From positions 42,776 through 106,775 of the IMG/VR virus record IMGVR_UViG_3300049491_000418: a DNA stretch of 64,000 nucleotides, one strand, 5' to 3'. Of this stretch, positions 1 to 64,000 are shown piece by piece (position 1 is the stretch's first letter; each line of letters opens with the position of its first letter). The DNA comes from a virus. A program made the position numbers and the translations under genes. A model generated the notes under the pieces. That model had not been told where the DNA came from, did no database searches, and saw only the letters and a list, made by a program, of their open reading frames with translations.

Positions 1-4
1 TAAA

Positions 5-334
5 ATGTATGTTACTAGTAACAATACTACTGCTTTTGGAGATGTTAAAGATATTAGTACATATCAAATGAATGATGTTGCTTTTACTAAACAAGACTTT
101 CCTAGTTTAAAAGGAACTCCTTATGATGTAAAAGGTAATGTTAAAAAAAGCACTATAGTTGATAGAGGTGGAGTTTCTAGAGAAATTTTTACTAATTATG
201 TTTATGTAAATGATGGAAAAGGAAAACCTGTTCTTATAGAACTACCAAAAAATGCAAATTCTATGGTAGAAGCTGTTAACATGTTTTCAAACCTTACACC
301 TGATGTAATAAATGCTATTATTAAAACAAAATAA
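5..334 (+). CDS. Hypothetical protein, 109 aa, upstream of the virion RNA polymerase gene
   Basis: I do not recognise this protein. It opens directly after the TAA of a gene lying mostly off the left edge (bases 1-3) and stops 2 nt before the giant RNA polymerase gene, so it is translated within the same late-type run. The product is polar with scattered beta-type sequence and no membrane segment, signal peptide or cysteine motif. Its position suggests a virion or head-interior protein packaged with the polymerase, but that is inference from context only. Confidence 0.75.
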   Translation: MYVTSNNTTAFGDVKDISTYQMNDVAFTKQDFPSLKGTPYDVKGNVKKSTIVDRGGVSREIFTNYVYVNDGKGKPVLIELPKNANSMVEAVNMFSNLTPDVINAIIKTK

Positions 335-336
335 TC

Positions 337-3300
337 ATGGAAGAAGAAATTGGCTTAATGAATGATCTACCCACTGCTTCTAATATAAGTGTTCCTAGTG
401 GAGATAATCCTAATATTAGTTCTGCTCATGAATTACCTGTTAACCTAGGAGGTACAGCTTCTGGCTTACCTGTCTATGTTCCTAACAATCCTTCAACAAG
501 AGGAAGTGGTAAACCTGAGTTTAGAGAACAGTCTCTTGAGGAGATTATGGATGGTATGGATATTTCTGATAAAAGTGGTGCTTTAGATTATGTTTCAGCA
601 AGAGATTTACCAGGATCAGGCAGATATGATAAAGGTGTTTATGTTGGAAGAGATGCAGAGGAAATGTATGCTCAACAACAATCTACTGCAGAGAAATGGG
701 GTAATGGTGTGGCCAAGATGGTTGGTACTGCAGCAACTACTTTTGTTAGTGGTACTGTTGGTACCTTAAATGGTATTGGTGCCATGTTTGCTGAGAATAG
801 ATTGGCTGCTTTCTATGATAATGATACTAACCGTAAGATGGATGAGTATAATAAGAAGATGGAAGATTATCTTCCAAATTATTATACCCAAGCAGAAACA
901 AGTGCATCTTGGTTATCTCCTAAGAATGTATGGACAGCCAACTTCTGGTCAGATAAAGTAATAAAAAATTTAGGTTTCTCTATTGGTTCAATGGCTGGTG
1001 GAGCTGCTTGGAGTAAAGCTTTTGGCTTTGTAGGTAAGATTAATGCCTTAGTTAGAGCAGAAAAGGGTTTAGAAACTCTTACTGCTGTAGAAGCTGCTAT
1101 GGTTAATGCCAATAGTGTTTCTAAGTTTGGAGCAGTATCTAAAGCCTTAAATGGTTTAGCTACAAAATATGTAAATCCTGCAGGTGCTTATATTCTTGCT
1201 AATGGTGAAAGAGCTACTATAGCCTTAATGGGTACTATGGGTGAGGCTAGTATGGAGGCTCTCCAAAATATGAATGACTTTAGAAATAAACTTATAAAAG
1301 AATATAAACTTCAATCAGGTGTTGAACCATCTGGTGAAGATCTTGAGGAAATTAATAACATGGCTGACCATGTTGGTAATTTTACTTGGGGAATGAATGT
1401 TGCTTTGTTATCTGCTACTAATTATATTCAATTACCAAAAATACTTAATAGTAGTAAAACAGCTGAGAGGAGAGCAATTAATGAACTTGCTAAAGAATCA
1501 GTGGCAGAAGGGGCTACTATAGCTGAGAAAACAGCTGCTAAATATGGAGCAAAAGCTTCTAATTTAGAAAGAGCTTTTGGTAAACCAGGCAAACTATTTG
1601 GTGATTACTTAGTTAATCCAGTTTCTTTATTATTTGCTCCTTCTGAGGCTTTTGAAGAAGGAATGCAATTTGCTATTCAAACAGGGGTTGAAGACTATTT
1701 CAATAGAGCACATCAAAATGAACAAGATACTAATGATTTTTGGAATAATACTTTAGACAGTATGGGTAATGTGTTTAGCTATGGTGTTAAACAAGCTCTT
1801 ACTACTAAGGAAGGTTTAGAGGGAATTTTGATTGGTGGTATTTCTGGAGGTCTTCAAACTTCTTTCTCTCCTTTTGGAGAGAACAATATAAAAGAAAGAG
1901 GCTTTACAGGAACAGGTGGTCAAGTAGGTAGAAATACTGCTGCAGCAATTACTGAAATCAATAATTCCAAAAACCTTACTCAAGCTTTAAAAGATGCTAG
2001 AAACTTTGTTTCTATTGGTATTGGTTCTCAAAAAAACCGTCAAGAGGCTGTAGCAAATAATGACACTTTTAATGAGAAAAACTTTGAAAAAGATTATGCT
2101 CTTTCATATATAATGCCTAGAGTTAAATATGGTAAAATAGATGCTGTACTTTCAGAACTAGATTTATATAGAAGACAAGCTTTATCTGATGCTGGTTTTG
2201 AGGACTTAAAGGCTTCTGAAGTTGTTCTTGAGAATGAAACTAAACAACAGTTTATAAAAAGACTTGATAATATTGAAAGTACATCTAGACAGGTAAGTAA
2301 AACCTATGATATAATTAATGATAGATACTCTAATATTACAGATGAAAAAGGTAGAAGACTTTATGATGATAAAGTTGTAGATGAGTTAGTTTATGCTGCA
2401 GCTAAAACTGTAGATGCTGATGAGCGTTTAAAAGATTTATCATCAGAAATGTCACTTGCTGGATTGGGTATAGATAGATTAAGAACAGCTATGCAGGCTT
2501 CTCCAAGTTGGGAAGATAATAATACTAAAGGTGTTATCAAAGATGCTGAAGTTCAGAAAGAAATAAATGCTTTATTTGCTGAAGCAAAAATAAAAGATCC
2601 TAATAATTTACAAAATTACAGAGAGAAAGTATTTGATTTTGCCAATCTATTGGTTGACAGAAAAAGATATATTGATGATTATAACAAAAGAATTTTAACT
2701 CCTGAAGAGTTTAGTGCACCTGATGTAGATACTACAGAGTATCCTCCTATTGGTAGTCCTAAAGAGGTAATGAAAGTTACTACATCTACAGGAGATGTTA
2801 ATGTTAATGTTGGAGAAGAATACATAATGGGTAGAGTTACTCTTAAGAGTAAAAAAGGTCATGATGTATATGAGGCTCCTACTATAACTATCTTAGGGCA
2901 AAATGAAGATGGTACACTAAAAGTTAAGAAAGAGGATGGTACCATAGTTTCTATGGATCCTGAGGAACTAGAAAGTAGAAGTCTTACTAAAGCTGAGGAT
3001 GTTAGAAAGAATCCTAAAATTTCTTTCTATATTTACAACTGGAATGTTGTTTGGAAAAATAGAAGTGTTAAGGGTGCTGATGGTAAAGCTGCTGTTGGTA
3101 GAATTGTTTATGATAAAAAACAGGATAGATTACTGTTTCAATATATAGGTAAAGGTGGTGTTTTAATGGAACAAGAGGTTATTAACACTATGTTCTCATA
3201 TAAAACAGCAACTAAACTAGGTTTTAAACAACCTTATATAACTGCGCAATCTGTTTTAACACCAGCACAAGAAGCTTCTATGGAGAAATTCATTGAATCT

Positions 3301-6300
3301 AAGATGTCTTTTTCAGAAAAAATCAAAGCTAGAAACTCTATTATCTCTAATCTATATGAGACAAGTAAAGCTAGACTTGAACAAGTAACCAAAGAACTTA
3401 CTTCTGCAAAAGAGAAAGTAGATAAAGCAGCCTCTACAATAGAAGAACAAGTTAAAAAAGGTATAGAAACTAAAGAAGGAACCTGGAAAGTAAAGGCTAT
3501 AAAGTCTATTACTAAAATGGCCAGAGATCTTGGTGCTCTAGATGCTTCTTTATTACAACAAATTGAGGATTTAGAGAATGAAAAAGAAGAGCTTGAAGCT
3601 ACTATTCCTTATTTCAAAGACTTCTTGGAAGATATTATGTCTACTCCAGAGAGTGGAAAAGAAATGATTGAAGATATTAAGAAAGATATCAATGACTTAG
3701 AAGATCTTATTGACACTACCAAGGATGCAATAAGTAAAACCAAATCAGCTATCAAGCTTGTTGAAGATTTATTGAAAAATGCTTTAGGGGTATTTAATGA
3801 TTATGTAAAAAGACTTAAAGAAGAGAATCCCAACATGCCTTTATTCCTAGATGATTTTCTAGCTAAGTTAGAAAAATATCTTGGAGAAGAAGGAGCAAAA
3901 CAATTTGTTGCTGACAAACTAGGATTCACTGAACAGGTATTAGAACTAGATAGTGATATTAGTGACTTTAAAGATGAGTTAAAAATTCCTGATCTACAAA
4001 AGAGAGCATCAACCTTGTCAACTGATCTAAAGGAACTAGAAAAAGGTTTAGATGATCTTATAGCTGCCCAGATGGCTAAGGCCAAGATACTAGATGAATT
4101 TAAAGAGTTTGCTGATAGAGAAAAAGCTGTACAGGCGGAAGAGAAACGTATGCACACTAATCCTACCTTAGTTAAAGATCTTATTGGTACATTGAATAAA
4201 ACTGTCCAAAACTTCTTTGGAAACAAAGCCTATGATCCTATGTCTAAGAAACCAGACATGGCTGTAGTAAGAAGTACACGTCCTATTAGTGATGGTAAAC
4301 CTCATCAAGAGAGAGCTAATCACTTTGGAGCAAGAATGGATAGTTTTTCTAAAAAGAAAAGAGATAGTATTAGAGGTATTATAGTTACACAAAAAACACA
4401 AGGGGGAGTTATTGATGGCTTGGTAGAACACCTACTATCTCAGGTTCCTGAGGAAGACAAAGAAAAATATCCTGCTAATGAGGTTATAGCTTTGGTAATG
4501 GTGGAAGTTGATAAAAAAGGAAATCAGTTCTTACTTGATCAAGATGGTAAACGTCTTTCTAAAGATGCTGATGTTATTAACTCAGCAATATACCAAGTAT
4601 TTCCAACTAAAAGTTTAAAAGGTAACTATGTAGATGCTGATGGTAATAGAAAGTTTGGTAGTATGTTTAGAGATGATACTCCACAGTCTACTGTAGACTC
4701 ATTAACTAAACAGTATGCAGCATGGGTAGATGATCAATTAGCTGCTGATGCAATGCCTGCACCTTATAAAGTAAGTGCTTCTTTTGGTTATCCTGAATTA
4801 CAAAAAGTAATGGGAGAGACTAAAGAGGAGATAGATCATAATGCAAGAACTTCTGCTAAGGCAGCAGGCTTGGTTACTGATGTTATGCTTGAAAGAGAAC
4901 CTGTTATACAGGTTAAAACTAGTGATGCTCCTGTTACCTTAGGTAATGTTACTTTCACCTCCCCAAAAGGCAGAGTGTTCTTAACTCTTCCTAATGGTAT
5001 TGCTAAACTATTCAATAGAAAGTTTACAGCAACTGAAGCTGAAACTATTTATGATGTTCTTCTTCAAGTAACTAAGAATGTCCGTGACCATGGTGAAGTA
5101 AGACCAGAGACTGAAAGATTGTTTAATTGGTTAAGATCTACAACATACTGGGGATTTTCTAAAGATAGACAAGGTAATCCTAAACCTGCTGGATATAATA
5201 ATATGTGGTTTCAGGAAGTTACTGATACCAATAATGAGAAAAGATTAAAATTATATATTTCTGGAAAAACAACAGACCCTACTCAGGCTATTGATTTCAC
5301 TTATTCTAGTTTATATAATAGAAAAGGAGATATTATGATGCTCCTTCAAAATATGTATAATAATACCAGTAATCATTTAACCAATGAGAGTAACTGGCAG
5401 AATCCTTATTCCCAAATAGTAGGTATTAATGAGGATGGTTCTCCTCAAACTGTTGACTGGCCAAACTATCAATCTTATTTACTATCAGATAAAATGCCTG
5501 ATGGTGGTGTAAGAAAGAATGAAGATATTCCATTAATTACTAAGTTTAGACCATTAGTAGATGAGAATGATACTAATAGAAAAGGTATTTATTTCACATT
5601 GAAAAGTGGTCCAACATCATTTACAATGCCTGAAAAGGAAGAAGCAACTCCTGCAACTTCAGAAGAACCTAGTGCCTCTACCACTCCAACAGATTCTGCT
5701 CCTACAGTAACTCCAACAAAAGAAGAAGGATCTATATCAATGACTATAGATGGATATGAATTTGATGGGAAAACACCTAATACAATGGAGTTAAATGCAG
5801 GACCTATAACATTTACTGTTGATATAGAGAAACAAATGGCAGATGGTGCTGGGGTGTCTATAACTTCTCCAGGAGAAACTGTAGAAGCTCTTATAGCTGC
5901 TAAAGGTTATGCTGAAGATCATGCTTACAATGTAATAAATGCTACTGTACTAGCAAGACTTAAACCTTCTTTAGAAAAAGGTATTGCTGAATTAAAAGCA
6001 AGACAAACTGGTAAGGTAGAGCAAAAAGAACCATCTGTAGAAGCTTCTGCTGTAATAACTCCTACTCCTAAAGTTGGTAAGCTTGATCTTACTGGTGAGA
6101 ACTGGAATCCTATCAATACTAAATATGGCCCAACAAGATTTAAAATTAATGCTGATAAGTTTTTAGCAGGAGATGTATCTCTTTCTGCTATTAATGTTGA
6201 AATGGATCCAGACTTAGTTGATGCTGTTATAGAAGCTAAGCAATCTCAGAATTATGATGAAGAGGCTGCACACAAGTTTATTCAACAAAATGTATTGTTT

Positions 6301-9300
6301 TTGATTAAAGATGAGTTGGCTTTATATGATATAAAGAAAAACTCTTCTACACCTTTAGAGAATCCACCTGTTGAGGATACAACTGAAGAAGCTCCTGCTG
6401 AAGAAGAAACTATAGAGGAGATTGATGAAGTAAGAGAAGCTACAGATGAGTCTGTAAATGCTCCAACAGAAACTGAGATAGCTGATGGTAACAATACTAC
6501 TATTGAAGAAGCTGCTCCTAAGAAAAGAGGAGGCTTTGGTAAGGTAGATCCTAATAGAATTCCTTTAAGAGATAGAAAAGAGTATAGACTTCAAGTTCTT
6601 AAAGAAGCTAAAGCATTTGAAGGAGAGAATTGGGAGAAAGTTGAAAAGTGGTTAGCTGCTAACTTTCCTGGTCTTCCTGTATACAGAGTTAAAAATATGA
6701 TTAAAGCTTCCAATGGTAGACAAGCTTGGGGTGCTTTAATGGATGGTTCTATATATCTAACTCAAAATGCTGAGGTAGGTACTGTATATCATGAGGTATT
6801 TGAGGCTGTATGGAAGATGTTTGCTGGACCTAAAGAGAAAAATGCTATTATTAAAGAGTTTAGAAACAGACCTGGTTATTATAAAGATAGATTTACTGGA
6901 AAACTTATTAAGTTTTCAAGAGCTACAGATGCTGAGCTTAAAGAAGAACTTGCTGAGGAATTCAGAGATAAAGTATTGTATGGTAAAGATCCTGTTAGAA
7001 TTAAAGGAAGAAATCTTATCTCAAGATTGTTCAATGAATTACTAGACTTTATTCATAAGTTCTTTACAGGAAAAGAAGCTGTTAATAATACCAAACAATT
7101 GTTTGACAAAATTGGTAATGGTTATTATAAAAACATACATAATCCCTATTTAACAAAATTATCTTTTCCTCAAGAAGGAATTATAGATATAGAAGATATG
7201 GATGTTGGTGATAATGCTGAGCTTAGAATCAACAATATCCCTGCAATTCAAGTGCATGATATTATCCAACACATGACATATAGCTTATTGGCTCCTTTAT
7301 CAGAATCCAATGATATTTTATTCTCTCTTTCTGATATTTTAAGTAAGGGTAAAACTAAAATATATGCAGAGCTACAAGAAGAGGTACTAGGTGCTATTAA
7401 TGAGAAAGGTCTTGTTCTTGTTGATAAAGAAGCTAGTGGTCAAAAACTAACTGATTCAGAACAAAGAATGTTTGATAACCTTGAAACTCTTTATAACAAT
7501 GTAGAGACTGAATGGAAAAACATAGTAGAAGAACATGTTAATTACTTAAAAACATATGCTCTTGAGTTTGATGAGAATGATGAGTTGAATATTAATGAAG
7601 GAGAACAATCTGGTAAAGAGGACTGGCAAGATGCCAGAACTATTGATTCCTTTAGAAAGTCTAATAGTGCAATAAAACTATTACTAGGAACACTACCAGT
7701 TAAGACTATGAAGAATGGATATCCAGAGACTGTGTATTCTTCTATAGGAGGATATACTCTCTTACCTGCTAATGCCGTTCATATAGATTTAATGAATAGA
7801 TTGCATGATTCAGTAGATATTGATGAGATGATGGAAAGACTTCAAAACATAGCTTTGAATGATCCAAAATACTTTCAATTGTTTGAGCGTTTAACAGGTA
7901 AACAACCATCTGCTAATCAGGATGTATACTCTGATATTTCTGATTCAGATTTCAGATTAATTTCTAGTTTCTGGAGAGTACTTAAAAAACAAAATGCTGA
8001 TGTTATCACTGTGTTTATTCAACCTGGTGGTGAGGTAATTGTTAGTGATAGTACTCTTGCTTCTGCAACTAAAGAGGCTAAAAGAGATATGATGAGTAAA
8101 ATCATTGATACTATGAAGACTGAGAAAACTCCTTATTTCTCTTATAATAGTAAGACAGGTAGATATTCAGCTACAAAGGTTTTGAAAGATGTTACTTTTA
8201 GTTCTGAAATGTCTTCATATACAAATTTTCTTAAGAACTTAGGGATTAAGATAGATCCTGTAAAGTTGTCTGATACTCTTGATGAGAATCAGAAAAAAAT
8301 GTTTAGAAAAACTGTAGGATTTATTAAAGAAACTATTGAAGTTATTGGTGATAAAGTCAAAACAACTAATCCAGATACTGGAGAGGAGATGACTATAGAT
8401 ACAGGTATTATGTCTATTAATACTTCCACTCTTAATATAGATGCTGATATGACCAGATTGGGAATCATTCAAGCTATTCTTGAAAATCCTGTATTTGAAA
8501 GTACATATTTCAATATCAATGGTCAACGTACACAATCTTATGTTGGTACTAATACAGTTAGTAGCTTCTATGATGTACTATCTAAGGTTGTTGACTTTAG
8601 TGAAGATCTACAGGAACCTCAAAATAAAGGATTCAGATACTTATTAACAGACAAGTTTGCTAAAAACTCTCAAATTCTTAAAAAATTGTTTGTTCAAAAT
8701 GATGATGGTTCTTACGGAGAAAGAAAGGATGGTACTGAGGGTATTATGAAAACTGTTTTTATTGATGGAACTATTGATGAGTACTCTGGTAAAAAGAAAG
8801 AATCTTCAAAATTGAACTATGTACAACGGTTTGTACAAGAACTTAATTTGAACCTAGAAGGGATTTATTTAAATCTGGTTCCAGGAGATGCTTCTATTGA
8901 ACATGCTGTAAGACTGCACTCAGATGATAATCCATTTGTAAATAAAGATTCTTATGAAAACGGACGTCATCTTCCAATATTCAGAGATTACTTCATAGAT
9001 GAGGTAGAGTTAGCAAGAGATGAAAGACTTGTGGCTAATGTTTCAGGAAGAAATAGTACAGATTTACGTTTCTTTAAATCTATTTTGGAAGATAAATCAA
9101 AAGCAAATAAAAATGCTTTACATGATGAGATAATGTATGATGAGAAAAATAAGGATAAAACCTCTGAAGAGTTATACAAATCTTATGAGAGCCAAATTAA
9201 TACTGCTGTTAATAAGTTTATAGTAGAACAAGGTAAGGAAACACAAAGATTATTTAATAAGTTTAATATCATTCAGGCAAATCCAGAAAATGGTTTAGAA

Positions 9301-12300
9301 GCTCCTGGATTAAACTTTAAACAAGATGAGCTTAAACCAGAGTTTCTTGCACAGAAACTTGAGGTAATGGCTGTCAACTATATGATAGCTAACATTGAGT
9401 TCCACAAACTTATATATTCAGATCCTTATCAATACTCTGATGAGCTTAAACGTATCAAAAACTTTAACTCACCAAGACAAGCTCTTGTATTTAATTCTCA
9501 AACATTAGGTAAGTTTTTACAAGACTTCTATAATAAAGGAGTTAATCCAAAAGATAAAGCAGCCTACACTGATTTCCAAAGAGATCATTTTAGAACAGTT
9601 ACTATTGATGATATATTTAGTACTAATAAAAATAAAGACTATGAAGATCCTTTTGAGGAAACAGATGGTGGTGGTTATATTACTATCCAAGCATTACGTA
9701 AGTTTAGATTAAGACTTGGTGATTGGACTCCTGCTAATGAAAGACAATTCCAATTTGACTTAGACTATGAAAGAAAGGTTAAAGCTGGTGCTAGTGCAGA
9801 AGATCTTAGAAAATTTCTTAAAAGAAATCCTAATATCAAAAACACTTATACTCCTGTTAAACCTATTGTATCTGGTAATAAAGAAAATGGTAGAGACTTC
9901 AATGATGTTGTATTACACAAATTTGCATTAGTGCCTCTTTCTTATAGAGTACTTCATGAGTTACAAGAAAATAGTTATGCCATTAAACTTCTTGATAAGA
10001 TGGTTAATGATGACATTGACTATGCTGTATATGCTTCGGGTAGTAAAGTTGGTACTGAGACAGTACATGAGCTTTATAATGAAGATGGTACTTTTAATAA
10101 TACTCCTTTTGAATCTCAAAGAGAGAAAGAAGGATTCTTACCTAACAATGTAAAACGTGGTGTATCAAATATTCCTTTCTCTATTGTAGGTTTACAAACT
10201 GAAGTTCCTTCAAAAGACACTCCTTTAGTTACTCAAGGATCACAAATAACCAAGTTGGTTACTATGGACTTTATGGAAGCTGGTATGCCTGTTGACTTCA
10301 TGCCTGAGGCAGAATTTATGGATAGATTTGCTGTTTGGACTACCACTGATGAAGAGGGTAGAATGAAATCTGAGCTATATAGAATGGTTCAACATAATCA
10401 AAATCTTCTTGAAGCAAAAATTGTGGAAGGGTATAATTCTCTTCTTAAAAAACTAGGAATTGTTCAAGGTAAAGAGGGTGACAATCTTACTTTCACTATT
10501 ACAGATAGAGATAAGTTCATTAAAACTCTTAAGGATGAGATCCTTAAAAGAGAAGTTAACTATAATATAACTGATTCTTTTGATGGATTTGAGAGTGGAC
10601 ATGTTGTTCTTGAAGCTACTCCAGCATATCAACAGATTAGAAACATTCTTTATTCTATTGCAGATAAGAATGTTGTTAGACCTAAGATCTCTGGAGGTAT
10701 GAAAGTACAAATTCCTTCTTCATTGTTATTGGAACAACACAGAGTGAATATTGGTTCCTTTAAAAACAAAGCAGGGGAAATCAAACAAATCTTTGAGTCT
10801 AGTGAATTAGAGTTCTACACAAAATCAGAAGATGGTAAGTCAGTTAATGTAGCTGAGATAATGGTTGGTAGATGGTTCAAAAGTGATAAGACTGATGAAG
10901 AGTTGATTGAATATTTCAATAATGATCCAGAAGGTAAAAAACAACTTGAAGCATTAGCAGGTATAGCCTTTAGGATTCCTACTCAAAAACAAAACTCTAT
11001 TGATGTATTCAAGATTAAGAAGTTTCTTCCTAAGGACTTTGGAGATAGTGTTGTGGTTCCTTCTGCCTTGGTTAAGAAAGTAGGATCGGATTTTGATATT
11101 GATAAATTGTCAATCTATTTGAAAAACCTATATCCAGGAAAGGATAAAAATTTAAAAACTGTTCCTTATTTAGGAACTGGTGATCAAGCTCTTGACAAAT
11201 TTAGAAAGCTTTTTGATGAAGGAGAGTTTGATGAATATGTAAAAACATTTAAAGATTTTCTAGATCTTGATAGTGCTGAGGATAGATTACTTGAAAGTAT
11301 TTTTCCTGAAGACTATGCAGAACAAAGATCAATACAAAAAGAGGATGTAGTTAATAAATTATATAAAGAGTCTCTTGAGAATGAATATATAAGATCATTA
11401 GAAGGGCTTGTATCTCATCCTAGTAACTATGAGGCTTTGGTAAAACCAAACTCAGCTCAAGATCTTAAAGATATAACTAATGATATAAATGAGAGAAAAG
11501 GATTGGAGAAAACTGATTATACTAATGTAGGTAATATGCTTAACAGAGGATTTATGTCTAAACAAAGACATGAGTTTGTTACTGGTAAACAAGCTATTGG
11601 TATTGCTGCAGTTGCTCAAACTAATCACTCTCAAAATCAAAGAAGCCCATTATTTCTTGATTTCAGAAAACTTAAGAAAGAAGGCATGGATGAATTGGAT
11701 AGAACTCTTTTGGGTGGAAATCCTAAAGCTAAATCATATGCAAATAATCCTAGAATAAACTTTAAACATTATAATTCAATTTTGGTTGATGGTATTGCAT
11801 TTCCTACTTTATCTCTTATTAAAGCAGCAGGACAGGCTACAGAATATATCTCAGATACAATTGGGATGTTTATTGATGGTTATGTGGATGTTGCTAAAGG
11901 TGGATGGATTATGGAGATGGGTGCAACTCCTAATACTGCAGGTACCTGGTTGTACTTGATTAAGATAGGAGTTCCTATTAAAGATGTTGCATACTTCATG
12001 AATCAACCTATTATTGTTGACTATTTACAAAGAATAGAGAATAAAGGTCAAACTTGGTTATTCTCAGAAGGAAACATACTTAAAACTCTAGAGTTATATG
12101 AAAGTCCAGAGGATACCAGTAAACCAGAAGTAAGAGCTGTCATAGATAGTATAACATCAATTCCTAATCTATCAACATTAAAAAGTAATATTGGTAAGAC
12201 TATTGAAGATATGACTCCTCAAGAGTTATATGAGCAACACTTTATGTTGAAAGAGTTTGTTAAATATGCTAAACAAGCATCTCAATTATTTGAGGTAACT

Positions 12301-14352
12301 CAGGGTTCTAACCATGATACAGCAAACATCAATGATCCTTACTTAGTATTTAAAAAACAACTTCAATTAGAAAGTGCCAGAAATACTATCATCTCTGGTT
12401 TAGATAGAGAAGGAAAAATTATTCCTGCTGTAGATAGTATTATGAAAACATCTTTTGTTGGTAAATTGAAAAGCCACATTGATAACTACAGAGATGCTTT
12501 TGCTGAGATGTTGCTTTCAGATAGAAATAGAGTTAGAGAAGTAATGGAAGATGTGTTACGTCCTTATAGTAAAATGAGTGATAGAGACTTTGTTAAGATT
12601 TCACAAAAAGCTGTTAATGATTTATTTGACTGGGCTGTTCAAAATGATAGAAGTATCAATAACAAAGTTGTTAGTACCTTGTTAGGAACAGATACTGAGA
12701 AAAGTGCTGCTAAACAAATTATAGAATACAGAGATAGTATATTGGGTAATCCTGCTAAAAACATTCCTGCTAAACCTGATCATCCTTTATTTGATAACAT
12801 CATTTTGAACTCTGTTACTTTAGAGGCTGGAGAAAATAACAAAAAGGTAGACAATATCTATCTAGGAAAAATTAGTAAAACATATGATCAAAACTTAGTA
12901 ATCTATGGTTTTAATGAATTAAGAACACACTTGAAAAATGAAAGCAATCCTTTATATGGTAAAATAGTTAGACTAGCTGTCTTACAATCAGGGTTAACAA
13001 ACTCTAAGATAGCTTTTACAGCTCTTCTTCCTTATAAAGATTTCAAGGAAGTATACAATGCTACCTTGTCTCAGTTAGAAGAAAAAGAAAATCTTTCTGA
13101 TTTTAAAAATATAGATGTTTTTGAAAGAAACAATTGGAATAACAGAGATGCAATTCCTATGGTTAGAGGAGAGATGAGAGAGTCTAAAAATAGTGTTGAC
13201 TTTGGTACATATGATTTAAATGCTGCTTTTGTTGGGAAACAGCTTAAGAGAGCTATCAATGCTTTTCAAGTACCTCATGTAGTAAATATTTCTGCTACTT
13301 CTCAAGAGGGACGTTCAGAATTTATTGTTTATACTTGGGAAAGTTATCTTCCTAAACCTAAACGTATTAGAGCTAAAAAGACTGGGGATAAAAGTCATAT
13401 CAATAAATACCTTATGAAAAAGGTTTACACAGTTAATGAAAAAGGAGAAAGAGTTCCTTATATTAATGTTTCTGAAGATAAAAATGTTCCTGGTAAATTT
13501 TATTATAAATTTGTATACAAAGCAATTAATGCTTGGGGAGATAGTTTCAAAGCTCAAGAACTTTATGATGAGGTAGTTCCTTCTAAGTTAGATAATGACT
13601 TCAAAAAGATTGAGTTAAAAAATGAAGCTAATACTGGCAGAAGACTTGGTGCTCCTGAAGTTGAGGATAGTTTAATCGTAGACCTTATGGAAGGAAGAAT
13701 AACAGCTGATCAGTTAAAAGCTATCAACCTTGCAAAAGATATAGATGCTTTAGGAATTTCACCAGATGTAAATGCTCCTATAGAGCCTCTAGCGGAGGAA
13801 GGTCCTAGATATTATGAAGGAGAAATTACTCCTTCTGCTGATACAGTATTTGTATTTGGTAGTAATCCTGAAGGAAGACATGGTGATGGTGCTGCTGCTG
13901 AAGCTATGGCTAAGTTTGGTGCCAAGTACTATCAAGGTAGAGGTTTACAAGGAGGTGCTTATGCTCTTGTTACTAAAAACCTAAAATCAGGATTTAAAGA
14001 ACCAAAAACTGGTATCACCTATGATGTTGCTGGGGAAAGATCTGTTAGACCTGATCAAATTGTTAATAACATTATAGAAATGTATACTGTGGCTAGAGCT
14101 AATCCTACTAAGAAATTCAAAATAGGATTTAGAAATACTATAAGTAAATCTCGTAATGGATATACAGGTTATGAGATGATGGACATGTTCAAGAATGCTG
14201 GTGAGATACCTGCTAATGTTTACTTCAGTAAAGAATGGGTAGATACAGGTAAGATGGATGCTGATTATACATCATTGGCAGAATCAAAAATAATTAATCC
14301 TAATAATGCTCCTGGTATATTACCAGAGATAGACAGAACCACTGAATGTTAA
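337..14352 (+). CDS. Giant virion RNA polymerase polyprotein (crAss-like gp66 type), 4671 aa
   Basis: One uninterrupted frame of 14 kb. The C-terminal third contains GSDFDIDKL with acidic residues D3585, D3587 and D3589, which fits the Mg-binding DxDxD motif of double-psi beta-barrel RNA polymerases; about 130 residues upstream GGMKVQIPSSL fits the other barrel. Single-chain polymerases of this type are known from crAss-like phages (Cellulophaga phage phi14:2 gp66, 2180 aa), packaged in the virion and injected to transcribe early genes. Other parts seen: Gly/Ala-rich hydrophobic stretches near residues 130-153 and 202-232; long coiled coil about 1010-1270; a Pro/Thr/Ser/Glu linker about 1767-1798 and an acidic linker about 2010-2066; a helix with HEVFE at 2152-2156, like a zincin helix but lacking the second His; and a C-terminal domain about 4500-4640 with FVFGSNPEGRHGDG, a motif found in phage and bacterial proteins and reminiscent of macro-type folds. 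The protein is about twice the length of gp66, so it is probably a fusion of polymerase with packaged accessory domains. It may be processed after translation. Confidence 0.92.
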   Translation: MEEEIGLMNDLPTASNISVPSGDNPNISSAHELPVNLGGTASGLPVYVPNNPSTRGSGKPEFREQSLEEIMDGMDISDKSGALDYVSARDLPGSGRYDKGVYVGRDAEEMYAQQQSTAEKWGNGVAKMVGTAATTFVSGTVGTLNGIGAMFAENRLAAFYDNDTNRKMDEYNKKMEDYLPNYYTQAETSASWLSPKNVWTANFWSDKVIKNLGFSIGSMAGGAAWSKAFGFVGKINALVRAEKGLETLTAVEAAMVNANSVSKFGAVSKALNGLATKYVNPAGAYILANGERATIALMGTMGEASMEALQNMNDFRNKLIKEYKLQSGVEPSGEDLEEINNMADHVGNFTWGMNVALLSATNYIQLPKILNSSKTAERRAINELAKESVAEGATIAEKTAAKYGAKASNLERAFGKPGKLFGDYLVNPVSLLFAPSEAFEEGMQFAIQTGVEDYFNRAHQNEQDTNDFWNNTLDSMGNVFSYGVKQALTTKEGLEGILIGGISGGLQTSFSPFGENNIKERGFTGTGGQVGRNTAAAITEINNSKNLTQALKDARNFVSIGIGSQKNRQEAVANNDTFNEKNFEKDYALSYIMPRVKYGKIDAVLSELDLYRRQALSDAGFEDLKASEVVLENETKQQFIKRLDNIESTSRQVSKTYDIINDRYSNITDEKGRRLYDDKVVDELVYAAAKTVDADERLKDLSSEMSLAGLGIDRLRTAMQASPSWEDNNTKGVIKDAEVQKEINALFAEAKIKDPNNLQNYREKVFDFANLLVDRKRYIDDYNKRILTPEEFSAPDVDTTEYPPIGSPKEVMKVTTSTGDVNVNVGEEYIMGRVTLKSKKGHDVYEAPTITILGQNEDGTLKVKKEDGTIVSMDPEELESRSLTKAEDVRKNPKISFYIYNWNVVWKNRSVKGADGKAAVGRIVYDKKQDRLLFQYIGKGGVLMEQEVINTMFSYKTATKLGFKQPYITAQSVLTPAQEASMEKFIESKMSFSEKIKARNSIISNLYETSKARLEQVTKELTSAKEKVDKAASTIEEQVKKGIETKEGTWKVKAIKSITKMARDLGALDASLLQQIEDLENEKEELEATIPYFKDFLEDIMSTPESGKEMIEDIKKDINDLEDLIDTTKDAISKTKSAIKLVEDLLKNALGVFNDYVKRLKEENPNMPLFLDDFLAKLEKYLGEEGAKQFVADKLGFTEQVLELDSDISDFKDELKIPDLQKRASTLSTDLKELEKGLDDLIAAQMAKAKILDEFKEFADREKAVQAEEKRMHTNPTLVKDLIGTLNKTVQNFFGNKAYDPMSKKPDMAVVRSTRPISDGKPHQERANHFGARMDSFSKKKRDSIRGIIVTQKTQGGVIDGLVEHLLSQVPEEDKEKYPANEVIALVMVEVDKKGNQFLLDQDGKRLSKDADVINSAIYQVFPTKSLKGNYVDADGNRKFGSMFRDDTPQSTVDSLTKQYAAWVDDQLAADAMPAPYKVSASFGYPELQKVMGETKEEIDHNARTSAKAAGLVTDVMLEREPVIQVKTSDAPVTLGNVTFTSPKGRVFLTLPNGIAKLFNRKFTATEAETIYDVLLQVTKNVRDHGEVRPETERLFNWLRSTTYWGFSKDRQGNPKPAGYNNMWFQEVTDTNNEKRLKLYISGKTTDPTQAIDFTYSSLYNRKGDIMMLLQNMYNNTSNHLTNESNWQNPYSQIVGINEDGSPQTVDWPNYQSYLLSDKMPDGGVRKNEDIPLITKFRPLVDENDTNRKGIYFTLKSGPTSFTMPEKEEATPATSEEPSASTTPTDSAPTVTPTKEEGSISMTIDGYEFDGKTPNTMELNAGPITFTVDIEKQMADGAGVSITSPGETVEALIAAKGYAEDHAYNVINATVLARLKPSLEKGIAELKARQTGKVEQKEPSVEASAVITPTPKVGKLDLTGENWNPINTKYGPTRFKINADKFLAGDVSLSAINVEMDPDLVDAVIEAKQSQNYDEEAAHKFIQQNVLFLIKDELALYDIKKNSSTPLENPPVEDTTEEAPAEEETIEEIDEVREATDESVNAPTETEIADGNNTTIEEAAPKKRGGFGKVDPNRIPLRDRKEYRLQVLKEAKAFEGENWEKVEKWLAANFPGLPVYRVKNMIKASNGRQAWGALMDGSIYLTQNAEVGTVYHEVFEAVWKMFAGPKEKNAIIKEFRNRPGYYKDRFTGKLIKFSRATDAELKEELAEEFRDKVLYGKDPVRIKGRNLISRLFNELLDFIHKFFTGKEAVNNTKQLFDKIGNGYYKNIHNPYLTKLSFPQEGIIDIEDMDVGDNAELRINNIPAIQVHDIIQHMTYSLLAPLSESNDILFSLSDILSKGKTKIYAELQEEVLGAINEKGLVLVDKEASGQKLTDSEQRMFDNLETLYNNVETEWKNIVEEHVNYLKTYALEFDENDELNINEGEQSGKEDWQDARTIDSFRKSNSAIKLLLGTLPVKTMKNGYPETVYSSIGGYTLLPANAVHIDLMNRLHDSVDIDEMMERLQNIALNDPKYFQLFERLTGKQPSANQDVYSDISDSDFRLISSFWRVLKKQNADVITVFIQPGGEVIVSDSTLASATKEAKRDMMSKIIDTMKTEKTPYFSYNSKTGRYSATKVLKDVTFSSEMSSYTNFLKNLGIKIDPVKLSDTLDENQKKMFRKTVGFIKETIEVIGDKVKTTNPDTGEEMTIDTGIMSINTSTLNIDADMTRLGIIQAILENPVFESTYFNINGQRTQSYVGTNTVSSFYDVLSKVVDFSEDLQEPQNKGFRYLLTDKFAKNSQILKKLFVQNDDGSYGERKDGTEGIMKTVFIDGTIDEYSGKKKESSKLNYVQRFVQELNLNLEGIYLNLVPGDASIEHAVRLHSDDNPFVNKDSYENGRHLPIFRDYFIDEVELARDERLVANVSGRNSTDLRFFKSILEDKSKANKNALHDEIMYDEKNKDKTSEELYKSYESQINTAVNKFIVEQGKETQRLFNKFNIIQANPENGLEAPGLNFKQDELKPEFLAQKLEVMAVNYMIANIEFHKLIYSDPYQYSDELKRIKNFNSPRQALVFNSQTLGKFLQDFYNKGVNPKDKAAYTDFQRDHFRTVTIDDIFSTNKNKDYEDPFEETDGGGYITIQALRKFRLRLGDWTPANERQFQFDLDYERKVKAGASAEDLRKFLKRNPNIKNTYTPVKPIVSGNKENGRDFNDVVLHKFALVPLSYRVLHELQENSYAIKLLDKMVNDDIDYAVYASGSKVGTETVHELYNEDGTFNNTPFESQREKEGFLPNNVKRGVSNIPFSIVGLQTEVPSKDTPLVTQGSQITKLVTMDFMEAGMPVDFMPEAEFMDRFAVWTTTDEEGRMKSELYRMVQHNQNLLEAKIVEGYNSLLKKLGIVQGKEGDNLTFTITDRDKFIKTLKDEILKREVNYNITDSFDGFESGHVVLEATPAYQQIRNILYSIADKNVVRPKISGGMKVQIPSSLLLEQHRVNIGSFKNKAGEIKQIFESSELEFYTKSEDGKSVNVAEIMVGRWFKSDKTDEELIEYFNNDPEGKKQLEALAGIAFRIPTQKQNSIDVFKIKKFLPKDFGDSVVVPSALVKKVGSDFDIDKLSIYLKNLYPGKDKNLKTVPYLGTGDQALDKFRKLFDEGEFDEYVKTFKDFLDLDSAEDRLLESIFPEDYAEQRSIQKEDVVNKLYKESLENEYIRSLEGLVSHPSNYEALVKPNSAQDLKDITNDINERKGLEKTDYTNVGNMLNRGFMSKQRHEFVTGKQAIGIAAVAQTNHSQNQRSPLFLDFRKLKKEGMDELDRTLLGGNPKAKSYANNPRINFKHYNSILVDGIAFPTLSLIKAAGQATEYISDTIGMFIDGYVDVAKGGWIMEMGATPNTAGTWLYLIKIGVPIKDVAYFMNQPIIVDYLQRIENKGQTWLFSEGNILKTLELYESPEDTSKPEVRAVIDSITSIPNLSTLKSNIGKTIEDMTPQELYEQHFMLKEFVKYAKQASQLFEVTQGSNHDTANINDPYLVFKKQLQLESARNTIISGLDREGKIIPAVDSIMKTSFVGKLKSHIDNYRDAFAEMLLSDRNRVREVMEDVLRPYSKMSDRDFVKISQKAVNDLFDWAVQNDRSINNKVVSTLLGTDTEKSAAKQIIEYRDSILGNPAKNIPAKPDHPLFDNIILNSVTLEAGENNKKVDNIYLGKISKTYDQNLVIYGFNELRTHLKNESNPLYGKIVRLAVLQSGLTNSKIAFTALLPYKDFKEVYNATLSQLEEKENLSDFKNIDVFERNNWNNRDAIPMVRGEMRESKNSVDFGTYDLNAAFVGKQLKRAINAFQVPHVVNISATSQEGRSEFIVYTWESYLPKPKRIRAKKTGDKSHINKYLMKKVYTVNEKGERVPYINVSEDKNVPGKFYYKFVYKAINAWGDSFKAQELYDEVVPSKLDNDFKKIELKNEANTGRRLGAPEVEDSLIVDLMEGRITADQLKAINLAKDIDALGISPDVNAPIEPLAEEGPRYYEGEITPSADTVFVFGSNPEGRHGDGAAAEAMAKFGAKYYQGRGLQGGAYALVTKNLKSGFKEPKTGITYDVAGERSVRPDQIVNNIIEMYTVARANPTKKFKIGFRNTISKSRNGYTGYEMMDMFKNAGEIPANVYFSKEWVDTGKMDADYTSLAESKIINPNNAPGILPEIDRTTEC

Positions 14353-14356
14353 TACT

Positions 14357-17300
14357 ATGAGCTGTAAAATTCAAATAAAAGAGAATATTACTCAAGTTAT
14401 TGAGAAGAAAACTAGTGGTGCTACTGAAAAACCATTAGAAGAAGCTCAGGCTATTGGGATAGAAGTAAACAGTCAATTTGGTGTTGATGTTGTTTCCTTC
14501 TCCCAAACTCCAGATTATCTTGTAAAGAGAACTATTTCTATTCCTGATAGTCTTGTAGATATCTATTATGATAATGAAGTAGCTTTAGAGGAATCAGAGA
14601 AGGCATCTATTGTTGAAACTCCCAGTATTGTACCCACTTCTAAGGCTACTAGTGAAACTCTTATTAAGGTAAAAGAGGTTATGCAACAAATGAAAGTAAG
14701 TTTTCAATTATTGCATGACTACGCAAAAGGTAACCCAGCAATAGAAACAAAAGATGTTAGTGGACTTGCTGATCTATCTGCAGGAGTAATAGCTGTAGCT
14801 CAAGGTTCAGAAAGTGCTACATTAACAGAGGAAATGGTCCATATAGCTACTGCTATTTTGGAACAAACAGATCCTAAGTTAATAACATCACTTATATCTA
14901 AGATTGAGAGATTTAAAATTTACAAACTTACTTATGATGCTTATAAAGGAAATAAGAATTACCAGTTATCAAATGGTAAACCAGACATACGTAAGATTAA
15001 AAAAGAAGCTGTTGATAAACTGATTGCTGAATATATTGTTAAACAATCTCAAGGTAACTCAGATTTTCCAGAACTTACTGAACAAAGAGAAAGAAACTTG
15101 GTTCAATCATGGTGGGATTCTATTCTTGAATATTTAAGAAGCTTGTATGGTAAATCTAAAGTGGATTTATTTGCACAAGCTGCAGATCATATCATGTCTG
15201 GTAATATAGGTACTATTGAAGATATTAAAGCTCAAGGAGTTTACTATCAATTAGGAACTGATGCAGTTGGAGATAATCCTCTTGTTGATAAGTTTGTTAA
15301 TATCATCAATGACATTGACAGTAGAATGAAACTTGATCCTAATCCTTCAGATAGACATTATACATTAGATGGTGAAAGGGTAGCAACTAGTGTTACTGAG
15401 AAGATTGGTAAATCTAAAAATCTACCTGATAGAACTCCTGAACAAAAGATTAGTGATGATCAAAAGAAAACATGGGGTTCTGAAGGACATATGTATATTG
15501 AAAAGTATATAAAAACCAATCTTATAGATCAAGATGGATTTAAAAAACCATTTACAAATAGTCTTATAAATACTACTCTTGATAGTGAAGCTCAAGAAAA
15601 ACTTAATAGGTTTGCTGAGAACTTGATTAATTCCTATCCTAAAGGAACAAGATTTCTTATTGAAAAGAAAGCAGTTAATCAAAGAGAAAAAGGTATGCTT
15701 GGATCTACAATAGATTTCATAGCTGTATATCCTGCAAAAAAAGTAGATGGTTCTCCAGATGTGAATATAGATATACTTGACTGGAAGTTCACTGATATAG
15801 ATAAATCTATAGAGGAAGATGTTCCATATGTTAAACAAAAAGACTGGAAGCCTCAGATGGGTGAGTATACCAAGATGATGTATGAATACGGTTTCAAACC
15901 TGGTCAGATTAAAAAAGCCAGAATGATTCCTTTCATTATGAATTATGACAATATTGTTAAAGGAGATAGAAAAAGTGGTTTAAGACCAACCTCTATTGAA
16001 ATTGGAAAGGTTGACAGTCTTACTGAAACTAATTTATATTTACTTCCTGTTCCAATCAATTCTGAGAGCACAGGAAATGATGCCATTGATGATTTGTTGA
16101 AATCTCTTAGAGGATACTGGGAGAAAATGTATTCAAAACAAGTTATTCCAGAAGCCAGAGCAACAAAACTGATTCATTTGAATCAATTAAGTAAAGCTAT
16201 CCGTATATTACATGTTACTTTGAACTTTGCTCCTCTTGTAAGTGTTGGTAAAACCTTCATCTCAACCTCTAGGGCTTCTCTAGATTCATTTAAAGGTGTG
16301 GATTATACTAAGTTATCAAAAGAACAAATTGAGGCCAAATTACAAGACTTAATTGAGTTTAAAAACACTGCATTGAACTTTGCATCATTAGATGAGGCAT
16401 ATATTTCTCATTATGGAGATGTTAATCTTACTGATGAGGCAAATAAAATATTATTAGGTCTTAAAGCTGTTTCTGCAAATGCCAAATCTAAATTAAAGGA
16501 AATTCTAGAACTTCAAAAAGAATATGTAGCACAAATTGCTGTTAGAGAAAATTTTGTTAATGAAAACAATAAAACTTCTTTATTTGATGCTGAGAAAGAG
16601 ATTGGTGCACTTATCAAAAATTTTGTAGAAGGAAGTAGACTTCCCGCCAAGCTTATAAATTTTGCTTCTAATCTTATCATGAGAGTGAAAAGATCTGCTG
16701 AGAAAAGATTCATAGAGAAGTTTGATGAATTTAAAAAAGTATTACTTCCTTTAGAAGAGGAAGCTTCTAGACAAGGTAAAAGAGCATTTGATATGATAGG
16801 AACTGTTGATAAAACAGGACTACATCTTATAAAAAAAGTTGATAAAAAGTTCTGGACCGATGTAAAGGATGCTAAAGAGAAAGGTAAGGAGAACAAAAAA
16901 TTTCTTATGGATAATATGGATATGGAAAAATTCAATTCCTTGGCTAAAGAAGCTATAAATAAAGGAGTTGAAGAGCTTAAACTTATAGAGTTCTCTATGG
17001 ACAAAGAAAAAGATGATTATATTAGAAGTGGTAAGATCAAACGTCTAAGAAAATCAGTAGATATTAATAGAGAAGACTTTAATGGTTATAATGAATACCT
17101 ATTCAACCATATTTTTAGACAAGTTGTTAAGGCAGATGATCATTTATCTGAGGAATACAAGCAAATGAGTAAAAGTAAAGCATCCTTAGATGCTTGGAAC
17201 TTCTTTACAGCAATGAATGAGAAAGCTAGAGACATAGGATACATTGATAAACAAGGTATGTCCTTCTTTCCATTGATTGAAGCTAGTATTGTTGATAAAT

Positions 17301-19252
17301 TTAGACAAACAAGTAATGCTGGAGTTGAGTTAAAGAACTTCTTTAAAGATTTATATACTGTTAGAGAGTCTGAAGAGCAAATTTTCTCTAAAAAAGATTC
17401 AGAAACAGGAGAAATTAAGAAATCTATACCAAAACACTTCACAAAACAAGGAAATCTTGCTACAGAAAGACTTTCTACTGATTTAAACAAGGTAGGGGCA
17501 CTCTGGATCAAAGCTTTAATGGATTATGAAGCCAAACAATCAATTGAGAATACCCTATTAACTATTCAGGCTGTTGAAAGAGCTAAAGGAAGTCTTGTTG
17601 TTAATGAACAAGGTGATTTAGTTAGTGAAGGGGGTAAGTTTGTTGTTAATAAATCTGTAAATAAGAATGCAGATATAATGGAAGCCATCTTAAATGATGC
17701 TATATATGATTTGCAGGAAGACTTAGGGAATATTGGTAACATTACTATCCAAAAAACAGCAAACAAACTTGGTAAAACAGCTGAAGGTAAAGAAAACCTA
17801 AATGTATCTATTAAAAAAGGACTTAAGAATGCTGATACTCTTACTAGAGCTCTTGCTGTTGGTCTAAAACCATTAATTGGTTTGGCTAACTGGATGGGTT
17901 ATAATTTACATGCTGTTATTACAGGAGGTAATATGTATACTGTTGCAGAATTTATGAAAAACAATGCAAGAGTAACTGTATTTGGAGGACTCTCATTAGA
18001 ACATAAAGCTCTATTACACTTAGTAACTACTGCTCCTGATGATGAGATGACAGAGATGAGAAGAAAAGCAGCCAGAGAAAAAAGTCTAATATCTTATCTT
18101 TCCACATGGTCATTCAGTGATGTTATGATGCTCACTAACTCTTTCCCTGAAAGAAAATTAGCTTTAGCTAGCGCTAAAAGCTTTAATGACAATGCTATAA
18201 TAATTGATGGTAAGATTGTAAATGCCAGACAATATCTTAGAAAACAAGATAGATCTCAAAAATATAAGTTATCTCCTTCTGAAAGAAAGGTTCTTGAAAG
18301 ATCCTTTGATGATAGAGTTAAATCTTTATTAGAATCTTCAACCAAGTTAACTTCAGCTGTTAAAGTAACAGATGAAAAGATTACAATTGAAGGAGTATTA
18401 GAAGATGAGATTGTAAAATATAGTTTGAAAGTATCTGAATTTTCCAGAAACATGAATGGCTCTATGAACATAGATAACAAAGCTGGTTATAGAAGAGATA
18501 CCATGTTCAGTTCATTTATGATGTTTAAGAACTGGATCCCTAAATTATTAATTTCTAGAACAGGAGAGATAAAATATAACCTTGAAACAGAAGATTGGGA
18601 GTATGGTAGAATGAGAGCATTTGCTAAGGTATTTGCTGATAGTGGCTTTAGTGTTATTAAGAATATGAGAGCAATTATAACAGGTTCTCCTGAAGGACTA
18701 GCTATCCTTGATAGACTTCTACAGGAAAAGAAAGATGCATACTTTGAAAAAACTGGTCAAGAGTTAGAAATAACTGAAGAGGAGTTTTATGATTTAATGA
18801 GAAGAGAACTTGTTAATGAAGCCAAAGAACTTGGTATGTTATTTACCACATTTGCTATGGCAGCTATGATAGGTTTTATAAAACCACCTGAAGATGCTAC
18901 AAATGATGAAAAAAATAAATGGAAGTTATGGGCTAAAGCATCTAATAAGATAGCGGAAGAACTTAGTTTTTATTATAGTCCTTTATCTATGGAAAGTATT
19001 ACTAAAGGAAGTATATTACCTTCTTTAGGTTTATTAACAAAAGCATGGAGATTTTTTACAGCATTTAGTAAAGAATCTTATGGATATACAACAGGAGATG
19101 AAGAACTAATGGATAAAACATATCCTATTAAGTATTTCTTTAATTTAATACCTGGATTGGCTCAATTTCAAAATGATTATCTTCCATACATTGATGCAGA
19201 ACTTGCTAAAGAGATGGGTATAAGAGTTACAGTAGAAGCCAGAAGACAATAA
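14357..19252 (+). CDS. Large virion-type protein with PD-(D/E)XK nuclease domain, 1631 aa
   Basis: The gene starts 4 nt after the polymerase stop. Residues about 335-560 carry a Cas4/RecB-like PD-(D/E)XK core: a WGSEGHMYIEKYI helix, then STIDFIAVY with D453, then IDILDWKF with D475 and K477. The rest is mostly charged helix, with hydrophobic stretches about 1165-1200 and 1490-1510 (MLFTTFAMAAMIGF). A TEEMVH helix sits near residue 155. Large helical proteins beside the polymerase gene in crAss-like phages are capsid cargo proteins ejected with DNA; I infer the same here. The nuclease could act on host DNA or on the incoming genome end. Catalytic activity is unproven, though the core acidic and lysine residues are present. 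No homology to a named gene is claimed. Confidence 0.82.
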   Translation: MSCKIQIKENITQVIEKKTSGATEKPLEEAQAIGIEVNSQFGVDVVSFSQTPDYLVKRTISIPDSLVDIYYDNEVALEESEKASIVETPSIVPTSKATSETLIKVKEVMQQMKVSFQLLHDYAKGNPAIETKDVSGLADLSAGVIAVAQGSESATLTEEMVHIATAILEQTDPKLITSLISKIERFKIYKLTYDAYKGNKNYQLSNGKPDIRKIKKEAVDKLIAEYIVKQSQGNSDFPELTEQRERNLVQSWWDSILEYLRSLYGKSKVDLFAQAADHIMSGNIGTIEDIKAQGVYYQLGTDAVGDNPLVDKFVNIINDIDSRMKLDPNPSDRHYTLDGERVATSVTEKIGKSKNLPDRTPEQKISDDQKKTWGSEGHMYIEKYIKTNLIDQDGFKKPFTNSLINTTLDSEAQEKLNRFAENLINSYPKGTRFLIEKKAVNQREKGMLGSTIDFIAVYPAKKVDGSPDVNIDILDWKFTDIDKSIEEDVPYVKQKDWKPQMGEYTKMMYEYGFKPGQIKKARMIPFIMNYDNIVKGDRKSGLRPTSIEIGKVDSLTETNLYLLPVPINSESTGNDAIDDLLKSLRGYWEKMYSKQVIPEARATKLIHLNQLSKAIRILHVTLNFAPLVSVGKTFISTSRASLDSFKGVDYTKLSKEQIEAKLQDLIEFKNTALNFASLDEAYISHYGDVNLTDEANKILLGLKAVSANAKSKLKEILELQKEYVAQIAVRENFVNENNKTSLFDAEKEIGALIKNFVEGSRLPAKLINFASNLIMRVKRSAEKRFIEKFDEFKKVLLPLEEEASRQGKRAFDMIGTVDKTGLHLIKKVDKKFWTDVKDAKEKGKENKKFLMDNMDMEKFNSLAKEAINKGVEELKLIEFSMDKEKDDYIRSGKIKRLRKSVDINREDFNGYNEYLFNHIFRQVVKADDHLSEEYKQMSKSKASLDAWNFFTAMNEKARDIGYIDKQGMSFFPLIEASIVDKFRQTSNAGVELKNFFKDLYTVRESEEQIFSKKDSETGEIKKSIPKHFTKQGNLATERLSTDLNKVGALWIKALMDYEAKQSIENTLLTIQAVERAKGSLVVNEQGDLVSEGGKFVVNKSVNKNADIMEAILNDAIYDLQEDLGNIGNITIQKTANKLGKTAEGKENLNVSIKKGLKNADTLTRALAVGLKPLIGLANWMGYNLHAVITGGNMYTVAEFMKNNARVTVFGGLSLEHKALLHLVTTAPDDEMTEMRRKAAREKSLISYLSTWSFSDVMMLTNSFPERKLALASAKSFNDNAIIIDGKIVNARQYLRKQDRSQKYKLSPSERKVLERSFDDRVKSLLESSTKLTSAVKVTDEKITIEGVLEDEIVKYSLKVSEFSRNMNGSMNIDNKAGYRRDTMFSSFMMFKNWIPKLLISRTGEIKYNLETEDWEYGRMRAFAKVFADSGFSVIKNMRAIITGSPEGLAILDRLLQEKKDAYFEKTGQELEITEEEFYDLMRRELVNEAKELGMLFTTFAMAAMIGFIKPPEDATNDEKNKWKLWAKASNKIAEELSFYYSPLSMESITKGSILPSLGLLTKAWRFFTAFSKESYGYTTGDEELMDKTYPIKYFFNLIPGLAQFQNDYLPYIDAELAKEMGIRVTVEARRQ

Positions 19253-19257
19253 TTTAC

Positions 19258-19265
19258 TATATTTG
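19258..19265 (+). promoter_or_regulatory. Possible -7 element TATATTTG upstream of the 209-aa gene
   Basis: TATATTTG matches the Bacteroidota -7 consensus TAnnTTTG and sits 23 nt before the ATG at 19289, in one of the few gaps of the rightward block. No TTTG is found 19-21 nt upstream, so it is at best a half promoter. Such matches also occur by chance in AT-rich DNA. Confidence 0.3.
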
Positions 19266-19288
19266 TACAACTTAATTAATTAATAATC

Positions 19289-19918
19289 ATGGGAACACCA
19301 AGCAAACAAATTGGATGGAGTCAGGAATCAAACCTACTTCATGCAATATTAAGACAACTTGATCAACTTGCTGGCGTAATAGCTGTCAGTGGAGGAGGTG
19401 GACTAGATAACTTTGTTACTCTAAATACAGTCCAACCTATTGTTGCAAGGAAAGATTTCTCTGTAGTTGCAGGACCTGCATCTACTTTTACATCTTCTAC
19501 TGGAAATACAGTGAATGTTACTGCCACTACTGGTAGTGGTGTATATAGTACATCTGTTGATGGCCCAGCTATAGAAGGATTTTCAGTTAATGATCCAGGT
19601 ATTTTTGGGTATTCCAGTAATAGTGCTGGTGTATTTGCTCACTCACAGAACTTTGTTGCTCTTATTGTAGACTCTTTAAATCCAGGGAACCTTAGTGATT
19701 TAGCTAATTTTAATCTTAATGGAGTACCTGCAGTTAGAATTACTAATAATGGTAAATTAAGTCTAAAAGCTTCTACAACATTAGCTGCAGTATTAAATTT
19801 ACCTGTAGGAGTTGCTCCTACTGCTCCTGCTGATGGAGACATTTGGTTAGAGAGCACTGCTTTAACAGGGTTAAAAATAAGATTAGGTGGAGTAACTAGA
19901 ACTTTAACTATAACATAA
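19289..19918 (+). CDS. Probable virion surface or tail-associated protein, 209 aa
   Basis: The N-terminus carries IGWSQESNLLHAILRQL, shared with the next gene. The body is Gly/Ser/Thr/Ala-rich beta-type sequence (residues about 55-140). The C-terminus contains PTAPADGDIWLES followed by a short strand ending VTRTLTIT, an arrangement common at the ends of phage fibre and decoration proteins. No enzyme motif or membrane segment is visible. I infer a structural role, possibly a fibre or capsid decoration whose first 30 residues dock to the particle. The next gene starts on the last base of its stop (TAATG), which implies coupled translation. Confidence 0.7.
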   Translation: MGTPSKQIGWSQESNLLHAILRQLDQLAGVIAVSGGGGLDNFVTLNTVQPIVARKDFSVVAGPASTFTSSTGNTVNVTATTGSGVYSTSVDGPAIEGFSVNDPGIFGYSSNSAGVFAHSQNFVALIVDSLNPGNLSDLANFNLNGVPAVRITNNGKLSLKASTTLAAVLNLPVGVAPTAPADGDIWLESTALTGLKIRLGGVTRTLTIT

Positions 19919-20055
19919 TGTCATATATCCCACGCCAGATAGGATGGTCTCAGGAGGCAATCCTATTGCAGAAAATATTGAAGAAGTTGATAGGTATTAC
20001 TAAACTTGCAGCAGCTGCAAGCCCAGCAACTACAACTACTACAACTACACTATAA
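19918..20055 (+). CDS. Small protein, 45 aa, sharing the IGWSQE module and ending in a Thr run
   Basis: The ATG overlaps the stop of the previous gene by one base. Residues 8-24 (IGWSQEAILLQKILKKL) match the N-terminal module of the 209-aa protein upstream; the chain then ends in Ala-rich sequence and seven consecutive Thr codons before a Leu and TAA. It looks like the docking module alone, either a real small protein or a copy that lost its distal domain. The Thr tract is built from ACA/ACT codons, a short repeat prone to slippage. Confidence 0.65.
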   Translation: MSYIPRQIGWSQEAILLQKILKKLIGITKLAAAASPATTTTTTTL

Positions 20056-20076
20056 TAAACCAATAAATAACTAAAT

Positions 20077-21144
20077 ATGAGAGAGCTAGCCTTCATTACG
20101 GCATGCCCAGATGATACTTACTTTACATGGCAAGTACATTTGTGGCTTGAAAGTTTAAGAGAGATTGGGAAATCAGATAAAGCAGTAGTGCTTGTTTTTA
20201 CTCCAGTCTTTAGGGATCAAAACCCTAAGTGGGAACAAATTGTGGACTTATATCCAGAAGCTGTTTTTAATTTTTACAAAGATGAAGATAACATCTCTTC
20301 TTTATTAGGAATTTATATTCCAGTGTTAAGACCTTATCTTATGTGGAGATTTCTTAAGGAAAATCCTGTATACACAAGTAAGGCATTGTTTTATTGTGAT
20401 AGTGATATTCTCTTTACAGAGAAGTTCAATGTTGATGATTTCTTAGAAGATGATATTAATTACCTATCAGATACTAATAGCTATATAAATGCTGATTACT
20501 TTGATAGTAAAGTAAAAGATGTTCTTCCTGAGAAATTAGAAGAATACAAAACAAGAGATATCCTTGGTGAAGTAACCAGTTTAATTGGTATCACAAGGGA
20601 AATCTGTGAAGCAAATAATAAGAACTCTGGAGGGGCTCAATATTTGCTAAAGAACATGGATAGTTCTTTCTGGTCTAAGGTTATGAATGACTGTATAATC
20701 ATTAGAACCTATTTACTAAAAATAAATAGAGAATTCTTTAAAGATGAGAATGCAGGATTTCAAAGTTGGTGTGCTGACATGTTTGCTGTTCTTTGGAACA
20801 TTTGGTTAAGAAAACAGGAAACAAAAGTTATACCTGAATTAAATTTTGCTTGGTCTACTGATCCTATAGAAAAACTTCAAGAGACTACCATCTTGCATAA
20901 TGCAGGAATTGTAGGAGAGTTTCAAACTACTGGAACAAGTCACAAAATGACTAAGTCTGGAATGCTTACAGTACATGAGGGTTATAATGCCTTTTACAAG
21001 GGTAAGTATCATCAAGGATCAGATCCTATGATGGATCCACACTTAGACAAAGTATTAAATGATACTAACTCTCAGAAACATTGCACTTGGTTTTATGCCA
21101 AGAAATTAAAAGAATTAAGTAACAAATTTCAATTACAGTACTGA
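20077..21144 (+). CDS. GT-A-type glycosyltransferase, 355 aa
   Basis: The N-terminus (LAFITACPDDTYFTWQVHLW) opens like a Rossmann-type nucleotide-sugar domain. FYCDSDILF near residues 107-115 supplies the DxD metal-binding motif of GT-A enzymes. The latter half has conserved-looking Trp/His positions (FAWSTDP, TILHNAGI) as in transferases that act on protein or glycan acceptors. Transfer of a sugar from a nucleotide donor to a virion protein or host glycan is the likely role; acceptor and donor cannot be told. It sits between virion-type genes and is followed by a homing endonuclease whose ATG overlaps its TGA. Confidence 0.75.
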   Translation: MRELAFITACPDDTYFTWQVHLWLESLREIGKSDKAVVLVFTPVFRDQNPKWEQIVDLYPEAVFNFYKDEDNISSLLGIYIPVLRPYLMWRFLKENPVYTSKALFYCDSDILFTEKFNVDDFLEDDINYLSDTNSYINADYFDSKVKDVLPEKLEEYKTRDILGEVTSLIGITREICEANNKNSGGAQYLLKNMDSSFWSKVMNDCIIIRTYLLKINREFFKDENAGFQSWCADMFAVLWNIWLRKQETKVIPELNFAWSTDPIEKLQETTILHNAGIVGEFQTTGTSHKMTKSGMLTVHEGYNAFYKGKYHQGSDPMMDPHLDKVLNDTNSQKHCTWFYAKKLKELSNKFQLQY

Positions 21145-21857
21145 TGAAAGATTATAATGGACTCATAAATCTAAACTATCCTGTTAAACCTTATTGTCTC
21201 TATATGATACATAATGATGATGACAGGAATGATAAAAATATTTATATAGGAGTTACTACTGATCAAATTCAGAGATGTTATAGACATTCTAAAAATAGAA
21301 TGTATAAAAGGTATCAGAGCTCTTCTCTCTATATGTGGATGAATGATATTATAGATAATAAAAAACAAAAAGTTTCCTTCTTTGTGATGTTAGATAACTT
21401 AAGTGAGGAAGAGGCTTTTGAAAAAGAAAAAGAGTTTATTTCTGATTATCAAAGAATAGGATATACCATTTTAAATGATACTTTAGGAGGTAAAGGTCCT
21501 TCAGGTATTACTCCTTGGAATAAAGGCAAAAAGGATCATCTTTCAGAAGATCAAATCTTATCATTATCTTTATCTCATAAAGGTCAAGTTTCTCCTAGAA
21601 AAGGAGTTACTGTAACTGAAGAAACTAGACAAAGGATTATTCTTGGTAACAAGAGAAGAAAAGAAAGAAATTGGATTAATCCAAGAAAAAAGACAGTATA
21701 TAAGTACTCTAATGACAGAATTCTTTTGGCAACGTATTATTCTTTAGAAGAAGCAGGTCAAAAGGAAAATGTGTCTCCTACAAGTATAGGAGAGTGGTGC
21801 AGAAAAGATAAGAAACCTAGAAATGGGTTTGTATATTCTTATACTGAATTAACTTAG
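21144..21857 (+). CDS. GIY-YIG homing endonuclease, 237 aa
   Basis: Residues about 15-90 form a GIY-YIG nuclease core (CLYMIH, then NIYIGVT, then RCYRH). A NUMOD3-like segment (GITPWNKGK, SLSHKG) and a C-terminal helix-turn-helix region of the IENR1 type (YYSLEEAGQKENVSPTSIGEW) follow. This is the usual order of free-standing phage homing endonucleases, which cut an allele lacking them and spread by repair. The ATG overlaps the stop of the glycosyltransferase by one base. The stop is TAG. Confidence 0.85.
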   Translation: MKDYNGLINLNYPVKPYCLYMIHNDDDRNDKNIYIGVTTDQIQRCYRHSKNRMYKRYQSSSLYMWMNDIIDNKKQKVSFFVMLDNLSEEEAFEKEKEFISDYQRIGYTILNDTLGGKGPSGITPWNKGKKDHLSEDQILSLSLSHKGQVSPRKGVTVTEETRQRIILGNKRRKERNWINPRKKTVYKYSNDRILLATYYSLEEAGQKENVSPTSIGEWCRKDKKPRNGFVYSYTELT

Positions 21858-21883
21858 AATATTAACTATAAAACTTAAACAAA

Positions 21884-22483
21884 ATGGCAACAAGTAAAAA
21901 AGACCTCAAGGCATTTGTAAGAATTGATGGACAAGGTCGTGTGGTAGCAGGGAGCTTAATCTTGAGAAAAGATAAGCCCAAAGTAGGTAAGTGGAGAGAA
22001 ATTCCAGCATATGAGTGCTGTAATCCAATAACCACAACCACAACCACAACACCTTCTCCTCCTCCTCCTCTTACAACAACAACCACCACAGAATTACTTA
22101 ATGATCCTGGTGAAACAACTACTAGTACTACTACTGAGGAACCAACCACAACTAGTACTACTACTACTGAAGAGTTGACAACAACATCAACTACTACAGA
22201 GGAGCTAACTACTACAAGTACTACAACTGTATTTGTTGATCCAAATGCTTTTACAACAACTACTACAACTTCATTGATTCCTGATCCAAATGACATCACT
22301 ACAACTACCAGTACTACTACTGAGAATGATGATGATGATGATGACGACGATGATGATGACCAAGGTGATGATGATAACAATGGTCATGGTCATGGTCATG
22401 TCCACATTGATGTAGATGTTGATAATGATGGTGATGGTGATGTTGATATTGACATTAATGTTGATAATGATGATGATAATTAA
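21884..22483 (+). CDS. Low-complexity protein: Thr-rich stalk, poly-Asp and His/Asp/Val tail, 199 aa
   Basis: Residues 1-47 form a small domain (RIDGQGRVVAGSLILRK, WREIPAYECC) that looks folded. After it come a Thr/Pro tract, several TTTTSTTTEE-like repeats to about residue 145, ten or more Asp residues, GHGHGHVH, and a DVDVD/DIDINVD tail. The plan is a head domain, an extended stalk and a strongly acidic, potentially metal-binding end. In phages such proteins are usually surface fibres or decorations; that is inference. The repeats at DNA level make length variation between isolates likely. Confidence 0.72.
   Translation: MATSKKDLKAFVRIDGQGRVVAGSLILRKDKPKVGKWREIPAYECCNPITTTTTTTPSPPPPLTTTTTTELLNDPGETTTSTTTEEPTTTSTTTTEELTTTSTTTEELTTTSTTTVFVDPNAFTTTTTTSLIPDPNDITTTTSTTTENDDDDDDDDDDDQGDDDNNGHGHGHVHIDVDVDNDGDGDVDIDINVDNDDDN
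22039..22312 (+). repeat. Thr-codon (ACA/ACT) degenerate tandem repeat
   Basis: Repeated ACA, ACC and ACT codons, interspersed with GAA/GAG pairs, encode the stalk of the 199-aa protein. The pattern repeats imperfectly about every 30-40 nt. It resembles the shorter ACA/ACT run at 20026-20049. Confidence 0.7.
22324..22475 (+). repeat. GAT/GAC run, GGTCAT triplicate and GATGTTGATATT-type repeats
   Basis: A run of GAT/GAC codons (about 22324-22361) is followed by GGTCATGGTCATGGTCAT (22381-22398) and alternating GAT-GTT/ATT codons to 22475. All are in frame and encode poly-Asp, Gly-His and Val-Asp sequences. Confidence 0.75.
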
Positions 22484-22496
22484 TAACTTCTAAACT

Positions 22497-22895
22497 ATGG
22501 CAATTTTTCCAAAAGAAATGATGGCTAATGCAGATATGTCCTTGGAAGGTGTAGCGTCAAAGCTTACATACTTCCAAGTGCAACTGCACTTGCAACATTG
22601 GCAAACTGTGAGTTATGCTGAGCATAAAGCCATAGATTCACTATATGATTTTGTGGTAGGATTTACTGATGATGTTGTAGAGAGACTTATGGGTTATAAT
22701 AACAGAAGAGTTAAAACATTTACCTTACAACCTCTTTCTGCAGAGCCTAGTACTACAACTGTTAATGATATACTTACTTTTGCCTATAATCTTCAAGAGT
22801 GGGCAGGTGAAAATCATTATTGTGATATTGAAAATCTAGCTCAATCTCTATCAGGAGAGGCAGCTAAAACTAAGTATTTACTAACATTGAAATAA
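22497..22895 (+). CDS. DUF5856-like, ferritin/Dps-type fold protein, 132 aa
   Basis: The segment LHLQHWQTVSYAEHKAID with a following long helix resembles the first helices of Dps/ferritin-like proteins and the crAss-like phage family DUF5856. Length (132 aa) fits a single four-helix bundle. Function in phages is unknown; related proteins may sit in the virion or sequester something small. The TAA overlaps the ATG of the next gene (TAATG), so the two are translationally coupled. The family assignment is from memory of the HW-xx-SYAEHKA motif. Confidence 0.65.
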   Translation: MAIFPKEMMANADMSLEGVASKLTYFQVQLHLQHWQTVSYAEHKAIDSLYDFVVGFTDDVVERLMGYNNRRVKTFTLQPLSAEPSTTTVNDILTFAYNLQEWAGENHYCDIENLAQSLSGEAAKTKYLLTLK

Positions 22896-23179
22896 TGGAT
22901 GTTAATAAGAAATTCTTTCCTTCTATAATGCCTGAAAATGAAGCAGTTTATTTTGCATCATTATATGGTGTTATTGAATCTGTAGATGAATTATCTTCAT
23001 TAGAAATAACCAAAACTCCTAAGGCTTATCTGTTTAGATTAATACCTTCTTTACCAAAATACACTAACTTGATTATTGAGGAGCTTATTAAGTTCCATAA
23101 TTTAATAGGAATTAGATTGGACATGGGAAAAAGTATAAAATCAACAGCAGTTATAACCTATTCTATTAGTTTCAATTAA
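22895..23179 (+). CDS. Hypothetical protein, 94 aa
   Basis: I do not recognise it. It is a compact alpha/beta-looking sequence with no Cys or membrane segment, starting on the last base of the DUF5856-like stop. The tight coupling suggests it works with that gene. Confidence 0.7.
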   Translation: MDVNKKFFPSIMPENEAVYFASLYGVIESVDELSSLEITKTPKAYLFRLIPSLPKYTNLIIEELIKFHNLIGIRLDMGKSIKSTAVITYSISFN

Positions 23180-23189
23180 AAAATTTTTA

Positions 23190-23197
23190 TAACTTTG
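23190..23197 (+). promoter_or_regulatory. Possible -7 element TAACTTTG
   Basis: TAACTTTG matches TAnnTTTG and lies 28 nt before the ATG at 23226 in a 46-nt gap. I see no -33 TTTG at 19-21 nt, so this is weak. Confidence 0.25.
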
Positions 23198-23225
23198 TTA
23201 CTTAAACCATTAAAAAAACTAAATT

Positions 23226-23519
23226 ATGGCAACTTATGATCCAAACAAAGCCTATACATGGGAACCTAATACTAAATTTGTCTTATCTGGACAAGATTTT
23301 AGTTTATTGTTACACTCAGTAAGAGGGATTTTATCAACTAAAGAGGCAACAAATGTCATTTTAGCTTATGAAATGAACAAAAAAATTGAAGAGATCATGG
23401 CTAGTGCTGTGGCAGAAGGTAAAGTAGTTGAATCTGAAGCTCCAGGACAAGTAGTTAATGATACTGAAGTTCATGATGCGGAAGTGTTGCCAGCTAATAA
23501 AAAGCTTAAAAAAGCCTAA
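23226..23519 (+). CDS. Hypothetical protein, 97 aa
   Basis: The sequence has a folded N-terminal half (YTWEPNTKFVLSGQDFSLLL, then a helix with STKEATNVILAYE) and an acidic, disordered-looking C-terminal 30 residues ending in Lys. I cannot name the family. Its place next to other late-type small genes suggests a minor virion or assembly protein. The following 46-aa gene starts 1 nt after its stop. Confidence 0.7.
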   Translation: MATYDPNKAYTWEPNTKFVLSGQDFSLLLHSVRGILSTKEATNVILAYEMNKKIEEIMASAVAEGKVVESEAPGQVVNDTEVHDAEVLPANKKLKKA

Positions 23520-23520
23520 T

Positions 23521-23661
23521 ATGAAAAGTTCCAAACCTAAAAAAGCTCCCAAAGTGGCTCCTCCTTCAAGAGAGAAGCCTAACTATATGAGAGAGTCTGA
23601 TACTGATTCTAAGAGAACTAATCCTCAAGCACCAATGACTAAAAAACGTTTGTCAAAATAA
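23521..23661 (+). CDS. Small basic protein, 46 aa
   Basis: MKSSKPKKAPKV starts 1 nt after the previous stop. A longer open frame reaches further upstream but overlaps the 97-aa gene, so this ATG is the likely start. The protein is Lys/Arg/Pro/Ser-rich and probably disordered, as expected of a nucleic-acid-binding or packaged peptide. It is the last gene of the rightward block. Confidence 0.55.
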   Translation: MKSSKPKKAPKVAPPSREKPNYMRESDTDSKRTNPQAPMTKKRLSK

Positions 23662-23688
23662 TTCTTCTGTTCTCGTGTTTGTTCAAAG

Positions 23689-23717
23689 AAAAAGCCTCTT
23701 TAATTAGAGGCTTTTTT
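23689..23717. terminator. Bidirectional intrinsic terminator at the convergent junction
   Basis: AAAAAGCCTCT, a 6-nt loop and AGAGGCTTTTTT form an 11-bp hairpin with an A-tract on one side and a T-tract on the other. It lies between the last rightward gene and the last leftward gene, overlapping the latter's stop, so it can end transcripts from both sides. Confidence 0.9.
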
Positions 23718-24350
23718 GATTATTGATAGTGCTTCTTCATTACCACTCAGAGGTATCCAAGAGAATGATTCTACATCTTCATGAGCTTTTAGGAACTCTT
23801 CTATTTCTTCTCTGGCATAAACATTATGAAATAGATTCTGATGTGGATCATAGTTGATTATTTCTCCATGGCCTGGTATAAGGAAGAACACATGAATGGC
23901 TTCTTTAGAGGCTAGTCTTATCATTTCCTTCAGAACTGGTTTAAAGGTAGGTTGATGTTCAAGGACGTGTCTTGAAAACACAACTTCTGCTTCATTATCT
24001 TCTAAAGGAACACTATGTGCTTCAGCTAATATCATTGGAACACCAATCCCTGTATTTCTCTTATAGAGGAACTGACTACTATCTACTCCTAGATATTTTA
24101 ATTCTGGATATTCTATTTTGTAGGCATTGTGTTCTGAAGCAGCACCACAGCCTAAATCAATCAAATACTTGTATCCTTTATTCATAATATAAAGTCTAAA
24201 GAATACTTTACTTAAGGCACTACTAGAGCCTACCCAGGAAGAGAATTCTTCAAATCTCAAAGCTAGATTTTCATCCCACCAAGTTTGTACAAATTCTTGT
24301 TCAGGTTTACTCTCCATCCATTCTTTCTCGAAATTTTCATTATCACTCAT
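23700..24350 (-). CDS. Class I SAM-dependent methyltransferase, 216 aa
   Basis: LIDLGCGAASEH (about residues 63-74) is the SAM-binding motif I; LGVDSSQF supplies the acidic residue for the ribose, and VFSRHVLEHQP is the usual post-II segment of UbiE/Methyltransf_11 enzymes. The substrate is unknown. It overlaps the glycosyltransferase gene upstream by 8 nt (ATGAGTGA), so the two are probably co-translated. A joint role in methylating and glycosylating a glycan or virion component is plausible but inferred. Confidence 0.85.
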   Translation of the reverse strand: MSDNENFEKEWMESKPEQEFVQTWWDENLALRFEEFSSWVGSSSALSKVFFRLYIMNKGYKYLIDLGCGAASEHNAYKIEYPELKYLGVDSSQFLYKRNTGIGVPMILAEAHSVPLEDNEAEVVFSRHVLEHQPTFKPVLKEMIRLASKEAIHVFFLIPGHGEIINYDPHQNLFHNVYAREEIEEFLKAHEDVESFSWIPLSGNEEALSIIKKASN

Positions 24351-25107
24351 ATACTATTTTTTTATGTACTAGATTAAATAATTTGTCTTTGTTCTCTAAT
24401 AATTCCTTCTTAATGCTGGAAATATCCACATCAGATATCCTTACAATCTCTTCAAAACCACCTTTATCAGAAATAAGAAATTCAAACTTCTCTGTAGGTA
24501 CTGTATATGTTGGGGGATTATAATGAAAATAAGCATTAATATAGCTTTCATCATTAACTCCAGGCTCATATGAAATTTTCTTATCTTCTTTTTGATAAAA
24601 AACTAGTGTTTTACAGAACTCGAAAATATTACTCTTACTTCCTCCAAAAAAAGCACCATAATAATACATTTGTGGTAATGGTGTATTTTCTGGAACATAA
24701 GCTTTAGATAAAGGATTTCTATCAAAAGACTTTCTTTCTTTCATCCAAGATTGATCCCCATAGTGTTGACCTCCTACTAATTCTCCTAAAAACCAATCTT
24801 CTGTAAATTCTTTATCTATATTAGTATCTGAATCAAAGTAAAATTTGAAATCTTCGTCATTATAACTCTCCTCAAGACTAATAATATTGGTAAATTTTGA
24901 ATTAGTAGCATCTACCCAATTACTATGAGTAGTATAATGATAAATTACATTTATACTATCAGGAAGATAAGGTCTAGGATCTGTATCTGTAAACAGATGA
25001 AATACTATTTCAGCTTTTCCTTTATAAAAGTGCATAAATCTCTTTATAAATCGTAGTGCAAGAGCAAAATATGCATTAGTTCCTACTATTATTATACCTA
25101 TCTTCAT
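24343..25107 (-). CDS. GT6-family-like glycosyltransferase, 254 aa
   Basis: Start placed at MKIGIIIVGTNAYFA (25107), because 11 upstream residues would deepen the overlap with the neighbouring gene. The layout matches family GT6 (ABO and alpha-1,3-galactosyltransferases): FHLFTD strand, YFDSD metal motif at residues 91-94, FDRNPLSKAYVP, YYYGAFFGG, and a late NDESYINAYF corresponding to the conserved WHDESHLNKYF. Many bacterial GT6 enzymes have lost the DxD (NxN instead); this one keeps it. The reaction would be retaining transfer of Gal or GalNAc to a glycan acceptor. No N-terminal membrane anchor is present, so it should be cytosolic. It overlaps the end of the GIY-YIG gene by 32 nt. Confidence 0.78.
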   Translation of the reverse strand: MKIGIIIVGTNAYFALALRFIKRFMHFYKGKAEIVFHLFTDTDPRPYLPDSINVIYHYTTHSNWVDATNSKFTNIISLEESYNDEDFKFYFDSDTNIDKEFTEDWFLGELVGGQHYGDQSWMKERKSFDRNPLSKAYVPENTPLPQMYYYGAFFGGSKSNIFEFCKTLVFYQKEDKKISYEPGVNDESYINAYFHYNPPTYTVPTEKFEFLISDKGGFEEIVRISDVDISSIKKELLENKDKLFNLVHKKIVYE

Positions 25108-25684
25108 ATTGTAAATTTGTTTTGTTAATTCTTGATCCATTAAGCATATGTTTTAACATACTGTGACTTACAGTAAGGGTTTCTGCTGCTGCTCTAGCTG
25201 AAGGATAAACTTCTTTAGTAATTATATTGATAACTTTTTTGGCAGAAGCAGGAACTAATCCTTTTCTTAAATTTCTATTTCTTTCAGCAGCTTCAGGACT
25301 CCTAACTTTACCTGAATTAGCTTTACCTATTTTAAGTTTATGTTCTAAAGATTTACTTTTTCTCATTTTTTCTATAGTTTCTGGACTATTTTTACCTCTT
25401 GAACCCCCTTCTCTAATATTAAGTAGATCAAATCCTTGTTCTTTAAAGAATTTCATATAATGAATTTCAAAATAATCCATACTTTCTTGAGTTGATTCTA
25501 TAGTTAATTCATGTATTATCTCAAAAGTATGCTTCTCAATACCATACTTAATAAAAGAATTATGAAGTTTTCCTTGAGTTCTAGCTAAATCTCTGCTATA
25601 ATTATAGAATCTTGTTTCTATTTCCCAACTCTGTCCAATATAAACTTTACCAGAGGGACTAGTTATTTTATAAATACCTATCAT
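25076..25684 (-). CDS. GIY-YIG homing endonuclease, 202 aa
   Basis: Start chosen at MIGIYKITSPSGKVYIGQS (25684), the classic GIY-YIG opening; the longer frame begins upstream of a terminator hairpin. R30-equivalent context (ETRFYNY), a NUMOD3-like block (GKNSPETIEKMRKSK, GKANSGKVRSPEA) and a C-terminal IENR1 helix-turn-helix (YPSARAAAETLTVSHSML) follow. The gene is probably a mobile insertion between the glycosyltransferase and the GroES-like gene. Confidence 0.85.
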   Translation of the reverse strand: MIGIYKITSPSGKVYIGQSWEIETRFYNYSRDLARTQGKLHNSFIKYGIEKHTFEIIHELTIESTQESMDYFEIHYMKFFKEQGFDLLNIREGGSRGKNSPETIEKMRKSKSLEHKLKIGKANSGKVRSPEAAERNRNLRKGLVPASAKKVINIITKEVYPSARAAAETLTVSHSMLKHMLNGSRINKTNLQYEDRYNNSRN

Positions 25685-25699
25685 AATATTAAATATTAA

Positions 25700-25717
25700 A
25701 GCCCTCCTAAGAGGGCT
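25700..25717 (-). terminator. Hairpin AGCCCTC-TTAG-GAGGGCT
   Basis: A 7-bp stem with a 4-nt loop, followed on the leftward strand by TTTAATATTT. It lies just after the GroES-like gene and before the GIY-YIG start, so it probably ends the upstream transcript. Confidence 0.65.
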
Positions 25718-25728
25718 GTTAATTTCCA

Positions 25729-26019
25729 TCACCAGATATGCGCTATGTCAAAAATACTCACCATTATTACTTCCTTCTCTTCTGATAGAATGATTTTGGC
25801 TGCTTTAGCTGCTGATGTAGGATCTATCATAACTTCATCTCCCTCAGCGAGGTCTGTTATATCACTTCCTACAGCATAAACTCTTAATCTACCAAAACTT
25901 CTCATTTTTTCAGCATCAAGCATGGCTTGAGTTTCAGCATCTACATATGCTAAGCTACTTACTTTCTCTACAGGGAGTTCTAGATATATCCTTCTCCCTA
26001 ATAATTTTCTAAATTCCAT
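25729..26019 (-). CDS. GroES-like co-chaperonin candidate, 96 aa
   Basis: The length (96 aa) and pattern RVYAVGSDITDLAEGDEVMIDP followed by a short strand and a C-terminal ISIFDIAHIW-type strand resemble GroES and phage gp31-type co-chaperonins, which cap GroEL. A recognisable mobile-loop sequence is not obvious, so the call is tentative. It overlaps the preceding gene by 11 nt. Confidence 0.5.
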   Translation of the reverse strand: MEFRKLLGRRIYLELPVEKVSSLAYVDAETQAMLDAEKMRSFGRLRVYAVGSDITDLAEGDEVMIDPTSAAKAAKIILSEEKEVIMVSIFDIAHIW

Positions 26020-26368
26020 CTGTTGTTACTGGTTCGTTAGTATATAAAAAAGTGTTTTCAGGAATAGAGGTTAATGCTTTAAATCTCTCCTTATCCTCTT
26101 TAGTAAGATGAATCTCAGATTGTAACATCTGTGTTTCTATCTTAGGTACAGGCTTCCCATTCATATTATGAGTGATAATCTGTTTCCATTCTTCATGGAA
26201 GTCATCCAGAATGACAATTAATTTGCCATCTTCTGTCTCTACAGATCTAATTACCTTCTCTATATTGAAGGATGCCATCATTTTTTTAATAATTGGCTCA
26301 TCATTTGCTCTTGTTGGAGCACCATTAGCAACTGTGTACTCCATGGTGTAAAAAAATTGATTTCTCAT
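26009..26368 (-). CDS. Hypothetical protein, 119 aa
   Basis: Not recognised. It has an alternative start at Met9, but the first ATG overlaps the stop of the fibre-like frame upstream (ATGA), which argues for it. The sequence is mixed alpha/beta with a Thr/Glu-rich end and no special motif. The stop is TAG. Confidence 0.65.
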   Translation of the reverse strand: MRNQFFYTMEYTVANGAPTRANDEPIIKKMMASFNIEKVIRSVETEDGKLIVILDDFHEEWKQIITHNMNGKPVPKIETQMLQSEIHLTKEDKERFKALTSIPENTFLYTNEPVTTDGI

Positions 26369-26550
26369 TGGTTTAAGGCTGAAGTTAATGTATAAGTATT
26401 TGATATTGTATTAGTGTTAGCTAAATATCCTGGATTAGATGTTCCTATTCCTACATTTCCCGTTCCATAAATCTGGAATTGATTAGTACCAGTTGATGTA
26501 TATCCTTGGAAAGGAACATTTAAAAATTTCTGACTATAATTTGAATGTTG
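26365..26550 (-). pseudogene. Tail-fibre-like fragment lacking its own start; possible -1 frameshift extension
   Basis: An open frame with no ATG encodes FQGYTSTGTNQFQIYG, then TGNVGIGTSNPGYL and NTISNTYTLTSALNQ, sequence typical of phage fibre repeats. Its stop overlaps the next gene's ATG (ATGA). It lies in the -1 frame of the 65-aa gene upstream, whose last codons are A AAT TTT TAA, a slippery-type heptamer at the stop. It is either a recombination remnant or the distal half of a frameshift product. Confidence 0.55.
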
Positions 26551-26717
26551 TCAGGATCTTGAGCATATTCCTCAGGAATCTCTCTAGTGACCGCAAATAG
26601 CAAGTTTTTTTCTGATTTAGCCAATCTAGTTGTTGGCCCTAAAATCACTTCTGAGTCTACGTACACTTTGTCAGTGTATTTATGCAGTAATACTGCATAC
26701 TGAAATAAATACTTCAT
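26520..26717 (-). CDS. Hypothetical protein, 65 aa, ending at a possible slippery site
   Basis: Not recognised. The body (KVYVDSEVILGPTTRLAKSEK, then LLFAVTREIPEEYAQDPDNIQI) looks like a small, complete alpha/beta domain. The stop codon follows A AAT TTT directly, and a -1 shift there would enter the fibre-like frame and add about 51 residues. Confidence 0.65.
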   Translation of the reverse strand: MKYLFQYAVLLHKYTDKVYVDSEVILGPTTRLAKSEKNLLFAVTREIPEEYAQDPDNIQIIVRNF

Positions 26718-26719
26718 AG

Positions 26720-26818
26720 TTATTGGTTTTTATTTAATTCTTCTTCTAATAATTTGTTACATTTTTCTAGACAGATATTATAAAGCATTACATATGCTGC
26801 TATGTCTTTATTATCCAT
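26720..26818 (-). CDS. Small protein, 32 aa, coupled to phoH
   Basis: MDNKDIAAYVMLYNICLEKC starts inside the end of the PhoH gene with an 8-nt overlap (ATGGATAA). A longer frame exists upstream but would run through the PhoH gene for 180 nt. The product is one or two helices ending in Glu/Asn/Lys. Function unknown. Confidence 0.5.
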   Translation of the reverse strand: MDNKDIAAYVMLYNICLEKCNKLLEEELNKNQ

Positions 26819-27461
26819 TATACTCATATTCAAGTATTTTTCCAACAAGATCACTTCTGTGGTTTTCTTTGAGTTTAATCCATCCAATTCCTTCAATTTT
26901 CTTGGACAATTCAATAGCATAACTAAGTCCGTTATATTCATCTCTGATGTCTCTTTGCTCATTGTCTCCATTAATAATGATTTTACCTGTTTTACCAAGT
27001 CTTGTTAGAATAGCAAGCATCTCAGCTTTGGTAAGGTTCTGTGCTTCTTCAACTACAAGAACATCCTCAACTGTTTTACCTCTAATAAATTGTACTGGAA
27101 GTGCTTTAACCTTACCATCTTTAATCATTTCAATAATTTTGATGTTGTCATAACAGGACATAAGATTTTCCTGAAATGCTTCAAGATAAGGATTGAATTT
27201 ATCCTTTAAATCTCCAGGTAAGAATCCTAGAGAGTTTCCTACTTCAATGGCAGCTCTTGTGACTAAAATAGTGTCACATTGCTTTGTCATTAAAAAATCT
27301 AGTGCTGTTTGAGCACATACAAGAGATTTACCACTACCAGCTCTCCCTGTAACAATAACAATTTGGTTATCAATTATTAGCTGTTTGGCTAATTTTTGTT
27401 CCTCATTGAGGGTGACATTATAGTGGATGTCTCCCTTTCTGGTTCTGTTTGGGTCTTTCAT
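26811..27461 (-). CDS. phoH: PhoH-like ATPase, 216 aa
   Basis: VTGRAGSGKS (residues 37-46) is the Walker A and VLVVEEAQNL (about 133-142) the Walker B of the PhoH family; NHRSDLVG near the C-terminus fits the arginine-bearing end of these SF1-like ATPases. PhoH proteins are widespread in phages and probably act on RNA, though their role in infection is unsettled. It overlaps the HNH gene upstream by 4 nt. Confidence 0.88.
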   Translation of the reverse strand: MKDPNRTRKGDIHYNVTLNEEQKLAKQLIIDNQIVIVTGRAGSGKSLVCAQTALDFLMTKQCDTILVTRAAIEVGNSLGFLPGDLKDKFNPYLEAFQENLMSCYDNIKIIEMIKDGKVKALPVQFIRGKTVEDVLVVEEAQNLTKAEMLAILTRLGKTGKIIINGDNEQRDIRDEYNGLSYAIELSKKIEGIGWIKLKENHRSDLVGKILEYEYNG

Positions 27462-27880
27462 GACACATTGAATTTAGTTGTAACAAAGTTAATCTTTTCT
27501 TTATATTTATCACTAAGAATGCCTCTAGTTTTACAATCATGGCATTCTAAACATACTAGCCAAATGTTCTCTTCCTCAAACTCTAAGCTCTTATGCTTCT
27601 GTTTCTCCAGGATATGATCAAACATATAACTTTTAGGTTCATTACCTAAGAACTTACCACAATGTTGACACACATGTGATCTTTTATTCCAAATAGACAT
27701 AAAAAAGTCATTTCTAGCCTTTTGTTTTTCTGGTCCAACTACTTCACTTTTTCCTAAGCATGATAGAAAATCTTTAGCTATTTGTGGATTTACTTTAAGT
27801 TTGGTTTTGGGGTAGTGGTAACCACATACCCCTTTTCCAAAAACAGGTCTATTACACCCATCTACATTACATGTTCTCAT
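27458..27880 (-). CDS. HNH-type zinc endonuclease, 140 aa
   Basis: The N-terminus has a zinc ribbon-like CNVDGCNRPVFGKGVCGYH. The central CQHCGKF, followed by MFDHILEKQKH and WLVCLECHDCKTRG, gives a Cys-bracketed HNH nuclease core similar to NinG/HNH proteins. It lies with 4-nt overlaps between dut and phoH, so it moves with the operon. It could be a homing nuclease or a resolvase-type recombination nuclease; the context next to recA allows either. Confidence 0.75.
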   Translation of the reverse strand: MRTCNVDGCNRPVFGKGVCGYHYPKTKLKVNPQIAKDFLSCLGKSEVVGPEKQKARNDFFMSIWNKRSHVCQHCGKFLGNEPKSYMFDHILEKQKHKSLEFEEENIWLVCLECHDCKTRGILSDKYKEKINFVTTKFNVS

Positions 27881-28392
27881 ACACCACTACTTCCGTAACC
27901 ACCAGCACCTCTCTCAGTAGTAGAAAGTTCATCAACCTCTTCCCACTCAATAGTAGGTCTAGGAACTATAATGATTTGACCAATTCTATCTCCAACGTTG
28001 TAAACAGATACCTGATCTGTATCTTCAATGGTTTCTTTACCAAAGCAGACAAAATCAAAATAATCTGTTTCTACACCTTCTGCTAGAGTTTCAAAATCTG
28101 CAGCAAAGTAACCAGATGGTTTAAATTTTAGAAATATCTCTCCTCTATATCCAGGATCAATTACTCCTATAGAATTAGACAAGATTAAATCTTTTTTAGC
28201 ATTGCTGCTTCTAGGGAAGATAAGACCCATATAGTCTTTAGGAATTTCCATAGCTAACCCTGTTCCATACACTACATTACCATCTGCATCAAACTTCTTA
28301 GAAATTGCTACTATATCCATTCCAGAATCATCAGCTTTCATGTACTTAGGAATACATGCTTCAGGAACTAATTTTTTGATTTTTACTCTCAT
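27877..28392 (-). CDS. dut: dUTP diphosphatase, 171 aa
   Basis: All five trimeric dUTPase motifs are readable in order: DSGMDIVA (22-29), PRSSNAKK (60-67), GVIDPGYRGEI (76-86), VGDRIGQIII (133-142) and RGAGGYGSSG (161-170). It converts dUTP to dUMP and keeps uracil out of phage DNA, which fits with the uracil-DNA glycosylase gene further along the block. The ATG overlaps the recA stop by 4 nt. Confidence 0.95.
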   Translation of the reverse strand: MRVKIKKLVPEACIPKYMKADDSGMDIVAISKKFDADGNVVYGTGLAMEIPKDYMGLIFPRSSNAKKDLILSNSIGVIDPGYRGEIFLKFKPSGYFAADFETLAEGVETDYFDFVCFGKETIEDTDQVSVYNVGDRIGQIIIVPRPTIEWEEVDELSTTERGAGGYGSSGV

Positions 28393-29360
28393 TTTCTTTT
28401 GGCTTTTAATTGGGTTAATACTTCTTTTTCTACTGCAAGTAGCTCTTCAATATTTTCTTCAAGATAATCTTTCATCTTGTCTGCACCTTGACATTTAAAC
28501 TCTTTATATGAATACCAGGAAGCTGCTTTCTTTACAATATCAAATTCAATAGCATACTCTAGTATTTCACCAAGTTTATCAATACCATGTCCCCAATCAA
28601 TAGCAAATTTAGCTTGTCCAAATGGAGAAGATAGTTTATTCTTAATTACATCTACAGTAGTTTTATTGAGTTCATTTTCCTTATCATTCATCTTCCAGAT
28701 TTTCCATCTCACATCTGCATAAAACTTAATAGCCTTTCCTCCAGTAGTAATAGTTGATTCTCCCATAGAACCTATTGCATCTCTTAACTGTGATATTACA
28801 AATAATGTACAGTTATGGATATCCAACAGTCCTTTGATTTTCATACAGAACTTACTATTGTTCCTTGCTTGTAAAGCAATAGTGGAATCTCCCATCTCTC
28901 CTTGTAAAACAGCCTTAGGCATTGCAGCTGATTGACTATCTATAACTATACAGGATACAATATCCTTTTCTACAAGAGCTATAGCCATATCAAATCCTTC
29001 TTCCTGAGTCTCTGGTTGATAAATAAGAAGATTAGTTACATCTACACCAAGAGCTAAAGCATACTTCTTATCAAAGCTATGTTCATAATCAAATAGAGCT
29101 ACTCTCTTTTCAGGAAATGCTTTTTGATACTCAGCTATTTGATGCAATGTAAGTGTAGATTTTCCACAGGATTCTGGTCCAAAAAGCTCTATAAATTTAC
29201 CTACAGCTGTTCCTCCTGTACCCATGGCTTGGTTTAATTGCAGACTTCCTGTAGATACTATGGTTAGCTCTTCAGGGGTTAATCTTCCTAAACCATACTT
29301 TTTTTCAAGTGTGGCTATCATTACATCCATATCTGTTTTCTCTACTTTTTTTGCTCCCAT
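28389..29360 (-). CDS. recA: RecA-like recombinase, 323 aa
   Basis: GPESCGKST (61-69) is the Walker A; CIVIDSQSA the Walker B; FVISQLRDAIGSMGESTITTGG the L2 region with the sensor Gln. The length is close to bacterial RecA, and the core is RecA rather than T4 UvsX in style. The protein should form filaments on single-stranded DNA and drive strand exchange during phage recombination and replication restart. It sits with dut and the HNH gene in a chain of 4-nt overlaps. Confidence 0.93.
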   Translation of the reverse strand: MGAKKVEKTDMDVMIATLEKKYGLGRLTPEELTIVSTGSLQLNQAMGTGGTAVGKFIELFGPESCGKSTLTLHQIAEYQKAFPEKRVALFDYEHSFDKKYALALGVDVTNLLIYQPETQEEGFDMAIALVEKDIVSCIVIDSQSAAMPKAVLQGEMGDSTIALQARNNSKFCMKIKGLLDIHNCTLFVISQLRDAIGSMGESTITTGGKAIKFYADVRWKIWKMNDKENELNKTTVDVIKNKLSSPFGQAKFAIDWGHGIDKLGEILEYAIEFDIVKKAASWYSYKEFKCQGADKMKDYLEENIEELLAVEKEVLTQLKAKRK

Positions 29361-29596
29361 AATCTTTCTTTAATTTGTTTTTCTATTATCATTTCATCTT
29401 CAAAAACATATCTATATTTAGGATCTTTATATTGTTCCTCTACAAAAAAGTTCATTTTCTTTAATATTCTAAAGAAATTAGTGTCTTTGGTTTCAACAGC
29501 TAAAATAAAATGGCTTTCTGAATAACCACATACTACTCCCTGATACTTGTCATGTATAACAACAGTACCTTTTAGATTCTCATATATTTCTTCCAT
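29342..29596 (-). CDS. Hypothetical protein, 84 aa
   Basis: Not recognised. An N-terminal small beta-barrel-like stretch (GTVVIHDKYQGVVCGYSESHFIL) is followed by a charged helix. It overlaps the start of recA by 19 nt and ends with TAG. Possibly a recombination accessory by position only. Confidence 0.65.
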   Translation of the reverse strand: MEEIYENLKGTVVIHDKYQGVVCGYSESHFILAVETKDTNFFRILKKMNFFVEEQYKDPKYRYVFEDEMIIEKQIKERLWEQKK

Positions 29597-29598
29597 AA

Positions 29599-30150
29599 TT
29601 AAACAAATGTTTCTAATTTTACAGTATTTAATACTTCTCTTTCTTTTTCATAAGCTTGCCAGACTTCCTGATCAGCACTCAGTCTTATTCCCATTTTATC
29701 TTCCCAAAAATCTACTAAATCTTTAGTTTTATTAAAGATTCTAAATTGTAGAGATACTTCTTCAGAAACAACACCTGCTCTGAAAATTTTAATAGTTTTA
29801 TTGTAAATGGATTGAAAAGCTTTAGAAGTTTTAGAATACTTACCTTTTCTGATCAAATTAAAATCATTGATATATTTTGTGTCTAATTTATAAACAACAA
29901 CAACAAATCCCTTACCATAATCATAATCTTCAATAATATTGGTTGTTCTTTCATATTCCTCATCCAGAAAAGCTCTAAACGTTCTGAAATCTGTTGGTTT
30001 AAATAGTAAATAAACACAATTAGGATACTGAACATCATGTCCCTCATCATATTCATAACTATTGATAAAACCATTCTCTGTTAACCTTTCCCTAGGAATC
30101 TTTAAGGTTGGTAGCATGAAAATTGTAGAAATTGTTTTTTTAAGTTCCAT
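29599..30150 (-). CDS. Hypothetical protein, 183 aa
   Basis: No family recognised. The sequence is alpha/beta with Tyr/Asp/Glu-rich segments (CVYLLFKPTDFRTF, GFVVVVYKLDTKYI). It overlaps the PD-(D/E)XK gene upstream by 11 nt, which suggests a shared recombination/replication transcript. Confidence 0.7.
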   Translation of the reverse strand: MELKKTISTIFMLPTLKIPRERLTENGFINSYEYDEGHDVQYPNCVYLLFKPTDFRTFRAFLDEEYERTTNIIEDYDYGKGFVVVVYKLDTKYINDFNLIRKGKYSKTSKAFQSIYNKTIKIFRAGVVSEEVSLQFRIFNKTKDLVDFWEDKMGIRLSADQEVWQAYEKEREVLNTVKLETFV

Positions 30151-31207
30151 TTTGTTTAATGTTTACAAGTCCTTTATTTTCATAGTTAGTTCTGCTGATA
30201 TTCCAAATATCATTCTCCTGTGCCCAAGTTAGATCTTCAATAAGATTTTTTACACCTGGGTATGTTTTATCATTCCAAGTAAATCCAAAGTAAGCATCTG
30301 CTATATCCTGAGTATCCATTGTATATATTAGTGGACTATAATAATTTATACTATCACAGACAATAAATTGAGGAAATACAGCATTATATCCAAATAAAAT
30401 ACTATCCTCTTGTTGTGTAAGATAGTTTACTGCTCTAAAATATAATAGACCTTGAATATAAGCTCTTCTATACAAATAATAATCATTATAGAAATTCTCA
30501 ACAGACCATACACACTTTAAATCATAGATATAAGCTTTGTTTTCTACTTTGTCAAGTATAACCTTATCAAGCATGGATTTGAATTCATGTCCATCAACAA
30601 AATAACCATCAATCTGGAATTGATTCAGTACAGTATATCTTTCATCAGAAACTCTATTAATAATATCTCTGGTAAATTCATTATTCTGTAACTCCTCAAC
30701 AATTTTCTCAGCATTGGTAACATCCTGGGCTGTTATTACTATGAGTTTCTTACGTCTAACTTCTCTGATTTCTCTATAGTAAATCTCAGCACTGCTTCCT
30801 AGGAATTTAGATAGAACATTTTCTTTGGAGATTTTAAATCCTGAAGCCTTATAAGCTTCTTCAACCATTTCCTCCATTGGTCTTGCTACAACACCAAATC
30901 CATCAGCAGCAGCATCAGTAATCTTATACAATGCTTCTACAAATTCTAACATGAGTCCTGTGGGTATTGATACCGTGGAAGACATGTAGAACCTGTTGTC
31001 AAACTCCTCTGGCTCAAGAAGTAATGTCTCTACCAGTTTACCCATATTAGTGGCAAGATTATCTTTCTCTTCCACTGTTTCTCTAAGATAATGCTTTTTG
31101 TAATACTTTCTTCTGTCCATTGAAAAGTCTTTCAAACTGGAAGAAGAGTCTTTTTCAATAGCTCTATACTTAGCTTCTTCTTTGGTTTTGTTTACACCTT
31201 TAATCAT
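30140..31207 (-). CDS. PD-(D/E)XK exonuclease, RecE/Cas4-like, 355 aa
   Basis: Start chosen at MIKGVNKTKEEAKYRA (31207): it makes an 8-nt overlap (ATGATTAA) with the gene before, a junction type repeated in this block. GKLVETLLLEPEEFDNRF fits the N-terminal helix of exonuclease VIII-type enzymes. GHEFKSMLDKVILD then YIYDLKC gives the Asp ... Asp-x-Lys catalytic signature, and YRRAYIQGLLYFRAV the following helix with the conserved Tyr-Gln. It likely resects double-stranded ends for recombination with the phage RecA. Confidence 0.82.
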   Translation of the reverse strand: MIKGVNKTKEEAKYRAIEKDSSSSLKDFSMDRRKYYKKHYLRETVEEKDNLATNMGKLVETLLLEPEEFDNRFYMSSTVSIPTGLMLEFVEALYKITDAAADGFGVVARPMEEMVEEAYKASGFKISKENVLSKFLGSSAEIYYREIREVRRKKLIVITAQDVTNAEKIVEELQNNEFTRDIINRVSDERYTVLNQFQIDGYFVDGHEFKSMLDKVILDKVENKAYIYDLKCVWSVENFYNDYYLYRRAYIQGLLYFRAVNYLTQQEDSILFGYNAVFPQFIVCDSINYYSPLIYTMDTQDIADAYFGFTWNDKTYPGVKNLIEDLTWAQENDIWNISRTNYENKGLVNIKQNGT

Positions 31208-31457
31208 CTTCAGTTTTGTTAGGTACCCATTTATAATTATGTAATCTATAATCATCTCCTCCTTTTTTATCTTTAAACCAAGGAGAAGTAAAAACTACAT
31301 TATTTGCTAGACTATTAGGGCTAATGGTCATAAAATCATCTCCATATTGGACAATAAGGTCCTCCCCTTTTTGAATACATTCATTAACTATAGCTTCACT
31401 TATAGAAGCAAATAGTTTACCATTTATATTAGTTATTTTTTGGATTAGAAATTTCAT
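31200..31457 (-). CDS. Hypothetical protein, 85 aa
   Basis: Not recognised. Beta-rich N-terminus, basic tryptophan-containing C-terminus ending in Asp. Coupled to the nuclease gene by an 8-nt overlap. Confidence 0.65.
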   Translation of the reverse strand: MKFLIQKITNINGKLFASISEAIVNECIQKGEDLIVQYGDDFMTISPNSLANNVVFTSPWFKDKKGGDDYRLHNYKWVPNKTEDD

Positions 31458-31468
31458 CTTTTTTAGTT

Positions 31469-31951
31469 TTAAATATTAAGTAATTTACAAATAGTTCTAA
31501 AAGTATTAATGTCTTTACATTCTCCTCTAAATGTAGGAGCACTATAATAATCTTCAACTAAAGAGGGATCTTTGATTAAAAGTGCTATCTGATTAGTATT
31601 AAAATACCAACCTAACATATAATTTTTATCTTCTCTAAAAAAAACATAATTCATTTTTTCTAAAGAAATTTTATTATCATACTCTGTTATAAAAGAAGTC
31701 CAACCTTCTCCTTCTATTTGTTCCTTAGTAAGATAAGGAACTCTAATAGGTTGATAACCATCATCCATTCCTATTAGAATGTCTTCAATTTCAGAAGTAT
31801 ATGCACCATCTTCTTCTTGAAGTTTTATCTTAATAGGAATCCAGTTATCTTTACCTAGATTGAAGGTTTCAAATCCATAATTATCACAATACTCACATTC
31901 ATAACCAATATGAATATCCTCTTTATCTGGTATAAAATATTTACTTTCCAT
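31469..31951 (-). CDS. Hypothetical protein, 160 aa
   Basis: Not recognised. YECEYCDNYGFE near residues 14-25 is a single Cys pair, perhaps half of a metal site. The rest is acidic alpha/beta. It overlaps the HNH gene upstream by 11 nt. Confidence 0.65.
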   Translation of the reverse strand: MESKYFIPDKEDIHIGYECEYCDNYGFETFNLGKDNWIPIKIKLQEEDGAYTSEIEDILIGMDDGYQPIRVPYLTKEQIEGEGWTSFITEYDNKISLEKMNYVFFREDKNYMLGWYFNTNQIALLIKDPSLVEDYYSAPTFRGECKDINTFRTICKLLNI

Positions 31952-32345
31952 CTCTAGTGTTCTTGTTATCTATTAAACTCTTATCCTTATGACAGTCTTT
32001 ACAAATACACTGAAGATTATCTACTTCACAAAATAGAGATTCTACAAAGTTAGGAAGATCCTGTGCATTATTTAAAGACCCAACAGGTTTTATGTGATCA
32101 ACATCAATCTCAGTTCCTTTAAACCATTTTTTACAGACATTACATTGGTATTCCCATTTCTGTCTAGTATTAGGACCTTTATAGGCACGTTTAGCTTTAT
32201 CCCTACATAAGCTTATAGGTTTCCATACTATACTCCGTCTTCTCAGTGAATTTCTAATAAACATCCAAAAGGATGATTCTGAGAATGTACCAGCATTTCT
32301 ACTTTTAACTACTTTGCTTGCTCTCTTATATGCTCTCTTTTTCAT
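31941..32345 (-). CDS. HNH endonuclease, 134 aa
   Basis: Strongly basic N-terminal 60 residues (KKRAYKRASK, RNSLRRRSI) precede an HNH core: CNVCKKWF, EIDVDHIKPVG, then NLQCICKDCHKDKS, giving two Cys pairs around the His-Asn/Asp-His catalytic site. This is the common free-standing phage HNH nuclease. It lies just after the rIIB terminator, a typical homing-gene site. Confidence 0.82.
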   Translation of the reverse strand: MKKRAYKRASKVVKSRNAGTFSESSFWMFIRNSLRRRSIVWKPISLCRDKAKRAYKGPNTRQKWEYQCNVCKKWFKGTEIDVDHIKPVGSLNNAQDLPNFVESLFCEVDNLQCICKDCHKDKSLIDNKNTRDGK

Positions 32346-32361
32346 AATTAAAAGGATTAAA

Positions 32362-32387
32362 AGGACATTAGATTGCTCTAATGTCCT
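32362..32387 (-). terminator. Intrinsic terminator after rIIB-like gene
   Basis: AGGACATTAGA and TCTAATGTCCT form an 11-bp stem with a 4-nt loop, followed leftwards by TTTTAATCCTTTTAATT. It ends the rIIA-rIIB transcript before the HNH gene. Confidence 0.85.
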
Positions 32388-32397
32388 TTGTTAGAAA

Positions 32398-33783
32398 TTA
32401 GTCAATTATATTAACTCTTTTAGTTATTTTATTTTTCATTTCTCCTAGAGAAAGCACAATACTGTTTATCTCAGTAGTAGATATGCTTGGAAGATTGAAC
32501 TGATATTTAGAAGCTTCAGCTGTAAATCCTTCTTTTACTTTTTCAACCAACCCTTCAAGTTCACGGAGAGCATATTCCTCATCCAATTGAAGGAAATCAA
32601 AATCATTAGAATTCATTATTGTATTAGCTTCTGCAACATTGGTTGTCATAAATGGCAAATATTCCCAACATCTACCTTTTTCCCTACCAATACCTACAAC
32701 TTTCATAGGATTATGGAGAGTGAATACAGTTGTATCACCACACAATACATATGGTGCTGTGTGACCAGCAAAGTGTAATCCAGCTCTAGCACAATCTTGA
32801 GTACTCCAATCAGCTTTTTCTTTAGGCATACTTACCACTTGACCAATTCTAATATCAAAAGTTTTAGTCCAGTTGTCAGTAAATCTGTTTTGAGTCATAT
32901 TTGGTAAATCCAAGTATAACTGAGTAAGGTTTCCAAGATTTTTACCTACAAAATCTTTATCTTTATAAAATTGTTTAATTTGAAAACAGTCATCACTTTC
33001 TATAACACAGTATTCAGCTGGGTTTTTCTTCCAAACAGCTTTAACTTTATTATAAGCATTGCTGATAAACTCAACCAAATCACTGTCTCCATTGTTATTG
33101 ACTACTACTACATTTCTAAGAGCAACAAAGAAGCCTTGTTTAGTAATCTTCATACCATTTTGGTGTAAGAAGTTATACAAACTATCAGCAACCTCAGCTC
33201 TAGGATTCAAACAACACCACATGAAGAAGTTTTTCAACCCTACATATTCATCATCTTCATTCAATGATTCTTGAAGATGTTCATTAGATTGACCTACATC
33301 ATGCATACCAACAATAGCAGCAAATTTATCCAATAGCAATGGTGGAATAGTTCTACTAGTTCCTCTTAAATACACACATTTGTTATCTACAGTAAAGTCT
33401 TTAAGTTTCTTTAGACTAGAAAATCCTGTAGCAATTTGTGTTAATTTAGCAGCTTCTTTTTTGGTTTCTGCTATTTCTGCAGCAACCTCCCTATCTTCAA
33501 TAATAGCCAAAATATCTTCTATAGAAGAAGCTTTTTGTACTCTAAGATAATCTTGTTCTGTAGCATTAGGTTTGGTGACAATATCACCATCCCTAAGAAC
33601 CACAGTTAAAGTTTCATTAACAAGCTTGATAGTTATATATGGTTTTGCTTCTACAGGAGTAATTTTTCCTGTAATTACATGTTCCACAACATTATTAAGT
33701 CTGTCTTCTAAAACTTTGTCAATAGCTTTTTCTGCTCTCTCTTTGAACCATTTCATAGAGAGAAATTTTTCTTTTTTTCCCAT
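32398..33783 (-). CDS. rIIB: rIIB-like protein, 461 aa
   Basis: The middle part (FMWCCLNPRAEVADSLYNFL, QNGMKITKQGFFVALRNV) matches the region of phage rIIB proteins that ends in a conserved strand, and FAGHTAPYVLCGDT fits the catalytic-looking core shared by such proteins. A coiled, charged N-terminus precedes it. It follows an rIIA-like gene by 2 nt, the same order as in T4, where the pair helps exclude other phages and affects lysis timing. The role here is inferred from pairing. Confidence 0.72.
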   Translation of the reverse strand: MGKKEKFLSMKWFKERAEKAIDKVLEDRLNNVVEHVITGKITPVEAKPYITIKLVNETLTVVLRDGDIVTKPNATEQDYLRVQKASSIEDILAIIEDREVAAEIAETKKEAAKLTQIATGFSSLKKLKDFTVDNKCVYLRGTSRTIPPLLLDKFAAIVGMHDVGQSNEHLQESLNEDDEYVGLKNFFMWCCLNPRAEVADSLYNFLHQNGMKITKQGFFVALRNVVVVNNNGDSDLVEFISNAYNKVKAVWKKNPAEYCVIESDDCFQIKQFYKDKDFVGKNLGNLTQLYLDLPNMTQNRFTDNWTKTFDIRIGQVVSMPKEKADWSTQDCARAGLHFAGHTAPYVLCGDTTVFTLHNPMKVVGIGREKGRCWEYLPFMTTNVAEANTIMNSNDFDFLQLDEEYALRELEGLVEKVKEGFTAEASKYQFNLPSISTTEINSIVLSLGEMKNKITKRVNIID

Positions 33784-33785
33784 TT

Positions 33786-36107
33786 TTAGTTGTTTAGTGT
33801 TAATTGTTCTATTGTTTCTTCCGTGATTGGCTCTATAATATCTTCATTAAGAACCAGTTTGTAATTTGTATAATCAATTCTAATTCTATTATACTTAAAT
33901 AAATCAACAAGTATTTGTAACTGATTTGGTTTTAAAGTAGTATTGTAATTAACAGTGATTAATCCCATTACTGTATCTATAAAATTAAAGTTATCAAGTA
34001 ACTCTTTTACAGCTTTGTATTCAGTATAAATAGTTTCATCAAACAGATTGTGTTCTTCTGCTATAGCTACTAAATTTGGATATACTGAACCGTCACCAAT
34101 ACTGGAATAGTTTTTCTTATCATAAGCTTTTAACATTTCCAAGTGTTCAAATAAGTCCTTACTAACTGTTTGCATAATGTTTACTTTCTGAAACACATTA
34201 TAATACTTATTGATAAGTTCATGTATCAAATGACCTGTTACAAGTCTTTTAACTGGTTTGTTTTTACCTTCCATAAATTTGTCTATTGAAATGAAATTGT
34301 GAAAATCAAGAGTTTCTGCTACTTTATGTTCTCTTTCTGAAAGAACAAAGTATTTTATCTTTTGATTAGCTGATATAGAATAAAGTTGATCAATCAGTAC
34401 TTCATCTTTAACCTTTCCATAGACATTAAGCTGTTTGGTAGACTCAATATTCTCTACCTTCAGCACATTAGGAACAAGTTTACTATTTTTATTACTGACA
34501 AATCTTTGAAGATCTTCTGCCATTCTACAGTTGATTTCTCCTTGAAGTTTTACTCTTTTGGTTCCACCATTAGTTGTAGATACTCTCTTTTTCTTTCTAG
34601 CATCTAGCCAAACTTGTGGAACATTTATAGTATCTGCATTTTCAAACTTATGAGTAAGCTCAATAATAATCTCCTGGAATTCTTTAATTCTAGCTCTCCA
34701 GGTTGCTTTAGGATATTTATAAAGTTCTAATAAATTTGTATAATTATCATAAGTCTGATTTTTACTCTTATTTCTAAGAGTAAGATTTTTAGATTTTTTA
34801 ACAAACTTGATAGGATTCCAATCATTCAGAGGAAGTAAAGATTTTATATAAGATTTTTTATTCCCAACAAGCAATTCATCATAAATAAATACTCTTTTGT
34901 CATTAATTACTTCATTATAACTTAAATGATATTGATGACCATTACATTGTCTAAACTTATCTCTAACAAACTCTATATGAGTTCTATACTCATAAAACAT
35001 ATAATCTTTGTTTCTATAAAGATTTTGAAAATCAGTCAGAACATACTTTTTGTAAGTAGGTTTTATGAATTTGCTTTTGGCAAAACCAACTAACTTACTG
35101 GCATCAATATTTTGTCCTGCAATCTGTACAATTCTGGCTCCATTAGAATAATAAGTAAAGATTTCTTTTATATTTTTACAATCAATATTGTTCTCATTAT
35201 ACTTTTGAACAAAATACTCAGAAACCAAGTCTATTTTATCTTTGATGAGTTTTTTAGCTTGAGATGAGTATATTAATTGCTCTCTGTTAGGAGTTGGAAA
35301 TAAACCATCAGAGAGACCAAATCTCAAACCTAATGGAAGTGGTATGATAGAAATACCTAATTTTTGGAAATCTAGAGGATAATATACATTATCCAGACAG
35401 ATATGTACATTATGATCCCCATTCAACTCAGAGATTTGAAAGTGCTCTGATCTATGAATTTGGAATTCATTGGTAACTATAGTGTTTTGTACATTTACAT
35501 CAAAATAAACACTTTCAAAGTAAGCAAGTTGTTCAGCAATCTTATCTCTGAAATGGTATTTGTCTTGAAATTTAACAGGAACAATAATCTTCACTCCATT
35601 TCTTTGATCTGTAGGAGTTTCATAAAGTAAATCAATAGTATTCACATCCTCACCTTCATACATCATATACTTACGTTCTACTCCATCCTTTCTACAAACA
35701 AAATAGAAACTTGAACTATAAGCTAATGGAGATTTGAATCCTAGTCCCATCATACCAATTTCAGTAGCACTTTCTCTTTTGGTAGACTTACCATATTTGC
35801 TGATGATGTTCTCCACATCATCAGCATCAAGGCCAGTTCCAAAATCTTCAACAGAGAATTCATAATTGTTTTGGGAATTCACTTTTAAAGAAACAATAAT
35901 AGCCTCTGCTACTCCTGCTCTTCTATGACTATCTAGTGCATTTGATGCGCACTCTCTTACAGTTGATCCAATAGGATCTGAATAAAGGTTTTTACTTAAC
36001 ATTTGCATAAGTACTTGTGCACTTTCCATATCTAAGCTCATTCCTATACTACTTTGTGATTGTCCCTCCTCCAATACTTTGTTTAGAATTTGTTTTTCAT
36101 TTATCAT
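33786..36107 (-). CDS. rIIA: rIIA-like protein with GHKL ATPase domain, 773 aa
   Basis: RECASNALDSH (51-61) is the GHKL N-box with E52, N56 and D59; EDFGTGLD (87-94) the G1 box; GMMGLGFKSPLAY (118-130) the ATP lid and G2. This arrangement, at the start of a 750-800 residue protein, is that of phage rIIA, a membrane-associated ATPase of the Hsp90/histidine-kinase fold. The long C-terminal part has no clear motif. Paired with rIIB downstream. A 33-nt gap upstream has no obvious promoter. Confidence 0.82.
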   Translation of the reverse strand: MINEKQILNKVLEEGQSQSSIGMSLDMESAQVLMQMLSKNLYSDPIGSTVRECASNALDSHRRAGVAEAIIVSLKVNSQNNYEFSVEDFGTGLDADDVENIISKYGKSTKRESATEIGMMGLGFKSPLAYSSSFYFVCRKDGVERKYMMYEGEDVNTIDLLYETPTDQRNGVKIIVPVKFQDKYHFRDKIAEQLAYFESVYFDVNVQNTIVTNEFQIHRSEHFQISELNGDHNVHICLDNVYYPLDFQKLGISIIPLPLGLRFGLSDGLFPTPNREQLIYSSQAKKLIKDKIDLVSEYFVQKYNENNIDCKNIKEIFTYYSNGARIVQIAGQNIDASKLVGFAKSKFIKPTYKKYVLTDFQNLYRNKDYMFYEYRTHIEFVRDKFRQCNGHQYHLSYNEVINDKRVFIYDELLVGNKKSYIKSLLPLNDWNPIKFVKKSKNLTLRNKSKNQTYDNYTNLLELYKYPKATWRARIKEFQEIIIELTHKFENADTINVPQVWLDARKKKRVSTTNGGTKRVKLQGEINCRMAEDLQRFVSNKNSKLVPNVLKVENIESTKQLNVYGKVKDEVLIDQLYSISANQKIKYFVLSEREHKVAETLDFHNFISIDKFMEGKNKPVKRLVTGHLIHELINKYYNVFQKVNIMQTVSKDLFEHLEMLKAYDKKNYSSIGDGSVYPNLVAIAEEHNLFDETIYTEYKAVKELLDNFNFIDTVMGLITVNYNTTLKPNQLQILVDLFKYNRIRIDYTNYKLVLNEDIIEPITEETIEQLTLNN

Positions 36108-36140
36108 GGCTTTAAAAAATTTAATTTAGTTAATGTTTTT

Positions 36141-36539
36141 TTATTTTGCTGGAAAATTAAGTGTGTGTAATAACTTTCTACCTTCTTGATAACTAATTTC
36201 TGTTTCTCCAGCATCTAAGAAGAACTCCTCAGGATTAGGAATTTTAAATGCTCTATTAGTAATTTGATCAAATTGAATAATATAATCTTTTGAAAAGGTT
36301 TTAAATTCTAATCCATTGCTAAATCTCTTTTGATACCAAGTATTAACTTTGTTACCTTTTATAAAATCATCATATTGATCTTTAACATATTTAACACCTC
36401 TAAAGGATAGGAACTTTAATGAACCATATTGTCCAGCTTCTACAAACCAGCCAAATGTCATAGCATTGTTATAAGCTATACCTACAACATCTCCTGTTTT
36501 TAATTCTCCTCCGATATTTAATTTAATTACTTTCTTCAT
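36141..36539 (-). CDS. Hypothetical protein, 132 aa
   Basis: Start taken at MKKVIKLNIGGELKTGDVV (36539) rather than an upstream Met in a charged leader. The first 50 residues look like a small beta barrel. Function unknown; no membrane segment. It overlaps the next upstream gene by 17 nt. Confidence 0.6.
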   Translation of the reverse strand: MKKVIKLNIGGELKTGDVVGIAYNNAMTFGWFVEAGQYGSLKFLSFRGVKYVKDQYDDFIKGNKVNTWYQKRFSNGLEFKTFSKDYIIQFDQITNRAFKIPNPEEFFLDAGETEISYQEGRKLLHTLNFPAK

Positions 36540-36714
36540 TTTTCTCTCTTTTTTTAAATTCTTCAATCATTGCTTCTGCCATATCAAAAGCTTGTTTAGC
36601 AATTTCTTTTTCCATAAATATGGTACCTCCAGAAACAGTTATTAGCCCTGGTAATGATATACCTGCATATAACCTTAATGAATCATTATATTCTTCTTTT
36701 TCTTGTTCTGTCAT
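36523..36714 (-). CDS. Hypothetical protein, 63 aa
   Basis: A small protein with a YAGISLPGLITVSGG hydrophobic turn flanked by charged helices. Short proteins of this look are frequent in phages of Bacteroidota. Function unknown. Confidence 0.6.
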   Translation of the reverse strand: MTEQEKEEYNDSLRLYAGISLPGLITVSGGTIFMEKEIAKQAFDMAEAMIEEFKKREKNEESN

Positions 36715-36739
36715 GTTTTCTAAATTTTAATTGTTAATT

Positions 36740-37471
36740 TTAAAAAGGAGGGTCAACAGGTAACCACAGTATAGTTTCTTTATTAGTGTTCCAAATAGCT
36801 TTATTAATTTTAGTAAAAACTCCTTCTGTTTCCCATATTTTACCAGTATATATAGCAGAATCAGGTTGATTTAGCACAAAAGAAGGATTAGTTCTAGCTG
36901 TTAATATTCCAAATGCTCCTGCTTGTGCACCAAGATAAAGAATAGGTACTCCTGTAGAAGAAATCACTTCTGTTAATAAAAATGTTGTAAAAGGATTCCA
37001 GATATCTAAATGACTTCCAGGTTTATCCTTTTCCACAGTAAGTGCTATATTTAATAGTAACACCCCTTGTGAGCTCAAATAACTTAAATCATAATCATTA
37101 ATATAATTTAAGTTTAAACCATCAAATAATTCTTTCTCAATCCCAGAATAAAAGTTCTGTAAGGTAGGCTGAACTCTAGCTGTTATACTACAATCCATAG
37201 CCACACCTGAAGCTACAGGACTTTCATTAACAAATTTGAAATAAGGATCTTGACAGACAATAACACACTTCAGTTCTTCTATAGGAGTTTCAATGAAAGC
37301 CCTATATGTATTCATAGATGCAGGAGCAATCTTTTTACCTGCTTGTGCCTGTCCTCTGAGAAAAGAATATACTGGATCCAAACCTCCTTCATCAAAGAAA
37401 GGTTTAATCTTGCTAGCCCATGTTCCAAACAAAGGCTGGAATTTCTTCCAATCAAGCTGGGTCTTTGGCAT
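36740..37471 (-). CDS. ung: Family 1-like uracil-DNA glycosylase, 243 aa
   Basis: VIVCQDPYFK (70-79) stands for the GQDPYH water-activating motif with D75, and GVLLLNIALTV (136-146) for GVLLLNTxLTV with the Asn that reads uracil. The third motif is NQPDSA near residues 199-204 where the family has HPSPLSA, so both usual His residues (after DPY and in HPS) are replaced. It should excise uracil from DNA, or, with an altered active site, bind it without cutting. Works with the dUTPase in uracil exclusion. Confidence 0.85.
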   Translation of the reverse strand: MPKTQLDWKKFQPLFGTWASKIKPFFDEGGLDPVYSFLRGQAQAGKKIAPASMNTYRAFIETPIEELKCVIVCQDPYFKFVNESPVASGVAMDCSITARVQPTLQNFYSGIEKELFDGLNLNYINDYDLSYLSSQGVLLLNIALTVEKDKPGSHLDIWNPFTTFLLTEVISSTGVPILYLGAQAGAFGILTARTNPSFVLNQPDSAIYTGKIWETEGVFTKINKAIWNTNKETILWLPVDPPF

Positions 37472-37634
37472 CTTCTAATATTCTTTTAAGATCTCTTATA
37501 ATATCAGTATAAACACCTTGCTTAGCTGCTAATCTAACTTTAGTCAAATTATCATTAGCTTCACTATGCATTTGTTTAAGATAAGCTACTCTTTTTTCAT
37601 AGCTTTCAATCTCTTCTTGAAGTCTTTCTCTCAT
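37452..37634 (-). CDS. Small coiled-coil protein, 60 aa
   Basis: Nearly all helix-forming, with heptad-like Leu/Ile/Val spacing (RLQEEIESYEKRVAYLKQM). It overlaps ung by 20 nt and the upstream 50-aa gene by 4 nt. Function unknown. Confidence 0.65.
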   Translation of the reverse strand: MRERLQEEIESYEKRVAYLKQMHSEANDNLTKVRLAAKQGVYTDIIRDLKRILEDAKDPA

Positions 37635-37783
37635 GACTGTGATATTTTAATGTTTGTTCCTAGAAATATCTCTAGTATTGCCTCTAGGTTTTCAATACCT
37701 ATACACTCCACAAGATCCCCTTCTGAAGTTTCCAACCATTCAGTATTATCTTGAATAGTTTGTATTAAATCTTCTGTACTCAT
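37631..37783 (-). CDS. Small acidic protein, 50 aa
   Basis: MSTEDLIQTIQDNTEWLETS starts with a 4-nt overlap (ATGA) on the primase stop and ends with a 4-nt overlap on the next gene. The coding frame has no rival on either strand, and the junctions support it. Acidic, two short helices; function unknown. Confidence 0.65.
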   Translation of the reverse strand: MSTEDLIQTIQDNTEWLETSEGDLVECIGIENLEAILEIFLGTNIKISQS

Positions 37784-38781
37784 AATAATCCTTTTTCTTT
37801 AAAAATTGTTTCTACAGTATTCATACCCTTAGCTTTAGCTAAATCTGCCCAATCTTTGATTCCTTCACTTAAGTACTTTCTTGGTACATTCATATAATCA
37901 AAATCAAAAATCTTAGTAATTTGTTGAGAGTTTGTTACACCTGCAACATCACTATCAAATGATAGTATTTGTCTTTTTGAATTATCCTTTAGATACTTTA
38001 CATTTTCCTCAGTAAAGCAGGCTATACCTTCATTCTGAGTTGCACAGGAGCTTTCTAAGAGCTTTTTAACTACCATATAATCTTTCTTACTCTTGTTGAT
38101 AAAAGCATAGCTAGAATCCTTTATATTCTCTAATCCTTCCATTGTAGAAATAGGAACATTATTGGGAACCCACTTAGATCTTTTTTCAGCATGTGGTCTG
38201 TAGATTTTCCAATAACCATTATAATAGTAACCAAATTTAAGTTCCAATGGCTTGAATGTAAATAGCTGTTTGTTAAGAAACACCTTGTTTAGGGAGAATA
38301 TATTATTATCCCTTAGGTCTTGAAGATCCTGATGATACTCATTCCAATAAGCTAATTCTTCTTTGGTAAACTTCTTTGGTACTACCTGGATATTGGTATA
38401 TCTTTTTCCAAGGTCTTCTGGCTGTTTATAATCTGCTTTAATAATTTTATATACAGCTGTATTTGTAGATTGTCCTGTTAATCCTAATCCAAAATCTTTA
38501 TCAATCAGCATTAAAGCATCATTCATTGTTATACCATATAGAGTCTTTACAAAAGAGAAACAATCTCCTTTTACACTAGTATCTGCAAAGTCTATAAAAA
38601 ACAAAGTACCACCCTTATTTCCTATCATAAAGGAAGGGTGATCATCTTTTCTAAATGGTGAATTTGTTACATGATTAATACTCCATGAGTGTGGCATATA
38701 AAACTTAAATATGTCATAAGGAGTAAGTCTTTGGAAAATGGTTTCAGGGGTAAGTGCTACTTTCTTAACTCCTCCAATCAT
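37780..38781 (-). CDS. dnaG: DnaG-like DNA primase, 333 aa
   Basis: The N-terminus resembles the DnaG zinc domain layout (NSPFRKDDHPSF at 40-51, KGDCFSFVKTLYG about 71-83) but lacks the cysteines, so it probably does not bind zinc. The C-terminal part has a Toprim-type acidic motif, ILSFDSDVAG, and SEGIKDWADL. Its size is about half of bacterial DnaG, without the helicase-binding domain. It would prime lagging-strand synthesis with the DnaB-like helicase and the DNA polymerase of this block. Confidence 0.82.
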   Translation of the reverse strand: MIGGVKKVALTPETIFQRLTPYDIFKFYMPHSWSINHVTNSPFRKDDHPSFMIGNKGGTLFFIDFADTSVKGDCFSFVKTLYGITMNDALMLIDKDFGLGLTGQSTNTAVYKIIKADYKQPEDLGKRYTNIQVVPKKFTKEELAYWNEYHQDLQDLRDNNIFSLNKVFLNKQLFTFKPLELKFGYYYNGYWKIYRPHAEKRSKWVPNNVPISTMEGLENIKDSSYAFINKSKKDYMVVKKLLESSCATQNEGIACFTEENVKYLKDNSKRQILSFDSDVAGVTNSQQITKIFDFDYMNVPRKYLSEGIKDWADLAKAKGMNTVETIFKEKGLL

Positions 38782-38796
38782 TTTTAGTGAAATAAA

Positions 38797-38822
38797 AGCC
38801 CCTAACTTTTACATTAGGGGCT
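38797..38822 (-). terminator. Intrinsic terminator after the SSB-like gene
   Basis: AGCCCCTAA and TTAGGGGCT form a 9-bp stem with an 8-nt loop, followed leftwards by TTTTATTTC. It separates the SSB-like gene from the primase, so that SSB can be made in excess. Confidence 0.85.
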
Positions 38823-38830
38823 TGTTACTA

Positions 38831-39712
38831 TTAGTAATCAGCTCCCCCTTCTGTTAATGGGGCATTAGTTGCTACAGGATTATCATTTGGATCATAATCC
38901 TTGATGTCTTTTAAACAAAAGAAATCTTTACATCCATATTCTCCTGTAACTCTAATAACAAATCTTTCATAGACTTTTAAGTCTTTAGTAGCTTTTGTTA
39001 GTAAAGCAGCTTGAACATTATCATCATCATAATCAATAAGTCTGAAATGTTTCATTGCATAAGCAGGTACAAAGGCTCTGTTATAGATTCCTTGATACTC
39101 TTTGGTTTCTCCTTCCACTTCTTTAACAATAACAGTGGCTAAGCAACCAACTTCTCCTGCCCATTCTCCTTCAATTTGTTCTTTGATGTCTCTCACATCA
39201 CCTTTCATAAGTTTTTTCCAATCCAATGAAAGAGCAGTTTCTCCATCTCTATAATCAAGCTTATTTAACCAAGCTCTCATAAACTCATAAAGATCTTCTT
39301 CTCCATGATATGCAGGTCTATATTCACGTTTGGTAAACCAAGCAGGAAGATTTTCTTCTTCATCTGTCCAAGCACAAGTACCAATATTGTTGATAAATTG
39401 TGTTTTAGTATCATCTTTATTTGTTCTAATCTTATCTTCAAGGAAGAAAGACATTTTATAGGGTCTATCTTTATTACCCTCTGCATTAGGTTTTACATTT
39501 TCAAGCCAGAAATCAATTCTGACAAGAGAGTTACCATCTCTTTCTCCAGTATATTCCGCAGCTTTGCTATCCTCTTTTAATTCCATACCAAGAATTTCTT
39601 TAAACTCTTTTTCATTAGGATTAACAGCTAATACTGTTGCTGTAAACAGCCCTACTTTTTTTGAAAAGTTACCATCTTGGTTCTCTCTTTTTTTACCTCC
39701 AATTGCTCCCAT
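38831..39712 (-). CDS. Candidate single-stranded DNA-binding protein, 293 aa
   Basis: The protein has a beta-rich core (FTATVLAVNP, SLVRIDFWLENV, KMSFFLEDKI, GCLATVIVKEV, ERFVIRVTGEYG) and an acidic tail rich in Asp that ends in ADY, similar in plan to phage SSBs with a DNA-binding fold and an acidic protein-binding tail. Position between primase and a RecA-fold ATPase, with its own terminator, supports abundant expression as expected of SSB. No OB-fold signature can be proved by eye. Confidence 0.5.
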   Translation of the reverse strand: MGAIGGKKRENQDGNFSKKVGLFTATVLAVNPNEKEFKEILGMELKEDSKAAEYTGERDGNSLVRIDFWLENVKPNAEGNKDRPYKMSFFLEDKIRTNKDDTKTQFINNIGTCAWTDEEENLPAWFTKREYRPAYHGEEDLYEFMRAWLNKLDYRDGETALSLDWKKLMKGDVRDIKEQIEGEWAGEVGCLATVIVKEVEGETKEYQGIYNRAFVPAYAMKHFRLIDYDDDNVQAALLTKATKDLKVYERFVIRVTGEYGCKDFFCLKDIKDYDPNDNPVATNAPLTEGGADY

Positions 39713-39716
39713 GTTT

Positions 39717-39974
39717 CTAATTTTTAATTGTTACATTATTTTTACTAATTATTACTCTTTTTGAAACTATCTCTACAAGATCTACAGAGTCTTCTTCTAC
39801 AATAAATACAACTCCATATTGTGTTGAAATACAATGTCTTCTTTCTCCTGAAAGAAAAAACCATCCTGCTTCTGGAGGTGTTCCTGAATTTTCATCAGTT
39901 AAAGGACTAACAAAATAGTATCCTTCAACCCACTCTCCATTATCAATTCTCTTACCTTTGAATACTACTTTCAT
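39717..39974 (-). CDS. YopX-like protein, 85 aa
   Basis: FKGKRIDNGEWVEGYYF is the N-terminal signature of the YopX family, found widely in prophages and phages; SGERRHCISTQYG fits the second conserved stretch. The fold is a beta barrel and the function is unknown. It lies 1 nt from the ATPase gene. Confidence 0.78.
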   Translation of the reverse strand: MKVVFKGKRIDNGEWVEGYYFVSPLTDENSGTPPEAGWFFLSGERRHCISTQYGVVFIVEEDSVDLVEIVSKRVIISKNNVTIKN

Positions 39975-39975
39975 A

Positions 39976-40818
39976 TTACTTGTAGATGTTTTCCCAGTAG
40001 GTTTCAGTATTACCTTCTGAGTCTTGTTTAGAAATTTTAATTTTACCTTTTAATTGTGGTGCTCTACTGCCTGCTACAATTGAATCATTCAACACTTCAA
40101 AATTTAAGTATCTCTCATTACCATCAGCAACTAATTTAGCCAATGCTGTAACTTTAGATGCAAAAATTCTTTTCAATTGTCCTGTTAGAGCAATTTCACT
40201 TCCCATAATTTCCTCTTTTCCATTGTCTTTAATGTACTTATCAGTAATATGGGCAGCATAGATTCTATAAGGAGCAATCTGTCTGAAAAAATCAATTTGT
40301 TGCATAAACCAATTTCTTGTATGTAGATAACCTGCTCCTTCTGGGAGAGTTAGTACAGATTTAAATTCTGGTTCATACGGTTCATATTTTCTTCCAGTTT
40401 CCATTCCTTTCTCTCTATTGAATTTTTTACCTATAATAGTATTCATATAGGCTAGAGTTCCTCCAAGTTCAGCCAAATCATCAAGATCTGATAATCCATC
40501 TACAATAAGATAGTCATACTTGCCTTTTTGTTCCAGCAATGCATTTCTAAACTTGATGTAATTTTGGAAACTTTCCCATCTTGTAGTTTGATCACTTGTA
40601 TAAGTAGATAGTTTTCTAGCAGGGATGTATTCATATCCTCCTTTTTCTAAATCCAGTACAATAGCATTTTCCTTAGTAGTAAGTGATCCTAGAATTGTTC
40701 CTTTACCCATCTTTGGAATTGATAGAATTACAAGATCTTTTGGTGCTGTTCCAACTTTGTAGTCAATATCATCTGGTAAAATTACTTTTTCCATTTTCTC
40801 CGCTGTTTCTGTTTTCAT
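39976..40818 (-). CDS. RecA-fold ATPase, Sak4-like, 280 aa
   Basis: SIPKMGKGT (33-41) is a variant Walker A and KYDYLIVDGLSDL (about 98-110) a Walker B, with RNWFMQQIDF and AHITDKY further on. This order is that of Sak4/RecA-core ATPases encoded by phages next to SSB genes, which anneal single-stranded DNA together with SSB. Its neighbour is the candidate SSB, which supports the call. The P-loop has GKGT rather than GKST. Confidence 0.72.
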   Translation of the reverse strand: MKTETAEKMEKVILPDDIDYKVGTAPKDLVILSIPKMGKGTILGSLTTKENAIVLDLEKGGYEYIPARKLSTYTSDQTTRWESFQNYIKFRNALLEQKGKYDYLIVDGLSDLDDLAELGGTLAYMNTIIGKKFNREKGMETGRKYEPYEPEFKSVLTLPEGAGYLHTRNWFMQQIDFFRQIAPYRIYAAHITDKYIKDNGKEEIMGSEIALTGQLKRIFASKVTALAKLVADGNERYLNFEVLNDSIVAGSRAPQLKGKIKISKQDSEGNTETYWENIYK

Positions 40819-40820
40819 AA

Positions 40821-41369
40821 TTAATTATTGTTGTTAGATACTAATTTACACATATCAATAAAATATTGATTATCATAGTTCATTTTCATCTTATTAAGAT
40901 CTTTATGAACCCATTGTATATTATCTATAGTATAACCTTTTGTACTATCTATTCTGTCTAATGAAGCTGTCATAGTCTTCATTTTTTTATAATTTCTTTC
41001 TATAGTTAAGGGTATTCCAGATAATGCACATTTTCCATCTTGATTTAACCATTGTTGCCACATATCTTCTTTTGTTATATCAAAACAAAAGTTTCTTACA
41101 TTAGCTCCAGATTTGCATGATTTAAAATAAACTGCAGAAATAGATTTATACCCTTGATAGTTATAAGCACCATTTACTGTTTTATAACATTGACACCTAT
41201 AAACACCAAAAGTCCATTTGGCTTTAAGCCATTCTTTTCCACAATTTCTACATTTTACTCTATAATGATACTCATTTCCAATTTTTTCAGGAATCAAAGA
41301 AAGAATATCTACATTAGAAAAGTCTATTTTAGACTGATCTTTTAATGGATCAAAGCTTGATTTTCTCAT
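40821..41369 (-). CDS. HNH-type homing endonuclease, 182 aa
   Basis: A zinc-ribbon-like N-terminus (KCRNCGKEWLKA, then RCQCY) precedes KCALSGIPL and ASLDRIDSTKGYTIDNIQWV, the HNH variant common in phage homing nucleases. It is inserted between the Sak4-like ATPase and the 103-aa gene that has its own promoter. Confidence 0.78.
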   Translation of the reverse strand: MRKSSFDPLKDQSKIDFSNVDILSLIPEKIGNEYHYRVKCRNCGKEWLKAKWTFGVYRCQCYKTVNGAYNYQGYKSISAVYFKSCKSGANVRNFCFDITKEDMWQQWLNQDGKCALSGIPLTIERNYKKMKTMTASLDRIDSTKGYTIDNIQWVHKDLNKMKMNYDNQYFIDMCKLVSNNNN

Positions 41370-41414
41370 TTTAGTACTTATTAATTAAGTACAAAGATGG
41401 GAATAATTTTTGAA

Positions 41415-41726
41415 TTATAAATAATTTTCCTTGAACTCTTTTAGTGTGGTTATTTCAATTTTCTCTCCTGCTTTTAATGCTTCCCAAGCTTCTTTAGTCA
41501 TGATAATATCAGCTGTGTGATCTTTACCAATACCAATCAACAGACTTACTGATTCAACAAAAAATTCTTGTTTATAACCAGGTTTGTTAATTGTAATATG
41601 AGACTTAGGACTAACTTTTAGCTCTTTACCTAAAGAACTAAAACCAACAATGGTTTGTTTATAGGTTCTTGTTACAGGACCAAAAGTATCAACCATCTCC
41701 ACTTTGTATTCTATATCATTTTTCAT
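41415..41726 (-). CDS. Hypothetical protein, 103 aa
   Basis: Not recognised. A beta-rich small domain with an acidic C-terminal helix. It is the first gene downstream of the clearest promoter in the window, so it probably leads a transcript that includes the HNH, Sak4-like and SSB-like genes. Confidence 0.7.
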   Translation of the reverse strand: MKNDIEYKVEMVDTFGPVTRTYKQTIVGFSSLGKELKVSPKSHITINKPGYKQEFFVESVSLLIGIGKDHTADIIMTKEAWEALKAGEKIEITTLKEFKENYL

Positions 41727-41756
41727 AATTTCTAATTGTTTTTATAATTATGAAGT

Positions 41757-41788
41757 CAAATATACAAAAATTAAGTTGTTTTTGCAAA
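41757..41788 (-). promoter_or_regulatory. Bacteroidota-type promoter (TTTG - 20 nt - TATATTTG)
   Basis: On the leftward strand TTTG (41785-41788) and TATATTTG (41757-41764) are separated by 20 nt, matching the -33/-7 pair used by the Bacteroidota primary sigma factor. Transcription would start near 41750, about 25 nt before the ATG at 41726, in a 44-nt gap between genes. It implies that the host polymerase reads this operon. Confidence 0.7.
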
Positions 41789-42886
41789 AATTTCAGAGGA
41801 TTTTAACCAAACAATTTTCTCTTCAGGGATATTAGAAAGAGCAGAATTTAACCAATTCAATTGAAATGGTCTACTTGTGACAAAAATATGTATGTCCGAG
41901 TGTTCAGTGTCAGTGAGCAATGCTCTACCTAACATCTGTTCCAGGTTTTCTCCATTAGAGTTAATAGAAGTGATGAGAATGTTGTCAAGATTAGGATATG
42001 TTACTCCTGCAGAGCCTTTCTTAATTAAGCAAAGCTGGTTTATGGTTCCATCTTGAAACTGTTTTAATATAGTGTCATCTACACTCTTGCTGTTAAACAT
42101 AGGAATTTTGAATTGTTTACCAAACTCTTGATTTTCTGTGAATATGATAAACCTTTTATCAGGGTTCATTCTTATCCATCTCATAACATTTAATGCTAAG
42201 GATTTATTGGTATTTATAAATCTCATCCTAGATAATGCAGCAAGCATCTTCTTATCACCATAGGTGTTTTCAACTCTTTTGGTTAACCTGTCAAGTTCTC
42301 CAACATCAGTATTCCACCATTTTCTTTTACCAGAAATAAACTGTCTTTTGGTAACAGGGTCTAATTCATACTGATGAATGTAAATAGTATAATCACTGAT
42401 AATACCATCTTCTATAGCCTGCTCTGTAGAATAATCCACTATTAGAGGTAAGCTTGTATTAATGGTAATATCTGCAAGAGTACTAGTAGTATAGGTACCA
42501 GATGCAAAAATCACATGCTTGTACTTTTTAGCCATTTCTCCAGCAATAGGCAGCTTGTGTTCCTCAGGAATAAGATGAGCTTCATCAAAGATGTAGTAAT
42601 CTGCTTCTTGTTCCATATTTTTTTCTAAGGATACAAAAGTAGAATAGATCATTTTTGGATGATAATTAATCCTATTCATCTCATTTTCCCATGAGGTTTT
42701 AATGTCCACATTAGGGTAAGCTAAAAAGATTGTAACTTCTTTTCCTTTACTATGTTTTCTAATAGACTCAAGAAGCATTTTAGTCTTTCCACTTCTAACA
42801 CTTGATAGTATTATACCTCTACAATTATGTAAAACAATTGTTTTTTCTATTCTTTCCTGAATTAGGTCTTTTTTTGATTTATCCAT
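41771..42886 (-). CDS. SF2 helicase (UvsW-like), 371 aa
   Basis: Start at MDKSKKDLIQERIEK (42886), which makes an 8-nt ATGGATAA overlap with the GIY-YIG gene. Helicase motifs: SSVRSGKT (28-35), FDEAHLIP, FASGTYTT, and LEQMLGRALL (motif VI). This is a DEAH SF2 helicase like the UvsW/SSL2 type; it could unwind recombination intermediates or remodel forks. The promoter of the following operon lies across its last codons. Confidence 0.87.
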   Translation of the reverse strand: MDKSKKDLIQERIEKTIVLHNCRGIILSSVRSGKTKMLLESIRKHSKGKEVTIFLAYPNVDIKTSWENEMNRINYHPKMIYSTFVSLEKNMEQEADYYIFDEAHLIPEEHKLPIAGEMAKKYKHVIFASGTYTTSTLADITINTSLPLIVDYSTEQAIEDGIISDYTIYIHQYELDPVTKRQFISGKRKWWNTDVGELDRLTKRVENTYGDKKMLAALSRMRFINTNKSLALNVMRWIRMNPDKRFIIFTENQEFGKQFKIPMFNSKSVDDTILKQFQDGTINQLCLIKKGSAGVTYPNLDNILITSINSNGENLEQMLGRALLTDTEHSDIHIFVTSRPFQLNWLNSALSNIPEEKIVWLKSSEIFAKTT

Positions 42887-43487
42887 GTTTATATCTCCAT
42901 TTAAATCCACCTGCTGTATAGCTTGGACCTTTTCTTAAACAATTAAAAATACAATTTTTACTTAAACCATAGAATGTAGAAGCATCAACTACACCTTTCC
43001 ATTCTTTAATGAAATTCATGTTTTTATCATATTGAATGACTGGTACTTTTTTTCTAGCATTTATTTCTGCCATTAGTTTAACATCTCTTTTTTCACCTTT
43101 AGGATTAGGATTTTTTACTTCACCTTTTTTAAATAAAAGTTTTCTTGTAATAGAAGCCTTTTTTCTTGTTTCCTCAGAAACAATTCTTCCTTTAGAAGCA
43201 TCCTCTGTACAATTATAACCATTTTTAAAACTGTCAAAATATTTTATCCAAAATGTTTCTCTTTCAGCTCTTAACTCAAAAGAATCAATATCATCTTCTA
43301 AGATTTGAAAAACAAAATTTTGTTCTCCATGTCTTCTCCAAGATGATTGTAACTTAAAGGAATGATGCTTACCTTTTTTAAGAGAAGAAATATGATTATG
43401 TTTTCTCAGATACCATCCTTGTTTACTTGTTGATCCAATATAGTAACGTTTTGTTACTAAATTAAAAATACTATAAATAATGTGTGT
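42879..43487 (-). CDS. GIY-YIG homing endonuclease, 202 aa
   Basis: Start chosen at MTHIIYSIFNLVTKRYYIGS (43487), the normal opening; an upstream Met would add 12 residues. KHNHISSLKKGKHHSFKLQ fits the catalytic helix, a NUMOD3-like segment (RIVSEETRKKASITR, then KGEKRD) and a C-terminal helix-turn-helix (GVVDASTFYGLSKNCIFNCL) follow. It is placed between the DnaB-like helicase operon and the SF2 helicase gene, both favoured homing targets. Confidence 0.85.
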   Translation of the reverse strand, partial: THIIYSIFNLVTKRYYIGSTSKQGWYLRKHNHISSLKKGKHHSFKLQSSWRRHGEQNFVFQILEDDIDSFELRAERETFWIKYFDSFKNGYNCTEDASKGRIVSEETRKKASITRKLLFKKGEVKNPNPKGEKRDVKLMAEINARKKVPVIQYDKNMNFIKEWKGVVDASTFYGLSKNCIFNCLRKGPSYTAGGFKWRYKHG

Positions 43488-43529
43488 CATCTCTTTTTTT
43501 TGATGAAGTACATCAAGAATCATACCAAA

Positions 43530-43832
43530 TTAACTACTGTCAGTACTTGATTTTTTGTTCTCATTTACTTGATCATAATAGTTAATAAAATCTTTTGCCT
43601 CATCACTCAAGCCTCTAATAACATCAGCTCTTAGAATAGGATGAAATTGTGCTAATGCAAACATGACATCTGCTCCTTCATTTTTAAGTCTTTTTATAAA
43701 AACAAGTTTTTCTAAAATATAGTCTTGATTTTCAGAATTAAACTGAGTTGTCCAATAATGTCTACATTTTGTAATAATCTCTTTGAATACTACATCCCTA
43801 GGAGGTAAGTATCCATCTTTTTCAATTCCCAT
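43530..43832 (-). CDS. Hypothetical protein, 100 aa, coupled to the DnaB-like helicase
   Basis: Not recognised. It is mostly helical with a disordered Ser/Asp tail and shares one base with the helicase stop (TAATG). A helicase loader or accessory is possible from position alone. Confidence 0.65.
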   Translation of the reverse strand: MGIEKDGYLPPRDVVFKEIITKCRHYWTTQFNSENQDYILEKLVFIKRLKNEGADVMFALAQFHPILRADVIRGLSDEAKDFINYYDQVNENKKSSTDSS

Positions 43833-44893
43833 TAGCTTATAAACCAGGATTTATTAAGGACATTGGCATAATCTTCATCTGTCATGTCTTTCTTTTTCTT
43901 CAACTCTTTAAACATACCTATTTCTCCATAGAAACCTAATCCAATCCTAATATCATCAGAACCATAACTATTCTTAATAACTCTTACAGATCTATAGAAT
44001 TTAGCTCCTGTGCTATCAACAAGTTTGTTTGTGTCATAACCTGATGGATCAGGCACTTTGTATCTCACTGGATCAAATAAAGCAATAACAACATCAGCAT
44101 CATTTTGAGTTGATGAACTATCTGCAAAATCTTCCAACTGTGGCTCTAAATCTCCATTTTTTATTCTGTTGATATTAGAGATATCTCTATTAAATTGACT
44201 CACAACTACTGGACTAAACCCAAAGAAATCCCTAGCATAACGTAACTCATCTGACATCTTGTCAATTAGGGATTTTTTTGTTGGATAGTCTTTAATTGCT
44301 TTCAACAAACCAATATGGTCAATAACAACAAGTGTGATAACATTCTCATCATGAGGAACGTACTTTTTATTGTATTTATCAACTTGTATTATATCACCAT
44401 GTTCAAGGGCATACTCTTTAAGTTCTTTAGCAATACCCACGGGATTTTCAGGCCCATCAATAATAGTAATAATTTCTTCTAGTTCCTTAATATAATTTGC
44501 ATAGGACTCAAATAGTGCAAACTCTTCATCATTCATTCTATCATTCCAGCCAAGAAGTTTTGATACAGGTATACTTTTTCCATGGTCTATGAAAATCTTC
44601 CTAGAAACCCATTTAGCAATCTTGTATGTTCTACTTCTCTCCATGGAGCGGTAAATGATTTTAAGCTTGATATTTGTCTTATCCTTATTTGCAATATACC
44701 AGTCTACAGGATTTAGAACAAAAGCATCATCTATAAAAGAGGTTTTACCAGATCCTGTTAATCCTCCAATAAGATAATACATGCTCTTTCTTATTCCTAT
44801 ATAATGATTAAGCCTGTTGAAGCCCATAGGTATTCCACCATTTCTTCCTTCACGTCCTTTAATAACCTCATCTCTTAAGTCACTGAATGCCAT
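43832..44893 (-). CDS. dnaB: DnaB-like replicative helicase, 353 aa
   Basis: Start taken at MAFSDLRDEVIKGREGRN (44893); a Met two codons upstream is possible. GGLTGSGKTS (43-52) is the Walker A; LVVIDHIGLL the Walker B; SPVVVSQFNRDI contains the sensor-type Gln, and QNDADVVIALFDP the following region as in DnaB/gp41. It lacks the DnaB N-terminal primase-binding domain, as in several crAss-like phages. It would form the ring helicase at the fork with the primase and Pol I-type enzyme. Confidence 0.88.
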   Translation of the reverse strand: MAFSDLRDEVIKGREGRNGGIPMGFNRLNHYIGIRKSMYYLIGGLTGSGKTSFIDDAFVLNPVDWYIANKDKTNIKLKIIYRSMERSRTYKIAKWVSRKIFIDHGKSIPVSKLLGWNDRMNDEEFALFESYANYIKELEEIITIIDGPENPVGIAKELKEYALEHGDIIQVDKYNKKYVPHDENVITLVVIDHIGLLKAIKDYPTKKSLIDKMSDELRYARDFFGFSPVVVSQFNRDISNINRIKNGDLEPQLEDFADSSSTQNDADVVIALFDPVRYKVPDPSGYDTNKLVDSTGAKFYRSVRVIKNSYGSDDIRIGLGFYGEIGMFKELKKKKDMTDEDYANVLNKSWFIS

Positions 44894-45003
44894 AACCAAT
44901 TTATTAAATAAATTAAACCAAATGCCACTACAGCACTGATAATAAAGATTATAGCACAGCCTTTCAAGAGACTTTTGGCTATATCATCCCCCATGTCACT
45001 CAT
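44875..45003 (-). CDS. Small membrane protein, 42 aa
   Basis: MSDMGDDIAKSLLKGCAIIF begins a frame with one clear membrane helix (AIIFIISAVVAFGLIYLI) and stops 19 nt inside the start of the helicase gene. It fills the only gap between the 68-aa gene and the helicase. Probably a real small phage membrane protein. Confidence 0.6.
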   Translation of the reverse strand: MSDMGDDIAKSLLKGCAIIFIISAVVAFGLIYLINWLWHSVT

Positions 45004-45005
45004 GA

Positions 45006-45212
45006 CTATTTATCCATATAAATAAAGAAGCTGTCTTCTTCAATAAGTTCTGGATATGTATCAACTATCCATTCTCCTAAATCATCTTCTACTTCTTCAT
45101 CAAGATGTATTTCTACATAAGATTCATACAAATTTCTACCTAGCCAATGACCTACGGATAAGGTGTTTGGAATTTCACTGAAATTCAATACTTTTTTTGT
45201 TTCTAATGCCAT
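45006..45212 (-). CDS. Hypothetical protein, 68 aa
   Basis: Acidic, with a helical centre (LGRNLYESYVEIHLDEEVED). No family recognised. It stops with TAG, one of several amber stops that argue against amber recoding. Confidence 0.65.
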   Translation of the reverse strand: MALETKKVLNFSEIPNTLSVGHWLGRNLYESYVEIHLDEEVEDDLGEWIVDTYPELIEEDSFFIYMDK

Positions 45213-45230
45213 GATATAATTGTTTAAAGG

Positions 45231-45737
45231 TTACTTATCTAGAATGACCTTTGTAAAAGCAGTGTCTTTCTTCATTTCAATCATAAGCTCCTCAGCAGAC
45301 ATTTTCTTAGCTTTCTCAAGGAGCTTGTCTTTTTGGTCAGCAATGTTTAAGTCAACTGAAGCTTCTGCAGCTAAGTTCTTAATCTCTGTCAATACAAAGT
45401 TGCTTAACTCAGCAGGAATTTGTTTTGCTGATTTATCATTAGCAAGAAAGTTTAAAGTTTGACCACCTGCTACAATAAGCAATGCATCTTTCTTACTTGG
45501 AGTAAATACACATAACATAGTAAAGAATATCAAAATTGGATAACTCCACCACATCCATTTTCTAGACATTTTTTGTGCTTCCTCTTCATTTGCTTCATTA
45601 TTAAAGAGGTAACAAATTGTAGATATTATTGCTACTATTCCAAAAAATATTGAAACAGTTAAAAATAGTGTTTTGGCATTATCTGCTACAACAAGCCAGT
45701 AAAAGAGCGCTGAATAATCAATTGATAAAAAGTTCAT
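45231..45737 (-). CDS. Two-helix membrane protein, 168 aa
   Basis: Hydrophobic segments at about residues 24-46 (FLTVSIFFGIVAIISTICYL) and 65-83 (WMWWSYPILIFFTMLCVF) are followed by a long soluble, Lys/Glu-rich helical tail. The layout is N-out or N-in hairpin with a cytosolic domain. Function unknown; a role in lysis or membrane remodelling cannot be excluded. Confidence 0.75.
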   Translation of the reverse strand: MNFLSIDYSALFYWLVVADNAKTLFLTVSIFFGIVAIISTICYLFNNEANEEEAQKMSRKWMWWSYPILIFFTMLCVFTPSKKDALLIVAGGQTLNFLANDKSAKQIPAELSNFVLTEIKNLAAEASVDLNIADQKDKLLEKAKKMSAEELMIEMKKDTAFTKVILDK

Positions 45738-45748
45738 AATTTTTGTTT

Positions 45749-46267
45749 TTAGTTATCAAAATAAAATACAATTCTTACTTCTTCAAGATCTCCTAAAGTT
45801 TTTAGAGTTTCTAAATCTTTAAAGAATCCTTCACCAAGATTTTCTCTATAAGAAATTATTTCTCCTTCCCCCTCTTCTGCTAATGCAGCTCCATCCCAAG
45901 AATTTGGACCAATTTGTTTTGTTACCCTTCTGTTCCAAAAATCTTGATCATAATCAAAGTCTAAGAGTTCTTTTAAAGTTAAATAACTATGAGAATGATA
46001 ATCATAATCTCCTTCAAGATATAACCTATGAGTTATTGATATATCATAATCAGAGAGTTCATTTAAAAACTCACTATCATCAGGCAATCCTTTAGGTTTG
46101 CTTAAAGGAGTACAATAGTCATAATTTCTAACATCTGCTAAAAAAGCAAACATTGAATAACTTCTCCAACCAAAAGGTTCTGTTCCTTCTAAGAAGATTT
46201 TTTCTTCTACCCTTTCCCACTTACCATTTACTTTTTTCTCAGCAAATGAATGTATATCACATCCCAT
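45749..46267 (-). CDS. Conserved phage hypothetical protein (MGCDIH family), 172 aa
   Basis: The opening MGCDIHSFAEKKVNGKWERV is a pattern I recall in many phage hypothetical proteins, with conserved Cys, Asp and His near the start. The rest is acidic and Trp/Tyr-rich. No known function. Confidence 0.72.
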   Translation of the reverse strand: MGCDIHSFAEKKVNGKWERVEEKIFLEGTEPFGWRSYSMFAFLADVRNYDYCTPLSKPKGLPDDSEFLNELSDYDISITHRLYLEGDYDYHSHSYLTLKELLDFDYDQDFWNRRVTKQIGPNSWDGAALAEEGEGEIISYRENLGEGFFKDLETLKTLGDLEEVRIVFYFDN

Positions 46268-46270
46268 AAT

Positions 46271-46987
46271 TTAAATTTCTAAAATGTTACCATTACTACT
46301 AAGTTTTCCAAATCTACCATCAGTCACCACTGAACCATTACTAAAAATAGTTGGATATGCAGACAGTTTAAGTATTCCTGCATTAATTATATCCTCATTA
46401 TTGTGTAAATGGCCAAATAAACAGTATTTTGGTTTTATACGTTCTAAAATATGTCTCTTTAAAGCCTGACATCCTGAGTGTTCTAACACTCCAGTTACTT
46501 TATTATAAGCTTTATCAAGAATAGTCTTAGGTGGTCCATGAGACACAATAATATCAACATCATCATCTACTTCTTTCCACAAAGCATCCATATTACTTCT
46601 GTGCTTAGTAAAAGCCCAACCAGTACTATATGTTGGAGTATATGGTGATCCAAAGATTTTTATGTCTTCAATATAAGCATAATCATTTTCCAAGTATGTG
46701 ATTCCATTAGCTATGAAATCATTTCTTGTTACTAATCCTGCTGCTACACTAGTCTCATGATTACCAGGTACAAATATTTTATGTTCTATTGGTAAATTAC
46801 CAAACCATTTAATAAAAGTTCTTACTTCTATTTCATTAAGATATCTATCTTTAGGATTAGCACAATCTCCACTGAAAATAACAACATCAATATCTTCTGG
46901 AACTTCTAAAAGTTTATGGTAAGTATGGGAATCTGAAAAATGCCAGATTTTAATCTTTTCTCTCACCTCTTGGTTCTCTCCAGGCAT
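46271..46987 (-). CDS. Calcineurin-like metallophosphoesterase, 238 aa
   Basis: Start at MPGENQEVREKIKIWHFSD (46987). Metal motifs in order: HFSDSHTYH, IFSGDCANP, FVPGNHETS, IIVSHGPP and LFGHLHNN, the full set of the metallophosphatase superfamily. It should hydrolyse a phosphoester; phage members include 2',3'-cyclic phosphodiesterases and phosphatases. A second, unrelated-looking member lies about 300 nt upstream. Confidence 0.87.
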   Translation of the reverse strand: MPGENQEVREKIKIWHFSDSHTYHKLLEVPEDIDVVIFSGDCANPKDRYLNEIEVRTFIKWFGNLPIEHKIFVPGNHETSVAAGLVTRNDFIANGITYLENDYAYIEDIKIFGSPYTPTYSTGWAFTKHRSNMDALWKEVDDDVDIIVSHGPPKTILDKAYNKVTGVLEHSGCQALKRHILERIKPKYCLFGHLHNNEDIINAGILKLSAYPTIFSNGSVVTDGRFGKLSSNGNILEI

Positions 46988-47354
46988 CTTTTCTAAATTT
47001 AGAGTTAATAAAAAATTCATAGAAGTTTGCACAAAATTCCTCAAACTCCTCAATTGTCATATCTCTATCTGTAATAGAAATATCCAGTCTATCAAAACCT
47101 ATGTCAGTACCTAACATAAATTCCTTTCCTATACTACAGGTTTCTGGTTCAGTAAATTGTGGATATTTAGACCAATCATAAAAAGAGTATCCTACAGAAT
47201 AACCACCATATTTTTCACCATCATCAGTATATATTCTATCAAAACTTTTCCAATACATATAGTCTTCATTCTTATAGTGTTGAATATACTTTGTATATCC
47301 TTTTTCTATAAGTTTATTTTCAAGCTCTTGGGCACCACTCTTGTTTAGATTCAT
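46950..47354 (-). CDS. Hypothetical protein, 134 aa
   Basis: Not recognised. A Tyr/Phe-rich mixed protein (YMYWKSFDRIYTD, GGYSVGYSFYDW) with overlaps of 35-38 nt on both sides. Its position between two metallophosphoesterases may mean a common substrate pathway. Confidence 0.6.
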   Translation of the reverse strand: MNLNKSGAQELENKLIEKGYTKYIQHYKNEDYMYWKSFDRIYTDDGEKYGGYSVGYSFYDWSKYPQFTEPETCSIGKEFMLGTDIGFDRLDISITDRDMTIEEFEEFCANFYEFFINSKFRKDAWREPRGERKD

Positions 47355-47943
47355 TTCCTAATGCTTGTTTAGTTATTTGCTCTTTAACTTCCTGATAAGA
47401 CCAAGGAGTGTAATTATGACTATCCACACCAACATCAAGAGATGTTACAGGATGTTTTATTACTCCTTTATTACTCAATCCTCCATGGACATGACCAAAT
47501 AGTTGCCAAGAACCTCTATGGCTTCCATTCCAAACAATCATAGGATAATGACACATTACAATATGTTGTTTTCCATAGGTTATTTCTTCATCATCCACAA
47601 AAATTTCAGCAACATCATTTATTGATGCCCATCTTTCTCTTATAAATGGTTTACCAAGGGCATCATGTTCATGATTACCTACAACCAGATGAATTTCTCC
47701 GTTTAATTGTTGTAATACATCATATAGTTCCTTAGGATTAGCAGTTAGGCTAACATCTCCTAAATTAAAAACTTTACCATCTTTAGGAACAACTGAGTTC
47801 CAGTTTTTAATCAAATTACTATTCATCTCATCCACATCTACAAAAGGTCTATCACAATAAGTGATAATATTTTTGTGAAATAAGTGATCATCTGATGTAA
47901 AGAACAGTTTCTCTTTTTCAAAAATTACATTTTTTATTTTCAT
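47320..47943 (-). CDS. Calcineurin-like metallophosphoesterase, 207 aa
   Basis: FFTSDDHLFH, FNLGDVSL, LVVGNHEHD, IVMCHYP and LFGHVHGG give all five metal-binding blocks. The ITYCDRPFVDVDEMN stretch is typical of the short phage/bacterial subfamily. Substrate unknown. The ATG overlaps the next upstream gene's stop by 4 nt. Confidence 0.87.
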   Translation of the reverse strand: MKIKNVIFEKEKLFFTSDDHLFHKNIITYCDRPFVDVDEMNSNLIKNWNSVVPKDGKVFNLGDVSLTANPKELYDVLQQLNGEIHLVVGNHEHDALGKPFIRERWASINDVAEIFVDDEEITYGKQHIVMCHYPMIVWNGSHRGSWQLFGHVHGGLSNKGVIKHPVTSLDVGVDSHNYTPWSYQEVKEQITKQALGNESKQEWCPRA

Positions 47944-48212
47944 ATTGATTTTAATTTATTATAAATTGTTATAAATGAAATAAATCCTAAAGTTCTATTT
48001 AAGAATTCCCATCTATTTTCACCATTTAAAAAATAATAACCTCCTTGAAGTTTAGCTATTCTGCTTGAGTTAAGTCCATTACAAGAACAAAAACCTTCTA
48101 ATGCTTTCATATTATCCACAGTACTTTCTGAAAATACCATTGTAAATATATTATTAGCATAAATAGGTAAATACCCCTCTTCAATTGTTTTTAATTTATT
48201 AAATTTTTGCAT
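47940..48212 (-). CDS. Hypothetical protein, 90 aa
   Basis: No family recognised. Contains LEGFCSCNGL and a Gly/Asn-rich turn; ends in a hydrophobic stretch (LGFISFITIYNKL) probably too short for a membrane helix. Coupled by a 4-nt overlap to the phosphoesterase gene. Confidence 0.6.
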   Translation of the reverse strand: MQKFNKLKTIEEGYLPIYANNIFTMVFSESTVDNMKALEGFCSCNGLNSSRIAKLQGGYYFLNGENRWEFLNRTLGFISFITIYNKLKSI

Positions 48213-48216
48213 AGTC

Positions 48217-48843
48217 TCAAATATCTGTGCCCCCTCTAGGAGCTTGTTGATCTTCTATTACAACTGGCCCTTTGTCCAGCATTTCTATAAAAGGAACATA
48301 ATGGTCTTTATCTAAGAAAGTATAACTGTTCTGTAGATAAGTGAGTTCATTAGTTTTCTTTTTTACTGAAGCATTTTTCTTCAGTGTTACCACAAGTTTT
48401 GTAGCATCAATAATCTGTCGGGCAGTATAAGTACCTTCATTAATAATAGCATTGAATTTGAGCTTACATTTTTCCTTTTGAACTCTCATTCCTCTACTAC
48501 CAGTAAAGACTCTTCCTTGATGTTCAAAATGATCAGTGCTTGGAAAAGCTTCCCACCATTCATCAAACTCTTTAGTAGATGCTTTTTTCTTAACAATTGC
48601 TGTTGCTATCTTGGTATTCATAAAATCAAGCAACTCATAACCAATGACAGTAAGTTTGTTTTCCTCATTGATAAGAAATTTTCTTAATAAGGTTTGATGC
48701 ATACCCTCTAATTTAGGGTTACCTTTAATAAGAGCCTCTGTATCATGGCCCTCCTTAATTAACATTAATAGAAACACATAATCAAGGCTTAGACCTTTCT
48801 TCAATAGTTCTAGAAAATGTTCTTTTGTTAGCTTTATCATCAT
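48217..48843 (-). CDS. Conserved-looking replication-region protein, 208 aa
   Basis: A helical N-terminal half (FLELLKKGLSLDYVFLLML) is followed by FDEWWEAFPSTDHFEHQG and TYLQNSYTFLD, the style of primosome/replication-initiation accessory proteins (DnaT/O-like). The resemblance is loose. It is encoded between the polymerase region and the phosphoesterases and could help load the helicase. Confidence 0.6.
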   Translation of the reverse strand: MMIKLTKEHFLELLKKGLSLDYVFLLMLIKEGHDTEALIKGNPKLEGMHQTLLRKFLINEENKLTVIGYELLDFMNTKIATAIVKKKASTKEFDEWWEAFPSTDHFEHQGRVFTGSRGMRVQKEKCKLKFNAIINEGTYTARQIIDATKLVVTLKKNASVKKKTNELTYLQNSYTFLDKDHYVPFIEMLDKGPVVIEDQQAPRGGTDI

Positions 48844-48967
48844 CTTTATCCCATTTAATTTTTACTACTATTTTTGCTGGAAGTCTTTCACTACCTAAAA
48901 AGTTAGAACCATCCTCAAGTTTGAATGATTGTTCTCTATTTTCTTTTTCCCAATCTTCATAATTCAT
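48782..48967 (-). CDS. Hypothetical protein, 61 aa
   Basis: Short, highly charged (NYEDWEKENREQSFKLEDGS, KIKWDKDDDK). It overlaps the 208-aa gene start by 62 nt, which is long for this phage, but both frames have good starts (ATT before ATG here). Confidence 0.55.
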   Translation of the reverse strand: MNYEDWEKENREQSFKLEDGSNFLGSERLPAKIVVKIKWDKDDDKANKRTFSRTIEERSKP

Positions 48968-48969
48968 AA

Positions 48970-49230
48970 TTAGTCTTTTACTCTTAGTCCATAAGCAAAA
49001 TCAAACCAATCAAATATACTAGTTGCTTTTGCTCTGTTAACTTTGAAGATTTTCTTGATTAAATCAATAGAATACTTTTTAAATTCCTCATGTTGAACCT
49101 TGGTCATAGTAATATTGGTATACCATTCCATATCATCAAGAGTATCCATCATTGTTTTACCAACTATTTCTAGTTCTTTTTCCACAAGATGTCTAGCACA
49201 ATTGTCTCTGTTTACCTTTATTTTTTCCAT
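48970..49230 (-). CDS. Hypothetical protein, 86 aa
   Basis: All-helical, with NRDNCARHLVEKELEIVGKT at the start and a FKVNRAKATSIFDWFDFAYG end. Shares one base with the upstream gene's stop. No function known. Confidence 0.65.
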   Translation of the reverse strand: MEKIKVNRDNCARHLVEKELEIVGKTMMDTLDDMEWYTNITMTKVQHEEFKKYSIDLIKKIFKVNRAKATSIFDWFDFAYGLRVKD

Positions 49231-49457
49231 TACTCCTGATTTAATAAGTGAACTATTCTTGCTGGAGTTATACTATAGTCAACAAATAAAATTTGTTTTC
49301 CAATAAACCTAGGCTTTATTTCTTTAAATTTTGCTAATCCTTCTTCTAGAGAAGTAAAAGATACCCATCTATTGTTACCTGGCTTAATTAAACTTCCTTG
49401 AGAAGTAAATATATAAGCTTTAATAGGTCTGTCTTTTCTTATTCTTGTTTCTTCCAT
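49230..49457 (-). CDS. Hypothetical protein, 75 aa
   Basis: A compact alpha/beta protein (KAYIFTSQGSLIKPG, NRWVSFTSLEEGLAKFKEI, ILFVDYSIT). Directly downstream of the DNA polymerase gene by 4 nt. Not recognised. Confidence 0.65.
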   Translation of the reverse strand: MEETRIRKDRPIKAYIFTSQGSLIKPGNNRWVSFTSLEEGLAKFKEIKPRFIGKQILFVDYSITPARIVHLLNQE

Positions 49458-49461
49458 TTTT

Positions 49462-51492
49462 CTATTTTTTAGCTTCTCCCCATGATGGACCTATGTCAGC
49501 ATCTGCTTTGATTGTTAAATTAGTTAAATAATGATTACCTGCTTTAAGCATAGATTGTTCTACAGCTATTCTTGCTTTTTCTGCTAGTTCATCTATAGCT
49601 TCTGCAACAAGTTCATCATGTACAGAATTACACATAAGTACTTTCCATTGATAATTGTTCTCTATAATCCAATCAAATAGATAACAACCTGCTAGTTTAA
49701 TCTGGTGAGCACCTCTTGTCTGAACAGGATTGTTTAAACAAAGTCTGAAGTATTCTGATCTAAGTTTAAAGTATTTGGAAACAAAAACTTTCTTTTCTCT
49801 ATAAATGGCTACACTTTCAGGGAATTGATATTCATAATCTCTTCCTTTCTCCATTTCATCAAAACGTTTCTTATAGTCATTCTTTCCAATTTTATACTCC
49901 ATCCAATCATCTTTGGTTATGGCATCAACTTTAGCTTTCATTTCTATAAATTCATCATAGAAGGGAAGTCTTAATCTCCAACCATCAACAGATTCAATAT
50001 AACCAACTTTAATGGCTGATTGAAATACTTTTTCTCCCCAGGCATATAAGCCTGCATGTAAATTTTTGAAACCATCTTCAATTTCCTGAGCACGTTGTAA
50101 TGGAATGCCTTCATTCATATGAATGGTAAAAGCATTTCCTCCATAAGACATTGCAAATCTAGGAGCCTTAGCAGCTGTTCTCTTGTCATTATGATTTTTC
50201 TTAATTTCATTATCAGTAAGTTCTTCTAGTTCAGGAAATAACACTCTAGCCAATAAGCTATGAAGATCTGCACCTTCTACAACAGATTTAGTCATAGCAG
50301 CATCTCCTGATAAATCAGCAACTATTACAGTCTCTTGACCACTGTAGTCACAAACTATCATTTTCCATCCAGGACGTGATTTAAAACAACCTCTTGTAGC
50401 TTTGTCTGCAGGAAAATTGAGAAAATTGATTTCTCCTCTCCTAGTGGATAGTCTAGCTGTATCTACCATTGGATTAAAATTGGTATAAATACGCTCATTC
50501 TCAATCTTCTTATAAATACTTTCTCCAAAGGTTGTTACCCTGTGATTAGCTACTTGAAATTTCAACCACTTTTCAACAAACTCATGTTTGGATTTACTAA
50601 TAACATTTTCATTGATACTGTCCTTACCATCTTTGTCTATTGTAGGTATACCAAATGCATTAAACACTTTAAGCATCTGAGCAGGAGAACTAACTGAAAC
50701 AGTTATTTTCTTTAATCCTGTTTCAAACAAACTAAGTTGATTATTTGCAAACTTAGGAAGGTTATCATGAATATAGTCTTCTATTTCCTCTTTGAATTTA
50801 TAAGAATCTCTAACATCATCTTCCATTTTAGCTTTCCACAAATCACTGGATATTGGCATACCACATTGTTCCATATAAGCTAATGCCCTAACATATCTAT
50901 AGTGTAATTCATAGGTAGCAAGACTACCTCTTTTATCAAGTTTAGCATATAGTACATTATGTAAATCAAGGAGCCTGTCCACATCATTAAAAGAATACTC
51001 AATAGTGCTAGGTTGGCTAAGCTTGACTAGGTGAATGTTTTTTTGTTCTGTCTTGTCATAAGTAATGTCCATTTCACGTTTCATGACATGACCAAAATCA
51101 TGTCTTTCCCTAGGATCACCATTATACAAGATTTTACTAGCCAGCATAGTATCTCTTACTTCTTTAGGCCAAAAATCATATTTATAAAAGAAACCCAAGT
51201 CAAATAAAATGTTATGACCTACCAGGATTTTACCATCTATATAAGGTATTAAATCCTGAAATTCATAATTATCATCATACATGTGTATAATGTAATTGTT
51301 CTCTCCTGTACCAATTTGAGTACAGAATATATCACAATTTCTAGGCTGGAGACCAGTAGTTTCTGTATCTATTGCTATTTCATGTGGTAATACCATATCC
51401 TCTAAACCACAAAATCCTATCTTTCCCAATAAAATTGAGACAGACAGGATTTTTCTAAAAAAATCTGGATTCTTTGTAATGATGTAGTTCAT
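49462..51492 (-). CDS. polA: Family A DNA polymerase with 3'-5' exonuclease, 676 aa
   Basis: IAIDTETTGL (about 38-47), GHNILFDLGFFY and DVDRLLDLH are the DEDD exonuclease motifs. Polymerase motif A is CDYSGQE (about 380), motif B KRTAAKAPRFAMSYGG (about 437-452) and motif C NSVHDELV (about 622-629). There is no 5'-3' exonuclease domain. Size and order match phage T7-type and crAss-like Pol I enzymes. It is the replicative polymerase candidate, in a block with primase, DnaB-like helicase and candidate SSB. Confidence 0.95.
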   Translation of the reverse strand: MNYIITKNPDFFRKILSVSILLGKIGFCGLEDMVLPHEIAIDTETTGLQPRNCDIFCTQIGTGENNYIIHMYDDNYEFQDLIPYIDGKILVGHNILFDLGFFYKYDFWPKEVRDTMLASKILYNGDPRERHDFGHVMKREMDITYDKTEQKNIHLVKLSQPSTIEYSFNDVDRLLDLHNVLYAKLDKRGSLATYELHYRYVRALAYMEQCGMPISSDLWKAKMEDDVRDSYKFKEEIEDYIHDNLPKFANNQLSLFETGLKKITVSVSSPAQMLKVFNAFGIPTIDKDGKDSINENVISKSKHEFVEKWLKFQVANHRVTTFGESIYKKIENERIYTNFNPMVDTARLSTRRGEINFLNFPADKATRGCFKSRPGWKMIVCDYSGQETVIVADLSGDAAMTKSVVEGADLHSLLARVLFPELEELTDNEIKKNHNDKRTAAKAPRFAMSYGGNAFTIHMNEGIPLQRAQEIEDGFKNLHAGLYAWGEKVFQSAIKVGYIESVDGWRLRLPFYDEFIEMKAKVDAITKDDWMEYKIGKNDYKKRFDEMEKGRDYEYQFPESVAIYREKKVFVSKYFKLRSEYFRLCLNNPVQTRGAHQIKLAGCYLFDWIIENNYQWKVLMCNSVHDELVAEAIDELAEKARIAVEQSMLKAGNHYLTNLTIKADADIGPSWGEAKK

Positions 51493-51508
51493 ATTCTTTA
51501 TTAAAAGT

Positions 51509-51718
51509 TTACCAGTAATGTGCTATACAGACTATAATAGCTTCTACTACAATAGCAAAATGTATTAATATCCAAAATACTGCATAATTAGCAGCATATA
51601 TGTCCTTTCTCCATCCAGCAGGGCCAATTTTCCATTTACATCTATTAAGTTCTTTAATAGTGAAATAAGTCCATAGAATGTAACCAATTATAATTAATGG
51701 AAGGACAATGTATCTCAT
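51509..51718 (-). CDS. Small two-helix membrane protein, 69 aa
   Basis: IVLPLIIIGYILWTYFTI (N-terminal) and AVFWILIHFAIVVEAIIVCI (C-terminal) are two membrane helices joined by a basic loop (RCKWKIGPAGWRKD). The size suits a holin-like or accessory membrane protein, but nothing proves this. Confidence 0.65.
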   Translation of the reverse strand: MRYIVLPLIIIGYILWTYFTIKELNRCKWKIGPAGWRKDIYAANYAVFWILIHFAIVVEAIIVCIAHYW

Positions 51719-52149
51719 AATTCCTCTTCATTTTCAGGTTCACTAAGGTAAGAAATAATTACCTTACCATCATACAAAATTGGATCTCCTGTTTCATCAG
51801 ACTCAATATTCATTATTCCACCATACTGATTTATAATAATATTGATTTGTTCTTCCGTGATAGGCTTTAAAGTTCCACTACCATCATCAAACATTCCTAT
51901 TTCTTCCTGTAGAGCAATAATCTCTCCATTATCTCCAGTGGAAATTATATTCAATACTATTGGACAACCATTTGATTTAATAAAATCATCTTCATCTTTA
52001 GGAGGAGCTTCAATAGTGAAAAAATAAAGTTCTGGTTCTGGTAAACATGATGATAATTTTGTGATAAATGACATTCCAGCCAATAGTTTTGGTGGATTGT
52101 AGCTTGAGAGGATGAATTCACCTTCTACTAAATATTCTTCTTGTTCCAT
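51715..52149 (-). CDS. Hypothetical acidic protein, 144 aa
   Basis: Very acidic, beta-leaning, with repeated Asp/Gly turns and SCLPEPELYFFTIE. No family seen. Four-base overlap with the membrane protein gene downstream. Confidence 0.65.
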   Translation of the reverse strand: MEQEEYLVEGEFILSSYNPPKLLAGMSFITKLSSCLPEPELYFFTIEAPPKDEDDFIKSNGCPIVLNIISTGDNGEIIALQEEIGMFDDGSGTLKPITEEQINIIINQYGGIMNIESDETGDPILYDGKVIISYLSEPENEEEL

Positions 52150-52167
52150 GTGTTGTTGATTTAAAGA

Positions 52168-52395
52168 TTATTTTTTTTCAAACTCTAATTTACTAATATC
52201 AGGCATATCTCTTAAGAAGTCAACAGATTTAAAATTATGATTATACTTCTTTTTTATTTCATTAGCCCTTAATTTAAAAGAACTATTATGACAAGGAGGA
52301 GTTTTAGGAAATTTTTCCCTAAGAGAATCAAGATTGTTAGGCACCACTCCTCCTATCCTAACATACCATTGCAAAAATTCTTCTAGTGTTTTCAT
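52168..52395 (-). CDS. Hypothetical protein, 75 aa
   Basis: Helical and basic with a Trp/Tyr near the start (LEEFLQWYVRIGGV). Not recognised. Confidence 0.6.
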   Translation of the reverse strand: MKTLEEFLQWYVRIGGVVPNNLDSLREKFPKTPPCHNSSFKLRANEIKKKYNHNFKSVDFLRDMPDISKLEFEKK

Positions 52396-52397
52396 GG

Positions 52398-52610
52398 TTA
52401 TATTTTATTAAAAAATAATGGATTTTTGAGAAACATTCTCCTTTTTCTATTAAAAAATTTCTTAGCACCAACACCTAATTTATGAGGCAATACAGATTTA
52501 AAGACATGCTCATATCTTTCTCTTTCTTTTTTCTTCCAAGGATTTGTTCCTGACATTTTATCAGCTCTAGAACTAGCACTTTCTCCATGATGGCAATTTT
52601 TTGTTCTCAT
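52398..52610 (-). CDS. Hypothetical basic protein, 70 aa
   Basis: Lys/Arg-rich (NPWKKKERERYEHVFK, GAKKFFNRKRRMFLK), suggesting nucleic-acid binding. Coupled by a 4-nt overlap to the upstream gene. Confidence 0.6.
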   Translation of the reverse strand: MRTKNCHHGESASSRADKMSGTNPWKKKERERYEHVFKSVLPHKLGVGAKKFFNRKRRMFLKNPLFFNKI

Positions 52611-52846
52611 AATTCATGTGTTAAAAATGCTTTAATTTTAGCAACAACTTCATCAAAATTTTCTCCTTCAAATCTCTGTTCTCCTTTGGTATTTTGATTT
52701 TCAAATTCTACAACACCATAAGCAGACCATTTACCCTTCCATTCATCCCTATAAACAACCATAATTCTTTTTACAGATTCTTTATTAAAAGGCTGAGCTA
52801 TTGTTCCACTTAATTTATTCTCTCTAATTTTAGTTAAATCACTCAT
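52607..52846 (-). CDS. Hypothetical protein, 79 aa
   Basis: A small alpha/beta protein (RIMVVYRDEWKGKWSAYGVV, FEGENFDEVVAKIKAFL). Overlaps the upstream gene by 8 nt. Not recognised. Confidence 0.65.
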   Translation of the reverse strand: MSDLTKIRENKLSGTIAQPFNKESVKRIMVVYRDEWKGKWSAYGVVEFENQNTKGEQRFEGENFDEVVAKIKAFLTHEL

Positions 52847-53192
52847 TCTTATAGGTTTTAATTAATTTATCTAATGCTATTAAACGTTTAATAGTAACAT
52901 CCCTTTCTTTAAGTAAAGATGTAAAAAAAGTATCCTCTTCAGAATCTATAGGTGCTACTATTTGATTAATAACATGTTCAGCTTCTTTAGGAACTTGGTT
53001 AAATCCAAATGGAAGGTGATGATATTCAGCAAATTTCTCCATTAAAGTGTAGATCTCCTTATCATCCTGTGAAAGATGATAGATTCCTCTTTCTTTAGCT
53101 TTAGCTACAAGAATTTTTGGTTCCTTGTGTCCATATCTTTGGATGAGAGACATTAATATCTCTCTTTTCACAGCTGCTGTTTTCTCAGCCAT
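52839..53192 (-). CDS. Hypothetical helical protein, 117 aa
   Basis: Start at MAEKTAAVKREILMSLIQRY (53192), making the 8-nt ATGGCTGA overlap with the gene before; a longer start exists. It is nearly all helix. The YHHLPFGFNQVPKEAEHV turn is the only landmark. Function unknown. Confidence 0.65.
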   Translation of the reverse strand: MAEKTAAVKREILMSLIQRYGHKEPKILVAKAKERGIYHLSQDDKEIYTLMEKFAEYHHLPFGFNQVPKEAEHVINQIVAPIDSEEDTFFTSLLKERDVTIKRLIALDKLIKTYKNE

Positions 53193-53541
53193 GACCAAAT
53201 GTAGCATTAAACTCATCCAAAACTTCTCCTATATCAATACCAGGATTAGTCATCTTTTTACCCACACAAAATCCAGCAAATAAAAACATCTGTTCTCTAG
53301 AATATTTTTTTTCTTCTTTCATCATTGGTGTAACATCATCTCTACCACAGTCCTTAAGAAGTTGTTCTCTTTCAGCACCATAATCAGGTTTTATTCTCCA
53401 GTTTTTTTCAGTACCATAATTTACATTTGGCCTATCCAATTGATTTTGTGGTACAAAAGAACTCCAGAAATTTGTATTATGATTACATTGAATTGTTTTA
53501 CCTTGTTTAAAAGCTTCTAAAATCTGTTCTTTCCAGTCCAT
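53185..53541 (-). CDS. Hypothetical protein, 118 aa
   Basis: MDWKEQILEAFKQGKTIQCN and WRIKPDYGAEREQLLKD resemble short phage proteins that carry a helix plus the phrase KNWRIKPD, often of unknown role. No catalytic motif. Overlaps neighbours on both sides. Confidence 0.62.
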   Translation of the reverse strand: MDWKEQILEAFKQGKTIQCNHNTNFWSSFVPQNQLDRPNVNYGTEKNWRIKPDYGAEREQLLKDCGRDDVTPMMKEEKKYSREQMFLFAGFCVGKKMTNPGIDIGEVLDEFNATFGHG

Positions 53542-53707
53542 TTCTGTCAGTTTGTTTGTTAATTCTTCTAATTAGCTTACTAATAGCTCTCTTGATTGGC
53601 TTTCTATAGGAAGATTTTCTCCTCCAAGAAGTATTACTGTTTCTAATTTCATCATATACTAATGAAACATAGCTTAAATGTGCTGCTTTCCTTTCTACTT
53701 TTTTCAT
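53507..53707 (-). CDS. Small basic protein, 66 aa
   Basis: Start at MKKVERKAAHLSYVSLVYDE (53707), just after the tRNA-like element; a longer frame would run through that RNA. The end is strikingly basic (RRKSSYRKPIKRAISKLIRR). Likely binds nucleic acid or the inner membrane surface. Confidence 0.6.
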   Translation of the reverse strand: MKKVERKAAHLSYVSLVYDEIRNSNTSWRRKSSYRKPIKRAISKLIRRINKQTDRNGLERTDFRSF

Positions 53708-53731
53708 ACTTATTAATTTTTGTTGTTTTGT

Positions 53732-53834
53732 AGGGGTAACAGGATTTGAACCTGCATGATTGATGTATATATCCATTTTATAGGCAAATGTTCAATCTTA
53801 CTTATTTAGCGTCTACCAATTCCGCCATACCCCT
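53732..53834 (-). tRNA. tRNA-Leu-like element, 103 nt, aberrant anticodon region
   Basis: Acceptor strands AGGGGTA and TACCCCT pair over 7 bp; T8-G9 and a D arm (GCG, GAATTGGTAGA, CGC) follow, and the T arm is GCAGG-TTCAAAT-CCTGT with a normal T loop. The D-arm wording is that of leucine tRNAs. Between D and T arms there are about 53 nt instead of about 32, and no clean anticodon arm next to the D arm: AGTAAGA looks like a Leu(TAA) loop but its 5' stem does not pair. A perfect 5-bp/7-nt hairpin (CATTT-GCCTATA-AAATG) lies further on and would present CTA, without the U33. So it is a tRNA-like gene of uncertain identity: a decayed tRNA-Leu, an interrupted one or a tRNA mimic. Confidence 0.65.
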
Positions 53835-53840
53835 TCCATT

Positions 53841-55031
53841 CTATTTCTTATTATTCATATTCAAGGATAAATCCATTTGAGCTTTTGCTGTCATTAACTC
53901 CATAAAGTTAAGCCCTGCATTACCTCCATTGTTTCCAGATCCTCCAGATACAAAGGTAGGAACTAAACTTCCTCCATATGCTCCAAATGCATCAGCCCAA
54001 TACTTTTGAACTTCCTTATAAGCTTGTAATTTTTGATCTAAAGCACCATCAGCTTCCATTATAAGACGCTTTTTAGTTGCAATACCCTGACCTTCCAAAA
54101 TATCTTTTTGCTTTCTTAATTCAGCTGTTTTCACATCTAATTCAGCAACTCTATTTCTGGATTCTGCTTCAGTAACAACTTTAGCTTTAATAACCTCTTG
54201 TTCCCATTTAGCTTTAGCAGCATCTGCCTCACCCTGCTTTTGGGTAGTAATGGCATCTTGAATAGCTTTTTGAGCATTAGCTTTAGAAGTTTGTACACTC
54301 ATAACTAAACGTTGTTGATCAGCAATTTGTTTTGTAACAGTTCCTGAAAATACAATTTCATTAATAGTAAAATTAGATAATACCACACCATAAGTAGCAA
54401 CGTCGGAAGCTTTAATGATTTGAGGTTTACCATCTTTATACACAATTTCTAATAATTTAGTATTGGCATCAGCAAGAGTATCTTTAGTAGCAATAGCTTT
54501 AGTTCTATAAATACCATTATTGGCTTGATCTTCTGTATAAGTCAACAAAGCTGTCTTTTTCTCAGATACTGCTTCTTTTGATGACATTAAAGGCCCAGAC
54601 ATATAAATGGCTTTAGTAACTGCTTGTTTAATTAATTTAAATTCTATAGATTCTTGTGTACCATAGTCACTATGAAGTTTTAATACCTGTTCTTTATTAG
54701 TTGGCATATACCAACGCACTGAACCAGATACTGTACCTTCACCAAAATCATTGAAACCAATTTTAATGGCACCTTTACCACCTTCATCTTCTTTATTAGA
54801 AAACCATAATTGATTACTTCTTTGATATTTGGTAACTGTACCACCTCCTTGCCAAGCCCATCCTGGTGTAGTGATAACTGACATTTCTCCTGTCATAGGA
54901 CTTTGAATTACTGCTATTTCTCCAGCAGCTATATCTTCAAAACAATTAAATGCTAAAATTACTCCAAGGATTACACCTCCTATTATCATTCCAAACTTCT
55001 TAATACCTGCTACAATTGATTCTGTTTCCAT
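53841..55031 (-). CDS. SPFH/band 7 (prohibitin-like) membrane protein, 396 aa
   Basis: One N-terminal membrane helix (about 13-30, FGMIIGGVILGVILAF) is followed by an SPFH core (EIAVIQSPMTGEMSVITTPG, SVRWYMPTN, GVVLSNFTINEIVFSG), a long Ala/Lys/Glu coiled coil (about 225-340) and a Gly/Ser/Asn-rich tail. SPFH proteins oligomerise into large membrane rings or domes (HflK/C, prohibitin, flotillin). It is encoded downstream of an anchored coiled-coil protein and an AAA+ ATPase, recalling HflK/C with FtsH, although no protease domain is present. Confidence 0.87.
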   Translation of the reverse strand: METESIVAGIKKFGMIIGGVILGVILAFNCFEDIAAGEIAVIQSPMTGEMSVITTPGWAWQGGGTVTKYQRSNQLWFSNKEDEGGKGAIKIGFNDFGEGTVSGSVRWYMPTNKEQVLKLHSDYGTQESIEFKLIKQAVTKAIYMSGPLMSSKEAVSEKKTALLTYTEDQANNGIYRTKAIATKDTLADANTKLLEIVYKDGKPQIIKASDVATYGVVLSNFTINEIVFSGTVTKQIADQQRLVMSVQTSKANAQKAIQDAITTQKQGEADAAKAKWEQEVIKAKVVTEAESRNRVAELDVKTAELRKQKDILEGQGIATKKRLIMEADGALDQKLQAYKEVQKYWADAFGAYGGSLVPTFVSGGSGNNGGNAGLNFMELMTAKAQMDLSLNMNNKK

Positions 55032-55035
55032 GTTT

Positions 55036-55302
55036 TTATTTATTTAAAGTGTTATTAATGTTATCTATTGTTTCTTTGTTTCTTTGTGTTTCTCCTAATA
55101 TGGTTTCTTTTTCAGCAGCCACTTGTTTTGCTTTCTCCTCAAGATCAGCCAAAGAACGTGCCTCTTGGTACTTTTCTTCTTTTTTCTTAAGTCTCCAGCC
55201 AGAGAACATCTGGATCAATTTAATAATTCCATAAACAACAATGGCAACTATTATTGCAAACTCTAAAACTCTTAACATAGTGGTAAATTTAAAAACCCCC
55301 AT
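55036..55302 (-). CDS. Membrane-anchored coiled-coil protein, 88 aa
   Basis: A membrane helix at about 12-31 (LEFAIIVAIVVYGIIKLIQM) precedes a cytosolic Lys/Glu/Ala-rich coiled coil up to the C-terminus. It lies 4 nt upstream of the SPFH gene and just after the terminator of the AAA+ gene. Likely a partner or anchor in the same membrane assembly. Confidence 0.72.
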   Translation of the reverse strand: MGVFKFTTMLRVLEFAIIVAIVVYGIIKLIQMFSGWRLKKKEEKYQEARSLADLEEKAKQVAAEKETILGETQRNKETIDNINNTLNK

Positions 55303-55315
55303 CTGTTGATGGGGG
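55296..55315 (-). terminator. Intrinsic terminator after the AAA+ gene
   Basis: CCCCCATC and GATGGGGG form an 8-bp stem with a 4-nt loop; leftwards it is followed by TTTTTAAATTT. It overlaps the start of the coiled-coil gene, so that gene and SPFH may depend on read-through or another start. Confidence 0.85.
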
Positions 55316-55325
55316 CCTTGGTTAA

Positions 55326-56723
55326 TTATTCATTATCCCAAACTTGTTTAACAACTCCTTTAACCTCACTAAAGTATTCTCCATCATGAAGAACAGCTTT
55401 AAGAGAATTAGCTAATGATTTCTCACTAGTAATATAGTTATCTTTAGTTTGAGCTAAATCAACTTGTCTTAAATAAGATCCAATACATACATCAAATTCT
55501 ACAGCTTTAATGGTATTATCACCACGGATAACCATTGTAGATTTAACGTTTTCAATGATTTCTGCCATAAAAGCAGGAGCAATTTTACTAGATCCAATTC
55601 TTTCATAAATAGGTTCAAAGTTTCCTTCAAGATTAACTCCTGCACAGAAAGATTTAACATATTCTCTAGAAGTGTTAGCATCTAAATAATCCATTGAAAT
55701 AATAGTACCAATTCTTTTTCCTCTTAAGAAAGTAGGATCAATTAATTCCAAGTGATTAGTAGTGAATAAGGCTATAACATTCATATCCTTAGTATCTCCC
55801 CCATCTAAAGTGTTCAAAATATCTTGCAATGCAGCATCTCTTTCACCTCTTGTTACTTGGTCAATATCCTCTACAAATACAATAATACCACTACCATTGT
55901 TATCCAATGTTTTAGCCATACGTAATGTATCAGCTAATAACTCTGGAGATTTAAGATAGATAGCAGCAAAATTGTTTTTGTTACCTAAGTTTGCTAACTT
56001 GAAAGCTAACAAGGTTTTACCTGTACCATAACCACCTTCAAGCAAAGCACCAAATTTAATTGGAATATTTACTTTTTTACAGTTGTCAGCATGTAAAATT
56101 CTTGCATATAAAGGAGCTAAAGCTACTTCCGTTTTTTCAGAAAGGATCATAACTTCTCTGTCTACACCACTCATATCAATAAGTTGTGGTTGACCTTCAT
56201 CAACATTAATGTTGATTTCAAAAGTTTGATTTTTATAAATACTATCAGTATTTAATAAAAACTTAGTTTTTTCAATAATTCTATCAATTAAAGAATTAAA
56301 TTTGAATTGACATTTACCTCTTACATAAAGCTTTCTTTCATGAAAGTCATAATGAATTCTAATTTGAGCTCCTTCTCCCATGTCTGGTAATTCAATATCA
56401 CCATAAGGTACTTTTTTACGTATTCCCCCAGCCAATATTACATCAACTGTGTTCATAGGACGTTCAGTACCTGAAGGACCTTCATTTTTACCCATAGTTG
56501 TTACTCCAATGATTTCTTCAATTGCTCTATTCAATTGATAGACACCATCACTCATAAAGCATGAGATTTTGTAATCAAAATTAGTCATTCTACCAGCGTT
56601 AGCAATTTCATTTTCTAAATAAACTACTATTTCTGGATAAGGTTTTGGCCCTTGCCCCAATTTTACTAGTTCCGCTTTTTTCTCTGTTTCCCAACTTAAT
56701 TGTACATTTTTGATAGTTTCCAT
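55326..56723 (-). CDS. AAA+ ATPase (classical clade), 465 aa
   Basis: GGYGTGKTLLAF (about 230-241) is the Walker A, GIIVFVEDIDQV (about 278-289) the Walker B with the Glu-Asp pair, ALFTTNHLELIDPTFLR the sensor 1 and second-region sequence with candidate arginine finger. The first 220 residues form a separate N domain (beta-rich, about 95-200). This is the FtsH/Cdc48-like AAA type, without a protease. It probably remodels a protein partner. Neighbours are SPFH, coiled-coil and vWA proteins, a set seen in MoxR-vWA and HflKC-FtsH assemblies. Confidence 0.87.
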   Translation of the reverse strand: METIKNVQLSWETEKKAELVKLGQGPKPYPEIVVYLENEIANAGRMTNFDYKISCFMSDGVYQLNRAIEEIIGVTTMGKNEGPSGTERPMNTVDVILAGGIRKKVPYGDIELPDMGEGAQIRIHYDFHERKLYVRGKCQFKFNSLIDRIIEKTKFLLNTDSIYKNQTFEININVDEGQPQLIDMSGVDREVMILSEKTEVALAPLYARILHADNCKKVNIPIKFGALLEGGYGTGKTLLAFKLANLGNKNNFAAIYLKSPELLADTLRMAKTLDNNGSGIIVFVEDIDQVTRGERDAALQDILNTLDGGDTKDMNVIALFTTNHLELIDPTFLRGKRIGTIISMDYLDANTSREYVKSFCAGVNLEGNFEPIYERIGSSKIAPAFMAEIIENVKSTMVIRGDNTIKAVEFDVCIGSYLRQVDLAQTKDNYITSEKSLANSLKAVLHDGEYFSEVKGVVKQVWDNE

Positions 56724-56956
56724 ACTGTTTTAAATAATTGATTAAATTTAGTTTTTGTTAATTCAAGACAGCCAAAGGTTACAAAACCTCCAACAGCCTC
56801 ATAGTCTAATTTGTCTGTAAGTGGATACCTATCACACTTACTATCTACAGCTGACTTAATCAAGGAGAACGGTATTCTTATCTCCTTGTAGATTAATTCA
56901 GCAGAGTTCTCATCATACATAATGGGTAAACCCTCCTGACTATAATCTAATATCAT
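56696..56956 (-). CDS. Hypothetical protein, 86 aa
   Basis: Overlaps the start of the AAA+ gene by 28 nt. Reads as an alpha/beta domain (ELIYKEIRIPFSLIKSAVDS, FVTFGCLELTKTKFNQLF). Not recognised. Presumably co-made with the AAA+ protein. Confidence 0.62.
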   Translation of the reverse strand: MILDYSQEGLPIMYDENSAELIYKEIRIPFSLIKSAVDSKCDRYPLTDKLDYEAVGGFVTFGCLELTKTKFNQLFKTVWKLSKMYN

Positions 56957-56960
56957 GGCT

Positions 56961-57251
56961 CTAGAATCTTTCTGCTAAAACTGATTCAGCATATGCCAAT
57001 CCATTTTCCAAGGACTCAACTTCAAGATAAACTTTAAGTTCCTCTTGGACACAATAAGGAATGGCTCTTTGCACTACAATAAGTTTTTGTCTAGCATTTG
57101 CTAAATCAAACTTAGTTTGTGCTATATCCATCTCTAATTTGGATTTTGCTTTTTGGACATTTAATTCCACTAGCTCTGATTGGACTTGAGTCTCTGATTG
57201 AGAGATCAGGTCTCTGTACTTTAATGGAGCTACCTCCTTCTTGTTTCCCAT
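56961..57251 (-). CDS. Coiled-coil protein, 96 aa
   Basis: Long uninterrupted helix (QVQSELVELNVQKAKSKLEM, LANARQKLIVVQRAI) with heptads. Overlaps the end of the 228-aa gene by 140 nt in another frame. Function unknown. Confidence 0.62.
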   Translation of the reverse strand: MGNKKEVAPLKYRDLISQSETQVQSELVELNVQKAKSKLEMDIAQTKFDLANARQKLIVVQRAIPYCVQEELKVYLEVESLENGLAYAESVLAERF

Positions 57252-57798
57252 TTTTTTCTGTTTTTAAATTATTAATTTGTTTATTTGTAAGAACGTGTGT
57301 TATAAATTGTTTAGTTGAAATCTGTGTGTAACCTGGTGCAATACCATTTCCTTTAAATGCTGCAAAACAACCTGGTGTTTTTTGAGGATAATAAATTCTA
57401 CAACCTTCTTCAGCTTTCCAATCATCTTCATAACCAAGATATTCATCTTTTTTCAAGATTAGAAACTCATTAACTAAAGCTGCATTTTTAGAAGTAATAT
57501 CTAAACACCATTTTTCTGGAATACACTCCTCAGGAGTTAATGGGGTTTCTGCATTAGCTCTAATCAAAGGCATTAGGTGTGAAACAGCGTAAACAGTTTG
57601 ATTACTATACCTAGTAACTCCCCAATATCCATTACTATTCCAAGCTATACCTTGATGTACAGGTTCAATAATTTTTATACAATTAGGACATATTTTTTTA
57701 AGATATCTTAATAGATTTTGATCTAAAGACCAACACACTCCTGAAGTTGGAAATTCTGTTAGAACTGGCCAACCTGCTTTAGTTAATTCTTGTGACAT
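57112..57798 (-). CDS. Hypothetical protein, 228 aa
   Basis: The first 180 residues look folded, with Trp/Cys/Tyr-rich segments (GVCWSLDQNLL, GYWGVTRYSNQ, KWCLDITS, CRIYYPQKTPGCFAAF). The last 46 residues are Ser/Pro/Lys-rich and read in a different frame from the overlapping 96-aa gene. The overlap starts right after an A7 run (GAAAAAAATGGG), so a frameshift or a base error there could change the true C-terminus. No family recognised. Confidence 0.6.
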   Translation of the reverse strand: MSQELTKAGWPVLTEFPTSGVCWSLDQNLLRYLKKICPNCIKIIEPVHQGIAWNSNGYWGVTRYSNQTVYAVSHLMPLIRANAETPLTPEECIPEKWCLDITSKNAALVNEFLILKKDEYLGYEDDWKAEEGCRIYYPQKTPGCFAAFKGNGIAPGYTQISTKQFITHVLTNKQINNLKTEKNGKQEGGSSIKVQRPDLSIRDSSPIRASGIKCPKSKIQIRDGYSTN

Positions 57799-57823
57799 AA
57801 TTTCTATTTGTTAAATTAAAAAA

Positions 57824-57851
57824 AGCCTTCTAGTTTTTATCCTAGAAGGCT
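57824..57851. terminator. Bidirectional-looking hairpin after the 199-aa gene
   Basis: AGCCTTCTAG and CTAGAAGGCT form a 10-bp stem with an 8-nt loop, flanked by A7 on the left and AAAAAA on the right. For leftward transcripts it ends in TTTTTTTAATTT. Confidence 0.88.
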
Positions 57852-57873
57852 AAAAAACAAATGGAAAACTAAT

Positions 57874-58473
57874 CTATTTTAAAGAATACTTAACTTTATT
57901 GACAATTAAATATTGGATGGTTCTAGGATCCACCTGTCTACTTCTTGTGTCATAATCTTTAGCAGTATCACGTTTCAATTCCATATCAATGAAATGAACT
58001 CTTCCTAAGTCATCAACATGACCATAGTGACGTCCTTTCATTACTCTTAATTTACCTGGAATTTCTTTAGTGATTGGATTCTCTATCAAATCATTAAGCA
58101 ATGCAGATGCATTCTTAAGATTTGCATTTTGAATCTCAGTAATCTTAGCAGTTTTTTCAGCTTCAAATTCCTTTTTAGTTTTTTCTGTAGCCTTAGTAAT
58201 ATAGGCAACAGTCAAAGCTATACGTGGACTATTAATGAAAATTTCTGCCAACTCTGTCATAGATTTTTGTTCTTCTTTCTCATAGAAATCAGCACAAACA
58301 GTAATTTCATTGACATATTTATGCCCCAGATTAATTCTGTGTCCATAATCATCAACTACTACTACTTTAGCTTGTTGAACTTCTTCTACTACATAGAAAC
58401 TAGTTTCAGAGAGGATTGTGCCTGGCTCAATTACTAATGCTGCTGGAGCTTTTTTTGCTGTTGTTGTACTCAT
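57874..58473 (-). CDS. Hypothetical protein, 199 aa
   Basis: N-terminal beta segment (GTILSETSFYVVEEVQQAKV), then a long Lys/Glu/Ala helix (about 100-135) and a C-terminal domain with HYGHVDDLGRVHFIDMELKR. Lies between two vWA/AAA-type genes and ends at a strong terminator. Not recognised. Confidence 0.65.
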   Translation of the reverse strand: MSTTTAKKAPAALVIEPGTILSETSFYVVEEVQQAKVVVVDDYGHRINLGHKYVNEITVCADFYEKEEQKSMTELAEIFINSPRIALTVAYITKATEKTKKEFEAEKTAKITEIQNANLKNASALLNDLIENPITKEIPGKLRVMKGRHYGHVDDLGRVHFIDMELKRDTAKDYDTRSRQVDPRTIQYLIVNKVKYSLK

Positions 58474-58494
58474 GTTTTAAATATTAAGGATTAA

Positions 58495-59328
58495 TTATTC
58501 AATGTCTTTGTAGAAACCTTTACTAACATCTTCTCCTGCAGCTACTTTACTAGAATAAGCTGATCTTGATACACTATTTACTTGCATACCTCTAGATAAA
58601 CTTTCAGGAGTATTATCATGAACAAGAGTATTGCTTATATCAAATTTGAGATTTCTTTGAGCAAAATCTACATCACGTTGTGTACCAATAAAGGTAAATG
58701 TCCAGCCAACTTTACTTAATTCTTCTATTAAAGAAGCAATATCATTAGCTCTAAATCTTCTTGATGTATTTTCTTCACCATCAGTATAGATATTAACCAA
58801 TACTTTATCAGTATCTTTTACAGAAGGCTTAACCAATGCTACAGATTTTCCAATAGCATCATATAAAGCTGTACTACCTCTGGTACCTCCTCTAAAATTA
58901 CTAACAGTTTTTAAATCAGCTAAAGTGTATCTAAAAATAAGATCATCGGAGAAATCACAAAGAGTGTAAGTATAATTTACATCAACTTTATCATTCTTGA
59001 TAGTTTCAATACCATGATTTACACCTTTAATAGCAGCAGCTATTTTACCACCACTCATAGATCCACTACTATCTAGCACATCTATAACATGTATAGTAGG
59101 TTTTACTCCCACTTTGACTTTTACAATAGGTTTTTTCTTTTCCTGAGGAACAACAACTGAAGCTCCTTTGAAAGGCAAGCTACCTTTTCCTGCTGTAACT
59201 AAAAGATCCAACAGTTTAATCATTTCTGTTGCATTTTTAAAACCTTCTTTTTTAGCTTTGTCCTCTCTAGCAGTCTTGTTGTACTGTTTGATGGCTTTCA
59301 GCATTTCTGCATTTGTTTTTGTTTTCAT
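58495..59328 (-). CDS. von Willebrand A domain protein, 277 aa
   Basis: HVIDVLDSSGSMSGGK (about 80-95) carries the MIDAS DxSGS; FRGGTRGSTALYDAIGK supplies the MIDAS Thr and NIYTDGEENTS the last Asp. All five metal ligands seem present, so it should bind Mg and a protein ligand. The N-terminal 75 residues are basic helix. vWA proteins often pair with AAA+ ATPases; here the AAA+ gene is 1.8 kb downstream in the same direction. Confidence 0.87.
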   Translation of the reverse strand: MKTKTNAEMLKAIKQYNKTAREDKAKKEGFKNATEMIKLLDLLVTAGKGSLPFKGASVVVPQEKKKPIVKVKVGVKPTIHVIDVLDSSGSMSGGKIAAAIKGVNHGIETIKNDKVDVNYTYTLCDFSDDLIFRYTLADLKTVSNFRGGTRGSTALYDAIGKSVALVKPSVKDTDKVLVNIYTDGEENTSRRFRANDIASLIEELSKVGWTFTFIGTQRDVDFAQRNLKFDISNTLVHDNTPESLSRGMQVNSVSRSAYSSKVAAGEDVSKGFYKDIE

Positions 59329-59346
59329 AAGTATTTGATTTAATTG

Positions 59347-59637
59347 TTATTTTTTCAAATTATTAAAAAACTCTTCAAAATTGGTTGGATTATTATTTTT
59401 TCCAAATTCTGATCCTACCTTTTCTAAAATCTTCTTTAGACTCTCTGCAATGTGAGTACAGGTTAGAAAAACTAATTCATCCTCTGTAAACCTACCTCTA
59501 ACTTTATGAAAAAGAGTATGTGCTTCCTCAGGAGCAGATAATCTTATTACTTCCATCATACTATTTACTACTTTAGCATTTAGAGCTTGAAAATCTATGT
59601 TTTTGTATCTCTCTTTGTCTTTTTCTTCTTCTGTCAT
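59347..59637 (-). CDS. Hypothetical helical protein, 96 aa, paralogue of the next gene
   Basis: All-helical with RFTEDELVFLTCTHIAESLK in the middle. The adjacent 99-aa protein has MTKEEMAYIVCVHAAISIED at the same place, so the two are probable tandem paralogues. Function unknown. 4-nt overlap between them. Confidence 0.68.
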   Translation of the reverse strand: MTEEEKDKERYKNIDFQALNAKVVNSMMEVIRLSAPEEAHTLFHKVRGRFTEDELVFLTCTHIAESLKKILEKVGSEFGKNNNPTNFEEFFNNLKK

Positions 59638-59933
59638 GACTTATTTTTTAAATTAGACTCAAGTGCTTCAGCTTCTTTCATAGCTTCAATCATTTTCTTT
59701 AAAGGAGGAATCTGATTAATAGCATCTTCAATAGAAATTGCAGCATGTACACATACTATATAAGCCATTTCTTCTTTAGTCATACTTTCCATAGCATGGC
59801 TATAAGGATCAACACTTATAGGTTCATCTTTAGGATTTTTGACCATAACCATCATTACTCCAGACATTTTGCCTGCAATCTCTTCAGGATTTAATCCTTC
59901 AAGAATTTTTTGGTATTCTTCATTTTTTGACAT
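59634..59933 (-). CDS. Hypothetical helical protein, 99 aa, paralogue of the previous gene
   Basis: Shares length, helix layout and the ExxxxVCxHxAxS-like centre with the 96-aa protein that follows. Many Met residues in the N-terminal third. Directly downstream (leftwards) of the tRNA-like element at 59966-60092. Function unknown. Confidence 0.68.
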   Translation of the reverse strand: MSKNEEYQKILEGLNPEEIAGKMSGVMMVMVKNPKDEPISVDPYSHAMESMTKEEMAYIVCVHAAISIEDAINQIPPLKKMIEAMKEAEALESNLKNKS

Positions 59934-59965
59934 GTGTTTGATTTTAAAATTAATACTAAGTTAGT

Positions 59966-60092
59966 AGGGGGAGCAGCTCCGATGCTGCATTTGCTATTTG
60001 GACTGTCTAGCAATCTTATTAAGGATCCAACAACCTTCTTGTCCTAGATAAGCTCTCCTCTTAATAAAGTGTCTCCATTGCACCATCCCCCT
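59966..60092 (-). ncRNA. tRNA-like structured element, 127 nt, with expanded anticodon region
   Basis: AGGGGGA and TCCCCCT pair over 7 bp; TG and a D arm-like GTG-CAATGGAGA-CAC follow; the 3' side has a 5-bp GCAGC-ATCGGA-GCTGC arm in T-arm position. In between are an 8-bp pairing (TTATTAAG with CTTAATAA) enclosing about 38 nt and a 6-bp hairpin (TTGCTA/TAGCAA). No codon-reading loop is recognisable and the T loop lacks TTC. It fills the 164-nt gap between two genes. Could be a decayed or interrupted tRNA or a tRNA mimic. Confidence 0.5.
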
Positions 60093-60097
60093 GTGTA

Positions 60098-60316
60098 TTA
60101 TTTATCAAAACAAATTACATAAGTTAATATCAATATATAAGCTAAAATAGCTACACATTGTCCAATTCTTTCTATTTGTTTTTTTGATGGATAAGGTCTT
60201 TCTGTTATAGAAAAATATAATATTACTAACCATTTAGGTTTATGTTTAAAAATCTCAAATACAATGAAAACTATTAAAAAAATTATAAATACGTATAAAA
60301 TAGAAGTCATAATCAA
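60098..60316 (-). CDS. Small membrane protein, 72 aa
   Basis: Hydrophobic N-terminus (SILYVFIIFLIVFIVFEIF) and C-terminus (CVAILAYILILTYVICF), joined by a Lys/Pro loop. Two membrane helices. Function unknown. Confidence 0.65.
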   Translation of the reverse strand: MIMTSILYVFIIFLIVFIVFEIFKHKPKWLVILYFSITERPYPSKKQIERIGQCVAILAYILILTYVICFDK

Positions 60317-60333
60317 TTTTTTTTAATTAAAAA

Positions 60334-60438
60334 TTAAGTTGCATAGTAATCATCATCATCATCTTTATCAATGAAAAATCCTATAAAGAAGCCTAATACA
60401 AAACACACTAGTGAAACAATCATTATTTTATAATCCAT
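60334..60438 (-). CDS. Small membrane protein, 34 aa
   Basis: MDYKIMIVSLVCFVLGFFIG is followed by FFIDKDDDD and a short tail: one membrane helix and an acidic end. It overlaps the upstream gene by 11 nt, the usual spacing here, and fills the gap between two other membrane-protein genes. Confidence 0.55.
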   Translation of the reverse strand: MDYKIMIVSLVCFVLGFFIGFFIDKDDDDDYYAT

Positions 60439-60658
60439 TTTTCTCTTTTTTATTAGTTTCCCAAAATACTAACTTTAAAGCATCCCAACCTAATTTTTTT
60501 ATTTCTGGAGTTTTACTTTTTAATAACTTAAAAGCAATAATGCTTAATATTACTTTATGATTTACCCAATAAATAAAATTTATAGTCCACACATAAAAAA
60601 AGAAGGCTATACCAAATCCTAAAATAATCCACATTATTAATAAAAAGTATATCATCAT
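60428..60658 (-). CDS. Small membrane protein, 76 aa
   Basis: One long N-terminal hydrophobic stretch (YFLLIMWIILGFGIAFFFYV) and a second weaker one, then a basic cytosolic tail with WDALKLVFWETNKKEK. Four-nt overlap with the upstream gene. Confidence 0.65.
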   Translation of the reverse strand: MMIYFLLIMWIILGFGIAFFFYVWTINFIYWVNHKVILSIIAFKLLKSKTPEIKKLGWDALKLVFWETNKKEKNGL

Positions 60659-60903
60659 ACTTCTATTTTCTTAGGTATCCAATGGCCATGCTCATTTACT
60701 AATTCCCACAAAATGTTAAATTTACTGTCAGAGACAACACATCCATCACCATAATCTCCTCTATTGGCATCTCTACAACATTCTTTAAGAGTTCCAACAA
60801 CAATAATGTATTTACCATTGTCTTCTGTTTCTAATTTACCATCATTAGCAAGGGCTATTACACTTGCTCTACTATCTAATAAAAAATAATCTTCTTTTGC
60901 CAT
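60655..60903 (-). CDS. Hypothetical protein, 82 aa
   Basis: Contains LKECCRDANRGDYGDGCVVS, with two adjacent Cys, and ends VNEHGHWIPKKIEV. Not recognised. Confidence 0.65.
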   Translation of the reverse strand: MAKEDYFLLDSRASVIALANDGKLETEDNGKYIIVVGTLKECCRDANRGDYGDGCVVSDSKFNILWELVNEHGHWIPKKIEV

Positions 60904-60905
60904 AA

Positions 60906-61301
60906 TTATATAAGTTTAAGTGATTCTTGTAAACCAAATTCTAAAGCTTCTTCATAAGTTTTCCAACCAGAAAATTCATCATAACCTCCTAAAGGGTTAT
61001 ATGCTAATTTTTCATCTGAAGGATCATTTATAAAACCCCAACATGTATAGTAGATTATACCATCATGTTTTGGGTTTAAATCATGATAAGATGCTACATA
61101 AATTTTATGAATTTCTCTTAACCATTTTTGTAATAATGATTGAGTAGGTGCATATCCTACATTATCATAACACATTGCTCCTCTAGCACCTCTTACAGGA
61201 TTTAAAGTGGTAGTTTGATCATACCAATGCTTAGTTTTAATATCAAATCCTTTTTCCTTAGCTAATTTAGCTGTTTCAAAACTTATTAATTGATCTTTCA
61301 T
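60906..61301 (-). CDS. Conserved phage/Bacteroidota hypothetical protein, 131 aa
   Basis: ISFETAKLAKEKGFD and YAPTQSLLQKWLREIHKIYV are phrases I recall from many hypothetical proteins of Bacteroidota and their phages. The C-terminal FSGWKTYEEALEFGLQESL completes the pattern. Function is not known. First gene after the candidate ncRNA terminator. Confidence 0.75.
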   Translation of the reverse strand: MKDQLISFETAKLAKEKGFDIKTKHWYDQTTTLNPVRGARGAMCYDNVGYAPTQSLLQKWLREIHKIYVASYHDLNPKHDGIIYYTCWGFINDPSDEKLAYNPLGGYDEFSGWKTYEEALEFGLQESLKLI

Positions 61302-61321
61302 ATAAGTGTATTTGAATTAAA

Positions 61322-61686
61322 TAAAAAATCCCCCATGTGGGGGCACTATATCAAAGCATTATTAGATTGTACTCATTATAAGTAATTCATGCTGTGCCAA
61401 ATATTCCCTAACATCCCTTGACTTCACAAAAGGATAGGCTAACCTAATTCATGTCCATGTTCACCCATGACATTTAATACTTTTTATTAAAAACTGTTCA
61501 GACATTTCTAAGTGTCATACACGCTACTTTATTCGGGCATGAGTGAAGCTCCCTCAGCTATTACTAGCTTAATTTTGTCTATATGTATTTTACAAGGGGC
61601 ACACTGTCTTAGCACAGCTAGGGGTTAATAGAGCTTAGCCCTGGGGTACCACCCGTGTTTGTTTCCAGCCCCTCTTCAATGAACAG
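61322..61686 (-). ncRNA. Candidate structured non-coding RNA, about 365 nt, with intrinsic terminator
   Basis: No coding frame is seen on either strand. On the leftward strand the region starts just after a gene stop and ends in the hairpin at 61330-61343 plus T6. Its 5' 100 nt are clearly richer in G and C than the genes. AGGGGC pairs with GCCCCT to close an 80-nt domain, and AGCTA-GTAA-TAGCT, GACA/TGTC and ATGACA/TGTCAT pairings follow. It does not read like tmRNA, RNase P, 6S or a group I/II intron core. Confidence 0.6.
61330..61343 (-). terminator. Intrinsic terminator of the candidate ncRNA
   Basis: CCCCC-ACAT-GGGGG followed leftwards by ATTTTTTATTT. It precedes the 131-aa gene, so that gene needs read-through or a separate promoter. 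Confidence 0.85.
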
Positions 61687-61687
61687 T

Positions 61688-61903
61688 TTAAACTTTTAAT
61701 TTTCCATCTTCCCATTTAATAAAATCAGCAATTTCATTATTAAGAATGTCTATTACAGATTTATCTTTTGGAAATTCTTTATGCTTCCAACCTCCTCCCC
61801 AAGGAGTACCTGGTTCATTAGAGCTATAAAAAATATTACAAATAGTAACATGTTCTTTTATTATAAACTCTACTTTCTCATAGGTTAAATAGGCTGTTGC
61901 CAT
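61688..61903 (-). CDS. Hypothetical protein, 71 aa
   Basis: Beta-rich N-terminus (LTYEKVEFIIKEHVTICNIF), Gly/Pro/Trp turn (PGTPWGGGWKHKEFP), acidic end. Shares one base with the upstream stop. Not recognised. Confidence 0.62.
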   Translation of the reverse strand: MATAYLTYEKVEFIIKEHVTICNIFYSSNEPGTPWGGGWKHKEFPKDKSVIDILNNEIADFIKWEDGKLKV

Positions 61904-62109
61904 TACATTAAATCTTTAAAAGATTTTAACTGAATAACCTCTTCCTTAGGAAGACTATTTACAAACTGAGAGTTTCTCACAGCTTTATGCTTTCTAACTT
62001 TTTTACTGAACCGTCCTCCTGAAACATTTCTAACATCAATATCTGGTTTTAATCCTCTTCCACCTACTGTGAAATATACTTTACGTTTTCCTTTTGCATC
62101 ACTTGCCAT
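61903..62109 (-). CDS. Hypothetical basic protein, 68 aa
   Basis: Lys/Arg/Gly-rich (AKGKRKVYFTVGGRG, GGRFSKKVRKHKAVRN), probably nucleic-acid binding. Not recognised. Confidence 0.62.
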   Translation of the reverse strand: MASDAKGKRKVYFTVGGRGLKPDIDVRNVSGGRFSKKVRKHKAVRNSQFVNSLPKEEVIQLKSFKDLM

Positions 62110-62131
62110 ATTCTAAATTTGTTAAAGTTAA

Positions 62132-62587
62132 TTAATCTTTAGGTATTTCTTCAAACTCTACATCTTCAATTACTGGTTTGTAACCAAGATGATTAGCAAT
62201 CTTCTTAAACAGATCTTCTGCTTCATTAGGAGAATCTCCACTAAGTAACTGTTGTTCAATTTCTGGATAAAGCTCATCCTCAAGAACCCATAACCATGTT
62301 CTAAGAGCTAAAAACCCTTGAACAATGTCTACAGTAGAACCTCTATGAATAGCTTTATCAAGACCAGGCATAAAAGTCATTAACTGTTCTTTCAAATCTG
62401 TGTCTTCTTTCCATCTTTCATCCTCAGGAAGAGTATCATTGTCATGTTCCATAACATAGTTTTCATCTAAGTATGGTTTAGCCATCTTGTATGGCAATAC
62501 ACATAACAATAACTGTCTTTGTGTGTTAAAGAAATCTAAGGAATCCTCAGAATTGTGTCTTTCTAAAATCTGTTCATTAGTCTTCAT
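62132..62587 (-). CDS. Hypothetical acidic protein, 151 aa
   Basis: Mostly helix with an acidic C-terminus. LLLCVLPYKMAKPYLD and VQGFLALRTWLWVLEDELYP are the landmarks. No family recognised. Confidence 0.65.
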   Translation of the reverse strand: MKTNEQILERHNSEDSLDFFNTQRQLLLCVLPYKMAKPYLDENYVMEHDNDTLPEDERWKEDTDLKEQLMTFMPGLDKAIHRGSTVDIVQGFLALRTWLWVLEDELYPEIEQQLLSGDSPNEAEDLFKKIANHLGYKPVIEDVEFEEIPKD

Positions 62588-62729
62588 GTATGTTTGTTTT
62601 TAAATTATCCTCTTCATCATCATCTTCTTCCACTGCTGTATTCAGTTGATACCCCACATAAGTCATAAAAGCTATAATAACTATGAAAAAAATCCATAAA
62701 TTGTCCTCTATAAACATTTCATCTATCAT
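62577..62729 (-). CDS. Small membrane protein with acidic tail, 50 aa
   Basis: MIDEMFIEDNLWIFFIVIIA starts a frame with one membrane helix and an EEDDDEED tail. It overlaps its neighbours by 11 nt at each end, the local habit. Function unknown. Confidence 0.62.
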   Translation of the reverse strand: MIDEMFIEDNLWIFFIVIIAFMTYVGYQLNTAVEEDDDEEDNLKTNIHED

Positions 62730-62886
62730 TTTTCTTCCGTTTTATACCTACTATGCTGTAAGCGTGACATACTTGACCCTTTAACCGTCTGACTTCAATA
62801 ACCCAACGTTTAATTAGCTTGCTTCTTTCTACATTAGTAGAAAATTCTAATATTCCTTTTTTAATTCTTTTTCTGTTTCTGCTCAT
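62719..62886 (-). CDS. Small basic protein, 55 aa
   Basis: MSRNRKRIKKGILEFSTNVE leads a strongly basic chain (RSKLIKRWVIEVRRLKG) ending KRKKNDR. It overlaps the HNH gene end by 26 nt and the membrane-protein start by 11 nt, and fills the space completely. Confidence 0.6.
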   Translation of the reverse strand: MSRNRKRIKKGILEFSTNVERSKLIKRWVIEVRRLKGQVCHAYSIVGIKRKKNDR

Positions 62887-63394
62887 ATTGTGGTTGTTTG
62901 ATGTTTAACAATGCAGTTTCATAAGAAAAGTGAGCGTCATCCTCTTTTGTAAATACTCCTAGATAGTATTGTTTACCTTTTATATTTATTTGAGCTTTCC
63001 ACTTACCTAATTTTTTCAGAAAATAAACCCCTACATACTTACTTGAAGAAGGAATGTGTTTTCTATCACAATTTATTCTATTTGTAGTAATTTCTAGATT
63101 TTCTGGTCTATTATCTATTTTAATATGATTTATATGATTAATGACTAAGTCATAACCACAAGGAACATGACCAAAGAAAGCCATAGCAATTAATTGATGA
63201 ACTCTGAAATATTTAGATTTACTTCCCACTTGTAAAGGAACTTTATAATAACCAGTAGACTCAAGGAACAAAGTCATTAGATTTTCTTGATTAGATCTTC
63301 TATATTTTAAACTCTTTATTCTTCCCCAATTACTAGCCTGATATAAGCCCTCAAAACCAGGAATATCTATCCAAAATTCTTCTGTAGTTGCCAT
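62861..63394 (-). CDS. NUMOD4-HNH(-AP2) homing endonuclease, 177 aa
   Basis: FWIDIPGFEGLYQASNWG is a NUMOD4 opening, INHINHIKIDNRPENLEI the HNH core, and GVYFLKKLGKWKAQINIKG an AP2-like DNA-binding end. Complete by family standards. It is inserted downstream of the vWA gene. Confidence 0.87.
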   Translation of the reverse strand: MATTEEFWIDIPGFEGLYQASNWGRIKSLKYRRSNQENLMTLFLESTGYYKVPLQVGSKSKYFRVHQLIAMAFFGHVPCGYDLVINHINHIKIDNRPENLEITTNRINCDRKHIPSSSKYVGVYFLKKLGKWKAQINIKGKQYYLGVFTKEDDAHFSYETALLNIKQPQYEQKQKKN

Positions 63395-63422
63395 GTGTTG
63401 TTTGGTTTAAAGATTTAAAGGA

Positions 63423-63444
63423 GCCCTCTTAATTAAAAGAGGGC
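63423..63444 (-). terminator. Hairpin after the second vWA gene
   Basis: GCCCTCTT and AAGAGGGC form an 8-bp stem with a 6-nt loop; the T-tract after it is weak (CCTTTAAATCTTT). Confidence 0.6.
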
Positions 63445-63449
63445 AATAA

Positions 63450-64000
63450 CTACTCTGAAATAACTTGATAACCATTGCTTGAGAAAGCAACAATTCTCTC
63501 ATCACTAGTAACTTTCACTTGTTTTCCTCCTGTAGCTATACATAAGTCTTTAAGTTCATTACTAAACTGCATCAAACTAATAGCATTAACTTTATAAGGA
63601 AACTCATCATATCCTACCTCATCCTGACCATCATTGATAATCAAAATTTCTGGTAATTCTTGAGACAAATCAACATGAAGATTATGTAACTTCTTCTTAT
63701 TGATAATTTCATCAGCTACATATTCTACAATTTTACCAATATTAGTAAGACTTCCTCCTGGAGAATTAGAAAAATTCTTTCAGAAAGCATTAACATCAGT
63801 CTCATTCTTAATATGATGAAACTTTAGACAAGAAATACTACTAGTAAAGAAACTAAAGAATACTTCTGCCTCTCCCTTAATAACATATCTAAATCTGTCA
63901 AGCAACAAAGCATTTACCCAGGATTGTTTGCCATACTCATTCATACTTCCTGATTGGTCACACAAAATTATAATTTTTTGTTTCTTTTCATTAGTTTGAA
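63450..64000 (-). pseudogene. Second vWA-domain gene, interrupted by one in-frame TGA, 5' end outside the window
   Basis: Reading leftwards from the edge the frame gives IILCDQSGSMNEYG (the MIDAS DxSGS), LLLDRFRYVIKGEAEVFFSF and NETDVNAF, then TGA at 63780-63782, then in the same frame KNFSNSPGGSLTNIGKIVEY (with the MIDAS Thr) and a normal C-terminal domain to 63450. The two halves belong to one protein of over 180 residues, and vWA relatives have FW in place of F-stop at that point as I remember them. It is either a Trp-to-TGA nonsense mutation, a TGA read as Trp, or a base error. Other genes here end normally in TGA. Confidence 0.75.

What the first reader, a model, noticed from the sequence alone, without database searches (positions are those of the whole stretch)
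337..14352. Virion RNA polymerase inside a 4671-residue polyprotein with a C-terminal FGSN-GRHG domain
The DFDID polymerase motif is at residues 3585-3589, followed by another 1080 residues ending in a FVFGSN...GRHGDG domain; the first 3400 residues hold hydrophobic Gly-rich segments, a long coiled coil and two disordered linkers. The protein is about twice the length of the characterised gp66 of phi14:2. The linkers suggest separable cargo units carried into the cell in one chain, and the last domain is an unexpected partner for a polymerase.
Basis: partly seen in the sequence, partly recalled or inferred. Interest (0 to 1): 0.75.

Follow-up and report, generated by a model that had tools for sequence, protein, structure and literature searches.

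The report
Cysteine-capped phage polymerase cargo chain
This is a crAss-like phage's packaged RNA polymerase, fused to a second cargo protein and carrying a swappable effector domain; its only cysteine is its last residue and the next cargo protein's only cysteine is at its start, a pattern held across the group that suggests the cargo proteins are linked end to end by disulfide bonds for injection into the cell.

Summary
In detail: one intact 4671-aa ORF, DFDID at 3585-3589, FGSN..GRHG domain at 4505-4518. It is not a join: about 75 independent relatives have the same layout. It is the crAss-like virion RNA polymerase (AlphaFold model to phi14:2 gp66, PDB 6VR4, E=1.7e-19) fused to the preceding cargo protein (gp67 of phi14:2, gp47 of crAss001), which explains its double length. 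The C-terminal domain (A1S_2505 family) has a macrodomain-like fold. It sits in a C-terminal slot that in relatives holds NADAR, cpYpsA-SLOG, DUF7831 or other domains, so it looks like an interchangeable, co-injected ADP-ribose-type effector.

The larger finding is unexpected. The 4671-aa protein has one cysteine, its last residue; the next cargo protein (1631 aa) has one, at residue 3. Across Crassvirales, separate junctions between cargo proteins A, B (polymerase) and C have a C-terminal Cys upstream and an N-terminal Cys downstream; fused junctions lack the corresponding terminal Cys. Predictions for the B-C-fused family held in 5 of 5 genomes. I infer a head-to-tail disulfide-linked cargo train, ejected as one chain. 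The cysteine rule is shown; the disulfide is inferred.

The parts
337..14352 (+). Cargo polyprotein A+B, 4671 aa, exactly one cysteine (last residue)
604..5586 (+). Block A (residues 90-1750): equivalent of phi14:2 gp67 and crAss001 gp47, virion cargo
   Evidence: profile hits cr112_1 6e-60 and phi14:2 g067 1e-16; crAss001 gp47 9e-46
5584..6621 (+). Variable linker (residues 1750-2095); contains the two disordered stretches; hosts inserted domains in relatives
   Evidence: occupancy and conservation drop over 27 relatives; inserts
6634..7176 (+). Zincin-like domain (residues 2100-2280), HEVFE at 2152-2156; marks the end of unit A
   Evidence: H2152 and E2153 invariant in 76/76; same domain, HEAFH, at the C-terminal end of crAss001 gp47
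7204..13671 (+). Block B (about residues 2290-4445): crAss-like virion RNA polymerase, phi14:2 gp66 equivalent
   Evidence: profile hit to gp66 2.5e-33; AlphaFold model of 3090-4089 vs 6VR4 1.7e-19
11089..11103 (+). DFDID catalytic motif (residues 3585-3589)
13672..14346 (+). Variable C-terminal slot (residues 4446-4670)
13804..14256 (+). A1S_2505 domain with macrodomain-like fold (residues 4490-4640)
   Evidence: NF049995 9e-25; AlphaFold pLDDT 92.5 and Foldseek to macrodomains
14347..14349 (+). C-terminal Cys4671, the only cysteine of the protein
14357..19252 (+). Unit C, 1631 aa, gp65/gp49-type RNA-polymerase-associated cargo protein, exactly one cysteine
   Evidence: synteny with phi14:2 g065
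14363..14365 (+). Cys3 of unit C (MSCKIQ...), its only cysteine

Best explanation
A crassvirus cargo polypeptide in three functional parts. (1) Unit A (crAss001 gp47-type cargo protein ending in a zincin-like domain) and unit B (virion RNA polymerase) are fused into one chain that is packaged in the head and ejected into the cell, where B transcribes early genes. (2) Between B's core and the C-terminus is a slot in which domains are exchanged between relatives; in this phage it holds an A1S_2505 macrodomain-like domain. It most likely binds or removes ADP-ribose-type products made by host NAD-based defences at the moment of entry. (3) The last residue is the protein's only cysteine, and unit C starts Met-Ser-Cys with its only cysteine. 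These termini most likely form a head-to-tail disulfide in the oxidising virion, so that A-B-C leave as one linear chain in fixed order and are released on reduction in the cytosol. In phages where A and B are separate genes, the same Cys pair links A to B; where genes are fused, the peptide bond replaces it. Shown: domain identities, the fusion, the slot, the cysteine rule and its consistency across families. Inferred: the disulfide, ejection as a train, ADP-ribose activity.
For: Identity. Virion location of the homologues: phi14:2 g065-g067 annotated from MS/MS; gp47, gp49 and gp50 found in crAss001 virions by mass spectrometry, with ejection thought to need partial unfolding (PMC10172136). 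Cysteine rule: a Cys in the last 7 residues in 75/75 relatives, holding in 41/41 lineages below 60% identity, background 10/225 ORFs, Fisher p=6e-58 as computed with 74/75; N-terminal Cys in 74/74 unit C proteins, sole Cys in 65/74, background 17/147, p=1e-42. phi14:2: g067 sole Cys is residue 1797 of 1797, g066 has Cys at 3 and 2179 of 2180 only, g065 sole Cys at 3; crAss001: gp47 sole Cys 2339 of 2341, gp50 5/1334/2404 of 2412, gp49 sole Cys 5. Naturally split relative L167: A ends KKCKG, B starts MGVC and ends AKCKG, C starts MATC. Extra middle cargo ORFs in L023 and L161 have exactly two Cys, one at each end. Prediction test: with B and C fused (Intestiviridae), A ends in Cys 5/5, B-C starts MSC 5/5, no C-terminal Cys 5/5. 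In crAss001 gp47 is encoded on the opposite strand from gp49 and gp50, and Cys codons and gene spacing vary, so it is not a DNA-level signal. Inserted domains are purged of Cys: A1S_2505 fused 1 Cys in 5764 aa, standalone 53 in 5690, p=2e-15. N4 vRNAP, a single chain, has no Cys in 3500 aa. Slot: NADAR 3e-14 and 1.5e-12, cpYpsA 4e-10 and 2e-8, DUF7831 3e-38. Fold: TARG1, alphavirus nsP3, Poa1p and DarG macrodomains appear in the Foldseek PDB list, the first 40 ranks being macrodomains or macro-like. The A1S_2505 domain is under purifying selection, dN/dS about 0.11.
Against: No disulfide has been observed; the cargo is mostly unresolved in the crAss001 cryo-EM map (PMC10172136). The Cys could serve another thiol function. 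Some polymerases carry extra internal Cys (Kolpuevirus 7 in all, cr116_1 10, Intestiviridae B-C 6-15). cr273_1 breaks the C-terminal rule as annotated (nearest Cys 49 from the end), but its frame has 36 in-frame stops and is recoded. crAss002 B-C obeys only if translation starts at Met33. Phage thioredoxin is found in only 5 of 19 genomes and not in this one, so a phage-encoded redox partner is not general. Macrodomain match is distant: best PDB E=1.4e-3, TM about 0.5, no Pfam Macro hit; PADLOC gave none. ADP-ribose activity is untested and the loop holding the second catalytic residue in TARG1 (from memory) is not recognisable.
Confidence: 0.6

Rival explanations
1. The terminal cysteines have another thiol role: a shared metal site, lipid attachment, recognition by a packaging factor, or a transient assembly contact, without a stable A-B-C disulfide.
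For: Only position and conservation are known; no bond has been seen.
Against: The Cys are paired by junction and by polarity (C-end upstream, N-end downstream), absent from free ends and from fused junctions, and almost no other Cys is left to misbond. A tag or lipid model does not predict loss on fusion or both-end Cys in middle cargo proteins.
Confidence: 0.3
2. The polyprotein is cut into units at the linkers during maturation, perhaps by its own zincin-like domain.
For: Variable linker 1750-2095; a zincin-like HE motif invariant in 76/76 next to the seam; A and B are separate genes in other crassviruses.
Against: 62 of 76 have HExxE rather than HExxH; L167, phi14:2, DAC15 and Kolpuevirus lack the motif altogether; cleavage would free A from B without a Cys to rejoin them, whereas split phages supply such a pair.
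Confidence: 0.2
3. The C-terminal domain is not an ADP-ribose effector but an accessory of transcription or RNA handling, or is inert.
For: It is fused to a polymerase; some slot domains (ASCH-like, DnaJ-like) point to RNA or folding roles; the macrodomain match is weak.
Against: Only 2 of 87 clade polymerases carry it, so it is not needed for transcription; the slot otherwise holds NADAR, SLOG and DUF7831; NADAR in 77 genomes was found only inside the polymerase gene.
Confidence: 0.25
4. Assembly artefact joining separate genes.
For: Unusual length.
Against: Independent assemblies with the same layout; a named phage, cr50_1, has a 4774-aa homologue.
Confidence: 0.01

Closest known systems
phi14:2 gp66 virion RNA polymerase (PDB 6VR4) with gp67 and gp65
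   Same: Same polymerase fold and DFDID motif; same gene order A, B, C; same terminal-Cys pattern
   Different: A and B are separate genes there, joined here; gp66 has no A1S_2505 domain and gp67/gp66 no zincin motif
crAss001 cargo proteins gp47, gp50, gp49
   Same: Equivalents of A, B, C, found in virions (PMC10172136); zincin at the end of gp47; terminal Cys at each junction
   Different: Three polypeptides, A on the opposite strand; no disulfide among cargo proteins was reported in that paper
cr50_1 4774-aa protein (annotated DNA helicase)
   Same: A+B fusion of nearly equal length with A1S_2505 domain after the polymerase and terminal Cys
   Different: Another family (Suoliviridae); domain lies about 740 aa before the C-terminus
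Polyvalent proteins (PMC5512222) and viral NAD-ADPr network (PMC9503650)
   Same: Large injected multidomain proteins with exchangeable effector domains (ART and others); virus-borne Macro, NADAR and SLOG domains
   Different: Word searches of those papers found no crassvirus polymerase as carrier; PMC9503650 calls phage Macro and NADAR typically standalone
N4 virion RNA polymerase
   Same: Giant ejected polymerase, free of internal Cys (0 in 3500 aa)
   Different: T7-like polymerase fold (from the literature), single chain, no terminal Cys

Membership tests
Crassvirales virion RNA polymerase | DxDxD (DFDID) motif in a giant protein | tested here: met
   residues 3585-3589; GSDFD.DKL core invariant over 24 relatives
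Crassvirales virion RNA polymerase | Two-barrel polymerase fold like 6VR4 | tested here: met
   Foldseek 6vr4_A E=1.7e-19, prob 1.00; second hit QDE-1; model pLDDT 72.5
Crassvirales virion RNA polymerase | Packaged in the virion and transcribes early genes | not testable with these tools
   known for homologues only
A1S_2505 family (NCBIfam NF049995) | Profile score over the curated cut-off | tested here: met
   87 bits against cut-off 45
Macrodomain superfamily | Macro fold | tested here: inconclusive
   The top 40 PDB hits are macrodomains or macro-like at prob 0.82-1.00, but best E=1.4e-3 and TM about 0.5; phage Macro proteins also in the BFVD list
Macrodomain superfamily (Pfam Macro PF01661) | Sequence profile match | tested here: not met
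   no Macro hit; none at E<=0.001 in 48 records including this one
Macrodomain superfamily | ADP-ribose binding or hydrolysis | not testable with these tools
   needs protein
Polyvalent proteins | Multiple effector domains in one virion-delivered polypeptide | tested here: inconclusive
   multidomain and with an exchangeable slot; delivery inferred from homologues
Zincin metallopeptidase | HExxH with third ligand | tested here: inconclusive
   HE invariant 76/76; fifth position E in 62, H in 14; crAss001 gp47 HEAFH

The most novel reading that the evidence does not exclude
Crassviruses couple separate giant cargo proteins into one linear, ordered chain by single head-to-tail disulfides between otherwise nearly cysteine-free polypeptides, interchangeable in evolution with gene fusion, and append swappable anti-defence domains before the coupling cysteine.
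Probability: 0.55. Interest if true: 0.93.

Novelty: new variant of a known kind. Interest (0 to 1): 0.82.

Why it matters
How crassviruses, among the most abundant gut viruses, push several proteins of 150-500 kDa through a narrow tail in the right order is open (PMC10172136). A cysteine code at the protein ends gives a concrete, cheap test in cultured phages: does a reducing agent turn one huge band into three? It would be a new way of building a polypeptide train, and it gives a sequence rule for spotting which proteins are co-ejected. The swappable slot suggests these polymerases double as carriers of effectors, probably against NAD/ADP-ribose-based immunity, acting before any phage gene is expressed.

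Tried and rejected
Pfam, NCBIfam, PHROGs and PDB sequence searches on the whole protein: coiled-coil noise plus A1S_2505 and two PHROGs of unknown function. A1S_2505 profile against PDB: no macrodomain by sequence, even with 72 sequences. PADLOC on slot domains: only a candidate family for the NADAR tail and a weak hit for L191. Pfam Macro in 48 records: none at E<=0.001. A portable C-terminal tag on other genes: profiles of two terminal peptide types found no ORF shorter than 2000 aa with the peptide, so only the Cys is shared, not a tag sequence. Nucleotide-level cause of the Cys: rejected, codons and spacing vary and crAss001 gp47 is on the other strand. Phage thioredoxin as obligate partner: rejected. 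Single origin of the A1S_2505 fusion: the domain tree needs at least 4 changes between fused and standalone. Assembly artefact: rejected.

Full report
Setting. The window is bases 42776-106775 of a 106,775-base IMG/VR phage record. Gene content and homology make it a crAss-like phage: DNA polymerase A, RIIA/RIIB-like proteins, and best matches to Crassvirales.

Observation. ORF 337-14352 is 4671 aa, open throughout, with DFDID at 3585-3589 and FVFGSN..GRHGDG at 4505-4518. Relatives in IMG/VR show it is no artefact: 27 sequences including this one align, 75 complete ones were collected, and the named phage cr50_1 has a 4774-aa counterpart.

What the protein is. Profiles built from the relatives match phi14:2 g066, the characterised virion polymerase, at 2.5e-33 over residues 3300-3900, and phi14:2 g067 at 1e-16 over residues 90-700. 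crAss001 gp47 matches block A at 9e-46 and carries at its C-terminal end (2125-2293 of 2341) the same zincin-like domain that lies at residues 2100-2280 here. So the polyprotein is A (about 1-2290) plus B (about 2290-4671); B without its tail is about 2150 aa, close to gp66 (2180). An AlphaFold model of residues 3090-4089 (pLDDT 72.5) finds 6VR4 first (E=1.7e-19) and QDE-1 second.

The variable slot. Conservation over 27 relatives falls mainly in two places: residues 1750-2095 and after 4445. Over 76 relatives, 20 tails exceed 150 aa. They hold A1S_2505 (this phage and L007), NADAR (L035 3.3e-14, L027 1.5e-12, L175 1.7e-7 just under cut-off, L014 weak), cpYpsA SLOG (L183, L186), DUF7831 (L123 3e-38; L124 alike), and weak or by-eye ART-PolyVal, SLOG, ASCH-like and zincin-like domains. 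In 77 whole records, NADAR matches occur only inside the polymerase gene; A1S_2505 in 27 records occurs twice there and once alone. Elsewhere A1S_2505 lies in about 30 other crassvirus polymerases before, inside or after the core, and fused and standalone forms interleave in its tree.

The C-terminal domain. NF049995 matches at 9e-25. The AlphaFold model (pLDDT 92.5) finds macrodomains throughout the top of the PDB list: TARG1 E=1.4e-3, alphavirus nsP3, Poa1p, DarG, and phage Macro proteins in BFVD. The match is distant and Pfam Macro does not see it, so I claim a macrodomain-like fold, not membership. Macrodomains and NADARs both remove ADP-ribose from nucleic acids in DarT systems (PMC11833690, PMC11125620), and viral Macro and NADAR proteins are proposed to act on host ADP-ribose signals early in infection (PMC9503650). 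That two such domain types occupy one slot of an ejected protein supports a co-injected counter-defence role; this is inference.

The cysteine rule. The 4671-aa protein has one cysteine, its last residue; unit C (14357-19252) has one, at residue 3. In 75 complete relatives a Cys lies in the last 7 residues in all 75, in 39 the very last residue, with 73 others in 324,231 residues; all 41 lineages under 60% identity obey. The terminal peptides are of several unrelated types, so it is the Cys that is kept. Other ORFs: 10 of 225. All 74 unit C proteins start Met-x(0-5)-Cys, 65 with no other Cys.

The rule at junctions. With A, B and C separate (phi14:2, crAss001, DAC15, Kolpuevirus, cr128_1, cr85_1, cr112_1), A ends in Cys, B begins and ends with Cys (up to 8 residues from the end), C begins with Cys. 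With A and B fused (this window, cr50_1, cr108_1, cr4_1), the fused protein has no N-terminal Cys and keeps the C-terminal one. I then predicted that with B and C fused, A should end in Cys, and B-C should begin with Cys and lack one at the end. Five Intestiviridae genomes agree (crAss002 if Met33 is the start). A relative inside the window's own clade, L167, has A split from B and has the pair. Two relatives with an extra cargo gene between B and C have Cys at both its ends and nowhere else. A1S_2505 domains lose Cys when fused: 1 in 5764 aa against 53 in 5690. N4's single-chain virion polymerase has none in 3500.

Mechanism. The polarity, C-terminus of the leading protein to N-terminus of the next, is what a linear chain threaded through a tail needs, and crAss001 gp45 is thought to leave N to C, with cargo partly unfolded (PMC10172136). 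Disulfides exist in the crAss001 tail and portal vertex in that paper, so the virion allows them. I infer that A, B and C are joined by disulfides in the virion, ejected in order, and separated in the cytosol. No bond has been seen; other thiol roles remain possible.

Limits. The literature search covered open-licence papers only; the phi14:2 polymerase paper itself was not readable, so I cannot exclude that its terminal cysteines were noted there. Backgrounds use stop-to-stop ORFs. cr273_1 is recoded and its C-terminus is unclear.

Noticed in passing
L023:13823-15400 and L161:14147-15412: Extra ORFs between polymerase and unit C with exactly two Cys, one at each end; look like additional middle cargo proteins.
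   Followed up: partly
L167:1470-7547 and 7544-13996: Polyprotein naturally split into A and B, with a Cys at both sides of the junction.
   Followed up: yes
L018 linker 5615-6715; L161 linker; L014 linker 5540-6715: Inserted domains in the central linker: DnaJ-like (0.004, below cut-off), SLOG-like and ASCH-like (by eye).
   Followed up: partly
window 14357-19252, about residues 410-480: PD-(D/E)XK-like pattern (GSTIDFIAVY..IDILDWKF) seen by eye in unit C; no Pfam match.
   Followed up: no
L001 16365-16656 and L005 19608-20449: Polymerase gene broken right at the DFDID region in cr108_1 and cr116_1; a small unrelated ORF sits in the cr116_1 gap; likely introns.
   Followed up: no
L025:13921-14661, L161:15436-16125, window 21144-21857: GIY-YIG-type homing endonuclease genes near the cargo operon (window copy by Pfam; the others by eye).
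   Followed up: no
window 21884-22483: Protein made mostly of Thr runs (TTTTTT, TSTTTEE) and an Asp-rich tail; mucin-like.
   Followed up: no
L207 (N4) gp50: N4 virion RNA polymerase has no cysteine in 3500 aa, hinting at general avoidance of Cys in ejected proteins.
   Followed up: partly
L204:1132-3519: In CrAssphage ZA the protein two genes before A also ends in its only Cys (..GGKQSCR), although the next protein has none.
   Followed up: no
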